A stretch of 64,000 nucleotides of DNA, from NCBI RefSeq assembly GCF_000226095.1, contig NC_016472.1:248001-312000 (forward strand), read 5' to 3'. Numbering within the stretch: position 1 is the first letter of the stretch; each line of letters starts with the position of its first letter. The notes beneath the pieces are model-generated. The model worked only from the letters and a program-made list of their open reading frames with translations, made no database searches and was not told the DNA's origin. The stretch comes from Thermothelomyces thermophilus ATCC 42464 (taxonomy: Eukaryota; Ascomycota; Sordariomycetes; Sordariales; Chaetomiaceae). Shown in pieces: positions 1 through 64,000 of this stretch. A program made the translations under genes and the position numbers.

Positions 1-1123
1 TACTAAAATCGGATCCTTCGAAGGGCGACTACCTTGCCGCAGCTCATCAGCCGGCTCCTTGCTCTGTACCTACATACTCCGTACACCATGCTATCTAAGG
101 TAGGTATACCTACATCCGTAACGGGTTGCGTCCACCATTTTGTCCAGCGACTGATAGGCAGTGCGGATTAGTTTAGGTAGTGTGCGCATGTTGCTACAAA
201 CCAACCGGGGGAGGCGCAGAGTGCCCGGTCTCAGCCACCTGAGTGAGACGGGAAGGCGCAGGTTTTGGGTTTATTATCAATCAACCGTCGAAGCGGCAAC
301 TCAACATCGCGCAGCTAGTTAAGTTACCTTCTCTGGAACATCTGGAAATGGGGTTGCACTCGCCAGCTGGCACTGGGAGTTTTCGCAGTGCCCGACGGCC
401 ACCCCCAGCCGGTTCAGCACCCCCATCCCCGCTCCCGCTTATCGCGCTGGGATTGGCCGGCTGGGCGCTTACGCGCTGCCAAAAGCATCCCGCCCGTCGC
501 TCTCATTGGGCACCGTGCTGTGACCGACCTGCCGCCCGCAGCACTCAGGGCTGCTCGGAACGGCTGTTTGCCATGGGACTGAGCGGCAACGCAGGCGGGT
601 GAGCGGATTGAATCTGCGGGAGCTCGGCGAGGGGACGAAGGAAGCGGGCGCAAGAAAATGAGGTGCAGCTTCCCTTAAATCGCGGCCACCGTGTGCCGCT
701 CTCCCCGCCTCCTCTCATACCCCGTTCTCGCCGACGAACAAAGAAAAGCAGCCTGTCATCCGTACGAGGGGTTGCCGTCATCTCTTGCCGTCGCGACAAG
801 CAACGACAGCAGCCCGACGGACCCGGCCCATCATCCTCGCGAGGATTTCCCTCCCAGCTTATGTGAGCCGCTCCTTCCAGCGGCTTGCTTCCGGCACACC
901 ATCACGAAACACCCGATTCTGTTTTCCTGCGACCTCGATTGGCGCTTGCAATAGCCTGCAAGCTAAGCTCTGAGTGTGTCTGTGGGTGTGTGGGTGTGTG
1001 TGTGCGTGTGTGTGTGTTTGCGACAGTCGAATTTCGGCGGAGCGGTGGTAAGCACTGGTTTTCTGAAACAACACAAAAACGTGGTGGTCGGTCGAGAAAG
1101 GAGAAGAAGAAGAAGAAGAAGAA
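1..1123. promoter_or_regulatory. Upstream region and 5' leader of the membrane-protein gene
   Basis: No coding region is convincing here. The stretch contains a 14-bp perfect palindrome at 100-113 (gtaggtatacctac), a TG/GT-rich simple repeat at about 976-1018, and a GAA-rich purine tract at about 1103-1124 that runs directly into the start codon at 1124. Small open frames on both strands have no intron signals, domains or codon pattern and are taken as chance. The role as promoter and leader is inferred from position only. Confidence 0.45.
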
Positions 1124-2136
1124 ATGGCATTCACATACCGGATCCTCCGCCGCCCATGGAGGGCCAAGGCGCCCCTGTACTGGGGAATGGTCCCCGAACT
1201 AGCCGGCATCGTCCCGCTGCTGGTCCTCTTTGGCCTCCAGCAGCCCGACGGCTTCCGGTCGCTCTTCTGGCGCATCGGCTTTGAGAACAAGCAAAACTCG
1301 AACCCCAACATGATCCTCTACGCGTACGCCAACTACCAGCCGCTGCCCACGGTCCCTTTTGTCTGGTCGAAAACGTGAGTCTCTTGTGTTTGGAGTTCCC
1401 CCCTTCCCCCCCGACCGACCGCGGTCGCGTCCCTCGCCCGTTGCTAACACCCCCCCCGGCACACAGGTTGACAAACTACAATGTCGCCATCTCCATCCTC
1501 TCCCTCTTTATTCTCCTCGCCAAGATGATCGCCACCATCATGAAGGTCTTCTATCCGATCTTTGGCACCATCATCAGCCTCGTCCTGGTCGTCCTCTACA
1601 CCGTGAGCATCTACGGCCAGGCCGGCCCCGACTACGCCGACCCGAGATATCCCAGCCCGACTCCCTGGCACCTCCGCATCGGCTGCAGTTTGGCGGAGCC
1701 GTACGGGGCGGCCAAGACCTGCCGGATGGTCCAAGCAACGCTTGGCGTGACCGTCTATCTGCTGTAAGGAGGAGTGGCTCTTTTTTTTTTTTTCTCTTTT
1801 CGTTCCCTCACATCCCTCTCTCGCATCCTCCCCTCCCCTCTCCTCTCCTCATCCTAACGTGCAAGCGATGTCAGGACCGTCTACCTCTGCCAGCTTGGCT
1901 TCGCCATATGGGCGATGCTCCCCAACAAGGAGCTCGACATGTACGACTCGGACGCCGAGGACGACGACGACGACGGGCACCCGGCCAAGGCCAAGAACAA
2001 GGCCGCCGCCTCCGTGGTGCAGCTGCAGCCCGCGCCCGCGCCAGCGCCAGCACCCGCCGCTGATAAGACGCCCTTCACCCCGCGGACGCAGGCGTTCCAC
2101 GCGCTGGAGAGGAAGCTGCCGTTGCGCAACAGTTGA
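1124..2136 (+). CDS. Four-TM conserved fungal membrane protein (unknown function)
   Basis: The model is join(1124..1374, 1467..1763, 1875..2136), 269 residues. Both introns have GT donors (gtgagt, gtaagg), AG acceptors and CTAAC branch sites (ttgctaacac, tcctaacgtg), and the reading frame is kept across both junctions. About four hydrophobic spans are visible: residues 19-39, 88-105, 112-132 and 172-195. The C-terminal tail is cytosol-like: an acidic run (DAEDDDDD), then a Gln/Ala/Pro low-complexity stretch. A start is favoured at 1124 because it follows a purine-rich leader and gives an immediate basic N-terminus. It converges with the GH79 gene (555 bp between stops). I do not recognise a named family; any transport or organelle role would be a guess. 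Confidence 0.85.
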
Positions 2137-2691
2137 GCGTGCGGAGCGGCAAGACTCTCGCTGAGAGGAGAAGAAGGGGAAGATGATGATTAACAGTAGG
2201 GGAGGAGAAGGCGTGTGTCCTTCCGAGTGCAAAGGATTCTCTCCGAGCTGTGTGTGTGTGCTACGGGCCGCTGCTGCTCTGCAGGCTGGGCCGCTTAAGT
2301 CGTCCCCGAATGGTGGTGAGGAGGAGAAGGAGGAATGTTCCGATATGTCCAGTCTGCCGGATGGCTTTGTATTGTTCTTTTGACCCTCGACAGACGTGTG
2401 AGGTTTGTGCTTGGACACCAGCTAATGGTATAGCTGCTGCTGGTTGCTTTGATTTTTTTTTTTTTTTTTTTTCGTTCGGAGTTCAGGGGTCTGGCCACGG
2501 TTATGGATCAATGTTTTTTGGTTTCGAGTCACAGCGTAGTTGATACACCCAGGCATACATTTTTCCAGTCCACCACTATGTATTTCGTTTGGCCCTTCGT
2601 GCTACTGCATAATATTTTTTTCCCAATGTCAGCAGAGACGGGCCATGCCGCCTTCGTTACTCATGGAATGATCAACACCCCCCCTCCATCT
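2137..2691. other. Convergent intergenic region (3' UTRs)
   Basis: This lies between the stops of the membrane protein (+) and the GH79 gene (-). It contains a T-run at about 2453-2472 and otherwise nothing recognisable. It probably carries both 3' UTRs and polyadenylation sites. Confidence 0.5.
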
Positions 2692-4794
2692 TCACCTTCG
2701 CATTCTCCTTGCCCTTCCCTCTCCCTTCCCTTTACCCTTACTCTTTCCCTCCCCTTTTCCTTTCCCCGTCTTAGCATCCCCAATCTCCAGCAACGCGGCG
2801 CTCGAGTCCTCGACCGTCACCGTCACGACCCCGTCCTCCCCGACGACGACCCGCTCCGTCTCCGAGGTGTCCGTCACGTTGGGCAGGCGCACGGGCCGGC
2901 CGCCGTCCAGCTCGTGGTTGTAGCTCCACCCGTCCCAGGTGATGCCCGTGATGGCGTCGCTGCCGTTGGCGGCGAGCCGGCGCACGGGGATCGCGGCGCC
3001 CGGGGCGACGCCCTCGAGCCGGAAGGCGTACTCGACCGCGCCGCGCGGCGGCGGCGAGGGCAGCGGCGTCAGGCCGGCGCCGTCGACGGTCGTGTTGTAT
3101 GATCGGAGATTGAGTATCATCAGGCGGGAGAGGACCGCGCCGTCTGGGGAGTGAAGGTTAGCTGACATTTCGATTACTCTCTCTATCTTTCTCTCTCTCT
3201 CACACTCTCTTTCTCGTTTCTGCTTCTTCCAAGGTTTATTCACGATGGCCGACTGGCGGGGAGAAGGGGGGGAGGGAGGAAAGGAGGGAGAGGTGGGGGG
3301 GGGGGGAGGGTTGAAAGGGAAGTGCGGAACGTACTCTCAGTGTAGATTGCATATGCTGCTTCCGGCTGGAGCTCTGCGCCAGAGATCTGGGTAGACAGAA
3401 GAATCTCGCGGACGGTAGCGGGACGGGAGCCAAGGGCGGCGGCGACTGCGATCGAACCATAGTAGGGTGCTTTGGTGCCCAAGGTTGCTTTGTCGGTTTC
3501 GATGGGTTGCCAGGCGACGTACTGGGTTACGGCGGGCACAGTCTCAGTAAGGAGGATATGCAAAACGCTTAGAGGGAGAAAAGAGAAACCACACATACCC
3601 GGAAATTCGTGCCCATGTGCATGTGCACGCGCTTGAAGCCGACAGAGGCGGAGTAGAGGTTGAAGTCTACACCCCAGAGAGCAGCGCCGAATGTATTGGA
3701 GAGACCAGGACGACCTTGGTTATAGAGCGAGTTGGTCTCGCCAAAGACCAGGGGAGGGACCGGGTCGGAGGACTGCGAGAGGATCTTGTTGTACTCGGTA
3801 ATGTGAACATCGACCGCGCGTTTGGTCACGGCGTGATTCATCAATGTGCCCTGAAGGGTCACGCCCGGAGAGGTAGCGCCGCTGATGTAGCTTGGGGGAT
3901 GGCTCAGCAAGGGCTGCCGGGAAACAAGTGGTCCAGGAGACATACTTGTGGGTGGAAAATAGCTTGATGTCCTGGTCTCCGTCGAGGCCGGCTGCCCACG
4001 CTGCAGGCTCCTTTAGGTAGTTGTTGACTCCCGCAAAGGATGGCGCCATATAGCCATGGTTGCCCGACTCCAACGTCTCGGGACAATGCTCCTGCACAAG
4101 GGCCTTGATTTGCCTGGTGCCGTTGTGCCACTGGGAGACGTAGGTAGCCTCGCTCCAGTTGGCTGGCCTCACTGGCCCCTGAGCCGAGGTCGAGAACAAG
4201 TCCGGCTCGTTACCATATTCCCAGACGTACAGCTTTCCGTTGCCCAGGGCCTTGCAAGCCAAGGGCACTGTATCTAGCAATGCCTGCCATCCACTTGACC
4301 TATTCCCGCCCAGGCCGAGGTTGAAGCCGTGGGAAAACTTGACGTCCTTCCAGGTGTCGTAGGACTCGAAGTAGGAGGGTCCAATGATCACTGTGGTGGG
4401 ATAATCTACAGCCCGGCTCGGGTTAGTTGTGCCGTTCAGGGCGTAGGGTAGCGATTGGTTATAGAGCGCATAGTCCTGAGTGTTTCCGCCGACGCGTATG
4501 TACGGCTTGTGTCCCTGAAGTTGTCCGAGGTTATCCAGGAGGACATCCGAGAAGGTGTTTGGGTGCGTCTTGTTTCCTGGGAGGGTTGAGCAGACGGCCG
4601 GCAGAGACAGAGAGCCAGGTCGACAATGACGTACCTGCAAAGTCCGGAAAGCTCGCGAACTCGATGCTGTAGCTCACATAGCCGTCGAACACGTCGTTAC
4701 TCTCGGCCGAGCCGGGAACGGGATACTCAGGCGCAGCCAGCACCAGACCGGCAAGGGCGCACAGAAGGGCGACTTGCTTCATACTAGGAAACAT
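2692..4794 (-). CDS. Secreted glycoside hydrolase family 79 (beta-glucuronidase-like)
   Basis: The model is complement of 4794..4635, 4576..3946, 3890..3599, 3521..3335 and 3143..2692, 573 residues. All four introns (58, 55, 77, 191 nt) keep the frame. The N-terminus is a signal peptide (hydrophobic LLCALAGLVLA, then AAPEYP). The second in-frame Met (ATG at 4782) has the better start context and may be the true start. The retaining-hydrolase acid/base Glu lies in YGNEPD (about residue 177) and the nucleophile Glu in VFGETNS (about residue 315). The C-terminal beta domain follows (LSRLMILNLRSYN, then DGWSYNHE). Several N-glycosylation sequons are present. GH79 enzymes release glucuronic or 4-O-methyl-glucuronic acid from arabinogalactan and related glycans; an extracellular role is inferred. 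The last about 25 residues are a Lys/Gly/Glu low-complexity tail ending RRMRR, unusual for the family. Confidence 0.88.
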
Positions 4795-6225
4795 AGGTGT
4801 TAGATATAAAGGGAGAAGGAGAGCGAAAGGGAGACAGGAGGAGGGGAGGCGCTTAGGGGCCTCTCAAGGTGAGAAGCCATGGAGGACAAGGCGATTCATG
4901 AAATACGCAGTACACACTTATCCTTTTCCCACCTCACGCCGTCAGGTTGCCCCTCACCCCTCAGTTACCCTCATCCCCAGCGTCGCTGCATCGATCATCT
5001 CGCATCTCGCACCTCGCCGGCGCGGGTCCGAGCTGTTCCAGCAATCGGCCACGATTTCGGCCAAAAAGACGCAGGGTACAGCGGGGTAGCGGCTCACAGG
5101 GACTCTACAAACAGAGCAGCGGCTGACGCCGTGGAACGGAAATGCAGGGTTGGATTGTTGGATTGCCGTGCGGGCACGGTGAATGGCCGGCATGCAGGCT
5201 GAATTGATTGATCGGCATCATGAGCGAGCGTAACGGGAGTTGGAGTCCGAAACGCTGCTCGCTCGTGAGCTTAAGATTGCAACGAAGAAGCAGAAGGAAA
5301 GCCACCCGGGTACTGTGTAATCATGTGGCCCCCCCCCCCCTCCCGGTGTGAAATACATCGAGGACGAATTGAAGTCAGTCCAGGTTTCGTGTCTCGATCT
5401 GGAGTGGTTTCTTGTGCCACAAAATCATGAGTTCAAGAGTATCATGGACCTGGAGAGTGCGGGGAAACAGGGGAAGAGTGGTTTCCCATTCTGGAATTGA
5501 TGCGGGGTTCGGGAGACTCCGCTGCAAGTATTATGTACATACATCGCTTCGTAGGCGGATGAGGAAGGTCTCGACCTAGCCCGCCGCTGCAGGGAAACTG
5601 TGAGGCTTGAGTACGAGGGATTGTATGTGACAGGAACCCAGTGAATGAAACAAGAAGCAGGCCGGGCCTTACAGGAGCTCTGGTGAGAAACTCTAACAGC
5701 GGTTAAGTAAGCAAGGTACTACAGTAGGTACGATTGTTGTGCAGTTCCAGTCATTGGCAATTGCGATTGGCTACGCCGACGTCATCATCCGAGGACTCGG
5801 TCAAAACAGACCTCTGCACAGCAACAACCCGAGCTTCGTCTGGCAACATTAACGGGCTCTGGCAACAGAAGGCCAGCAGGAAACGCCGAAGGTGCGATCC
5901 AGGATAAGAACACGAGAGAAGGAACATTGTCACTACAACAGCACCCCGCACGAAAATTCCGCCGATCAGCAACAAGCAATCCGCCCAATCGCACAATTCG
6001 GTCGGTCGGTCGGTCGGTCAGTCGCATGCAGACGGGCAGCCTCGGCCCAAGTCGAATACACTCCCGGGCAGAGCTTGAGTTATTATCGTCTCTAAATCTC
6101 GGCACACCAACCTCTTGGCATCCGTTTCCTCGGGCCCTTCCTCGGGTCTCGACACCTGCGGAGCTGAGCTATTACTCTCCACAGTCTCCCGTACTTACAT
6201 AGGTAGATCACAGCCGTCGGTCGGC
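4795..6225. promoter_or_regulatory. Divergent promoter region between GH79 and SSADH genes
   Basis: This 1.4-kb stretch separates two divergent genes and should carry both promoters. Visible features are a poly-C run at about 5330-5341, a GGTC tetranucleotide repeat at about 5999-6019, and pyrimidine-rich stretches before the SSADH start. Open frames here lack intron signals and recognisable domains. No specific transcription-factor site can be called from sequence alone. Confidence 0.45.
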
Positions 6226-7986
6226 ATGTCCTTCCTTCAGAGGACGCTGTTTGCCACCCCACGGGCAGTAGCAGCGAGGCCTCAGTTCCGGAGATCAGCG
6301 CTGCCTGTCATCATCAAGCCGTCCCTCCGATGGGCATCTACCATGGCTCCCAAGGTAAGTTACCGGCACCCTTCCCCCTTGCACTGCGCCTCCGGGTATC
6401 CGGCGATTGACGCTGCGGCCAGCTCAGGGACCCTTCCCTCTTCAAACAAGACGTGTGCTACGTCAACGGCGAGTGGGTGAAGGCCAGGTCGGCCAAGACT
6501 TTTGAGGTCCACGGTGCGCCTCCCTTCTGCCAGTTCCCCCCCCCTCCCCTTTTTTTTTTCCCGGATAACTTAAAGCTCCGGGCTGCTCACTCCCAGTATA
6601 GACCCGGCCACCGGCCAACTCATCGGAACTTGCCCCGAGTTTGACGCCCAGGACACAGAAAAGGCCATTGCAGCGGCCGCGGCCGCGTTTGAGGAGTTCC
6701 GCCACAAGACGGGCCGCGAACGGTCCAAGCTGCTCCGGAAATGGTACGATCTCGTAGTCGAGAACGCCGACGACCTTGCGACGCTCATCAGCTGGGAGAA
6801 CGGCAAGCCGACGGCTGACGCCAAGGGCGAGGTGACGTACGCGGCCAACTTCTTCGAGTGGTTCAGCGAGGAGGCGCCGCGCATCTACGGTGACACGATT
6901 CCCTCGTCAGTACCGGGCAACCGCGTCTTTACCATCAAGGAGCCCGTCGGCGTCTGCGGGCTCATCACGCCGTGGAACTTCCCCGCCGCCATGATCACGC
7001 GCAAGGTCGGCCCCGCCCTGGCTGTGGGCTGCACCGTGGTGTGCAAGGCCCCCGGCGAGACGCCTTACACGCCCCTCGCCCTTGCCGAGCTCGCCCACCG
7101 CGCCGGTATCCCGAAGGGCGTGGTCAACGTCATCACCGCCCTCGGCAACACGCCCGAGGTGGGCGAGGTTCTGACGACCAACCCGACCGTCCGCAAGGTC
7201 TCCTTCACCGGCTCGACCCCGGTCGGCAAGCTGCTGATGAAGCAGTGCTCGGGCACGCTCAAGAAGCTCTCGCTCGAGCTGGGCGGCAACGCGCCCTTCA
7301 TCGTCTTTGACGACGCCGACGTCGACCAGGCCGTCGCGGGCGCCGTCGCCTCCAAGTTCCGCTCGTCGGGCCAGACGTGCGTGTGCGCCAACCGCATCTT
7401 TGTGCAGCGCGGCATCTACGACGAGTTCGCGACCAAGTTCGCCGCCAAGGTCGCCACCTTCTCGGTCGGCAACCCCTTCGACACCGGCGTCACCCACGGG
7501 CCATTGATACACTCCAGGGCCATCGACAAGGTCGAGCAGCACGTGCGGGACGCCCAGCAAAAGGGGGCCCGGGTCCTCCTCGGCGGGCACCGCCTGCCCG
7601 ACCTGGGCGCCAACTTCTACCAGCCGACCGTGCTCGTCGACATGACGACGGACATGGCCATGGCATCCGAGGAGACGTTCGGCCCCGTCGCCGGCCTCTT
7701 CCCCTTCGACACCGAGGAGGAAGTCGTGCGGATCGCCAACTCTACCCCCGTCGGGCTGGCGGGTTACTTTTTCTCGCGCGACCTGGAGCGCGTCCACCGC
7801 GTGGCCGAGCATCTCGAGGTGGGCATGGTGGGCGTCAATACCGGCTTGATCTCGGACCCGGCGGCGCCGTTCGGCGGGGTCAAGGAGAGCGGGTTCGGCC
7901 GGGAGGGTTCCATGTACGGGATTGGGGAGTATCAGGTCACCAAGATGGTCACGTACGGGGGGATGGGGAAGAAGCTGCAGAGCTGA
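6226..7986 (+). CDS. uga2: Succinate-semialdehyde dehydrogenase, NAD(P)+-dependent, mitochondrial form
   Basis: The model is join(6226..6354, 6423..6513, 6602..7986), 534 residues, with gtaagt..cag and gtgcgc..tag introns. Residues 1-40 are Arg/Ser/Ala-rich without acids, a typical mitochondrial presequence. The aldehyde dehydrogenase fold is complete: oxyanion Asn in TPWNFP (about 199), coenzyme loop FTGSTPVGK, general base Glu in LELGGN (about 299), catalytic Cys in GQTCVCANR (about 333) and a terminal PFGGVKESGFGREGS. The TCVCANR signature is characteristic of succinate-semialdehyde dehydrogenases, which oxidise succinic semialdehyde to succinate in the GABA shunt (yeast UGA2). A second in-frame ATG at 6343 in a strong context (ctaccATGGc) would give a 495-residue protein without presequence, close to the length of cytosolic fungal enzymes. 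Confidence 0.93.
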
Positions 7987-9141
7987 GGAGGTGGGCTGCC
8001 CTAAACGGCTTACGCGGAGAGCAAGATGCTCGATCGGTTAAGGATGATGATGATTTGACGGCTCACTCTTATCTTAGGCTGGAGGCTTAATGATGCCTTA
8101 TGCTTTCGCTGATCTATCTAGACATCTAGAATATATGTGGAGGTGCTGAAAATACATGTACCAAGTACAAGTCCATTTAGCACCGACCTTGAGTTTGGCT
8201 GGATGTATGCAGGTCATGAGGGGCGCGGCGTGGCTGCACTTTCTTCCTCACAGTCCGGGGTGCCTCAAGGGTATCCGATTGTACTGGAATGAAGCCGACT
8301 TTGTTTGCAAGCGTTTGTCTTCCCAAAATGCAGCGGCTCCACGGCTCGGCGGTGTCGCTTCCGGCATGCGGCAGGGCCGTGCTAGACGTTGGCGCGCTCC
8401 GCCTCGGCTACGGGCGCTTAGAGCACGCGAACAAAGCCCCGCCTATCCTTTGCGTGACTCCGCCGGTGGGGGGCGGCGGCGGTTGGCCGGCCTGAATCTG
8501 TCTAGGGACACACCCGATCGAAGATGGAGACGGGAGAGGATTCTCTCCGCGAGGGAGAAGAGTCAGCTGGGTCTTTTCTGCCTTTGGCCTCAGTACGCAG
8601 TGCATACGTCCGGATTTCAGCTGTTCCGTTGGGGGAGATATTAAGGAAATCTCCCGACTATACAGAGTATGTACGTAGATAAATATATATGCATATAAGG
8701 TATATGTGTGGTGCATATACGTTATATATACGGAGTAGTGAAGCTGCAGCTCCCCAAAATAGAGCCAGAAACACCCAAACTTGGACGAGCTCCCCCCCCC
8801 CCCCTGTAGCGCGGAATGATCGACCCAAGGGGACGTAAAGCCAAATGCCCGTCCTTGCAGTGCGCTCTGTGGGGCGTTTCAGCACAAGCGCGTCTGCCCA
8901 ACTCCACGGGGAGCGCTGTAACCGGCTAGGGTCGTCCCGAGGGGTTGGAAGCGAATTGATACGCCACCATCTCCGATCGCGCCCTCTAATAGAAATAGAT
9001 CGGCCACAGGATTTACGGGTTGTGGGACATCATCGCGGCACCTGAGTAACGCTACGCGTTTCCCAACTGCCCTTGAATCTCATAGGCGGCCCGACGCACA
9101 TGGACGAGGATGCATTGTTGCGGGTGGCTGCGAAAGCCGGT
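7987..9141. other. Intergenic region downstream of SSADH
   Basis: This includes the SSADH 3' UTR, an AT-rich tract with tata/atat motifs at about 8660-8740, and a poly-C run at about 8790-8805. A 162-codon plus-strand frame (8156-8644) has an arginine-rich, compositionally odd translation with no recognisable domain and is not accepted as a gene. Confidence 0.45.
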
Positions 9142-9207
9142 GTCTTGTTCCTAGGACGCGGTTGGTCCTGGGACGTCTTGTTCCTAGGTTACATTTGGTC
9201 CTAAGAT
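9142..9207. repeat. Tandem duplication, 33-bp period
   Basis: The motif gtcttgttcctagg occurs at 9142-9155 and again at 9175-9188. In both copies it is followed after a short divergent stretch by ttggtcct. The unit is therefore an imperfect 33-bp tandem duplication. Function is unknown. Confidence 0.75.
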
Positions 9208-9290
9208 TAACTAGTTGTCTTAGCATCCCTTGAAGCTATAGCGAGAATAGTGTAGAGAATCATGATAACAATTGCAACGCAACGTCTCTG

Positions 9291-9374
9291 TCCCGAACAG
9301 CGCGGGATGATTCTCAGCTCGGCGTCTCAAGACGGAGCAGCCCCATCCCGAGCAACGCGGGATAATTCTCGGCT
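9291..9374. repeat. Two direct repeats with a hairpin-like core, 55-bp period
   Basis: A roughly 30-bp unit starting tcccgaacagcgcggga (9291) recurs at 9346 as tcccgagcaacgcggga, each followed by t(g/a)attctc(a/g)gct. Each unit contains the inverted arms TCCCG/CGGGA around a 7-bp spacer. It could be a repeated protein-binding site or a remnant of a short repeat family. Confidence 0.7.
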
Positions 9375-10234
9375 TACCGGATCCTCAAACCCACATTTCG
9401 TGATGAGGACAGCTGAGTATGTGGCCTGTTGGGTGTGATTACCACCCGAGCGCCTAGAAGTGGAAAGTGACAGGAACAACGGAAGATGAGCGTCCAGGGG
9501 GGCGAGTCACTAACAAAGTAGAGGTCAAGACATGCATTGCGCGCTACCCGATCCATCGCGTCCCTGAAGGGAGTCTGTGACAACAGGACATGGGTGCCCT
9601 CGGGGAAGCGATTTGCAGCAGTCCTATCTCTGCTACCACCTGCAGATGGCTCGGCCGACAATTGTAAGTTGGTCGGATGGGCTTGCCGTTGACGGGCGTT
9701 GGCTCCAAGCCTTGCCCACGCACCTCGACCTTGAAGAAGAGGGTCGGCCCAGGCAGCGACCAGCGGTCGAATCAAACTGCATTGCTGCCTAGTGTACACA
9801 CCCGATGATGTGGACAATAAATCAGGCAAAAGGGAATGCTTAACGTGCAGTGTGATTACAGTAGCATGGGAACAATTAGCCTGGTTACCAACTGCCAAGT
9901 GGAAATAACTATGGCTGCATGCGAATACATGCATGTCCGCTTCTGCAGTTCGCCGATTTAGGGCCTGACGGCTGGGCGGCCTGTCCCAATCCGATATGGA
10001 ATTTATTATTCAGCTTGCGAGACTAGCTGGATTGTTACTCCGGTACGCCATGCCGTACTAGCTGGTGCGTAAGGGGGTTCGAAGAATTCCTTCGTTAAAG
10101 TCCTCGATGCCCTCGTTCTGCGCTGAAAAGCCCTCTCCACAACTAGGCATTCGTGGTGCTGTGCCTCCCGAGTTTCGCCCGAGTTCGGTTGTGGGGTAAA
10201 GGCTGCGGCAGTGACCAAGCCCGGAATTTGGTTT
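9375..10234. other. Intergenic region downstream of the kinase-like gene
   Basis: No convincing gene. A 186-codon minus-strand frame (9374-9934) without introns has a translation that matches no family I know. It is recorded as a possible but unsupported ORF. The rest should contain the kinase gene's 3' UTR. Confidence 0.4.
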
Positions 10235-10266
10235 TGGGGGGTGGGTGGGGGAGGGGAGCAGGGGGG
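10235..10266 (+). other. G-quadruplex-type motif
   Basis: The plus strand carries five closely spaced G-runs (6, 3, 5, 4 and 6 G) separated by 1-4 nt spacers, matching the standard G3+N1-7 quadruplex pattern. It lies about 130 bp beyond the kinase stop codon, on the strand opposite to its transcript, so the nascent transcript would be C-rich. Any effect on termination is inference. Confidence 0.6.
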
Positions 10267-10393
10267 CAGTGCAGGCCGCCGTTGACTCCCGGGCTGCCAG
10301 CACGGACGGACTTGGCGTTGGATCTGGTCTGTCGCCCGCCGACCTCCCCTCGTTTTGGCTTCATCACACTGCAGATTTCGGAAATGCGGTGAG

Positions 10394-11631
10394 TCACGCA
10401 TCGGCAGCTTGAGGTTTCTCCGGAACCGGGTCCCTGGTGTCTTCGGACTCCTCGGTGAACCACTCATCAGCAAGCAGCTGCTCCGTCGTCGGCCGGTCAC
10501 GGGGATCCAATTTCATGATCCTGCGTATGAACTTGTTGTCTGCTGGGGGGACTTCCCTCGTCGTCACACGGTGAAACGGCTTCTCGGGCGGGCCTAGGTT
10601 GTTGATGTAGTTGATAATGGTGATAGTCTCGCGGTCATGGAAGTCGTCGTATGACTGCGGGAAGGGTCCAAAAAACTTGTACATGCGTTTGAGCACCGTA
10701 AGTTCGTATTCGTTGTCGTCGGGCTTAAATCCCTCGATACCGGGGTTGAAGAGATGGTAATCGCCGCCGTAGAGGAGACTGAGGATCTAGAACCATATAA
10801 ATAAGTAGCTGCTTAGGCACGGGCAATGATCCACGTCTTACAGCGTTACCAAAGGACCATATATCCGTAGCGGTCCCCCATGGCAGCTGGAACGTAGCTT
10901 CCGGGCTCCGAGTAAAACCCGCACCGATCAGGTGGCCCTCTTTAGCGAAGTCGGAATTCTCGGACACTACTCCACCGCAATCGCCGAGCTGTATCGTGCT
11001 GAACCGTTGGTTTTGGCCGTAATTGACAAAGATATTGTCCAGCTTAATATCTATATCCAGTTGCCTGTGAGATTTTGGAGTTCTACCTGGCATCGAGACT
11101 TGAAAACAGTAACCGAGCACGTACCTGTATGGACCAGTCCATCTCTGTGTAGAACGTGCAGAGCCTGGAGCACGCACTTCGCGACCTGCTTGATCTCGGG
11201 ACGCGACAGTCTCTTCCGGTTGGACTCGGTCAGGAGGTCGCTATCAAGGTGCTTTAGAACAATTGAAGGCGGGTCTGATGGTTCAACAATTTCATCCAGC
11301 AATGGGCGGAGAAACGGTGTCTGGTCCTGGTACCGCTTCAGAATGTCGGCTTCATTCTGTAAGCGCCAGTGGCCCCTGATGCTCTTGACAATGCACTTCT
11401 CGTTGTTTTGGTTTCTGGATACGCGTTTAGGGACGCATAAGTAATACTAACGACGGTCACTTACGTCGCGAGAAACACGGCACCTTCGTCAGCGGCCCTA
11501 TGAAGCTCCTTGACGATGGAATATGTCGAAAGTCGGCCTCTAAGGGCCGTTCCGACCTTGAACAAGGAGGCCATCGACGACTCTGGAGGTACTTCGTCCC
11601 CTTTTGGACCACTGCCCGTTGCCTGGAGCAT
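10394..11631 (-). CDS. Protein-kinase-like protein with HTD/DCG variant catalytic motifs
   Basis: The model is complement of 11631..11465, 11414..11125, 11050..10842 and 10786..10394, 352 residues. Introns are 50, 74 and 55 nt and every junction keeps the frame. Kinase landmarks: VAIK-type Lys in CIVKSI (about 66), helix-C Glu in LQNEADIL (about 77), catalytic loop VHTDIKLDN with base Asp at about 153 and Asn at about 158, DCG in place of DFG (Asp about 176), SPEAT in place of APE, and DIWSFG. The glycine loop is degenerate (KELHRAADEGAVFLA). HTD instead of HRD is also seen in SRPK-type CMGC kinases, so this may be a diverged member of that group. Metal- and ATP-binding residues are present, so activity is possible. 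An in-frame internal Met (11574) is an alternative start. Confidence 0.82.
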
Positions 11632-12361
11632 GGCTTGCGATGAGAAAGAAGTGAAGCGAGAAGAATTTCAGTTGTCTGTTGTTGGCCCGTGCGAGGCAGA
11701 CTCTAAACAAGCCCCTGGAAGGTCAAGGGTGAGCAGACGTGAGGAACAGCCACGGAAACAACAACAACCTGGTCTAATGCTTGGCGAAGGGAAAAGCGGG
11801 CTATGACGCGGGTCGGGGTCCTCGGTCTGTTTGGCCGTCGCTTGGCCAACTCAACGGTCCTAATAAATGGGCCTGGTAGCTACGGCTTTGTTACATCAAC
11901 CTTCTAGAACCCTCACCCAATCAGTTCGATAGTCAGGCCATATTTCTCCCCTGGCGGGTGGCCAGCCATTAGGTAGCGCCGACGCAGGCGCTTGGGGCTT
12001 TTCGGCTAACTAACCCAGGAACTTCTTAAAATAACCGGTTACAACCTTCCACTTCCACACGCACAAGAGGGGCTATTCCTAAAATGCATTCCTATATGGG
12101 ATAGGCAGGCGGCACTCGACACTATCATAGCCCTGCTCGGCGCTTACAAGCAAGCCCCTTATGGCCGCCTCAGTAACCCAGAGCAGCATGTTCCCGCGTC
12201 TTGGTGACCGAGGAGAGTCGCCGGCTCGCTTCCAGCAGGCCGCCCTCACCGGCCTCCCCACCTACGCGCTTGACATCCACTGTCGCAAGCAGTCAATCCG
12301 TTGATGACTTCTGTACAGAAATGGGTACAGGCATTGAATAGCCAGAAAGAGACAACATGGC
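11632..12361. other. Intergenic region between kinase-like gene and small spliced gene
   Basis: This holds the kinase promoter and leader on the minus strand. Nothing recognisable as a gene. A 60-codon minus-strand frame at 12079-12261 and a plus-strand frame at 11510-11806 have no supporting features. A short palindrome ggtccggacc lies at about 12400, just outside. Confidence 0.4.
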
Positions 12362-12367
12362 TATAAA
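12362..12367 (+). promoter_or_regulatory. TATA-box candidate of the small spliced gene
   Basis: TATAAA at 12362-12367, followed by a CT-rich stretch and then the start codon about 120 bp downstream in a good context (tcaacATG). Spacing fits a fungal core promoter. Called by motif and position only. Confidence 0.5.
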
Positions 12368-12484
12368 GGGCCTCTTGCTCTCCAGCTTCCGTACTAGCTG
12401 GTCCGGACCATTCGAACAACGCCTCTTACTCTCGGTATCTTTGGTTACCTAGTAACTCCATCTGCAACTCGCCGCCGTGTCAAC

Positions 12485-12876
12485 ATGTCATTCAACAGGG
12501 TTATCGCCAAGAAATTCCTTGGGACCGTCCTCACCTCCAGCGGGAAGCTCATCAATATTTCCGCCGCCACCGAGACCGATACCTGGAGAAGACCGGATTG
12601 GGCGGCCGAGAAGGTGAAACCTGACTTGGAGGAAGCTGTTCCGGCCAACGAGCATGTTCTTCCCCCAGACACAGTCGAGGTCTGCGCCCGGTAAGCAGCG
12701 TCCCTTAGCCCGACTATCGACTCCTGCGGCCTTCAGTCGGCGTTTCTGACATGCACCTGCGTTTTAGCGAAGGCGTCCATAGCAGCGCTTCCGACAAAAG
12801 GTCGCACATCACCGCCGTAGCCTATAATGGCACAGGGAAAGCTCAGACTGTGCATCTGGCAACGCAGAAGAAGTGA
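12485..12876 (+). CDS. Small two-exon protein, 104 residues, unknown function
   Basis: The model is join(12485..12690, 12768..12876). The unspliced frame stops at once after exon 1, but removing a 77-nt intron (gtaagc donor, CTGAC branch, ttttag acceptor) restores an open frame that ends in TGA at 12874. This match of phase and splice signals argues that the gene is real. The protein has a basic N-terminus (FNRVIAKKFLGTV), no signal peptide or membrane span, an acidic and polar middle, and a C-terminal block HITAVAYNGTGKAQTVHL that would form a short beta hairpin. I do not recognise a family with confidence; small fungal proteins with H-[IV]-T-A-x-x-Y-x-x-x-G-K blocks exist in my memory but this is not verified. 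It converges on the NLR remnant, 229 bp apart. Confidence 0.65.
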
Positions 12877-13105
12877 TCCCAGCTGTGGTCGCTGTTGTAT
12901 CAGGTACATAAACACGAGGATGGAGGACTGGAGACTGAAGATGTATAGGCTGGTCTGGGGAACTGTTCATGTAGTGGGATGATGGTTCACAACCCTTGGC
13001 GTCGGATTACGACCAACATTGTACATACCTGCTTTGGACATGCCATTTGTCAACGAATATTAGAGTAGCAAGTTTCTCCTGTGGTCGCGTGCATAAAGAA
13101 AACCC

Positions 13106-14009
13106 CTATGCTAGGTGCGTTGTGACAAATACCTTGAGATTGACGTGCTCGACAGTCACCGCCGCTGCCAGGCATCGAATCAAGAGCGAGACGTCGTCGT
13201 TGTTGTCGCACTCGTCCAGCGCGTCCACTACTACGACGAGTGGGTGCGGGAGCGCCTCCCTGTCGAGCTGCGCTAGCGGCTGCAGAACGAGCTTCTCCCA
13301 CTGGTCGTACAAGCCGAGCCCGTGGATGCGGCGACTAGAGGCGGCCGCGTCGGCAATGTGCCGGCACAGCTCTGGTGACGTCTCCGCAAGCTGGACGGCG
13401 ACCGTCGCGGCGAACTTCCGTGTCGACGCGAGGTCGCCTCCGCCCCTCGAGAAGAAGCTCGCGCCGAGCCGCTTCTTGTCGCTGTATTCGCGCGCGATCG
13501 TCAGCGCGATCGTCGACTTGCCCGTGCCAGCCATGCCCTTGAGCCAGTATATCCGTTGTCCGCCGTCTCCGTCGGCCCATCTCCTGATCTGTTCGAGGAC
13601 GTCGCGCCGCGTGCCGGGGAGACAGGTCGCCACATGTTGCTTGTTTGCCGCGTCGAAGGATGCTTTGGGAAGGCTGTCCAGGCGCTCAAGCGATCATTCT
13701 CGGGACGTGTCGGTGCCATGGTCTAGAGAAGGTCAGTAGATGTGCTGTTTCCTGCGGCGAAGAGCCAAACGTTCGCTCACGGTGGATGTTCAGGGGTCCG
13801 CTGACGTTACCCTGGAAAAGCAGGCAAGCTTCCGCGTTGCTGAGGTGCTGCTCCACATGTGGCCCCGCCTGTGCCATTGCGCTGATCGACGCAACACCAG
13901 CAGATGCCATACTGTAAAGAATGATTTTGCCAGAGCCCTGCGGGTCACCGGACGGAGATGACGGCTGCAGGCGCGAATCGCCTATTGCACAAGCAGCTGA
14001 AAAGACCAC
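13106..14009 (-). pseudogene. Truncated NACHT-domain NLR with in-frame stop
   Basis: The NACHT core (complement 13722..13106) has a Walker A motif GMAGTGKST, a Walker B motif VVVVDALDECD, and the preceding block CLPGTRRDVLEQIRRWADG typical of fungal STAND/NLR proteins used in incompatibility and innate-like recognition. It stops at VFVTTHLA, where family members continue as a VFVTSRPE-like sensor motif, a winged helix and WD40, ankyrin or TPR repeats; none of these is found downstream. A 5' exon (14009..13781) joins to 13722 by a 58-nt intron (gtgagc donor, ctgac branch, ctag acceptor) in exactly the phase needed, but a TGA at 13696-13694 then interrupts the frame. So the N-terminal exon is separated from the NACHT core by a stop and the C-terminal repeats are lost. 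A short product from internal initiation cannot be excluded. Confidence 0.7.
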
Positions 14010-14224
14010 GTGAGCGAGGCTGAGCAGCAGCTTAGCAACCGCTGCAGCTGAGCAACCATAACGGTTCGCCTGTAGAAGTCCTTATACCACCAGAAAAGAG
14101 GTCTAAGTCCCTGAAACTACAAGCACGAACAGAGGCTAGTAGGCTCTTAGCAGTACTAGAAGATAAGACCTGCCTAGTATAGGTACCTGCTAGGAGGGCA
14201 GTAGTTAAATCACCATTCATAAAG
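14010..14224. other. Boundary zone into the AT-rich repeat block
   Basis: GC content falls here and TAG/CTA trinucleotides become common. A plus-strand frame at about 14072-14218 (PPEKRSKSLKLQ.., interrupted by one TAG) looks protein-like, and may be an unrecognised transposon remnant. No confident identity. Confidence 0.35.
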
Positions 14225-14454
14225 GTTATTATTATTATTACTATCTTACCCTGGTATGCCCTTACTTAGGGCTCACCGGTCCCTCTCAAGCTAGTATATA
14301 GGAAAACCGTACCTATAGGCCGGATAAAAAACCTATAACCCCCTATAGAACCAAATAAGTAAAAGACTCTATAGATTACTAAGAAAAGGAAAGAGTAGCT
14401 AAGCTAGCCTAGCTCTAGGGGTACCTAGCCCCCTAGGGCCTAGCCTAGCCTAGG
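14225..14454 (-). mobile_element. LINE 3' end fragment (left piece of interrupted LINE region X)
   Basis: A (TTA)n run at about 14226-14242 marks the 3' tail of a minus-strand LINE. The adjacent sequence (ggccggataaaaaacctata and following) is the inverted counterpart of 22240-22400, where a plus-strand copy ends in (ATT)n. Element A splits the two pieces with TSD ctagg (14450-14454 and 21935-21939). Confidence 0.65.
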
Positions 14455-14852
14455 TGTCACGATTTGGCTGCATAAGGCGACCCGGCAAGGCGCACAGAAC
14501 CAATCAGGAACCACAAGACCTAAGGACCAATCAGGAAGTGATCGCAGTGATCGCACTTCGATCAAGACGAGCACTTGGGTAACGATCGCAGGATCGTAAC
14601 AGCGATCGCACGATCGAGACTCAAGGAGGAAGGAAAGGAAATTGTATATAGTTACTCGTTCTGGTGAACTCTGGGAGTTCACCAGTGATAGTAATTACAA
14701 CTTATAATACCCTAATATTGTGAGGAGATAACTAAAGTGTTGTTATAAACCCTTTGGCTTTACCAAATCCCTTAGATGACCTGCTTACTAGCTCTGCTTA
14801 ATCTACCTTTGTCTAAACCCTTTTAGAAGAAGTCTAAGTTAGGTTTGTTATA
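14455..14852 (+). repeat. Element A 5' LTR
   Basis: 398 bp, starting tgtcacgatttggctgc and ending aggtttgttata. The U3 part carries repeated cgatcgc/gatcg motifs (14540-14615). The R/U5 part from the tcactcgttctgg block on is shared with all other LTR types in the window. Confidence 0.92.
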
Positions 14853-14918
14853 TATTGCTATTACTCCTTTTGTTCTATTATAGTTTAGAACGGAGGTAAC
14901 TTTGACCTTAATACCGAC

Positions 14919-17336
14919 ATGGCTACTAACATTATAGCTAAATAACTGTTTACCTAGCTTAGTTAACTCTAATAGCAGATCTAGGAGTTAGACTAGAGAG
15001 ATAAGGCTATTTAAGCTCGAATCAAGGAACTCGAGAACGGCGAAAAGTACTTATAGAAATTGATTAACGAGGCCTATGCCAAAATCGAGACGCTCGAGAC
15101 CGTTAAAGCGAGCCGTATTAAGATCGAACTACCTGGCAAATATAGAGGAACTAAGGAGGATCTCGTAGGATTCCTAATAAACCTCTGATCTTACTTCCGG
15201 CTTAATAATGATAAGTTTCTAGATGATAAAGCTAAAGTCCTTTATATAGCTACGAGACTAGAGGGCAAGGTACTTAGATGGTTTAAGCCTATATAGAATG
15301 ACTATCTTATCGAGGAAGATGAAGACGACTAAGATATATTTATATAGGCAGTCTTCCGATCTTACGACCATTTCGAAGAAGAGCTTTAGAAGGTTTTTAG
15401 TAATAAAGACAAGAAAATCTATATATAGGAAAGACTTGCTAATCTCTAATAAACCAAGTTAGTAGCCTCCTATACTATATAGTTTAGATAGGATATATTT
15501 AAGTCCTAACTTAACGACAAGGCATTAATATAATTGTTCTATAATAGCCTAAAGGAAAAGGTTAAAGATAAGCTATATAAGTATAATCGACCTAAGACTT
15601 TAGACAAATATATTATATAGGCTATTAGAATTAATAATTAGCTCTATATACAAGAGTAGTAAAAATAAGGTCAAACGAATAGAACTATAGTCAAGGCTAA
15701 CGACAAGAAAAAACGAACGTATACTAGTACCTTATATAGGACACACCCTAGAGCTATAGATATAGATATAACGTAGAAGCAGGACCGGAAGAAGACGACT
15801 AAAGACAAGTCTAATGTTACCTACTATAACTATAGAAAGAAAGGGCACTATAAGCGAGAATGTCGAAGCCCGAAGAAAGAGTAGAAGCTAGTCCCTAGGA
15901 AAGAAATCGTAGACATCGACGAAACCACTAAGAATGTTACCGAAGTAGTAGCTACGAGCTACAAAGATAGGGGCAGTGATATAGACAGTCTTAGATATGA
16001 CGGCAACGGTGAAGACGAACAAGTACCGTATTCTGAATTAGTCACTGTAGACCTAGAAACGGGTCTTGCCGAATGGGATACGGCTAGAGAGTATATACTA
16101 CTAATTTCGATTCTCCTAGCCTTGGGGTAGTAGGGTTTTATAGTTATATAGAGGTAGGATAGATTATAGACGACTAATACCTAAGGAACTAAAAGACCTA
16201 GACCTAATGTTCTATTCCTATAGGAACAAATTAAAGGGTACCGTAATGAAGTTTTCTGGCTTAACATGGAACTATACGAATGGGATAAACGTTTGACTTA
16301 ACTTGTCTAGTAAAGCAATAAGATAAGGGACGAGATAAGGGAACTCCGACGTATTGTAGAAACTATCAAAAGAGAACAGCTTATAGTATATAATAGACCT
16401 GATAGCTATACCAAGTGCTTTGACGATTAGTAACTTAGTAATGATGTATAGAACCTAGAATATTAGTTTATACGTACGAACCGTAGAAAAGACAAGCATA
16501 TGTGGGAAAGCTACTAGAAGAAATACTCCTACCTTAGCATTAGAGTACCTACGGTCTATGTATAGTGGGAAGGATTTAGGAGAGAATTCCAATACCTCTT
16601 AGGTAACGCTATACGATTATACCTTTGACACAAGACATATACGTAAGTGCCCTGGTTCCAATGTATAGCATACGAATACCGATACCATTTCTACGACAAA
16701 TTTAAGAATAACCACTAGCCGACCCGACAAGAAAATGAGGACGGAAGCTTATACCTGGTAGAGTAGGTCTACGACGTAGGAAATAGAGCGGCCGAATTGC
16801 TCTGGAAGATTAAAGACTAGAGTCTAGAAAGCATTATAATAGTTCCAAAACGAGCCTAGCCTAGGTACTACGGAATAGGATGAGATATATAGGACTTATG
16901 CTAGAGTAACGATTGCCTCTACTATACGGACGAAAAAAAGTTACAAATTCGGGAGCTTTAGATAAAGCTATAGCACGTACGATAGAAAGTAGAACAGACC
17001 TAATGGTAGGAAGCCGTAAACACTTAATGGCTTATAGAAATGAGTACGATCGACAAAGCCGCTATTAGCCGAACGACTAAAGAGGTTAGTACTAACCTAG
17101 GAAACGGGTTAGGGCCCTTCGAGGGGCCCGAAAACCATTAATGCCTATATAGTGGCGAGTGGTAGCGTAGTATAGGAGGAACCGCCGTAAGAGACCATTA
17201 TATCGAGACCTCCCGGCAGAAATATAGGAAATCGCCGCAATCTTTAGACGACGACGGCACGACAAGCGACTATAGATAATAGCATAATAGAAATAGCACG
17301 AAATGCTTGTACTAGTAGATAGTAAAGCAGAGATGA
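14919..17336 (+). pseudogene. Element A gag (RIP-inactivated)
   Basis: The frame starts at ATG 14919 (MATNIIAK) and, ignoring TAG/TAA at Gln/Trp positions, runs to TGA 17334-17336, about 805 codons. The capsid-type part includes FRSYDHFEEEL, and the zinc knuckle at about 15822-15870 reads YYNYRKKGHYKREC, where Tyr at Cys positions reflects TGC/TGT to TAC/TAT changes. About 450 codons follow the knuckle before the protease, far more than in usual Gypsy Gag proteins. Several stops make it non-functional. Confidence 0.85.
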
Positions 17337-20300
17337 ACCTGATTTCGCTAACACTTATAAATTAGCTATAGATACCCTAGAGAATAAAGCGGAAGTATAG
17401 CATAGTCAAAGGACCATTTCTAATGTAATAGGTATATAGGGAGACTAAACCGATTAATATTACTATGGTAGGGAAGACTATAGCAGTCATATTTAGTATT
17501 ATAGACATAGGTAACGACAAAGACATGATACTAGGGTTACTATAGTATAAAGATTATAACCTAGACATTAGCTAGAAGAATGGTAGCTACCTACGACCCT
17601 AAATAGAGTCGTATTCGACTAGTAAGATAGGGAGCACGTAAGGATCGCGAGAGGACGATGCTTAGGGGAAGGCATATCCTATAGATCTACCGTAAGAGAC
17701 GAATAGTGGCAGATAGACTACTACGGACTCTAGAAGAAGCGGCAAAATGACAACGACAATACAATAGGAGGAATAAGCTAAACTATCGATAGCTATTCTC
17801 TCTGTTAATAAGTGTGGAGCACTATAATTAGAGTAGTAGGTCAAGATAGGAGAAATCGCTAGCATCGTTATAGACGGAACTAAGTTTGTATACTATTAGA
17901 AAACCGAGAGACGAGATAAGACTAGGGAAGTACCGAAGGAATATAAAGGATACCTAGCATTTAAACCGAAATATCTAGAGGGGCTACTAGAATACGGCCT
18001 ATAGGATCACGAGATTAAGCTTAAGGAAGGAGTATAACTAAAGTTCTTTAAGATTTACTATACGAGCTAAATATAGAACGAAGAACTTAAGCGATATTTG
18101 GAAGAGAACCTTTAAAGAGGATATATCTGCCTGTTGACATTGCTAGTAGGCTACTTAATCCTGTTTGTGCCTAAGAAAGATAGAAAGCTACAGTTATATA
18201 TTGACTATCGGCAACTTAACGAACAGACTATGAAAAATCGATACCTATTATCGCTAATCTTACGGCTCTGAGATCAGTTAATAGGAGCCTAATATTTCAC
18301 GTATCTTGACTTGCCATCGGCCTATAACTATATACAGATCAAAGAAGGCGACGAGTGGAAAACGGCCTTTAGGATACCCTATAGCTACTATGAGTACCTC
18401 GTCATACTATTCGGACTTACGAACGTGCTGGCAACGTTCTAAGCCCTGATTAATCAAGCTATCTAACCCTTTCTCGATAAATTTGCAGTATATTATCTTG
18501 ACGATATACTTATCTTCTCTAAGACGATAGACAAACACCGGAAGTACGTAAGAGCAGTACTAGACGTACTACATGTATATAAGCTATTAGTTAACAAGGA
18601 AAAGAGCGAATTCTATATTAGGAAAATAGTATTTTTGGGGTACGAAATATCCCTAGGACAAATTCAGATAGAACCTTTAAAGGTTAAAGCTATTAAGAAT
18701 TGGCTATAACTAACGATAGTCACGGAAGTACAAAGCTTTATCGGATTTGTAAACTTCTACCAAATGTTTATTAGGAACTTTAGAGCGATCATATAACCTT
18801 TGTACAAACTCACCAAGAAGAATACTAAATTCCAATGGGAAGGACAATACGAGCAAGCATTTATATAGATCCGTGACGCTATTACTAAAGACCTAGTACT
18901 AGTACTACCAGATCCTAAGAAACCATTTGAGGTAGAAATAGACGCTTTAGACTATGCTATTAGAGGACAATTAGGATAACGAGACGGACAAGGAAAGCTA
19001 TATCCTATAGCCTTCTTTTTAAAGAAGCTCGACGGACTATGTCTTAATTATCTAATCTATAATAAGGAACTACTTACAATTGTTAAAGCTTTTAAGGAAT
19101 AGTAACTATACCTTAGTAGTACGATTAAACTAGTACAAGTATATACGGATCACAAGAACCTGCGATACTTTACAATAACAAAGGAGCTTAACAGACGATA
19201 AATATAATAGGCAGAATTCCTCGTAGAATTTAACTTCAAGATCTGCTATAAGAAGGGCAAAGAAAACGTATAAGCAGACATCTTAAGCCGACAAACGGGT
19301 CACACGGAAGAATAGACAGAAACAATACTACCGTTATTTAAGGAACGGACAGACGGAACGCTATATTACGAAACGTAGACACCTGTAGAAGATGATCTAC
19401 TTGACCTATTCTTAGAATGTTACGTAATCTTCCGAGAAGAAAGGATTAACGAGATATAGTATTAAACGGCACCCAGACCACTAGTACCTAACGGAGTCGA
19501 AGAAAGAGATGGGAAACTCTAGTACCGAGGCAAAGCGTATATCTACGACAAAGATTAATAGCTGCGAATGATTTAAGAACTCTACGAATCGAAACTCGAA
19601 GGATATAAAGAAGTCACGAAAACTGTTACATAAGTCAAGAAACACTATAACTTTCTATAGTTAACGGTATAAGTTAAGGAAGTCGTACGAAGCTATGACA
19701 TTTGCAATCGAAGCAAAACGGCATAATATAAGCCGTATAGGCTACTTTAGCCTCTGCTAACACCTAACAAACTATAGAGTTCGGTTACAATAGACTTTAT
19801 TACGAAGCTACTAGAATCTAAGGATATAGCTATAGGAGTAATCTACGATAGTATCCTTACTATAGTAGATTGCCTAACTAAATAGGCATACTTCTTCCCC
19901 TATAAGGAATCCTAGATAGCTAAACAGCTAGTAGACGTGATCTACCGGCAAGTTGTATTAGTGCACGCTTGGCCGTAAGAATAGATCACCGACAGAGACA
20001 CCAAGTTTATATCGAAGTTCTAGCAAGCGTTAATGTAACGATTAGGCGTTAATAGCAAACTGTTAACGGTATATTACCCGCAGACTGACGGATAAATGGA
20101 GCGACTAAACTAAGTCATTAAATAGTATCTCCATTCTTACGTTAACTATTAGCAAAATGACTAGGTCATACTATTGCCAATAGTATAACTCGCTTATAAC
20201 ACGACACTAATAGAAATGACTAAGGTTATACCATTCTTCGCAAACTACAGATATAAAGCAGACCTTAGATAAGGACCAGAGATTATAGTGCCAAGAGCAG

Positions 20301-20960
20301 TAGTCAAAGCAGAACAAATGTACACACTATATAAAAAGCTTAAAAAGAAACTCGAGTTTATTAAAACGAGGATAAAGAACTACTATAATAAATATAGGCT
20401 TAAGGGACCTTGCCTAGAGAGGGGAAATAAAGTTTATCTGATCTTATAATACCTATAAACCAAACGACCAAGCAAGAAGCTAGACTTTAAAAAATTAGAA
20501 CTATTCGTTATCAAAGAGCAAATCTCGACATCTAACTATCGACTATCGTTACCGTCATCTATATAACTACAGACGGACGTTTTTTATATTTCACTCTTGG
20601 AACTAGCGCCAAAGGACGCTAAGATTCCTATAAATATTGAAGTAGAGGACGAAGAGGAAGAATAGGACATTAAAGAAATTCTAGATTTATATATCGTTAA
20701 TGGAGAACTATAATATCTAGTTAAATAGCTTGATTTTAGATTAGAAGATAACTTATAGGAACTTATCAAGAACCTAAATTACCTTGAGAAACTTTAATAG
20801 TTCTATTAGAGGAACCCCGATCGACCAAAAGTAACAGACTAGAAACCAACCTAAAATCGGCTAGTAAGGACGGATCTAAAGGAACTTTAGGATATATAGT
20901 ATTCTAAAGCTATCCGAAATCGGCAGATAGGCAAGATGGGGTCGAAGAAGACGTAGTAAC
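17290..20960 (+). pseudogene. Element A pol: protease, RT, RNase H, integrase (RIP-inactivated)
   Basis: The frame is -1 relative to gag and overlaps its end. Protease: MLVLVDSKAEMNLIS at about 17303 (active Asp). RT: from the VPKKDRKLQLYIDYRQLNE block near 18170 to the catalytic YYLDDILIFS at 18491-18520. RNase H: about 18935-19290, ending in the KKGKENVQADILSR block. Integrase: zinc-binding region near 19630-19720, core Asp in TIDFITKL near 19790, then TDRDTKF near 19990 and the Glu region QMERLNQ near 20095, C-terminal domain to about 20600. Many TAG/TAA codons interrupt it. Confidence 0.87.
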
Positions 20961-21428
20961 CCTAGAAGCCTCCGCTGCTGCCGCCGCCTCAGCCTCCTCA
21001 CGCTCCACTCGCTCTAACTCCTCTATACTATTAATACCCCGAGTAATAGCCCTTATTATCTTCTCAAACTATATCTGCTTTTGTTTCCGAAGACAAAGGA
21101 CTTGCTCCTTAGTAGCTATAAGTTCATCCTTAAGTTTCTAATGCTAAGCCGTAATAGACCGAAGCTAAGTAGGGGAGACGCTAAGAATGTTATAATTCGA
21201 GCGTTTGTTACGGATGCACTCTATGTATCGAGAAGAGTTAGCTTTCGAGACCTTATATAAACTAAGGCCTTTAGACTCATATAGCGAACAAGGACGTATC
21301 GTTAAAAGGCTATCTAAAGAAAAAATCACCATAAGAAGGTAATTAGCACGAAGAGTCGATATAGCAGGTTTAGATTTTAACTTCTTTCTTATATAATTAG
21401 CTATCTTGATAATATTGTAGGAAGGCAA
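20945..21428 (-). pseudogene. Element A antisense ORF: cysteine-rich and coiled-coil protein
   Basis: On the strand opposite to gag-pol, between pol and the 3' LTR, an ORF opens at 21428 (MPSYNIIK) and reads, through TAG/TAA at Gln/Trp positions, for about 160 codons. A Cys array (C/Y positions in CSLYESKG, SSRYIECIRNKRSNY) is followed by a coiled coil (KLKDELIATKEQVLCLRKQKQ), then SIEELERVEREEAEAAA. The first 87 codons are uninterrupted. Tyr at Cys positions fits TGY to TAY RIP changes. No intron is evident. Function unknown; see findings. Confidence 0.65.
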
Positions 21429-21536
21429 AGGAAGGAAGAAACTAGGAAACGCAATTATATACAGACAAGGGATATTAGTACTATTTGAAACAGACTAGAG
21501 TCTTTTAAGGACGAAAGACCTAAAGGAAGGGCATCA

Positions 21537-21934
21537 TGTCACGATTTGGCTATATAAGGTAACCCGGCAAGGCATACAGAACCAATTAGGAACTACAAGA
21601 CCTAAGGACCAATCAGGAAGTGATCGCAGTGATCGCACTTCGATCAAGACGAGCACTTGGGTAACGATCGCAGGATCGCAGTAACGATCGCACGATCGAG
21701 ACTTAAGGAGGAAGGAAAGGAAATTGTATATAGTCACTCGTTCTGGTGAACTCTGGGAGTTCACTAGTGATAGCAATTACAACTCATAGTACCTTAATAT
21801 TGTGAGGAGATAACTGAAGTGTTGTTGTGAACCCTTTAGCTTTACCGAATCCCTTAGACGACCTGCTTGCTAGCTCCGCTTAATCTACCTTTGTCTGAAC
21901 CCTTTTAGAAGAAGTCTGAGTTAGGTTTGTCATA
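21537..21934 (+). repeat. Element A 3' LTR
   Basis: 398 bp, starting tgtcacgatttggctata and ending aggtttgtcata. It differs from the 5' LTR mainly by C/T and G/A transitions. It is followed by target duplicate ctagg. Confidence 0.92.
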
Positions 21935-21939
21935 CTAGG

Positions 21940-22418
21940 TCCTGCCTTTAGTTTAAGTCTAGCCTTATACCTAGCCTATACTCTAGGAGCCTCTTTAACT
22001 ATATACCTATACTATAGTTCTAAGTTCTAATATAATACTTAGGCTTATATCTTTTTAGTTTTTAGTTAGCTATTAATATAAATTACTATTAAAGTTACTT
22101 TTTTAGTAATTTCTATAGTAAAATACTTCTAAGATAAACTTAGACACTTATAAAGAGGGTAGTTAACTAGCTCTTATAGTTAGGGAGGCTCCTAGAATAT
22201 AGGCTAGTTATAAGGCTAGACCTAGACTAGGGGTAGGACCTAAGCTAGGCTAGGCCCTAGGGGCTAGGAGCCCCTAGGGTTAGACTAGCCTAGCTAATCT
22301 TTCCTTTTCTTAATAGTCTATAAAGTCTCTTACTTATTAGTTCTAAAGGGGGTTATAGGTTTTTTATCCGGCCTATAGATATAGTTTTCCTATATATATA
22401 TATATATATTATTATTAT
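21940..22418 (+). mobile_element. LINE 3' end fragment (right piece of region X)
   Basis: Non-LTR element remnant ending in a TA/ATT simple repeat (about 22391-22418). Its last about 180 bp are the inverted counterpart of 14280-14450, so before element A landed here two LINE 3' ends lay head to head. Confidence 0.65.
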
Positions 22419-23769
22419 GATTTAGCTATATAAAGCGACCTAGTAAGACGTATAGAACCAATTAGGAACTATAAGACCTAAGGACCAATTAGGAAGTGAT
22501 CGCAGTGATCACACTTCGATCAAGACAAGCACTCGGATAACAATCACAGGATCGTAGCAGCAATCGCACGATTAGGACTCAAGGAAGGAAGACAGGGAAC
22601 TGTATATAATCACTCGTTCTGACGAACTCTAGTAAACTCTAGGAGTTTACTAGTAATAGTAATTATGACTTATAGTACCCTAATATTATAAGGAGATAAC
22701 TAAAGTATTATTATAAACCCTTTAGCTTTATTAAACCTCTTAGACGACCTCTTATATATTATATCTAATTGATATCCTTTATCTAAACCCTTTTAAAAGA
22801 TAGTCTAAGCAGGGTTTATTATATATTACTATTATTTCCTTTATTTTATTATAGTTTAAGATAAAGAAGATATATCTATAGCTATTAATACTATAATTAT
22901 TATAATAGCCTAAGTCTAATAGGTTATTAAAGAACTTAATTAATATATCTAATAGCTAGAAGAAGAAAGCAAGGGCTAGTAATAAATTATTAACGAGGCT
23001 TATATTAAGATCGAGGAACTAGAATCGTCTCTAAAGAAGAAAGTCAAGCTTGACCTGCCTAATAAATTCGATAGAAGTAAGGAGAAACTAGTTAGATTCC
23101 TTACTACTATAAGAGCCTATCTCTGCTACTATAACGACAAGGTAGAGGACAACAAGGAACGAGTGCTCTTTATAGCCTTATAGCTAGAAGGACAAGCGCT
23201 CTAATGGTTCGAACCGACCTAGAAGGATTTCCTCTATAATGAAGATAAGAAGAGAGAGGCCTTTATTAGGAAGATCTTCGGTTCCTATAAGAAATTCAAA
23301 AAAAAGCTATAGAAGGTCTTTAGAGACTGTAACGAGAAGCTATATACTTAGGAACGACTTGCCTAATTATACTAGACCAAATTAGCTACAGAATATACTA
23401 CTCGATTTCGATAAGACTCTCTAAGGGCTAAGATTAATAAGGAAGGACTTATATAACTATTTTATATAGGACTTAAGGAAGACATTAAGGACAAGCTATA
23501 TTAGCTAGATCGACCTAAGACCCTAGATAAATATATTATAATAGCTATCTATATTAACAATAGGATCTATAAACGGAAGTAGTAAAAGAAAGGGTATAGA
23601 TAAGTTTTTATCCTGGCCAAGGTAAATAATGAAAAGAAATGGACTTATAAAAGTACATCTTATAAAGTGTACCCTAGAGCTATAGATATGAATATAGCCT
23701 AAAAGTAAGATAAGAAAAAGATAGTTAAAGATAAGTCTAACATTACCTATTATAACTATAAGAAGAAAG
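22419..23769 (+). mobile_element. Element B: truncated Gypsy, LTR plus gag
   Basis: An LTR of the A type (22419-22823, lacking its first few bases) is followed by a gag remnant. The gag differs clearly from A (for example LDLPNKFDRSKEKLVRF, ALQWFEPTQKDF). It is cut off within the zinc-knuckle region by a LINE tail at 23770. No pol is present. This represents a second Gypsy subfamily. Confidence 0.75.
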
Positions 23770-23971
23770 GATATTATTATTATTATTATTATTAATCCCA
23801 TACTATTATACTAATAAGCATATTAGAGCCTCTCTAGTTATATACAAAGGAAACTATACCTAATAGGCCAGATAAAAACCTCTATCCCGCCTTTAACGCC
23901 AAATCTAGAATACTAATACACCACAAAGAAAAGGAGAAGTAACTAGAATAGCCCTATAGAGGCCTTACCTC
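23770..23971 (-). mobile_element. LINE 3' fragment L1
   Basis: The (ATT)n tail at 23770-23796 is followed by tctctagttatata and ggccagataaaaacc blocks also found at 41530-41572 joined to 56176-56310. Its orientation is minus (tail at the left). It is cut by the LTR of element C. Confidence 0.75.
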
Positions 23972-24936
23972 TATCACGGATAAGCACATAGACGGCCTAG
24001 CAGGCTACAGCCAAGACGTAGGACATTCCGACAGCTAATCACTTAACAGACCAACCAGAAGATTATCACCGCCAAGACGAAGGTCTTCACTAGTAATAAT
24101 AACATGTTACCGTCGACAACACGGAATCACGGAGTAAAAGGAAAAATAGCATTAGTAATAACTATTAAAGAAAGATAGACAATTATATATATAGCTAACT
24201 AGTCACTTGTTAGGTAGACTTTAAGAGTTCACTAGTAGTAATAATTACAATCATAGTACTTATACCAAGCATTGCTAATTACTATAAGAGACAACTCTAG
24301 TATTATTATAAACCCTTTAGCTTTACCAAATCCCTTAGACGACCTGCCTACTTATCCCGCTTAATCTACCTTCGTCTGAACCCTTTTAGATAAAGCCTAA
24401 GTTAGGTTCGTTATACGTTGTTACCACTCCCTTTGTTCTATTATAGTTCAGAACGGAGGTGACTTTAACCTCGACATTAATATAGCTATTAACGTCACAG
24501 CCGAATAGCTACTTACCTAGCTTGGTTAACTCTATTAGCAAACCTAGGAGTTAGACTAGAGAGATAAGGCTACTTAAGCTCGAATCAAGGAACTCGAGAA
24601 CAGTGAAAAGCACTTGTAGAAACTAGTTAACGAGGCCTACATTAAAATCAAGGCACTCGAGGGCGCCAAAGTAAGCTATATCAAGATCGAACTACCTAGT
24701 AAATATAGAGGAACTAAGGAAGACCTTGTAAGATTCCTAATAAACCTCTAATCTTACTTCTAGCTTAATAATAATAAGTTTCTGGATAATGAAGCTAAAG
24801 TCCTTTATATAGCTATAAGACTAGAAGGCAAGGTACTTAGATGGTTCGAGCCTATATAGAATGACTATCTTACTAAGGAAGACAAAGATAACCGAGACGC
24901 GTTTATATAGGCAGTCTTTCGATCTTATAACTGTTT
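23972..24936 (+). mobile_element. Element C: 5' LTR (444 bp) and 5' gag only
   Basis: The LTR 23972-24415 starts tatcacggataagc (originally tgtcacgg) and ends aggttcgttata. Its U3 matches the LTRs at 55255-55702 and 60835-61280. The gag begins after it and is interrupted at 24936 by element E. The missing 3' part is not found directly beyond E. Confidence 0.82.
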
Positions 24937-25007
24937 TATCACAGAAATATATATGTAGATGCCGCCTAAGCCATTAGCACAAACAGGCTAATCAAGCCAA
25001 AGGAATA

Positions 25008-25426
25008 TGTCACGGAAATATGCATGCAGATGCCACCTAAGCCACCGGCACAGACAGGCCAATCAAGCCGAAGGAACGAAAGGACCAATCATAATATAGG
25101 GAAGCATAGTAATCACTATACTCACTAGTGATTAGGGTGATCATTACCATACGATCACTTACAATTACCGTGATCACGAGTAATCACTGGGATTATATAT
25201 ACATGTAGATAGTCACTCGTTATAGTAGACTCTAGGAGTTTACTAGTGGTAATAATTATAATTACAGTACTTATACTAGGCATCATTAATTACTATAAGA
25301 GACAACTTTAGTGTTATTATGAACCTTTTGGCTTTACCAAATCCCTTAGACAACCTGCTTACTAGTTCTACTCAATCTACCTTTATCTAAACCCTTTCAG
25401 AAGAAGTCTAAGTTAGGTTTGTTATA
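25008..25426 (+). repeat. Element D 5' LTR
   Basis: 419 bp, tgtcacggaaatatgcatg to aggtttgttata. The U3 contains a cluster of GATCAC/GTGATC palindromic motifs (about 25108-25190). Confidence 0.92.
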
Positions 25427-25492
25427 CGTTATTATTACTTCCTTTGTTCTATTATGGTTTAGAACAGAGGTAACCTCGACCTCGACACCAAC

Positions 25493-28400
25493 ATAGCTAC
25501 CAACGTCACGGCCAAACAACTGCTCGCTTAGCTTAGTTAACTCTAGCAGCGGATCTAGGAGTTGGACTAGAGAGACAAGGCTGCTTAAGCTCGAATCAAG
25601 GAACTCGAGAACGGCGAAAAGTACTTATAGAAATTGATTAACAAGGCCTATGCTAAAATCAAGACGCTTGAGGCTATTAAAGCGAGCTACATTAAGATCG
25701 AACTACTTAGCAAGTATAGAGGAACTAAGGAGAATCTTATAGGATTCCTGACAAACCTCTGATCCTATTTCCGGATTAATAACGATAAGTTCCTAGATAA
25801 TAAAGCTAAAGTCCTTTATATAGCTACAAGACTAGAGGGCAAGGCACTTAGATGGTTCGAGCCTATGTAGAACGACTATCTTACCGAGGAAGACGAAGAC
25901 GACCGAGATATGTTTATGTAGGCAGTCTTTCGGTCCTACGACCATTTCGAAGAAGAGCTTTAGAAGGTTTTTGGCAATAAAGACAAGAAAATTTATATAT
26001 AAGAAAGACTCGCTAATCTCTAATAGACTAAGTTAGTAGCTTCCTATACTATATAGTTTAGATAGGACATGTTTAAGTCTTAGCTTAACGACAAGGCGTT
26101 AATACAATTGTTCTATAACGGCCTAAAGGAAAAGGTCAAAGACGAGCTATACAAGTATAATCGGCCTAAGACTCTAGACAAATACATTATATAGGCTATT
26201 AGAATTGATAATCGGCTCTATATACAAGAGTAGTAGAAACAAGGTCAAACGAACAAAACTATAGTTAAGGCTAACGACAAGAAAAAGCAAATGTATGTCA
26301 ATACTTCGTATAGGACGTACCCTAGAGCTATAGATGTAGACGTAGTATAGAAGCAGGACCAGAAGAAGACGACCAAAGATAAGTCCAATGTCACCTACTA
26401 TAACTGCGGAAAGAAAGGGCACTATAAGCAAGAATATCGAAGCCCGAAGAAAGAGTAAAAGCTAGTCCCTAGAAAAGAAATCGCGGATATCGACGAAACT
26501 ACTAAGAACGTTACTAAAGTAATAGCTATAAGCTACAAAGACAAGGACAGCGATATAGACAATTTCGGACATAACGGTAATAGAGAAGACGGACAAGTAC
26601 TATACTCCGAACTAGTCGCTATAGACCTAGAGACAGGTCTTGCCAAATAGGATATGGCTAGAGAGTACGTACCACTAATTTCGATTCTCCCAGCCTTAAG
26701 ACAGTGGGGTTTCATGGTCATATAGAGGCAGGATAGATCGTAGATGACCGACACCTAAGGAACCGAAAGACCTAGACCTAACGTTCTATTTCTCTAGGAA
26801 CGAATTAAATGGTACTATAATAAAGTTTTCTAGCTTAATATAGAACTGTACAAACGAGATAGACGCTTGATTCGACTCGTCTAGTAGAGTAATAAAATGA
26901 GGAACGAGATAAGGGAACTCCGACGTATTATAGAAACCATCAAAGGAGGGCAACCTGTAATATATAATAGACCCGACAGCTACGCCAAGTGTTTTATCGA
27001 TTAGTAACTTAGTAATAACGTACAGAACCTAGAATATTAGTTTATATATACGAACTATAGAAAAGACGAGTATATATAGGAAAGCTACTAGAAGAAACAC
27101 TCCTACCTTAGCATTAGAGTACCTACGGTCTACGTATAGTGGGAAGGATTCGGGAGAAAATTCTAATACCTCCCAGGCGACGCTATACGACTATACCCTC
27201 GATACGAGGCATATGCGCAAGTGCCCTAGTTCTAGTATATGGTATACAAATGCCAATATCACTTCTACAACAAATTCGAAAACAATTACTGGCCGACCTG
27301 ACAAGAAAATGAGGACGGAAGCTTACGCCCTGTAGAATAGGTCTACGATGTAGGAAACAGAGCGGCTGAATTACTCTGGAAGATCGAAGACCGGAGTCTA
27401 GAAGGCATTACAATAGTTCTAAAACGAGCCTGGCCTAGGCACTACGGAACCGGACGAGACATATAGGACTTATGCTAGAGTAACGATTACCTCTACCACG
27501 CGGACGAAAAGAAGTTACGAATTCGGGAGCTTTAGATGAAGCTATAGCATATATGACGGAAAGTAAAACAGACCTAATAGTAGGAAGCCGTAAGTATTTA
27601 ATAGCTTATAGAAATAAGTATAATAGATAAAGCCGCTATTAGCCGAATAACTAAAGAGGTTAGCATTGACCTAGGAAACGGGTTAGGGCCCTTTAAGGGG
27701 CCCGGAAACCATTGATGCCTATGTAGTGGCAAGTGGTAGCATAGTATAGGAGGAACTAGTATAGGAAACCACTATATCGAGACCTCCTAGTAGAAATATA
27801 GGAAATCGCCGTAATCTTTAGACGACGACGGCACGATAAGCGACTATAGATAATAGCACAATAGAAATAGCACGAAATACTCGTACTAGTAGATAGTAGA
27901 GCAGAGATAAACCTGATTTTGCCAACACTTGTAAATTAGCTATGGATACCCTAGAGAATGAAGCGGAAGCATAGCATAGTCAAAGGACCATTTCTAACGT
28001 AATAGGTACATAGGGAGACTAAACTAATTGACATTACTATAGTAGGAAAGACTATAGTAGTCGTATTTAGCATTATAGATATAGGCAATAACAAAGACAT
28101 AATATTAGGGTTACCATAGTATAAAGATTACAACCTAGACATTAGCTAGAAGAATAGTAGCTACCTATAACCCCAAATGGAGTCGTATTCAACTAGCAAG
28201 ATAGGGAGCGTATAAGGATTGTAAGTAGACAATGCTTAAGGGAAGGCATGTCTTATAGATCTACCGCAAGAGATAGATAGTAACAGGCAGACTACTACAG
28301 ACTCTAGAAGAAGCGGTATAACGATACTAACATTACGACAAGAGGAACGAGCTAAACCGCCGATAGCTGTTCTCTCCGTTAAGGAGTGCGGAGCACTACA

Positions 28401-31400
28401 ATTAGAGTAGTAGGTCAAGACTAGAGAAATCGCTAGCATCGCTATAGACGGAACTAAGTTCGTATACTATTAGAAAACCGAGAGACGAGACAAGACTAGG
28501 GAAGTGCCGAAGGAATACAAAGGATACCTAGCATTCGAACCAAAACATCTAAAAGGATTACTAGAATATGGCCTATAGGATCACGAGATCAAGCTTAAGG
28601 AAGGAGCATGACTAAAGTTCTTCAAGATCTACTATACGAGCTAAATGTAAAACGAAGAACTTAAGCGATATTTGGAGGAGAACCTTCGAAGAGGATATAT
28701 CTGCCTGTCGACATCGCTAGTAGGCTATCTAATCCTGTTTATGCCTAAGAAAGATAGAAAGCTATAGTTATGTGTTAACTATTAGTAACTTAACAAACAG
28801 ACCGTGAAAAACCGATACCTATTACTGCTAATCTTATAGCTCTAAGATTAGTTAGTAGGAGCCTAATATTTTATGTATCTTGACTTGCTATTGGCCTATA
28901 ACTATAAATAGATCAAAGAAGGCGACGAGTGGAAAACGGCCTTTAGGACACCCTATAGCTACTATAAGTACCTTGTCATGCCATTCGGACTTACGAATGT
29001 GCTAGCAACGTTCTAAGCCCTAATTAATTAAGCTATCTGACCCTTTCTCGATAAATTTATAGTATATTATCTTAATGATATACTTATCTTCTCTAAGACG
29101 ATAGACAAACACTAGAAGTATATAAGAGTAGTACTAGACGTGCTATACGTGTATAAGCTATTAGTTAATAAGGAAAAGAGCGAATTCTATATTAAGAAGA
29201 TAGTCTTTTTAGGATACGAAATATCCCTAGGACAAATCCGGATAGAACTTTCAAAGGTTAAAGCTATTAAGAATTGGCTATAACTAACGACAGTTATAGA
29301 AGTATAAAGCTTTATCGGATTTACAAACTTCTACCAAATGTTTATTAGGAACTTTAGAGCAATCGTACGACCTTTGTACAAACTTACCAAGAAGAATACT
29401 AGATTCCAATAGGAAGGATAATATGAGCAAGCATTTATATAGATCCGCGATGCCATTACTAAAGACCTAGTACTAGTATTACTAGATCCTAAGAAACCAT
29501 TTGAGGTAGAAACGGACGCTTTAGACTACGCTATCGGAGGACAATTAGGATAACGAGACAGATAAGGAAAGCTATATCCTATAGCCTTCTTTTCAAAGAA
29601 GCTCGACAGACTACGTCTCAATTATCTGATCTACGATAAAGAACTACTTACGATTGTCGAAGCTTTCAAGGAATGGCGACTATACCTTAGTAGCACAATT
29701 GAACTAGTATAGGTATATACGGATTACAAGAACCTATGATACTTTACAATGACGAAAGAGCTCAACAGATGACAAATACGATAGGCAGAATTCCTCGTAG
29801 AATTTAACTTCGAGATCTGCTATAAGAAGGGCAAAGAGAATATACGAGCAGACATCTTAAGCTGACGAACGGATTATACGGAAGAACAGATAGAAATAAC
29901 ACTACCATTATTCAAGGAACAAATAGATAAGACGTTGTATTACGAAACGTAGGCACCTATGGAAGATGATCTACTTGACTTATTCCTAGAGTATTGTATA
30001 ATCTTTTGGGAAGAAAGGACTAACAAGATATAGTATTAAGTAGTACCCGGACTAGTGGTACCTAATGAAATAGAAGAAAGAGATAGGAAACTCTGGTACC
30101 GAGGCAAAGCGTATATCTATGACAAAGATCAACAGCTACAAATGATTTAAGAACTCTACGAGTCGAAACTCGGAGGATATAAAGGAGTTATAAAGACTGT
30201 TACACAAGTCAAGAAACACTACGACTTTCCACAGTTAACGACAAGAGTCAAGGAAGTTATACGAAGCTGTGACATCTATAACCGAAGCAAAACGGCACGA
30301 TATAAGCTATATAGGCTACTTTAGCCACTACTAATACCTGATAAACTATAGAGCTCGGTCACAATAGACTTTATTACGAAGCTGCTAGAATCTAAGGATA
30401 TAGCTATAGGAGTAGTCTATAATAGTATCCTTACTATAGTAGATCGCCTAACTAAATAGGTATACTTCTTTCCTTATAAGGAGTCTTAGACAGCAGAACA
30501 GTTAGTAAACGTAATCTATCGGCAAGTTATATCAGTGCACGCTTGGCCATAAGAATAGATTATAGACAGAGACACCAAGTTTATATCGAAGTTCTAGCAA
30601 GCGTTAATATGACGATTAGGCATTAATAGCAAGCTATCAACAGCATATTACCTATAGACTGACGGACAAACGGAGCAACTAAACTAAGTCGTCAAATAGT
30701 ATCTCCGCTCTTACGTTAACTACTAGCAAAACGACTAGGTCATGCTATTGCTAATAGTATAACTCGCTTATAATACGATACTAATAGAAATGACTAAGGT
30801 TATACCATTCTTCGCGAACTACAGATATAAAGCAGACCTTAGATAAGGACTAGAAGTCACCGTACTACAAGCAACAGTCAAGGTAGAACAAATGTATACG
30901 CTATATGAAATGCTAAAGTAGGAACTCGAGTTTATTAAAACAAGGATAAAGAACTACTACGACAAACACAGGCTTGAGGGACCTTACCTAGAGAGGGGAG
31001 ACAAAGTTTACCTGATCTTATAATATCTACAAACTAAACGACTAAGTGAGAAGCTAGACTTCAAAAAATTAGGACCCTTCATTATCAAAGAACGAATCTT
31101 GACATCTAACTATCGACTATCATTACCGTCATCTATACGACTACAGACAGACGTTTTTTATGTTTCACTTCTCGAACTAGTACCGAAAAATGCTAAGGCT
31201 GCTACGTATATCAAAGCAGAGGACGAAGAGAAAGAGTAAGACGTCAAAGAAATTCTAGATTTATATATTATCAATAGAGGACTATAATATCTAGTCAAAT
31301 AGCTTGATTTTAGACTAGAAGATAACTTGTAGGAACCTATTAAGAACTTAAACTGCCCTAAGAAACTAGAACAATTCTATCGATAGAACCTAGATTAGCC

Positions 31401-31430
31401 AAAGGCAAACCTAGGACAGAACCGAAAATA
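25493..31430 (+). pseudogene. Element D gag-pol (RIP-inactivated)
   Basis: The gag start codon has become ATA (25493). The zinc-knuckle region is near 26393-26440 (YYNCGKKGHYKQEY, one Cys kept). The long post-knuckle extension runs from 26,440 to 27,890. Protease is near 27,875-27,920 (VDSRAEINLI). The RT catalytic motif near 29,071 reads YYLND in place of YLDD, so the active site is lost. RNase H lies near 29,500-29,870 and integrase near 30,150-31,000. Numerous TAG/TAA codons. Confidence 0.82.
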
Positions 31431-31930
31431 GCACCCTAGTTAATAACCTCGACGCCACCACTAAGTTACACGATGGCCCCCGATTCCTGCTATTCTACCG
31501 CCTCCAATTCGTCCAGATTCGACAAACCCCGTGTAACCATATCTGCCCCCTTCTCTACCAGGAACTCTTGTTATTTACAAACCCGAGTTAGACAGGCTAA
31601 CGCCTTAGACGCTTTATACTAATATTCCTATAATAAGGCTTCGGCCTCTTTCTCTTTAGCCTTTAAACGACATTACTCGCGTATAATATAATCTACTGCA
31701 TGGCGATTAGAAGTGTACCCTTATAAGGAAATAGGAACTTATAAGAAGAAACTAGAACGCTAGAACTATCGTAAATACGACCCTGACGTATATAAGCCTT
31801 ATAGTAACGAGATTTTTCAATTATCTTATACACTCGGTTATACTCTATACAATAGGAACACGCTATCATTATAGACCTGTAATCAGAAATAAACTAAGCT
31901 AAACGCTTATAACAAATAAATACTAGGGAT
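31358..31930 (-). pseudogene. Element D antisense ORF: Zn2Cys6-like plus coiled coil, one intron
   Basis: On the minus strand an exon containing MIACSYCIEYNRVY.. shows Cys or RIP-derived Tyr at exact C-x2-C-x6-C-x8-C-x2-C-x6-C spacing. A 47-nt intron (31742-31696; donor gtaagt changed to ataagt, branch ctaat, acceptor gcag) joins it in phase 1 to a coiled-coil exon (LKAKEKEAEALL, QEFLVEKGADMVTRGL, SNLDELEAVE). The frame ends at TAG 31360-31358, overlapping the 3' end of pol. The start is uncertain; the frame extends upstream of 31869. Confidence 0.72.
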
Positions 31931-32081
31931 CTATACGTGTTAAATAATATAATTGATAGTACAAAGGGCAACAAGGGCTAAGGAGAAAGAACATATATAG
32001 GGAACACAAGGAATGTTAGCGCTATTTAAAACGGCCTAAAAAGAGGGCTTTCAGGTCGAAAGCCTCGGAGGGAGGACATCG

Positions 32082-32500
32082 TATCACAGAAATATATATG
32101 CAGATGCCACCTGAGCCACCGGCACAGACGGGCCAATCAAGCCAAAGGAACGAAAGGACCAATCACAACATAGGGAAGTATAGTGATCACTACGCTCACC
32201 AGTAATCAGGGTAATCATCACCATGCGATCACTTATAATCACCGTGATTACGAGTGATCACTGGGATTATATATACATATAGATAGTCACTCGTTATAGT
32301 GGACTCTAGGAGTTCACTAGTGGTAATAATCATAATCACAGTACTTATACTAGGCATCACTAATTACTATAAGAGATAACTTTAGTGTTGTTATAAACCT
32401 TTTGGCTTCACCGAATCCCTTAGACGACCTGCTTACTAGTTCCGCTCAATCTACCTTCGTCTGAACCCTTTTAGAAGAAGTCTAAGTTGGGTTCGTCACA
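32082..32500 (+). repeat. Element D 3' LTR
   Basis: 419 bp, tatcacagaaatatatatgc to gggttcgtcaca, preceded by the purine-rich tract cggagggaggacatcg. The intact ..CACA end shows the unmutated terminus. Confidence 0.92.
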
Positions 32501-32505
32501 GAATA

Positions 32506-32862
32506 GTAGACTAATTAGGATAGGATTATACTTAGTAAGAAATAATCTTAGCAGAGGATTACTAGCTTACGACATAAGCTAGGTAAGCTAGTATAGAAGA
32601 TCACTATAACTACTAGTAATCCTAGGATTATATATATATATAAATAGTCACTCGTTATAGTAGACTCTAGGAGTTTACTAGTAATAGCAACCTACAATCA
32701 CAGTACTTATACCAAGCATCGCTAACTACTATAAGAGACAACTCTAGTATTATTATAAACCCTTTAGCTTTACCGAATCCCTTAGACGACCTGCCTACTT
32801 GTCCCGCTCAATCTACCTTCGTCTGAACCCTTTTAGAAGAAGTCTAAGTTAGGTTCGTTATA
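32506..32862 (+). repeat. Element E 5' LTR, right part
   Basis: 357 bp that continue the 71-bp piece at 24937-25007. The sequence from tagtagactaattagg to aggttcgttata matches the 3' LTR at 39410-39837. Confidence 0.9.
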
Positions 32863-32928
32863 CGTTGCTATCACTCCCTTTGTTCTATTATGGTTTAGAA
32901 CGGAGGTAACTTCGACCTTGACATCGAC

Positions 32929-35900
32929 ATAGCTACTAACGTTATAGCTAAACAGCTACTTGCCTAGCTTAGTCAACTCTATTAGCGAATCTAGGAATTA
33001 GACTAGAGAGATAAGGCTGCTTAAGCTTAAATGAAGGAACTCGAAAACGGCGAAAAGCACTTGTAGAAATTAGTTAACGAGGCCTATACCAAAATCAAGG
33101 CACTCGAGGGCGCCAAAGCGAGCCGTATTAAGATCAAACTACCTAGTAAATACGGAGGAACTAAGGAGGATCTTATAGGATTCCTAACAAACCTCTAATC
33201 CTACTTCTGGCTTAATGACGATAAGTTTCTAGATGATAAAGCCAAAGTTCTCTACGTAGCTATAAGACTAGAGGGTAAGGCATTTAGATAGTTCGAGCCT
33301 ATATAGAATGACTACCTTACTAAGGAAGACAAAGACAACCGAGACATATTTATATAGGTAGTCTTTTGATCCTATAACCGTTTTGAAGAAGAGCTTTAGA
33401 AGGTTTTTAGTAATAAAGATAAGAAGATTTATATGTAAGAAAGATTTGCTAATCTCTGATAGACTAAGTTAGTAGCTTCCTATACTATATAGTTTAGATA
33501 AGATATACTTAAGTCTTAGCTTAACGATAAGATATTAATATAATTATTCTATAATGGCTTAAAGGAAAAGGTTAAAGATAAGCTATATAAGTATAATTGG
33601 CCTAAGACCCTAGACAAATATATTATATAGGCTATTAGAATCGATAATCGACTCTATATATAGGAGTAGTAGAAACGAGGTCAAATAAATAGAACTATAG
33701 TTAAGGCTAATAATAAGAAAAAGCAAATATACGTTAGTACCTCGTATAGGACGTACCCTGGGGCTATAAATATAGATATAGCATAGAAGTAAGACCGGAA
33801 GAAGACGACTAAAGACAAGTCTAATATTACCTGCTATAACTATAGAAAGAAAGGGCACTATAAGCAAGAATGTCGAAGCCCGAAGAAAGAGTAGAAGATA
33901 GTCCTTAGAAAGGAAATTATAGCTATCGACGAAACTACTAAGGACGTTATCGAAGTAACAGCTACGAGCTACGAAGATAGGAGTAATGATATAGATAGTC
34001 TTGGACACGACGGCAATGGTAAAGACGAATAAGCACCGTACTCCGAACTAGTCACTGTAGACCTAGAGACAGGTCTTGCTAAATAGGACATAGTAGGAGA
34101 GTATATACCGCCAATTTCAATTCTCCTAGCCTTAAGATAATAGGGTTTTATAGTTATATAGAGGTAGGATAGATCGTAAATAACCGATACCTAAGGAATC
34201 GAAAGACCTAGACCTAATATTCTATTCTTCCAGGAACGAATCAAATGGTACTATAATGAAGTTTTCTAGATTAACACGGAACTATATAAATAGGATAGAT
34301 GCTTGACTTGACTTGCCTAGTAGAGTAATAAGATAAAGAACAAGACAAGGGAACTCTAATATATCGTAGAAACTATTAAAGGAGAATAGCCTATAATATA
34401 TAATAGGCCTAATAGCTACGCTAAGTACCTTAATGACTAGTAACTTAGTAACGACGTGCGGAACCTAGAATACTAGTTTATATACGTAAACCGCGGAAAA
34501 GACGAGCGTACGTAGGAAAGCTACTAGAAGAAATATTCCTACCTTAGCGTTAGGGTACCTATAGTCTACGTATAATAGGAAGGATTTAGGAAAGAATTCT
34601 AATACCTCCTAGGCAACGCTATATAACTATACCCTCGATATAAGGTATATATATAAGTGCCCTAGTTCCAATGTATAGTATATAAATGCCAATATTACTT
34701 CCGCGACAAATTCGAAAACAATCACTAGCTAACCCGACAAGGAAATAAGGATAGAAGCCTCCGCCCTATAGAATAGGTCTATAATATGGGAAATAGAGCG
34801 GCCGAATTACTCTAGAAGATCGAAGCCCGTGATCTAGAAGGCATTATAATAGTTCTAAGACGAGTCTAGCCTAGGTACTATAGAATAGGACGAGACATAT
34901 AGGACTTGTACTAGAGTAACGACTACCTCTATCACACAGACAAAAAGAAATCGCGAATTCGGGAGCTCTAGATAAAGCTATAATATATATGACGAAAAGC
35001 AGAACGGACTTAATAGTAGGAAGCCGTAAGCACTTAATAGCTTACGGAAATAAGTACGATTGACGAAGCCGCTATTAGCTAAACAACCGAAGAGGTTAGT
35101 ACTAACCTAGGAAACAGGTCAAGGCCCTTCGAGGGGCCTAGAAACCATTAACGCCCGTATAGTGGCAAGTGGTAGCGTAGTATAGGAAGAACTAGCGTAA
35201 GAGACCACTATATCGAGACCTCCTAGTAGAAATATAGGAAATCGCCGTAATCTTTAGACGACGGCAGTAAGATAAGCGACTATAGATAATAGTATAATGG
35301 AAATAGCACGAAATGCTTATACTAGTAGATAGTAGAGCAGAGATAAACCTAATTTTGCTGACGCTTGTAAATTAGCTACAGATACCCTAGAGAATGAAGC
35401 AGAAGTATAGTATAGTTAAAAAACTATTTCCGACGTAATAGGTATATAAAGAGACTAAACTAATTGATATTATCATAATAGGGAAGACTATAGTAGTTAT
35501 ATTTAGCATTATGGACATAGGTAACGACAAAGATATAATATTAGGGTTACTATAGTATAAAGATTATAACCTAGACATTAGCTAGAGGAATAGTAGCCAC
35601 CTATAACCCTAAACGGAGTCATATTTGACTAGCAAGATAGGGAGCGTATAAAGATTACAAGCAGACGATACTCGGGGGAAGGCATATCCTATAGATCTAC
35701 CGCAAGAGATAGATAATAGCAAGCAGACTACTATAGACTCTAGAAGAGGCAATATAACAATATCAATATCGCGATAGGAGGAACAAGCTAAACCGCCGAT
35801 AGCTATTCTCTCTATTAATAAATGCGGAGTACTGTAATTAGAGCAATAGGTTAAGACAGGAGAAATTTCTAGTATTGCTATAGACGGAACCAAGTTCGTA

Positions 35901-38830
35901 TACTATTAGAAAACCAAGAGACGAGACAAGACTAGGGAAGTACTAAAGGAATACAAAGGATACCTAGCATTCGAACCGAAATATCTAGAAGGACTACTAG
36001 AATACGGCTTATAGGATTATAAGATTAAGCTTAAGGAAAGAGTATAACTAAAGTTCTTTAAAATCTATTATATAAGCTAGACTTAGAACGAAGAATTTAA
36101 GTAATATTTAGAGGAAAACCTTCGAAGAGAACATATCTACCTATCGACATCGCTAGTAAGCTACCTAATCCTATTTATACCTAAGAAAGATAGAAAGCTA
36201 CGGTTATATGTTAACTATTGGTAACTTAATAAATAGACCGTAAAAAACCGATACCTGTTACCGCTAATTTCATAGCTCCGAGATTAGTTAGTAGGAGCTT
36301 AATATTTTACACGTCTTAACTTGCTATTAGCCTATAATTATATATAGATTCAAGAAGGCGACAAGTAGAAAACGGCCTTTAGGATACCCTATAGCCATTA
36401 CAAGTACCTCGTCATGCTATTCGGACTTACGAACGCGCTAGCAACGTTCTAAGCCCTAATTAATCAAGCTATCTAACCCTTTCTCGATAAATTTACGGTA
36501 TATTATCTCGACGACATACTTATTTTCTTTAAGACAATAGACGAATACTAGAAGTATATAAAAGTAGTGCTAGATGTGCTATATATATATAAACTATTAG
36601 TTAACAAGGAAAAGAGCGAATTCTACGTTAGGAAAACGGTATTTTTGGGATATAAAATATTCCTAGGACAAATTCGGATAGAACCTTTAAAGGTTAAAGC
36701 TATTAAGAATTAGCTACGACCGACGTTAGTTACGGAAGTACAAAGCTTTATTAGATTTGGAAACTTCTACTAGATATTCATTAGAAATTTCGGAGTGACT
36801 ATACGATCTTTGTACGAACTTACCAAGAAGAGCGCTAAATTCCAATAGGAAGAGCAATACGAGTAAGCATTTATACAGATCCGTAACGCTATTACTAAAG
36901 ATCTAGTACTAGTACTACCAGACCCTAAGAAGCCATTTGAGGTGGAAACGGACGCTTTAGACTACACTATTAGAGGACAATTAGAACAACGAGACGAATA
37001 AGGAAAGCTATATCCTATAGCCTTCTTTTTAAAGAAGCTCGATAGACTACGTCTTAATTATCCAATCTATAATAAGGAATTACTTACAATTATTAAAGCT
37101 TTTAAGGAATGGCGACTATATCTTAGCGGTATGATTAAACCGGTATAAGTATATATAGATTATAAGAATTTACGATACTTTACGACGACAAAGGAGCTTA
37201 ATAGACGACAAATACGATAGGTAGAATTCCTCGTGGAATTCAACTTTGAGATCTGCTATAAGAAGGGCAAAGAGAACGTACAAGCAGATATCTTAAGCCG
37301 ACGAACGGATTATACGGAAGGACAAATAGAAATAATACTACCGTTATTTAAGGAACGAATAGACAGAACGCTGCATTACGAAACGTGGATACCTATAGAA
37401 GATGATCTACTTGACTTATTCCTAGAATATTACGTAATCTTTTGAGAAGAAAGGATTAACGAGATATAGTATTAAGCAGTACCCGGACTAGTAGTACCTA
37501 ACGGAGTAGAAGAAAGAGATAGGAAACTCTAGTACCAAGGCAAAGTATATATCTATAATAGGGACTAATAGCTACGAATAATTCGAGAACTCTATAAGTC
37601 GAAACTTGGAGGATATAAAGAAGTTACGAAGACTATTGTACAAGTTAGGAAACACTATAACTTTCCATAGTTAATAGCACGAGTTAAGGAAGTTATATAG
37701 AACTACGACATTTATAATCAAAGCAAAACGGCACAATATAAGCTATATAGGCTACTTTAGCCACCGCTAATAGCTGACAAACTATAGAGTTTAGTTACAA
37801 TAGACTTTATTATAAAGCTACCAGAATCTAAGAATATAGCTATAGGAGTAACCTATAATAGTATTCTTACTATAGTAGATCGCCTAACTAAATAGGTATA
37901 CTTCTTTCCCTATAAAGAGTCCTAGATAGCTAAATAGCTAGTAAATGTAATCTATTAGCAAGTTACATTAGTATATGCTTGGCTACAAGAATAAATTACT
38001 AACAGAGACACTAAGTTCGTATTAAAGTTCTAGTAAGCGTTAATATAACGATTAGGCATTAATAGTAAGCTATTAATAGCATATTACCTACAGACTAACA
38101 GACAAATAGAGTAACTAAACCAAGTTATTAAGTAATACCTCCGCTCTTACGTCAACTACTAGCAAGACGACTAGATTATACTATTACTAATAGTATAACT
38201 TGCTTATAATATAACATTAACGGAAACGACCAAAGTCATATCGTTCTTCGCAAACTACGGATATAAAGTAAACCTTAGGCAAGAACTAGAGGTTATAGTA
38301 CTAAGAGCAGTAGTCAAAGCAGAACAAATGTATATACTATATAAGAAGCTTAAAAAGAAACTCGAGTTTATCAAGACCAGAATAAAGAACTACTATAACA
38401 AACATAGGCTTAAGGGACCTTGCCTAGAGAGGGGAGACAAAGTCTACCTAATCGTACGAAACTTACGAACCAAACGACTAAGTACGAAGCTAGACTTCAA
38501 GAAGGTCAGACCCTTCCTTATTAAAGAACGAATTTCGACATCTAACTACCGACTATCGTTACTATTATCTATACGACTATAGACGGATGTTTTTTATATT
38601 TCACTTCTTAAACTAGTACTAAAGAATGTCAAAGTTGCTATACACATTAAAGCAGAAGACAAGGAAGAAGAATAGGACATCGAAGAAATTCTAGATTCAC
38701 GTATTATTAACAGGGAACTATAGTATCTAGTCAAATGGCTTGATTTTAGACTAGAGGACAACTTATAGAAACTAGTTAAGAACTTGAACTGCCCTAAGAA
38801 ACTAAAATAGTTCTATTAGTAGAATCTAGA
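32929..38830 (+). pseudogene. Element E gag-pol (RIP-inactivated)
   Basis: The gag start is mutated (ATA at 32929). Zinc knuckle near 33,832-33,880, extension to about 35,300, protease near 35,315. The RT motif YYLDDILIF is intact near 36,500. RNase H to about 37,320, where a 70-codon patch (37233-37445: FNFEICYKKGKENVQADIL) is free of stops. The integrase C-terminal patch (38328-38582: RGDKVYLIVRNL) is also open. The rest is riddled with TAG/TAA. Confidence 0.83.
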
Positions 38831-39283
38831 TCGACTATAGGCACTAGCTCGGACAAAACGGCCAAGTCGGCCTCCGACAAATCTAGGCCTAAAGAAGACT
38901 AGTTAAACAGGACGTTAGCACCCTAGGACCCTGTCTAAAGTTAAGTCTAAAGAACGAAAAGGGCCTCTTTAGCATTAGCCTCTTCTTGTTCTATACGTTT
39001 TTGTTTGGATATAATCTTTATTACTATAAAAGATTAGCTACAAACATTAAGGTAATAAACTAGGTCACGAATAAGCAGACGCTACATCGGAACTATCGCA
39101 AGAACGACCCTAACGTATGTACTCGCTATAGCGAGAAGAGCCTGATACTATACGACAAGCCAAGTTCCGCTTAAAACACTACGAACACGGTATAACGTCT
39201 ATACCAGAAGAATCGATAAAAGAAGCAAGCGTGGCGTGCTGTTAGGATTTCGAAGATCGGCGCTTAGAGATACGATCTGCTAT
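38794..39283 (-). pseudogene. Element E antisense ORF, coiled coil partly deleted
   Basis: The minus-strand exon reads from a mutated start (ATA at 39283) to a Cys array VIPCSQCFKRNLACR followed by SSRYSEY and GRSCDSS, giving exact C-x2-C-x6-C-x8-C-x2-C-x6-C spacing with two Cys as Tyr. The intron (branch gctaatc, acceptor ttttatag) leads to a coil exon that, compared with element G, lacks a block of about 50 codons. Ends at TAG 38796-38794 inside the pol 3' region. Confidence 0.68.
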
Positions 39284-39409
39284 CTTATTAGCTACTAATA
39301 GTATAGAAAAAAGGAAAAATTACAAGGTATATATAGAAAAGGATATTGGCGCTATTTGAGACGACCTAAAGAGGGCTTTCGGGTTGAAAGCCTCGGAGGG
39401 AGGGCATCA

Positions 39410-39837
39410 TGTCACGGAAATATATATATAGATACCGCCTAAGCTACTAGCACAAACGGGCTAATCAAGCCAAAGGAATGGTAGACTAATCAGGACAGGA
39501 TTACACTTAGTAAGAAGTGATCCTAGTAGAGGATCACTAGCTTACGACATAAGCTAGGTAAGCCAACATAGAGGATCACTACGACTACTAGTAATCCTAG
39601 GATTATATATATATGTAGATAGTCACTCGTTATAGTGGACTCTAGGAGTTTACTAGTGATAGTAACCTATAATTACAGTACTTATACCAAGTATCGCTAA
39701 CTACTATAAGAGATAACTCTAGTGTTATTATGAACCCTTTGGCTTTACCGAATCCCTTAGACGACCTGCCCGCTTGTCCCGCTTAATCTACCTTCGTCTA
39801 AACCCTTTTAGAAGAAGTCTGAGTTAGGTTCGTTATA
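39410..39837 (+). repeat. Element E 3' LTR
   Basis: 428 bp, tgtcacggaaatatatata to aggttcgttata, preceded by purine tract cggagggagggcatca. The same LTR type forms elements G and I. Confidence 0.92.
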
Positions 39838-40735
39838 AGGGCGGATATATCCTCTATAATAGACTAGATAGCTAAGACAAAGACTAATATAACCTTGACA
39901 AGCTTAGTTATAATATCTGGGACCTAGGATATATATACGAATAACTATACTATAGCTATAGAGAAAGTATACTAGGAGTCTAGTATATAGGATATAGGAA
40001 ACCCTTCTAATATAAATTCGGAGACGCTATTAGCTTATACCTATAATACTCCGATTATATTTATATCCTATAGTTTTAATATATAGTATATAAATACTAG
40101 TATCACTTCCGAGAAAAGTATAATATAGGATACTAGCTAATACGGAAAATGAGACTAGAATAAGTGGAACTTCTAGTAATATAGGTATATTATTAAAATA
40201 AAAGTCCTAACTAATAAGTCTAGAAGAAGGAATAGGTATTAGTAGGACTTTATATAATAAAGCTAGCTTGGCCTAGAAAAGCTAGGCACCCTATAGATCC
40301 AAGGTACTAGGAATAGCTATAAGAGATAGCTACTATTAATATAATAGCAATAGAACGATCTTATAGCGAATTAAGACCTAATCTAGGAAACGGATTAGGG
40401 CCCCCTAAAGGGCCTAAAGACTATTAACGCTATAATAGAGAAAAGTGGTAGTATAATATAGGGAGAAGGAGTATAAAAGACTACTCTATCGAGATCTCCC
40501 GGCAGACGTATAGGAATTCGCTACAATATAAGGCTAACGACAAGATAGACGACTTTAGATAACGGCAATATAGAAATAGTATAAGATGCTTACACTAGTA
40601 GACAGTAAAGCAAAGATAAGTCTAATTTTACTAGTACTTATAAACTAACTATAAGTACCCTAGAGAATGAAGAAGAAGTATAGTATAGCTAGAGGACTAT
40701 TTCTAATATAATAGATAGAGCATAGAGGTCAAGCT
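39838..40735 (+). mobile_element. Fragment F: diverged Gypsy, gag extension to protease
   Basis: The translation parallels the gag C-terminal extension of the other elements (for example LRPNLGNGLGPPKGPKD versus LGNGLGPFEGPEN in A) and reaches the protease motif MLTLVDSKAKISLI near 40,589. Identity to A-E is much lower than they share with one another, so this is a separate subfamily. It is truncated at both ends and has no LTR. Confidence 0.68.
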
Positions 40736-41508
40736 AGATAAGGAGTCTCTTCTCTTATATCTTTGCAAATACCCTACCAAAACTTACGGAACTACCATCG
40801 CTAGAAAGCTCTCGAAAACCGCTATCCAACGGTACCACTTTCAACTGCGCGCAAGCCGTTACGGGTGTACAACAGGCATCGCAGGCGTTAGAACCGGACC
40901 CGACCGTAATCCGACCGCACCTCGCGCGCCTGTTAAAATTTTCACCGCATAGGCTACCTAGCGTCCCTAAACGTAACGTCGATTTAAAGCCTATTGCTAA
41001 GCTATTAAGTAGGGAGGCCTATAGCTTTGAACTAATTAAAGGGGGGCCTACTATAGGCTTACCTTACCTTAGATATTAAGGAGCTAAGGGATTTTATTAT
41101 ATAACTAGTTAATCTTATATTAAGCCTTAAATAAGGTAGGGTGTAGGACCTTGCTAATAGGCTCTTATAAGGCCTTATAACTATTATTATAGGCCTAGTT
41201 CTAAACCTATAAGAACTCATAGCTAAGAAAGTTAAAAAGGGGCTTAAAAAAGCCCTTAAGGTTACCCCCTACCTTACCTAGGTATAGGTAGCTATAGGGC
41301 TGTAATAGGGGGTAATAGCCCCCTAAGGAGGCCTATTATCGGCTAAGGTAGTGCTACTATAGGCCTTATAAGAGGTTATAATATAGAACGTAAGCCTATA
41401 GGAGGACCTTAAAGCCCAAACCCTAGCTAAGATAGTCTAAGTAGTTAACAAGGCTTCTAGCTACTAAGGAGCCGTTATAACTAAAAAGCTCCTAAGTAAG
41501 GATATAAT
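40736..41508 (+). other. Possible LINE ORF1 remnant with a RIP-poor open frame
   Basis: A plus-strand frame from 40738 to 41076 has no stop for 113 codons (LTELPSLESSRKPLSNGTTF and following), and 40790-40960 keeps CpA and is GC-richer than its surroundings. From about 41045 another frame reads, through RIP-type stops, as a helical Gln/Lys/Leu-rich protein (QELIAKKVKKGLKKALK, QEDLKAQTLAKIVQVVNKAS). A LINE ORF1 (nucleic-acid-binding, coiled coil) is a guess from composition and neighbouring LINE sequence. Confidence 0.4.
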
Positions 41509-41629
41509 AGTATTATTATTATTATTATTAGTCCTACGCTATTATACTAATAAGTATATTAGAGCCTCTCTATATCACGATTTAGCTGCATAAGGCGACC
41601 CGACAAGGCATACGGAATTAATTAAGAAC

Positions 41630-42057
41630 TGTGACGAACCCAACTCAGACTTCTTCTAAAAGGGTCCAGACGGAGGTAGGTGTAGTGGGACAAGCAGGCA
41701 GGTCGTCTAAGGGATTCGGTGAAGCCAAAGGGTTCATAACAACACTTAGAGTTGTCTCTTACAGTAATCAGCAATGCTTAGTATAAGTACTGTGATTGTG
41801 ATTGTTACCACTGGTGAACTCCCAGAGTCCACCATAACGAGTGACTATCTACATGTATATATAATCCTGGGATCACTAGCAGTCGTGGTGATCATTCATA
41901 CTAGCTTACCTGGCTTATATCGTAAGCTAGTGATCCTCTGCTGGGATCATTTCTTGCCAAGCGTGATCCTGTCCTGATTGGTCTATTATTCCTTCAGCTT
42001 GATTGGCCTGTTTGTGCTAATGGCTTAGGCAGCATCTATATGTATATTTCTATGACA
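41630..42057 (-). repeat. Element G 3' LTR
   Basis: 428 bp, E type. Read on the minus strand it starts tgtcatagaaatatacat and ends gggttcgtcaca. A plus-strand open frame across it (41774-41977) is a shadow of the LTR. Confidence 0.9.
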
Positions 42058-42182
42058 TAATGCCCTCCTTCCGAGGCTTTCGACCTAAAAGCCTTCTTTT
42101 AGGCCGTTTCAAATAGCGCTAATATCCTTCCTATGTATGCCTCGTAATTTTCCCTTTTTCCGTATTGCTAGTGGCTGATAAG

Positions 42183-42825
42183 ATGGCAGATTGTGTTTCT
42201 AAGCGCCGATCCTCGAAATCCTAATAGCGCGCCGCGCTTACTTCTTTTATTGATTCTTCTGGCGTAGACATTATACCGTGTTTATAGTGTTTTAAGCGGA
42301 ACTTAGCTTATTATATAGCGTCAGGCTCTTCTTACTATAGCGAGTACGTATATCAGGGTCGTTCTTACGATGGTTTTAACGTAGCGTCTGCTTATTCGTG
42401 ACCTAGTTTGTTGCCTTAATGTTCGTGGCTAATCTTTTATAGTAACGAAGATTATATCTAAATAAAAGCGTGTAGAACAAGAAGAGGCTAATGCCAAAGA
42501 GGCCCTTTTTGTCCTTTAGACTTAACTTTAGACGGCTGTCGGTCAATTAGCTCGTCTTCGTCGCCAGAAACGTTTCTTGAAGGAGCAGGGTTCCGAGCTG
42601 TTTCATCGAGGTATACAGTCTCTAGAGGAAATAGAGGCAGAAGAACAGAGGGTGCGGGATTCCGAAGCGCGTGTTATTAGTAATATACGGTCCTAGGGTG
42701 TTGACGTCCTGTTTGACTGGTCTTCTTTAGGCCTAGATTTGTCGGAGGCTGACTTGGCTATTTTGTCTGAGCTAGTGCCTACGGTCGATTCGGGTTCTGC
42801 CGGTAGAACTATTCTAGTTTCTTAG
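42183..42825 (+). pseudogene. Element G antisense ORF: Zn2Cys6-like plus coiled coil (best copy)
   Basis: The plus strand is antisense to G's gag-pol. Exon 1 runs 42183-42393: ATG at 42183 (MADCVSKRRSSKS), then Cys/RIP-Tyr positions at C-x2-C-x6-C-x8-C-x2-C-x6-C from IIPCL. The intron is 42394-42442 (49 nt; donor GT changed to AT, branch ggctaatc, acceptor tatag), phase 1. Exon 2 runs 42443-42825: coiled coil (RVEQEEANAKEAL, QLARLRRQKRFLKEQGSEL), IQSLEEIEAEEQRVRDSEARV, then an acidic/hydrophobic tail with DVLFDWSSLGLDLSEADLA. It ends TAG 42823-42825 (or TAA 42841 if that TAG is a RIP product). The 3' part overlaps the pol end. The translation reads like a regulatory or nucleic-acid-binding protein; function unknown. 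Confidence 0.75.
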
Positions 42826-45800
42826 GGTAGTTCAAGTTCTTAACTAGTTCCTATGAGTTATCTTCTAGTCTAAAATCAAGCTATTTGACTAGGTACTGTA
42901 GTTCCCCGTTAATGATACGTGAATCTAGAATTTCTTTGACGTCCTATTCTTCTTCCTCGTCTTCTACTTCAATGTATATAGCAACCTTGGCGCTCTTTAG
43001 TACTAGTTCAAGAAGTGAAATATAAAAAACATCTATCTGTAGTCGTATAGATAATAGTAACGATAGTCGGTAGTTAGATATCGAAATTCGTTCTTTAATA
43101 ACGAAGGGTCCGACCTTTTTAAAGTCTAGCTTTGTGCTTAGTCATTTAGTTTGTAAGTTTTATACAATCAAGTAGACTTTGTCTCCCCTCTCTAGGCAAG
43201 GTCCCTCGAGCCTATGTTTGTTGTAGTAGTTCTTCATTCTAGTTTTGACAAACTCGAGTTCCTTTTTAAGCTTCTTATATAGTGTATACATCTGTTCTAC
43301 TTTGACTACTGCTCTTGGCACTATGACCTCTAGTCCTTGCCTAAGGTCTACTTTATATCCGTAGTTTGCGAAGAACGGTGTGACTTTGGTCGTTTCTGTC
43401 GGCGTCATATTGTAGGCGAGTTATGCTATTGGCAATAGCATGACCTAGTCGTCTTACTAGTAGTTAACGTAAGAACGGAGATACTGCTTAACAACTTGGT
43501 TTAGTCGCTCCATTTGTCTGTCAGTCTGTAGGTGATATGCCGTTGATAGCTTACTATTAACGCCTAATCGTTATATTAACGCTTGCTAGAACTTCGATAT
43601 AAACTTCGTATCTCTGTCGGTGATCCATTTTTGTAGCTAAGTATATATTGATATAACTTGCCGATAGATTATATCTACTAACTATTCTGCTATCTAGGAC
43701 TCCTTATAGGGAAAGAAGTATACCTACTTAGTTAGGCAATCTACTATAGTAAGAATACTGTCGTAGGTCACTCCTATAGCTATGTCCTTAGATTCTGGCA
43801 GCTTTGTAATAAAGTCCATCGTAACTAAACTCTATAGTTTGTTAGCTATTAGTAGTAGCTAAAGTAGCCTATACGGCTTATATCGTACCGTTTTGCTTCG
43901 ATTACAGATATCGTAGTTCCGTACGACTTCCTTAACTTGTACTATTAACTGTGGAAAGTCGTAGTGTTTCTTAACTTGTGCGACAGTCTTCGTAATTCCT
44001 TTGTATCCTCCGAGTTTCGACTTGTAAAGTTCTCGAATCATCCGCAGCTGCTAATCTTTGTCGTAGATATATACTCTGCCTCGGTACTAGAGTTTCCTAT
44101 CTTTTTCTTCCACTCCGCCAGGTACCACTGGTCCGGGTGCTGCTTGATACTGTGCCTCGTTAATCCTTTCTTCTCGAAAGATTGTATAGCATTCTAGGAA
44201 CGAGTCAAGTAGATCATCTTCTACGGGTATCTACGTTTCGTAATATAGCGTTCTGTCTGTTCGTTCTTTGAACAACGGTAGTATTATTTCTATTCGTCCT
44301 TCTATATAATCTGTTTATCGGCTTAAGATGTCTACTTATACGTTCTCTTTGCCTTTCTTATAGTAGATCTCAAAGTTAAATTCTATGAGGAATTCTGCTT
44401 ATTGTATTTGTCGTCTGTTAAGTTCCTTTGTTATTATAAAGTATTATAAGTTCTTATAATCTATATATACTTATACCAGTTTAATCATGCCATTGAGGTA
44501 TAGTCACTATTCCTTAAAAGCTTTAATAATCATAAGTAGTTCCTTATTATAAATCGGATAATTAAGACGTAGTCTATCGAGCTTTTTTAAAAAGAAGGCT
44601 ATAGGATATAGCTTCCCTTGTTTATCTCGTTATCCTAATTGTCCTCTGATAGCATAGTCTAAAGCGTCCGTTTCCACCTCGAATGGCTTCTTAGGGTCTG
44701 GCAGTACTAGTACTAGATCCTTAGTAATAGCGTTATAGATCTACGTAAATGCTTGCTCGTGTCGCTCTTCCTATTAGAATTCGGCGTTCTTTTTGGTAAG
44801 TTTATGTAAAGGTCGTACGATCGCTCCAAAGTTCCTGATGAACATTTGGTAGAAGTTTATAAATCCGATGAAGCTTTATACTTCCGTGACTAACGTTAGT
44901 CGGGGCTAATTCTTAATAGCTTTAACCTTTAAAGGTTTTATCTAGATTTGTCCTAGGGATATTTCGTATCTTAAAAAGACTATCTTCCTAACATGGAATT
45001 CGCTCTTTTCCTTGTTAACTAATAGCTTATACGCGTATAGCGCGTCTAGTACTGCTTTTACGTACTTCCGGTGTTTGTCTATTGTCTTAGAGAAGATAAG
45101 TATATTGTCGAGATAATATACTGTAAATTTGTTAAGAAAGGGTCAGATAGCTTGATTAATCAGGGCTTGGAACGTTGCTAGCGCGTTTATAAGTCCGAAT
45201 AGCATGACAAGGTACTTATAGTGGCTATAGGATGTCCTAAAGGCCGTTTTCTACTTGTTGCCTTCTTTGATCTGTATATGGTTGTAGGCCGATAGCAAGT
45301 CAAGACGTGTAAAATATTAGGCTCCTACTAACTAATCTTGGAGCCGTGAGATTAGCGGTAATAGATATCGGTTTTTCACGGTCTGTTTGTTAAGTTGCTA
45401 ATAGTCGACGTATAACCGTAGCTTTCTGTCTTTCTTAGGCATAAATAGGATTAGGTAGCCTGCTAGCGATGTTAATAGGTAGATATATCCTCTTTAAAGG
45501 TTTTCCTCCAAATATCGCTTAAGTTCTTCGTTCTATATCTAGCTCGTGTAGTAAATCTTAAAGAACTTTAGTTATACTCCTTCTTTAAGCTTAATCTCGT
45601 GATCCTATAGGCCGTGCTCTAGTAATCCTTCTAGATGTTTCGGTTCGAATACTAGGTATCCTATATATTCCTTTGGTACTTCCCTAGTCTTATCTTGTTT
45701 CTTAGTTTTCTAATAGTATATAAACTTGGTTCTATCTATAGCAATACTAGCGATTTCTCCTGTCTCAACCTACTACTCCAATTACAGTGCTCCGCATTTG

Positions 45801-48690
45801 TCAACGGAGAGAATAGCTATCGGCGGTTTAGCTCGTTCCTCCTGTCGTAATATCGATGTCGTTGTGCCGCCTCTTCCAGAGTCTGTAGTGGTCTGCCTGC
45901 CACTGTCTGTCTCTTACGATGGATCTATAGGATATGCCTTTCTCTAAGTATCGTCTGTTTGTGATCCTTGCATGCTCCCTATCTTACTAGTTAAATACGA
46001 CTCCGTTCGGGGTCATAGGTAGCTACTATTCTTCTAGCTAATGTCCGGGTCGTAATCTTTATGCTATAGTAACCCTAATATTATGTCTTTATTGTTGCCT
46101 ATATCTATAATGCTAAATACAACTACTATAGTCTTTCCTACTATAGTAATATTAATTAGTTTAGTTTCCTTACATACCTATTACATCGGAAATGGCCCTT
46201 TAACTATGCCATGCTTCCGCTTCATTCTCTAGGGTATCTATAGCTGATTTACAAGCGTTAGCGAAATCAGGTTTATCTCTGCTCTACTATCTACTAGTAC
46301 AAGCATTTCGTGCTATTTCCATTGTGCTATTATCTATAACCGCTTGTCTTGCCGCCGTCGTCCAAAGATTGCGGCGATTTCCTATGTTTCTGCTAGGAGG
46401 TCTTGATATAGTGGTCTCTTGCGCTAGTTCCTCCTATACTACGCTACCACTTGCCACTACGCGGGCGTTAATGGTTTCTAGGCCCCTCGAAGGGCCCTGA
46501 CCCGTTTCCTAGGTCAGTGCTAACCTCTTTAGTTATTCGGCTAATAGCGGCTTCGTCAATCGTACTCATTTCTATAAGCCATTGAGTGCTTACGGCTTCC
46601 TACCATTAGGTCTGTTCTACTTTCCGTCGTACGTGCCATAGCTTTATCTAAAGCTCCTAAATTCGTAATTTCTTTTCGTCCGCGTAATAGAGGTAATCGT
46701 TACTCTAGCACGAGTCCTATATATCTCGTCCTATTCCGTAGTACCTAGGCTAGGCTTGTCTTAGAACTATTGTAATGCTTTCTAAATTGCGGGCTTTGAT
46801 CTTCTAGAGCAATTCGGCTGCTCTGTTTCCTATATTGTAGACCTATTCCACAGGGTATAAGCCTCCGTCCCTGTTTTCCTGTCAGGTCGGCTAGTAATTG
46901 TTTTCGAATTTGTTGTAGAAGTGATATCGGCATTCGTATACTATACACTAGAACTAGGGCACTTGCGTATGTGCCTCGTATCGAGGGTATAGTCGTGTAG
47001 TGTCGCCTGGGAGGTATTAGAATTCTCTCCCGAATCCTTCCCACTATATGTAGATTGTAGGTACTCTAGTGCTAATATAGGAGTGTTTCTTCTAGTAGCT
47101 TTCCTATATATGCTTATCCTTTCTGTAGTTCGTGTGTATAAACTAGTATTCCGGGTTTCGTATGTCGTTACTAAGTTATTAGCTATTAAGATACTCGGTA
47201 TAGCTATCAGGCCCATTATATATTATAGGCTATTCTCCTTTGATAGTTTCTATAATACGTCAGAGTTCCCTCATTTCGTCCCTTATCTTAATGCTCTACT
47301 AGGCAAGTCGAGTCAAGCGCCCATCCTATTTACGCAGTTCCGTATTAAGCCGGAAAACTTCGTTATAATACCATTCGATTCGTTCCTAGAGGAATAGAAC
47401 ATTAGGTCCGGGTCTTTCGATTCCTTAGGTGTCGGTTGTCCACGATCTATCCCGCCTCTGCGTGACCGTGAAGCCCTACTATCTCAAGGCCGGGAGAATC
47501 GAAACTGGCGGTGTATATTCTCCTGCCATATCCTATTTGGCAAGACCTGTCTCTAGGTTTATAGTGACTAGTTCGGAGTATAGTGCTTATTTATCTTTAC
47601 CGTTGCCATCGTGTCCGAGACTGTCTATATCACTATCCTTGTCTTTGTAGCTTGTAGCTGCTACTTTGATGACGTCCTTAGTAGTTTTATTGATAGTCGT
47701 AATTTCCTTTCTAAGGGTTAGTTTCCATTCTTTCTTTAGGCTTTAGCATTCTTGCTTATAGTGCCCTTTCTTTCTGTAGTTATAGTAGGTAACATTGGAC
47801 TTGTCTTTGGTTATCTTCTTCTAGTCCTACTTCTACGCTACGTCTATATCTATGGCTCTAGGGTGCGTCCCGTACGAGGTACTAACGTACGCTCGCTTTT
47901 TCTTGTCGTTAGCCTTAACCGTGGTTCCATTCATTTGACCTCGTTTCTACTGCTCTCGTGTGTAAAGTCAATTATCGATCCTAATAGCCTATATAATATA
48001 TTTATCTAGAGTCTTAGGCTGATCGTACTTATATAGCTTATCCTTGACCTTTTCCTTTAGGCTATTATAGAACAATTGTATTAACGCCTCATTATTAAGC
48101 TAAGACTTAAGTATGTCCTATCTAAACTATACGGTATAGGAGGCTGCTAACTTGGTCTGTTAGAGATTGGCAAGTCTTTCTTATATATGAATCTTCTTGT
48201 CTTTGTTACTAAAAACTTTCCAAAGCTCTTCTTCGAAACGGTTATAAGATTAGAAGACTGCCTATATAAACGCGTCTCGTTCGTCTTTGTCTTCCTTAGT
48301 GAGATAGTCGTTCTATATAGGCTCGAACTATCTAAGTACCTTGCCCTCTAGTCTCGTAGCTATGTAGAGGACTTTGGCTTTGTCGTCCGGAAACTTGTCG
48401 TCATTAAGCCGGAAGTAGGATCAGAGGTTTATTAGGAATCCTATAAGATCTTCCTTAGTTCCTCCGTATTTGCTAGGTAGTTCGATCTTAATATGCTTCG
48501 CTTTAATAGTCTCGAGCGTCTCAATTTTAGTATAGGCCTCGTTAACCAACTTCTACGAGTTTTCGCGGTTCTCGAGTTCCTTGATTCGAGCTTAAGCAGC
48601 CTTATCTCTCTAGTCTAACTCCTAGATCTGCTGCTAGAGTTGACCAAGCTAAGCGAGTAGCTATTCGGCCGTGACGTTGGTAGCTATATC
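42700..48690 (-). pseudogene. Element G gag-pol (RIP-inactivated)
   Basis: Read on the minus strand: gag from about 48,690 (start codon mutated) with the zinc knuckle near 47,740-47,790, extension to about 46,300, protease near 46,290. The RT catalytic motif near 45,115 reads YYLDN in place of YLDD. RNase H near 44,350, integrase zinc-binding patch 44041-43859 (KKHYDFPQLI, NYDICNRSK) open, integrase C-terminal patch 43408-43160 open. The remainder has many TAG/TAA codons. Confidence 0.82.
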
Positions 48691-48753
48691 GATGTCAAGG
48701 TCGAAGTCACCTCCGTTCTGAACCATAATAGAACAAAGGGAGTAATAACAACG

Positions 48754-49181
48754 TATAACGAACCTAACTCAGACTTCTTCTAAAAGGGTCTAGACAGAGG
48801 TAGGTATAGTAGGACAAGTAGGCAGGTCGTCTAAGGGATTTGGTAAAGCCAAAGGGTTTATAACAACACTTAGAGTTATCTCTTATAGTAATTAGCAATG
48901 CTTAGTATGAGTATTATGATTGTGATTGTTACTACTAGTAAACTCCTAGAGTCTACTATAACGAGTGACTATCTATATGTATATATAATCCTGGGATCAT
49001 TAGCAGTCGTAGTGATCATTTATACTAGCTTACCTGGCTTATATTGTGAGCTAGTGATCCTCTGCTGGGATCATTTCTTGCTAAGCGTGATCCTGTCCTG
49101 ATTGGTCTATCATTCCTTCGGCTTGATTGGCCTGTTTGTGCTAGTGGCTTAGGCGGCATCTGCATGTATATTTCCGTGACA
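48754..49181 (-). repeat. Element G 5' LTR
   Basis: 428 bp, E type. On the minus strand it starts tgtcacggaaatatacatgc and ends aggttcgttata. Followed on the right by target duplicate agaac. Confidence 0.9.
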
Positions 49182-49186
49182 AGAAC

Positions 49187-49564
49187 CGTACGATCTAAGG
49201 ACTAATTAGGAAGTGATCACAGTAATCGCACTTCGATCAAGGCAAGCACCTAAATAATGATCGAAGGGACGTAGTAGCGATCATATAATTAGAACCTAAG
49301 GGGGAACACTTAGGAATAAGAGAACCAGACAAGTATATTAGATAGTTAGTCACTCGTTCTAGTAGACTCTAGGAGTTTACTAGTAATAGTAACTTACAAT
49401 TATAGTACTTATACTAAGCATTGTTAACTACTATAAGAGGTAACTCTAGTGTTATTATAAACCCTTTAACTTTACCAAATCCCTTAGACAATCTACCTAC
49501 TTGTCCTGCTTAATCTACCTTTGTCTAAACCCTTTTAGAAGAAGTCTAAGTTAGGTTCGTTATA
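49187..49564 (+). repeat. Element H 5' LTR, right part
   Basis: 378 bp that continue 41573-41629. The U3 starts like the A type but carries a different middle (gatcgaaggga.., gggggaacacttagg). Confidence 0.9.
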
Positions 49565-49624
49565 CGTTGCTATCACTCCCTTTGTTTTATTATAGTTTAG
49601 AATGGAGGTGACTTCGACCTTGAT

Positions 49625-52600
49625 ATCGACATAGCTACTAACGTTATAGCCGAATAGCTACTTGTCTAGTTTGGTTAACTCTATTAGCGAATCTAGGAGT
49701 TAGACTAAAGAGACAAGGCTACTTAAACTCGAATCAAGGAACTCGAGAATGGCGAAAAGCACTCGTAGAAATTAGTTAACAAGGCTTACGTTAAAATTAA
49801 GGCACTCGAGGGCGCCAAAGCGAGCTATATTAAGATCAAACTACCTAGTAAATATAGAGGAACCAAAGAGGACCTTATAAGATTCCTAACAAACCTCCGA
49901 TCCTACTTCTGGCTTAATAACAATAAGTTTCCGGACGATAAAGCTAAAGTCCTTTATATAGCTACGAGACTAGAGGGTAAGGCACTTAGATAGTTTGAGC
50001 CTATATAGAACGACTATCTTACTAAGAAAGATAAAGATGACCAAGATACGTTTACGTAGGTAGTCTTTCGATCCTATAACTATTTTAAAGAAGAGCTTCG
50101 GAAGGTTTTTGGTAACAAAGACGAGAAGATTTATATATAAGAAAGATTTGCTAATCTCTAATAGACTAAGTTAGTAGCCTCCTACGCTATATAGTTTAGA
50201 TAGGATATACTTAAGTCTTAGCTTAATAATAAGGCGTTAATGTAACTATTTTATAACGGCTTAAAGGAAAAGGTTAAAGACGAGCTATATAAGTATAATC
50301 GGCCTAAGACTTTAGATAAATACATTATATAGGCTATTAGAATCGATAATCGACTCTATATATAAAAGTAGTAAAAATAAGGTCAAATAAATAGAACTAC
50401 GGTTAAGGCTAATAATAAGAAAAAGCGAATATACGTTAGTACCTTATATAGGATATACCCTAAAGCTATAGATATAAACGTAGTATAGAAGTAGGATTAG
50501 AAGAAGACGACTAAAGACAAGTCTAATGTTACCTACTATAACTATAGAAAGAAAGGGCACTATAAGCGAGAATATCAAAGCCCGAAGACAGGGTAGAAGA
50601 TAGTCCCTAGAAAGGAAATTACGGTTATCGACGAAACTACTAAGGACGTTATCGAAGTAGTAGCTATAGGCTATAAAGATAGGGGCAGTGATACGGATAG
50701 TCTCGGACACGATGGCAATGGTAAAGACGAACAAGTACCGTACTCCGAACTGGTTACTATAGACCTAGAGACAGGTCTTGCCAAATAGGATATAGTAGGA
50801 GAGTATGTACTGCCAATTTTGATTCTCTTAGCCTTAAGGTAGTAGGGTTTTACGGTTATATAGAGGTAGGATAGATTATAGATAACCGATACCTAAGGAA
50901 TCGAAAGACCTAGACCTAATGTTCTATTCCTCTAGGAACGAATTGAATGGTACTATAATGAAGTTTTCTAGCTTAATACGGAACTATGTAAATAGGATAG
51001 ACGCTTGATTCGACTTGTCTAGTAGAGTGATGAGATAAGGGACGAGATGAGGGAACTCTAACGTATCGTAGAAACTATTAAAGGAAAATAGCCTATAATA
51101 TATAATAGGCCTAATAGCTACGCTAAGTACCTTAATAACTGGTAACTTAGTGACGATATATAGAATCTAGAATACTAGTTTATATATATAAACTGTAGAA
51201 AAGACGAGTATATATAGGAAAGTTACTAGAAGAAACATTTTTACCTTAGTATTAGGGTACCTATAGTTTATATATAATGGGAAGGATTTAGGAAAGAATT
51301 TTAATACCTCCTAGGTAATGCTATACGACTATATCCTTAATACGAGGTATACGTACAAGTGCCCTAGTTCTAGTATATAGCATACAAATGTCGATATTAC
51401 TTCCGTGATAAATTCGAAAACAATCACTAGCCGACCTAACAAGGAAATAAGGACGGAAGCCTCTACCCTATGGAATAGGTCTACGATATAGGAAATAGAG
51501 TAGCCGAATTGCTCTAGAAGATCGAAGCCCGCGATCTAGAAGGCATTATAATAGTTCTAAGACAAGCCTAGCCTAGGTACTACGGAACGGGACAAGATAT
51601 ATAGGACTCGTACTAGAGTAATGACTACCTCTATTACACAGACGAAAAGAAATCGCAAATTCGGGAGCTTTAGATGAAGCTATAGTATATACGACGAGAA
51701 GCAGAACAGACTTAATAGTAGAAAGCTATAAGCACTTAATAGCTTACGGAAATAAGTATGATTGACAAAGCTACTATTAGCCGAACAACCAAGGAGGTTA
51801 GCACTGACCTGGGAAACGGGTTAGGGCCCTTTAAGGGGCCTAGAAACCATTAACGCCCGTGTAGCGGCGGGTAGTAGCATAGTATAGGAGGAACTGGTGT
51901 AAGAGACTACTATATCAAGACCTTCTGGCAGAAACATAGGAAATTACCGTAATCTTTAGACAATGGTAGCAAGATAAGCGATTATAGATAATAGCATAAT
52001 GGAAATAGTACGAAATGCTCGTATTAGTAGATAGTAGAGTAAAGATAAACCTAATTTCGCCGATACTTATAAATTAGCTATAGATACCTTAGAGAATAAA
52101 GCGGAAGTATTGTATAGTTAAAGGGCTATTTTTAACGTAATAGGTACATAAGAAGACCGAACCGATCGACATTATTATAATAGGAAAGACTATAGTAATC
52201 GTATTTAGCATTATAAATATAAGTAACGATAAAGATATAATATTAGGGTTATTATAATATAAAGATCATAACCTAGACATTAGCTAGAAGAATAGTAGCT
52301 ACCTACGACCCCGAACGGAGTTATATTTGACTAGTAAGATGGGGAGCATGTAAGGATCGCAAGTAGATAATGCTTAGGGGAAGGCATATCCTACGGATCT
52401 ACCGCAAGAGACGGATAGTGGCAGGCAGACTACTATAGACTCTAGAAGAAGCGGTATAACGACACCAACGTTACGATAGGAGGAACGAGCTAAACCGCTA
52501 ATAGCTATTCTCTCTATTAATAAATACGGAGTACTATGATTAGAGTAGTAGGTTGAGATAGGAGAAATCGCTAGCATCGCTATAGACGGAACTAAGTTTA

Positions 52601-54560
52601 TATACTATTAGAAAACTAAGAGACGAGATAAGACTAGGGAAGTACCAAAGGAATACGAAGGATACCTAGCATTCGAACCGAAACATCAAGAAGGACTACT
52701 AGAACACGGCCTATATCCTATAGCCTTCTTTTCAAAGAAGCTTGATAGACTACGTCTCAATTATCCAATCTATAATAAGGAACTACTTACGATTGTCGAA
52801 GCTTTCAAGGAATAGCGACTATACCTTAGTAGTACGATTGAACCGGTATAAGTATATATAGATTATAAGAATTTACGATACTTTACGACGATAAAGGAGC
52901 TTAACAGACGACAAATACGATAGGCAGAATTCCTTATAGAATTTAACTTTAAGATCTGCTATAAGAAGGGTAAAGAGAACGTACGAGCAGACATCTTAAG
53001 CCGATAAACGGATTATATAGAAGGACGAATAGAAACAATACTACCGTTGTTCAAGGAACGAACAGACGGAATATTACATTACGAAACGTAGATACCTATA
53101 GAAGATAATCCACTTAACTCGTTCCTAGAATGTTATATAATCTTTCAAGAAGAAAGGATTAACAAGATATAGTATTAAGCAGCACTTAGACTACTAGTAC
53201 CTGACGGAGTGAAAGAAAAAGATAGGAAACTTTGGTACCGAGGCAAAGCGTATATCTACGACAAAGATCAATAGCTACGGATGATTCGAGAACTCTACAA
53301 GTCAAAACTTGGAGGATATAAAGGACTTACAAAGACTGTCGTATAAGTTAAAAAACACTACGACTTTCTATAGTTAACGGTATAAGTTAAGAAAGTTATA
53401 CGGAACTACGACATTTATAATCGAAGCAAAACGGCACGATATAAGCTGTACAGGCTACTTTAGCCACTACTAATAGCTAACAAACCATAGAGTTCGGTCA
53501 CGATAGACTTTATTATAAAGCTGCTAGAATCTAAGGACATAGCTATAGGAGTAACTTATAATAGTATTCTTACTATAGTGGATCGCCTAACTAAGTAGGT
53601 ATACTTCTTTCCCTACAAAGAGTTCTAAATAGCAGAACAGTTAGTAGATATAATCTATCGGCAAGTTACATTAGTATATACTTGGCTATAAGAATAGATT
53701 ACTAATAGAGATACCAAGTTCGTATTAAAGTTCTAGTAAGCATTAATATAATAATTAGGCGTCAATAGCAAGCTATTAATAGTATATTACCTATAGACTA
53801 ACGGACAAACAGAGTAACTAAACCAACTTATCAAGCAGTATCTCCGTTCTTACGTTAACTACTAGTAAAACTATTAGGTTATACTATTATTAACAGTATA
53901 ACTCGCTTATAATACGACGCTAACGGAAATAACTAAAGTCATACCGTTCTTTACAAACTATAGATATAAAGCAAACCTTAGGCAAGGACTAGAGGTTATA
54001 GTGCTAAGAGTAGTAGTTAAAGCGGAACAAATGTACACACTATATAAGAAACTCAAAAAGGAACTCGAGTTTATTAGGACTAGAATAAAAAATTACTATA
54101 ACAAACACAGGCTCGAGGGACCTTGCCTAGAGAGGGGAGACAAAGTCTACCTAATCGTACAAAACTTATAAACTAAATAACCAAATATAAAGCTAGACTT
54201 TAAGAAGGTCGGACCCTTCGTTATCGAAGAACGAATTTCAACATCTAACTACCGACTATCGTTACCATTATCTATACGACTACAGACAGATATTTTTCAT
54301 ATTTTACTTCTCGAACTAGCACCAAAGAATGCTAAGGTTGCTACACATATCAAAGCAGAGGATAAAGAGAAAGAATAGGATATCAAGAAAAATTCTAGAT
54401 TTACGTATTATTAATAGAGAACTGTAGTACCTAGTCAAATGGCTTGATTTCGGATTAGAAGACAACTTATAGAAATTAGTTAAGAATTTAAACTGCCCTA
54501 AGAAACTAGAACAGTTCTACCAGCAGAACCCAGATTAACCAAAGGAAAACCTAGGATAGA
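49625..54560 (+). pseudogene. Element H gag-pol with RT deletion
   Basis: gag starts near 49,630; zinc knuckle near 50,532-50,580; extension to about 52,010; protease near 52,020. At about 52,712 the sequence jumps from the pre-RT region (..GLLEHGL) directly to [13 protein letters not shown] of the RNase H region, removing about 1.0 kb including the whole RT palm compared with element E (about 36,010-37,010). RNase H and integrase follow (52,720-54,260) with many TAG/TAA. Confidence 0.82.
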
Positions 54561-55127
54561 ACTAAAGACGGCGCCCTAGTCGACAGTATCGACGGCATCA
54601 TTAATCTATAACAAAGGCATAGCAAGCGTCTCTTGCCGCTTAACCTCCTCTAACTCGTCCAAGGTCGACAGACTACGCGCTACCATATCGGCACCTTTCT
54701 CCACCAAAAACTCCTTCTGCTGACGAAGACGCCGGAGCCGTGTAAGCTTTTCGGACAACTTACGCTAAGCTTCTTCTAGACGGCGTTAGGTTTCATCTAG
54801 CTTAAGCTTGGCACGACGTTTAGCATCCTTGATACGACGCTGCTCCTAGAGAATGCAATCTACTAGAATAAACATTAGGAATTATACTTAAAAAAAAAAA
54901 AAAAGGGAGATAAGCTTATAGGAAGAAAGCAAGATACCAGAGTCATTATAAGAACAACCTTAACGAATATAGGCCTTATAACGCTTTATATATGCGATCA
55001 TTTTGTAGACAAGACCTTACGATGTGCACTAAGAGCAAGGCATAACGACAAAACCGTTCTTAGCGATATTCTAAGCAAGGGAAGCACGGTAATGTACAGA
55101 ATACGACTTCTGTTTCTCTATCAGCAT
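54498..55127 (-). pseudogene. Element H antisense ORF: Zn2Cys6-like plus coiled coil, one intron
   Basis: Exon 1 from ATG 55127 (MLIEKQKSYS) with VVMPCS and Cys/RIP-Tyr at C-x2-C-x6-C-x8-C-x2-C-x6-C. Intron 54919-54863 (57 nt; donor gtaagc changed to ataagc, T-run, branch cctaatg, acceptor ttctag), phase 1. Exon 2: coiled coil (RRIKDAKRRAKLKLDET, KLTRLRRLRQQKEFLVEKGAD), then RSLSTLDELEEVKRQE. Ends at TAG 54500-54498 over the pol end. Nearly the same as the antisense gene of element J. Confidence 0.72.
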
Positions 55128-55254
55128 TTTGTCAACATGGCAACTATAACGTAGAAATAGGAAGAATATAATACTCATAAGCGAAGGGTTATTAGTACTA
55201 TTTAAAACGGCCTAAGAGGGCTTTTAGGTCGAAAGCCTTAAAGGAGGGGCATCG

Positions 55255-55702
55255 TATTACAGATAAGCATATAGACGGCCTAGCAGGCTATAGCCAGGAC
55301 GCGAGATATTCTGACAGCTAATCACTTGATAGACTAATTAGAAGATTATCACCGCCAAGACTAAGGTCTTCACTAGTAATAATAACATGTCACCGTTAAT
55401 AACGTGGAATCACGAAGTAAAAGGAAAAGTAGAACTAGTGATAACTATTAAAGAAGGACAGACAATTGTATATATATAGCTAGCTAGTCACTCGTTATAG
55501 TGGACTCTGGGAGTTCGCTAGTGATAGTAACTTATAATCACAGTACTTATACCAAGCATTGCTAATTACTGTGAGAGACAACTCTAGTGTTGTTATAAAC
55601 CCTTTGGCTTTACCGAATCCCTTAGACGACCTGCCTGCTTGTCCCGCTTAACCTACCTTTGTCTGAACCCTTTTAGAAGCAGTCTGAGCTGGGTTTGTCA
55701 TA
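55255..55702 (+). repeat. Orphan C-type LTR inside element H
   Basis: 448 bp, tattacagataagc to gggtttgtcata, matching the LTRs of C (23972-24415) and J (60835-61280). It follows a C/J-type 3' internal region (54,500-55,254) and is followed by the H-type purine tract. Flanking bases (catcg and ttcga) do not form a target duplication, so it is not a simple solo-LTR insertion. Confidence 0.85.
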
Positions 55703-55735
55703 TTCGAGGACGAAAGACCTAAGGGAGGGGCATTA

Positions 55736-56170
55736 TGTTACGATTTAGCTATATAAGGTGACCTGACAAGGCATACGGAACTAATTAGGAACTGTAAGAT
55801 CCAAGGACTAATTAGGAAGTGATTATAGTGATTATACTTCGATTAAGGCAAGCACCCGAACAATGATCGAAGGAACGTAGTAGCAATTATACGATCAGAA
55901 CCTAAGGGGGAACACTTAGGAATGAGGGAACTAGACAAGTATATTAGATAGTTAGTCACTCGTTCTAGTAGACTCTAGGAGTTCACTAGTGATAGCAACT
56001 CATAATCACAATACTTATACTAAGTATCGTTAACTACTATAAGAGGTAACTCTAGTATTGTTATAAACTCTTTGGCTTTACCGAATCCCTTAGACGACCT
56101 ACCTGCTTGTCCCGCTCAATCTACCTTTGTCTGAACCCTTTTAGAAGAAGTCTGAGTTAGGTTCGTCACA
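55736..56170 (+). repeat. Element H 3' LTR
   Basis: 435 bp, tgttacgatttagctata to aggttcgtcaca, followed by target duplicate ctcta. Preceded by aagggaggggcatta. Confidence 0.92.
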
Positions 56171-58114
56171 CTCTAGTTATATATATAAAGGAAACTATAC
56201 CTAATAGGCTAGATAAAAACCTTTGTCCTTCCTTTAATGCTAGATCTAGAATACTAGTATACTATAAAGAAAAGGAGAAGTAGCTAGAATAGCCCTAAAG
56301 AGGCCTTCCTTCCTAGTCTAGCCTTCTTATAAGGCGATATTCTAGGAGCTTCCCTAGGTCTATTAGCCACTATAGAACCTTCCTTGCTAAACGATAGTTA
56401 TAGGCCCCTATACCCTGTAAAACGAGGTCTAGGTCCCTTTGTAACCGTATTTCCTAGGATTCCTACATTCGGCTTCTTAGTAGGTTCGGGCACCAAATAA
56501 TTAGGTGCTTAACAATCTCCCTCCCCTAGCTATAGGCATAGTAAGGGGTACTAACTCCCGGGACTTGAACCCTAAAAAGGAAGTCATAGAGGCTAATAGC
56601 TCCTATACGGGCCTATATTAGTAGGGAGCTCTAGGCCTTCGTTAGGCCCTAGTGCCTTTGTAGGCCTTCCTCTATAAAGACTAGACATAGGGGGTCCTTG
56701 TCCGATACACGCTATATCCTCCTACCGGCTTAGTCGGCCCTCTAGTGGTTGCTCTAGCTTGCTACCATGGCCAGTTCCGTGGCCTATAGCCTTCTTTATA
56801 GGGTCTATGAGGGGGGTCGACCCCCTCTATAGCCCTCCTAAACCTACTACTAAACTGTCGATCTTACTACCTCTAGGGCTATAGGCCTTGGCTCCTAGCC
56901 CCTTGCCCTAGTCCTTCTCTTCTAGAACCTCTAGCTTAGCCTATTGTAGGCCTATTAGATAAGAGCCCTTATAGGGACCTGGGGGGCCCCTAGGCCTATC
57001 CCGGTCTATAGGAGTAGCTAGTCAAGTTTGGCTTCGAAGTCAGCTAGCCTCTTATTAAGATAGAGGTCGAGGGGCGGTACCTAAGCTTCTGTTTCGAGGC
57101 ACCGGATAGGGGTAGCCTTATAGGCCCTAGTGACTACTCGAAGGGCCCTATATTAGGCCTTCGATAGTTCCTTAGTAGGGCCTTCCGGCTTACCCCCTAG
57201 CTTGGTAGGCTTATAGAAGTTCGAGGCCCTATAAGCTAGGGCGCTATAGATACACTTGGTATAGACCTTATAGGCCTATAGGAGGCCGGGGCCCTAGGTC
57301 TTTATAGTGAGCCTAGTTAGGGCAAACTCTTAGGTTTCTAGCTTTTTAGCTACCTTTATATAGTAGGGGCCCTATTATAGCCTCTAGTCTAGCTAGACCC
57401 TAAGGAACCTAGCCGACTTTAATAGGGCTATAGTAGTAATACCCCCTCCGGGCTGTAGGAGCTCTAGTAGCCGTGACTACTATTTCTAGCCCCTGTTAAA
57501 GTAGATAAGCTTACACTTTTCTAGGGCAAAAGCTATACCCTAGGTCCTAGCCTACTAAAGGTAGGCCTTCTAGGCCCTCTATAGCTAGCCATTATAGGCC
57601 TCCTTGGCCCTCCTGAAGGCTAAGAGGTTAGTATTGTTAGCGAAGCCTATTAAACTAACTATAGGGCTGGCCTAGCGAATGGCTTGGTAGAGGGAGGCTA
57701 TATAGAGGATAAATAGTATAGGGGAGAGGGGTAACCCCTATAAGACCTTAGCCCTTATTGCTATATTTTCCATTTCCTAGCTATCGAAGTAAAAGATAGC
57801 TATCTTATCCTATAGCTACTCCCTAATCTAGACTACTATCTACTTTAAGAAGCCCTAGCTCTATAAAGTGGCTAATAACTAGGTATAGTTAATAATGTCG
57901 AAAGCCCCTAAGATATCAAGCTATAGGAAGGAGGCGGCTACCTTATACCTCTAAGCCTTCTAAACCTGAGCTATAATAAGCCGGATAGCTAGTTCGGTAG
58001 ACCTATATTCCTAGTTACCTATCTATTTAGCTAGGAGGAGCCTATAGGCCTCTATAATAGCCATTACCTTCTAGGTAACTATAGCCTCTAGTACCTTACT
58101 TATTATTAGTAAGA

Positions 58115-58542
58115 TATGACGAACCTAACTCAGACTTCTTCTAAAAGGGTTCAGACGAGGGTAGGTAAAGCGGGACAAGCGCGTAGGTCGTCTAAGGGAT
58201 TCAGTAAAGCCAAAGGGTTCACAATAACACTAGAGTTGTCTCTCACAATAGTCAACGATACTTGGTATAAGTACTATAATTGTAGGTTGCTATCACTAGT
58301 AAACTCTTAGAGTCCACCGTAACGAGTGACTATCCATATATATATATAATCCTAGGATCACTAGCAGTTATAGTAATCCTCTATACTAGCTTACCTAGCT
58401 TATGTCGTAAGCTAGTGATCCTCTACTAGGATCATTTCTTACTAAGTGTGATCCTGTTCTAATTAGTCTATCATTCCTTCGGCTTGATTAGCCCGTTTAT
58501 ACTAGTAGCTTAGGCGGCATCTATATATATATTTCCGTGATA
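58115..58542 (-). repeat. Element I 3' LTR
   Basis: 428 bp, E type. On the minus strand it starts tatcacggaaatatatata and ends aggttcgtcata. Confidence 0.9.
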
Positions 58543-58668
58543 CGATGCCCTCTCTCTAAGGCTTTTGACCTAAAAGCCCTCTTTAGGTCGTTTCAAATAG
58601 CGCTAACATCCTTTTCTATGTATACCTTGTAATTTTTCCCTTTTTCTGTATTACTAGTAGCTGACAAG

Positions 58669-59025
58669 ATAGCAAATTGTATCTCTAAACGCCAATCTTC
58701 GAAATCCTAATAGCGTGCCGTACTTACTTCTTTTATTAATTCTTCTAGCGTAGATGTTATACCGTGTTCGTGGTATTTTAAACGGAACCTGGCTTGTCGT
58801 ATAGCGTCAGGCTCTTCTCGCTATAGCGAGTGTGTACGTTAGGGTCGTTCTTACGATGGTTCCGACGTAGCGTCTACTTATTTGTAATAGTCTTAGGGTG
58901 CTAACGTCCTATTTAACTAGTCTTCTTTAGGCCTAGATTTGTCGGAGGCCGACTTGGCCGTTTTGTCTGAGCTAGTGCCTACGGTCGATCCGGGTTCTGC
59001 CGGTAGAACTGTTCTAGTTTCTTAG
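58669..59025 (+). pseudogene. Element I antisense ORF, coiled coil deleted
   Basis: The first exon is of the E/G type (start ATG mutated to ATA at 58669; VIPCSWYFKRNLACR and SRYSECVRQGRSY: five of the six Cys spacing points readable, Tyr at others). Shortly after the exon 1 end the sequence jumps to the tail block GANVLFN.., losing the intron acceptor and the coiled coil. Ends near TAG 59023-59025. Confidence 0.6.
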
Positions 59026-60834
59026 GGCAGTTCAAGTTCTTAACTAGTTCCTATAAGTTGTCCTCTAGTCTAAAATCAAGCCATTTAACTAGATACTACA
59101 ATTCCCTATTAATAATATATAAATCTAGAATTTCTTTAACGTTCTATTCTTCTTCCTCGTCTTCTACTTCGATGTATATAGCAACCTTAGCGTTCTTCGG
59201 TGCTAGTTCAAGAAGCGAAATATAAAAAACATCTGTCTGTAGTCGTATAGATGACGGTAACGATAGTCGGTAGTTAGATGTCGAAATTCGTTCTTTAATA
59301 ACAAAAGGTCTGACCTTTTTAAAGTCTAGCTTTATACTTGGTCGTTTGGTTTATAGGTTTCGTATAATCAAGTAGACTTTGTCTCCCCTCTCTAGGTAAG
59401 GTCCCTTAAGCCTATATTTATCGTAGTAATTTTTCATTCTAGTCCTAATAAACTCGAGTTCCTTTTTAAGCTTCTTATATAGTGTGTACATTTGTTTTAC
59501 TTTGACTACTACTCTTGGTACTATAACCTCTGGTCATTGCCTAAGGTCTGCTTCATATCTATAGTTCGTAAAGAACGGTATAACTTTAGTCGTTTCTATT
59601 AGTGTTATATTATAAGCGAGTTATGCTATTAGTAATAGTATAACCTAGTCGTCTTACTAGTAATTAACGTAAGAGCGAAGGTATTACTTAATAACTTGGT
59701 TTAGTTACTCCGTTTATCCGTTAGTCTGCGGGTAATATACTATTAACAGCTTGCTATTAACGCCTAATCGTTACATTAATGCTTACCAGAACTTCGATAT
59801 AAACTTGGTGTCTCTATCGGTAATCTATTCTCACGGCTAAATATGTACTAATGTAACTTGCCGATGGATTACGTCTATTAGCTGTTTAGCTATCTAGGAC
59901 TCCTTATAGGGAAAGAAGTATATCTATTTAGTCAGGCAATCTACTATAGTAAGAATACTATTATAGGTTACTCCTATAGCTATATCCTTAGATTCTAGCA
60001 GCTTTATAATAAAGTCTATTATAACCAAGCTCTATAGTTTATTAGCTATTAGCAGTAGCTAAAGTAGCCTATATAGCTTATGTCGTACCGTTTTGCTTCG
60101 GTTACAGATGTCGCGGTTCCGTATAACTTCCTTAACTTGTACCGTTAACTATAGAAAGTCGTAGTGTTTCTTAACTTGTGCGATAGTCTTCGTGACTCCT
60201 TTGTATCCTCCGAGTTTCGACTTGTAGAGTTCTCGAATCATCCGTAGCTATTAATCCTAGTCGTAGATATATACTTTGCCTCGGTACTAGAGTTTCCTAT
60301 CTCTTTCTTCTACTCTATTAGGTACTAGTGGTCTAGGTACTGCTTGATACTATACCTCGTTAGTCCTTTCTTCTCGAAAGATTACGTAATACTCTAGGAA
60401 CGAGTTAAGTAGATTATCTTCTATAGGTGTCTATATTTCGTAATATAGCATTCTGTCTATCCGTTCCTTGAATAATAGTGGTGTCGTTCCTATTCGTCTT
60501 TCCGTATGATCCGTTCGTCGGCTTAAAGCATCTGCTTGTACGTTCTCTTTACCTTTCTTGTAACGGATCTTAAAATTGAATTCTATAAGGAATTCTACCT
60601 ATTGTATTTGTTATCTATTAAGCTCCTTTGTCATCGTAAAGTATTATAGGTTCTTGTAATCCGTATATACTTATACTAGTTTAATTATACTACTAAGGTA
60701 TAGTTACCATTCCTTGAAAGCTTTAATAATCGTAAGTAGTTTCTTATTATAGATTAGATAATTAAGATATAGTCTATTAAACTTCTTTAAAAAGAAGGCT
60801 ATAGGATATAGCTTCCCTTGTCTATCTCGTTATT
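58950..60834 (-). pseudogene. Element I pol 3' part: RNase H and integrase (RIP-inactivated)
   Basis: On the minus strand the frame reads RNase H (from 60,834 down to about 60,520) and integrase (about 60,240-59,390: KKHYDFL, then the core Asp/Asp/Glu regions, then the ERGDKVYLI C-terminal block), with TAG/TAA interruptions. The left end overlaps the antisense ORF. Confidence 0.78.
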
Positions 60835-61280
60835 TGTGACGAACCTAACTCAGACTTCTTCTAAAAGGGTTCAGACGGAGGTAGGTAGAGCGGGACAAGT
60901 ATACAGGCCGTCTAAGGGATTCGGTAAAGCCAAAGGGTTCACAACAACACTAGAGTTGTCTCTCATAGTAATTAGCGATGCTTAGTATAAGTACTATGAT
61001 TATAATTGTTACCACTGGTGAACTCTTAGAGTCCACCTAACGAGTGACTAGCTAGCTATATATACACAATTGTCTGTCCCTCTTCAATAGTTATCACTAG
61101 TACCATTTCTCCTTTCACTCCGTGATTCCGCGTTATCAACGATGACATGTTATTATTACTAGTAAAGACCTTAGTCTTGGTAGTGATAATCTTCTAATTG
61201 GTCTGTCAAGTGATTAGCTATCGGAATGTCCCGCGTCCTGGCTATAGCCTGCTAGGCCGTCTATATGCTTATCCGTGACA
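60835..61280 (-). repeat. Element J 3' LTR
   Basis: 446 bp, C type. On the minus strand it starts tgtcacggataagcatat and ends aggttcgtcaca. Confidence 0.9.
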
Positions 61281-61406
61281 CGATGCCCTTCCTTTAAGGC
61301 TTTCGACCCGAAAGCCCTCTTAGGCCGTTTTAAATAGTGCTAATACCCTTCGCTTGTAAGTACTACATTCTTCCTGTTTCTATATTGTGGTCGCTATGTT
61401 GATAAG

Positions 61407-62042
61407 ATGCCGGTAGAGAAACAGAAGTCGTATTCTATATATTACTATGCTTCCCTTGCTTAGAATATCGCTAAGAACGGTTTTATTGTTATACCTTGCT
61501 CTTGGTACGCGTTATAAGGTCTTGTCTGTAAAATGATCGCGCGTATAAAGCGTTGTAAGGGCTATGTTCGTTAAGGTCGTTCTTACGATAGCTTAGGCAT
61601 CTTACTTTCTTCCTATAAGCTTGTCTCCTTTTTTTTTTTTTTTGTATAATTCCTAATATTTATTCTAGTAGATCGTATTCTCTAGGAGTAGCATCGTATT
61701 AAGGATGCTAAATGTTATGCCGAGCTTGAGCTAGATAAATCCTAACGCCGTCTAGAAGAAGCTTAGCACGAGTTATCCGAAAAGCTTACGTAGCTCCGGT
61801 GTCTTCGTCAGTAGAAGGAGTTTTTGGTAGAGAAAGGTACTAATATAGTAGCGTATAATCTGTCGACCTTGGACAAGTTAGAGGCAGTTAAGCGGTAAGA
61901 GCGGCAAGAGGTACCTACTATACCTTTGTTAGAGATTAATGATGCCGCCGATGCTATTGACTAGGGCGTCGTCTTTAGTTCTGTCCTAGGTTTTCCTTTA
62001 GTCGATCCGGGTTCTGCTAGTAGAACTATTCTAGTTTCTTAG
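61407..62042 (+). pseudogene. Element J antisense ORF: Zn2Cys6-like plus coiled coil, one intron
   Basis: Exon 1 61407-61614: ATG (MPVEKQKSYS), then IVIPCSWYALQGLVCK and RIKRCKGY.. with exact C-x2-C-x6-C-x8-C-x2-C-x6-C spacing (two Cys as Tyr). Intron 61615-61668 (54 nt; donor gtaagc changed to ataagc, T-run, branch cctaata, acceptor ttctag), phase 1. Exon 2: RIKDAKCYAELELDKS, RRLEEA, QKEFLVEKG, LSTLDKLEAVKR, then the tail. Ends at TAG 62040-62042, or TGA 62057 if that TAG is a RIP product. Overlaps the pol end. Confidence 0.74.
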
Positions 62043-62049
62043 GGCAGTT

Positions 62050-64000
62050 CAAGTTCTTGACTAGTTCTTATAAGTTATCTTCTAATCTAAAATCAAGCTA
62101 TTTGACTAGGTACTATAGTTCTCTATTGATGATACGTAAATCTAGAATTTCTTTAACGTCCTATTCTTCCTCTTCGTCCTTTACTTTAATATATATAATA
62201 ACCTTAGCATTTTTCAGTGCTAGTTTAAGAAGTAAAATATAAAAAATATCCGTTTGTAGTCATATAGATGATAGTAATGATAGTCGATAGTTAGATGTCG
62301 AAATTCGTTCCTTAATAATAAAGGGTCTAACCTTCTTAAAGTCTAACTTCGTGCTTAGTCATTTAGTTTGTAAGTTTCGTATAATTAGGTAAACTTTATC
62401 TCCCCTCTCTAGGCGAGGTCCCTTAAGCCTATGTTTATCGTAGTAATTTTTTATTCTAGTCCTGACAAACTCGAGTTCCTTTTTGAGTTTCTCGTATAGT
62501 ACGTACATTTATTCTACTTTAACCGCTGCTCTTGGCACCGTAACCTCTAGTCCTTGCCTAAGGTCTGCTTCATATCTGTAGTTTGCGAAGAACGGTATAA
62601 CTTTGGTTGTTTCCGTTAGCGTCGTATTATAAGCAAGTTATACTATTGGCAATAGTATAACCTAATCGTTTTACTAGTAGTTAACGTAAGAACGGAGATA
62701 CTGCTTGACAACTTAGTTTAGTCGCTCCGTTTGTCCGTTAGTCTATAGGTAATATACTATTAATAGCTTACTATTAACGCCTAATTATTACATTAACGCT
62801 TGCCAGAACTTCGATATAAACTTGGTGTCTCTGTCGGTGATCCATTTTTACGGCTAAGCATACACTAATGTAACTTGCTAATAGATTACGTCTGCTAACT
62901 GTTTAGCTATCTAGGATTCTTTATAGGGAAAGAAATATACCTACTTAGTCAGGCGATCTACTATAGTAAAAATACTATCGTAGGTCACTCCTATAGCTAT
63001 GTCCTTAGATTCTAGTAGCTTTGTAATAAAGTCTATCGTAACCGAGCTCTATAGTTTGTCAGCTATTAGTAGCAGCTAAAGTAGCCTATATAGCTTATAT
63101 TATACCGTTTTGCTTCGATTATAGATGTCGCAGTTCCATACGACTTCCTTAACCCGTGCCGTTAACTATAGAAAGTTATAGTGTTTCTTGACTTGTGCGA
63201 TAGTCTTCGTAACTCCTTTATATCCTCCAAGTTTCGACTCGTAGAGTTCTCGAATTATCCACAGTTATTGATCTTTATTGTAGATATACGCTTTGCCTCG
63301 GTACCAGAGTTTCCTATCTTTTTCTTCCACTCCGTCAGGTACCACTAGTCCGGGTGCTATTTAATACTATACCTCGTTAATCCTTTTCTCTTGAAAGATT
63401 ACGTAATATTCTAGGAACGAGTCAAGTAGATCATCTTCTATAGGTGTCTACGTTTTATAATATAGCGTTCTATCTGTTCGTTCCTTAAATAACAGTAGTA
63501 TTATTCCCGTTTATTCTTCCGTATGACCCGTTTGTTAGCTTAAAGTGTCCGCTTGTATATTCTCTTTACCCTTCTTATAGCAGATCTCAAAATTAAATTC
63601 CGCGAAGAATTCTGCCTATCGTATTTATCGTCCGTTAAGCTCCTTTATCGTCGTAAAGTATCGCAAATTCTTATAATCTATATACACTTATACTGGTTTA
63701 ATCGTACCACTAAGGTATAATCGCCATTCCTTAAAAGCTTCGACAATCGTAAGTAGTTCCTTATCATAGATCAGGTAATTAAGACGTAGTCTATCGAGCT
63801 TCCTTAAAAAGAAGGCTATAGGATATAGCTTTCCTTGTCCGTCTCGTTATCTCGATTGTCCTCCGATAGCGTAGTCTAAAGCGTCCATTTCTACCTCAAA
63901 TGGTTTCTTAGGGTCCGGCAGTACTAGTACTAGATCTTCGGTAATGGCATCGCGGATTTGCGTAAATGCTTGCTTATATTACTCTTCCTATTAGAATTTG
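62050..64000 (-). pseudogene. Element J pol 3' part: RNase H and integrase (RIP-inactivated)
   Basis: On the minus strand: RNase H region from 64,000 to about 63,540 (KKGKENIQAD block near 63,550), integrase from about 63,260 to 62,390 with zinc-binding region, core and ERGDKVYLI C-terminal block. Interrupted by TAG/TAA codons; runs off the window end. Confidence 0.8.

What the first reader, a model, noticed from the sequence alone, without database searches (positions are those of the whole stretch)
41630..49181. Spliced antisense gene with a Zn2Cys6-like array in the 3' region of Gypsy elements
Seen: in A, D, E, G, H, I and J the region between pol and the 3' LTR encodes, on the strand opposite to gag-pol, a protein with six Cys (or Tyr from TGY to TAY) positions, then a coiled coil and an SL(D/E)E(L/I)E block. 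In D, E, G, H and J the spacing is C-x2-C-x6-C-x8-C-x2-C-x6-C, which falls within the fungal Gal4-type Zn2Cys6 pattern. Element G has the best copy (42183-42825). Known: antisense genes exist in retroviruses (HTLV-1 HBZ) and antisense ORFs in some plant Ty3/Gypsy elements. Inference: these fungal elements carry an antisense-transcribed regulatory protein, perhaps acting on the LTR promoter or on host chromatin. I also recall many similar small fungal hypothetical proteins; they may be copies of this gene.
Basis: partly seen in the sequence, partly recalled or inferred. Interest (0 to 1): 0.9.

Follow-up and report, generated by a model that had tools for sequence, protein, structure and literature searches.

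The report
Retrotransposon's antisense zinc-cluster gene and promoter cassette
A family of fungal jumping genes carries, on its opposite strand, a real spliced gene for a small zinc-cluster-like protein that looks like a DNA-binding regulator, and this gene differs between copies together with the neighbouring promoter while the rest of the element stays nearly the same, which suggests that the elements exchange regulator and control region as a unit.

Summary
The window is Thermothelomyces thermophilus; its RIP-mutated chromodomain Gypsy elements carry an antisense gene between pol and the 3' LTR. A profile of relatives finds it in A, D, E, G, H, I and J, with no hit in the reversed window. 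The genome has 18 stop-free insertions with one exon 1 sequence, two exon 2 variants and a drifting GT-AG intron. The antisense frame is under purifying selection. Relatives occur in other Sordariales and in Botrytis, Sclerotinia and Monilinia; 36 of 63 hold six spaced cysteines. The predicted fold weakly matches Gal4-type zinc clusters, but no scanned member passed Pfam Zn_clus.

New here: between element types, the pol end differs by 0.1-1.6% transversions and R-U5 by 0.5-1.4% (2.5-6.9% against A), while U3 differs by 11-36% and the antisense gene by 20-34%. The block behaves as an exchangeable cassette, with one mosaic (D).

Antisense genes of this kind are known (brtn of Boty, 2011), as are U3 subfamilies (Podospora crapaud). 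Zinc cluster, intron, selection and U3 coupling were not found in the papers searched. The regulatory role is inference.

The parts
41630..41847 (+). R-U5 half of the 3' LTR of element G, written in the orientation of the antisense gene; nearly the same in all types
41848..42057 (+). U3 half of the 3' LTR of G (type F2), with TATA and repeated GGATCA/GATCAC-like motifs; type-specific; presumed antisense promoter region (inference)
42058..42120 (+). Complement of the polypurine tract and a short inverted repeat beside it, conserved in all types looked at
42183..42393 (+). Antisense gene exon 1: basic N-terminus and six-cysteine array (RIPed)
42394..42442 (+). Intron of the antisense gene, phase 1, 49 nt (the 5' GT reads AT in G)
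42443..42843 (+). Antisense gene exon 2: coiled coil, SLEE block and C-terminal tail overlapping the end of pol (RIP-type stops inside)
41848..42781 (.). Extent in G of the divergent U3-plus-antisense-gene block (limits carried over from the F1/F2/F3 comparisons)
42844..43420 (-). 3' end of pol of G: integrase tail and chromodomain (domains identified on pieces of the intact relative L024)
48758..49181 (-). 5' LTR of G
20778..21308 (-). Antisense gene remnant of element A, its own cassette type
31352..31902 (-). Antisense gene remnant of element D, mosaic cassette (gene nearest F1, U3 nearest F2/F3)
38809..39283 (-). Antisense gene remnant of element E (F2), coiled coil deleted
54483..55127 (-). 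Antisense gene remnant of element I (F1)
58636..59070 (+). Antisense gene remnant of element H (F2), most of exon 2 deleted
61407..62054 (+). Antisense gene remnant of element J (F1)

Best explanation
A real, selected, spliced antisense gene of chromodomain Ty3/Gypsy elements. It lies between pol and the 3' LTR, is read towards pol, and ends inside the reverse strand of the pol C-terminus. Its product is about 200 residues: a basic N-terminus, a six-cysteine zinc-cluster-like domain, a predicted helix of 66 residues taken as a coiled coil, and a tail of low model confidence. Shown: the gene, its intron in the DNA, selection, conservation and the joint divergence of U3 and gene. Inferred: it is transcribed from the 3' LTR, binds DNA as a coiled-coil dimer the way Gal4-type proteins do, and acts on the U3 of its own element type, tuning sense transcription. 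In the genomic RNA the complement of the gene lies directly before U3, so strand transfer to the 3' end of a foreign RNA followed by one template switch in pol would move regulator and promoter together into another element. That would give the observed pattern: nearly identical gag-pol and R-U5 with unlike U3-plus-gene cassettes.
For: Gene: 18 stop-free insertions with 18 different flanks, one exon 1 sequence, two exon 2 variants, total exon length divisible by 3. Intron: GT...AG in these 18, length 66-80 with all three residues mod 3 (9/4/5), so 9 would change frame unspliced, and the other 9 are listed with 2 TGA when read through; same place and phase in F1, F2 and F3, by eye; P0002, P0007, P0008 and P0009 read across the junction without it, while P0003 and P0015 (contigs of the same length, 3920) are split by it. 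Selection: pS 0.75/0.78/0.69 against pN 0.36/0.41/0.37 in the antisense frame; F1-F3 transversions by codon position 41/24/66. Conservation. Same arrangement in three other species. Structure: AF2 mean pLDDT 78.8, helix 67-132; the nine PDB rows listed are Gal4-type domains; best PDB sequence hits of the array profile are Leu3, Lac9 and Gal4, E 0.06-0.45. Cassette; the three types fall in three trans-species clades; U3 type equals gene type in 65 of 65 sequences, 62 loci and 3 window pieces. U3 repeats: F3 GGATCAC x5 (0 of 200 shuffles), F1 GGTGATAA x3 (0 of 200 at k=8). A BRTN-like sequence was reported in an assembled Monilinia transcript, strand not stated (PMC5987419, passage).
Confidence: 0.55

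Rival explanations
1. The antisense gene is real but acts at another step: for example as a nuclear accessory protein that tethers the pre-integration complex or integrase to chromatin or a DNA site, and its diversification tracks integration targets, not the LTR.
For: Zinc cluster plus coiled coil fits any DNA tether; the neighbouring pol ends in a chromodomain; some plant antisense ORF products were reported as nuclear (PMC7264820, passages).
Against: The divergent block includes U3 and stops at the TATA region, which a pure targeting factor does not predict; gag-pol including integrase is nearly invariant between types.
Confidence: 0.2
2. The RNA matters more than the protein: antisense transcription from the 3' LTR makes double-stranded RNA with the genomic RNA and tunes silencing, the protein being secondary.
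For: The transcript would overlap pol and probably U3; regulation by double-stranded RNA has been proposed for plant antisense ORFs (PMC7264820, passages).
Against: Selection acts on amino acids, with cysteines kept over very distant relatives; a pure RNA role does not predict codon structure or a conserved intron phase.
Confidence: 0.1
3. U3 and antisense gene diverge together only because both sit at the 3' end of the RNA and so travel together in template switching; there is no functional pairing between regulator and promoter. (Not exclusive of the gene being a regulator; the odds of the rivals therefore overlap with the best explanation.)
For: Adjacency alone predicts co-transfer; D combines an F1-nearest gene with an F2/F3-class U3; U3 subfamilies with a largely homologous interior are described for crapaud, where template switching was suggested and the word antisense does not occur (PMC10787394, passages and sections 6 and 12).
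Against: Boundaries coincide with the TATA region and the end of the chromodomain; some U3s carry type-specific repeated motifs. Neither excludes it.
Confidence: 0.4
4. Chance open frame on the strand opposite a conserved pol, shaped by the codon structure of the overlap.
For: The last 41 codons or so do overlap pol, and one opposite-strand frame that shares third positions shows part of the selection signal.
Against: Most of the gene lies outside pol; selection, the intron and homologues in another fungal class; no hits in the reversed window.
Confidence: 0.02

Closest known systems
[quoted passage not shown] 2011, Virology 417:248; paper not held, known here only from passages of PMC8365987, PMC7264820, PMC4227169 and PMC5987419)
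   Same: Chromodomain Gypsy element, additional gene antisense between pol and 3' LTR; homologues of our gene are found in B. cinerea, S. sclerotiorum and Monilinia.
   Different: I could not compare with the BRTN sequence itself. Zinc-cluster array, intron, selection and U3 coupling were not mentioned in the passages read; whether the 2011 paper reports any of them is unknown to me.
Podospora anserina crapaud U3 subfamilies (PMC10787394; abstract, passages, sections 6 and 12)
   Same: LTR element with chromodomain in a RIP fungus; U3 diverges into 14 subfamilies up to the TATA box while R-U5 and most of the interior are shared; template switching suggested.
   Different: No antisense gene mentioned (0 occurrences of antisense; two ORFs in its Fig. 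2 legend). Whether crapaud carries one was not tested.
Plant antisense ORFs between pol and 3' LTR (Grande gene23, RIRE2, Retand; PMC7264820, passages)
   Same: Position and orientation; nuclear localisation reported for some.
   Different: No sequence relation tested; the review reports no clear similarity to known proteins for them.
HTLV-1 HBZ (recalled)
   Same: Spliced antisense gene from the 3' LTR, product with a coiled-coil dimerisation region that regulates the viral promoter.
   Different: Retrovirus, bZIP instead of zinc cluster; analogy only.
Gal4-type Zn2Cys6 transcription factors (Pfam PF00172)
   Same: Six-cysteine spacing followed by a coiled coil; predicted fold weakly resembles Hap1, Gal4, Put3, Leu3 and Pho7 domains.
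   Different: Below the Pfam cut-off; basic residues lie in the second half instead of the first; carried by a retroelement.

Membership tests
Gal4-type Zn2Cys6 (PF00172) | Six cysteines spaced C-x2-C-x6-C-x5-12-C-x2-C-x6-8-C (pattern recalled) | tested here: met
   36 of 63 proteins match a loose pattern: 17 are 2-6-8-2-6, 10 are 2-6-8-2-8, 3 are 2-6-9-2-6 or 2-6-9-2-7; six (P0022, P0036, P0041, P0045, P0046, P0051) have x7 in the second gap, outside the strict pattern, so 30 of 63 meet it; 27 lack it
Gal4-type Zn2Cys6 (PF00172) | Pfam gathering score (21 bits) | tested here: not met
   10 of 35 members of A5 match at E up to 1, best E 0.037; printed scores run from 7.3 to 13.8 bits, the score of the E 0.037 match is not printed
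Gal4-type Zn2Cys6 (PF00172) | Basic recognition residues between cysteines 2 and 3 | tested here: not met
   Mean 1.4 basic residues in the first gap and 2.9 in the second, over 16 distinct arrays of 18 proteins that fit the test's spacing, against 4.6 and 1.1 in 8 host domains; swapped order scores higher in 16 of 16 but is itself low
Gal4-type Zn2Cys6 (PF00172) | Zn-cluster fold | tested here: inconclusive
Gal4-type Zn2Cys6 (PF00172) | Binds two zinc ions and DNA | not testable with these tools
   Needs purified protein
brtn of Boty | Gene antisense between pol and 3' LTR of a chromodomain Gypsy element | tested here: met
brtn of Boty | Sequence homology to BRTN | tested here: inconclusive
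   Homologues in B. cinerea (P0040, P0060) and S. sclerotiorum (P0034, P0057); the BRTN sequence itself was not available
Chromodomain Ty3/Gypsy elements | Integrase core followed by chromodomain at the pol C-terminus | tested here: met
   PF00385 E 8.9e-15 and PF00665 E 2.4e-8 (34.6 against a cut-off of 32.6 bits) on two pieces of L024
Plant antisense ORF (aORF-3R) | Sequence homology to Grande, RIRE2 or Retand proteins | not tested
   No sequences fetched

The most novel reading that the evidence does not exclude
Fungal Gypsy elements carry an interchangeable control cassette: a U3 promoter and, read back from it, a zinc-cluster protein that recognises the repeated motifs of that very U3. 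Strand transfer keeps the pair together, so one gag-pol circulates with several orthogonal regulator-promoter pairs, and the U3 subfamilies described in other fungi are specificity types.
Probability: 0.3. Interest if true: 0.9.

Novelty: new variant of a known kind. Interest (0 to 1): 0.75.

Why it matters
Antisense genes next to the 3' LTR have been reported in plants and Botrytis with no function assigned (PMC7264820, passages), and the Podospora crapaud paper leaves open why U3 splits into many subfamilies while most of the element stays the same. Here both facts meet in one structure: a conserved zinc-cluster-like gene adjoins U3 and diverges with it as a block. This gives a concrete hypothesis (a regulator and its own promoter, swapped as a unit) that a simple binding assay can test, and it explains a class of unannotated small fungal proteins as transposon genes.

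Tried and rejected
Context of relatives outside the host: the search for related loci in viral contigs with P0016, A3 and A2, and in genome contigs with A3, matched patterns but confirmed no relative, so DNA context rests on the host genome and, for three other species, on protein tails. P0003's tail matches the pol strand, not the gene strand; I suspect a rearranged contig and did not use it for context, though I do use P0003 and P0015 for the intron. Direct Pfam and PDB sequence searches with window pieces gave nothing. I considered a second intron in the 5' UTR and a conserved upstream reading frame from the LTR edge; a stop in F3 and the lack of a frame-keeping splice made me drop both (by eye). 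I tested whether the zinc exon alone follows the U3 classes; counts were too small to tell. The right-hand block limit was spoiled by end gaps and was redone. The F2 intron pattern failed through my regular expression and was redone: 21 of 33 F2 sequences matched (11 GT-AG, 10 with RIP-type ends) and 1 of 2 F3; 12 F2 and one F3 sequence did not match my pattern, some of them with a variant 5' site. All 30 F1 loci matched (24 GT-AG, 6 AT-AG). The branch-site pattern used is loose. The plain Foldseek 'pdb' search and a second structure job could not be run; only the VIA second look was obtained. A relation of window cassette A to types outside the host was not sought.

Not in print: the searches (listings) and the five papers opened (passages; for PMC10787394 also two sections) showed no description of a zinc cluster in these antisense genes or of U3-antisense-gene coupling; Zhao et al. 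2011 is not held, so the claim is limited to that.
Full report
What the window is. Hits name Thermothelomyces thermophilus ATCC 42464 on contigs whose lengths equal five of the seven contigs of the genome that holds the window (taxonomy). The stretch from about 14 kb to the end is AT-rich and holds related Gypsy elements in both orientations. Element G runs 41630-49181 in minus orientation, with LTRs of about 428 bp.

The antisense gene. In G, the strand opposite to gag-pol reads a six-position C/Y array at 42279-42368 and, after a frame change, a coiled-coil segment. A piece of it found four database proteins, among them the intact 200-residue P0002 with spacing 2-6-8-2-6. Two further searches listed 25 and 44 proteins (only the 8000 candidates sharing most words were scored); 63 distinct proteins in all. 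A profile of 17 relatives finds the gene in A, D, E, G, H, I and J and nothing in the reversed window. E and H lack the coiled coil; A deviates in spacing.

Intact copies. A search of the genome with P0016 scored 150 of 985 candidates and counts 217 matches (not all listed); 18 exon 2 matches have no stop. These 18 have 18 different flanks, one exon 1 sequence, two exon 2 sequences and a GT...AG intron with a branch-like site, 66-80 nt long in all residues mod 3 because of a T run of 19-33. Nine lengths would change the frame unspliced; the other nine copies are listed with 2 TGA when read through. A T run can also vary by sequencing error. The intron has the same place and phase in types F1, F2 and F3 (by eye). 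Proteins P0002, P0007, P0008 and P0009, from unannotated contigs of 901-3955 bases, read across the junction without it, which I take (inference) as cDNA; P0012-P0014 and P0027 read through it.

Selection. Outside the pol overlap, F1 and F3 differ by 41/24/66 transversions at codon positions 1/2/3 (149 codons). NG86 gives pS 0.75, pN 0.36 (F1-F3), 0.78/0.41 (F1-F2) and 0.69/0.37 (F2-F3) in the antisense frame; in the two shifted frames and two of three opposite frames pN/pS is near or above 1, and the third opposite frame, which shares third positions, shows part of the signal. The F2 and F3 copies used carry RIP-type changes, which add transitions, so the transversion count is the safer one. 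dS is saturated.

The overlap with pol. In L024 the pol frame runs through integrase core and chromodomain and stops at gene-strand 1108-1110, while the antisense stop ends at 1232, so about 123 nt are shared tail to tail. Tails of P0010, P0011 and P0026 match the antisense strand of the same region (E 3e-11, 2e-11, 7e-6), which places the gene antisense to a Gypsy pol in Corynascus, Staphylotrichum and C. globosum.

The cassette. Transversions, which RIP does not make, separate the modules. Between types, R-U5 differs by 0.5-1.4% (2.5-6.9% against A), the last 1 kb of pol by 0.1-1.6%, the short stretch from the LTR edge to the start codon by 5.6-19%, U3 by 11.4-36.1% and the gene outside the overlap by 20.5-34.3%; within types (F1, I, J; F2, G) no module exceeds 1.4%. 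Over the interiors of A, D, E and G, gag-pol windows between types show 0-1.4%, the window that reaches the junction 1.9-4.4% and the 3' region 13-30%, while E and G, of one type, stay at 0-1% throughout. The left limit lies at LTR position 219-234, at the TATA region, and the right limit at 1117-1170 on F1 or F3 coordinates, just beyond the chromodomain. In a tree of 35 exon 2 regions the three types of this genome fall into three clades shared with other species, for example Canariomyces in both the F1 and F2 clades (forks 96/92, 98/92, 96/97; 9 of 32 inner branches are this well supported). So the types are old and the gag-pol around them is young. U3 type and gene type agree in 65 of 65 sequences, which adjacency alone would also give. 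D is a mosaic: its gene is nearest F1 (20.9%) and its U3 nearest F2/F3 (14-17%).

U3 motifs. F3 U3 has GATCAC six times and GGATCAC five times (0 of 200 shuffles reach either maximum). F1 has GGTGATAA three times (0 of 200 at k=8, but 6 of 200 at k=7 and 67 of 200 at k=6). F2 copies show GGATCA four times (4-6 of 200 at k=6; 1-19 at k=7; 0-1 at k=8). As binding sites these are only candidates.

Prior knowledge. Boty elements carry an antisense gene brtn (Zhao et al. 2011, not held; mentioned in passages of PMC8365987, PMC7264820, PMC4227169 and PMC5987419). Our family has members in Botrytis, Sclerotinia and Monilinia, so it is very likely the same family (inference). The crapaud paper (PMC10787394; abstract, passages, sections 6 and 12) describes U3 subfamilies ending at the TATA box with a largely homologous interior, suggests template switching and promoter selection, and does not use the word antisense.

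Verdict. A real gene of a known kind with features not found in the papers searched, and a cassette pattern that makes an open question testable. The regulatory function is not shown.

Noticed in passing
window 42075-42093; L024 gene-strand 466-484 counted from the LTR start: A short perfect inverted repeat (GGCTTTCG-ACC-CGAAAGCC in L024) beside the polypurine tract is present, allowing RIP changes, in 65 of 65 sequences (62 loci, 3 window pieces) although U3 and the 5' UTR on either side are not conserved between types.
   Followed up: partly
L009-L026: 18 stop-free, nearly identical insertions persist in a genome whose other listed copies carry RIP-type stops, so this family probably moved recently.
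   Followed up: partly
L015, flank before the LTR: One intact insertion seems to sit inside the antisense gene of a RIPed older copy, a nested insertion (flank read by eye).
   Followed up: no
database proteins P0042, P0052, P0054, P0055, P0056, P0061: Six annotated T. thermophilus proteins (MYCTH_105130 and others) are hits of the family profile and look like mis-spliced or RIPed fragments of this transposon gene (three sequences read).
   Followed up: no
L024 gene-strand about 451 from the LTR start: The complement of the polypurine tract creates an upstream ATG at the LTR edge that opens a short reading frame before the antisense gene.
   Followed up: no
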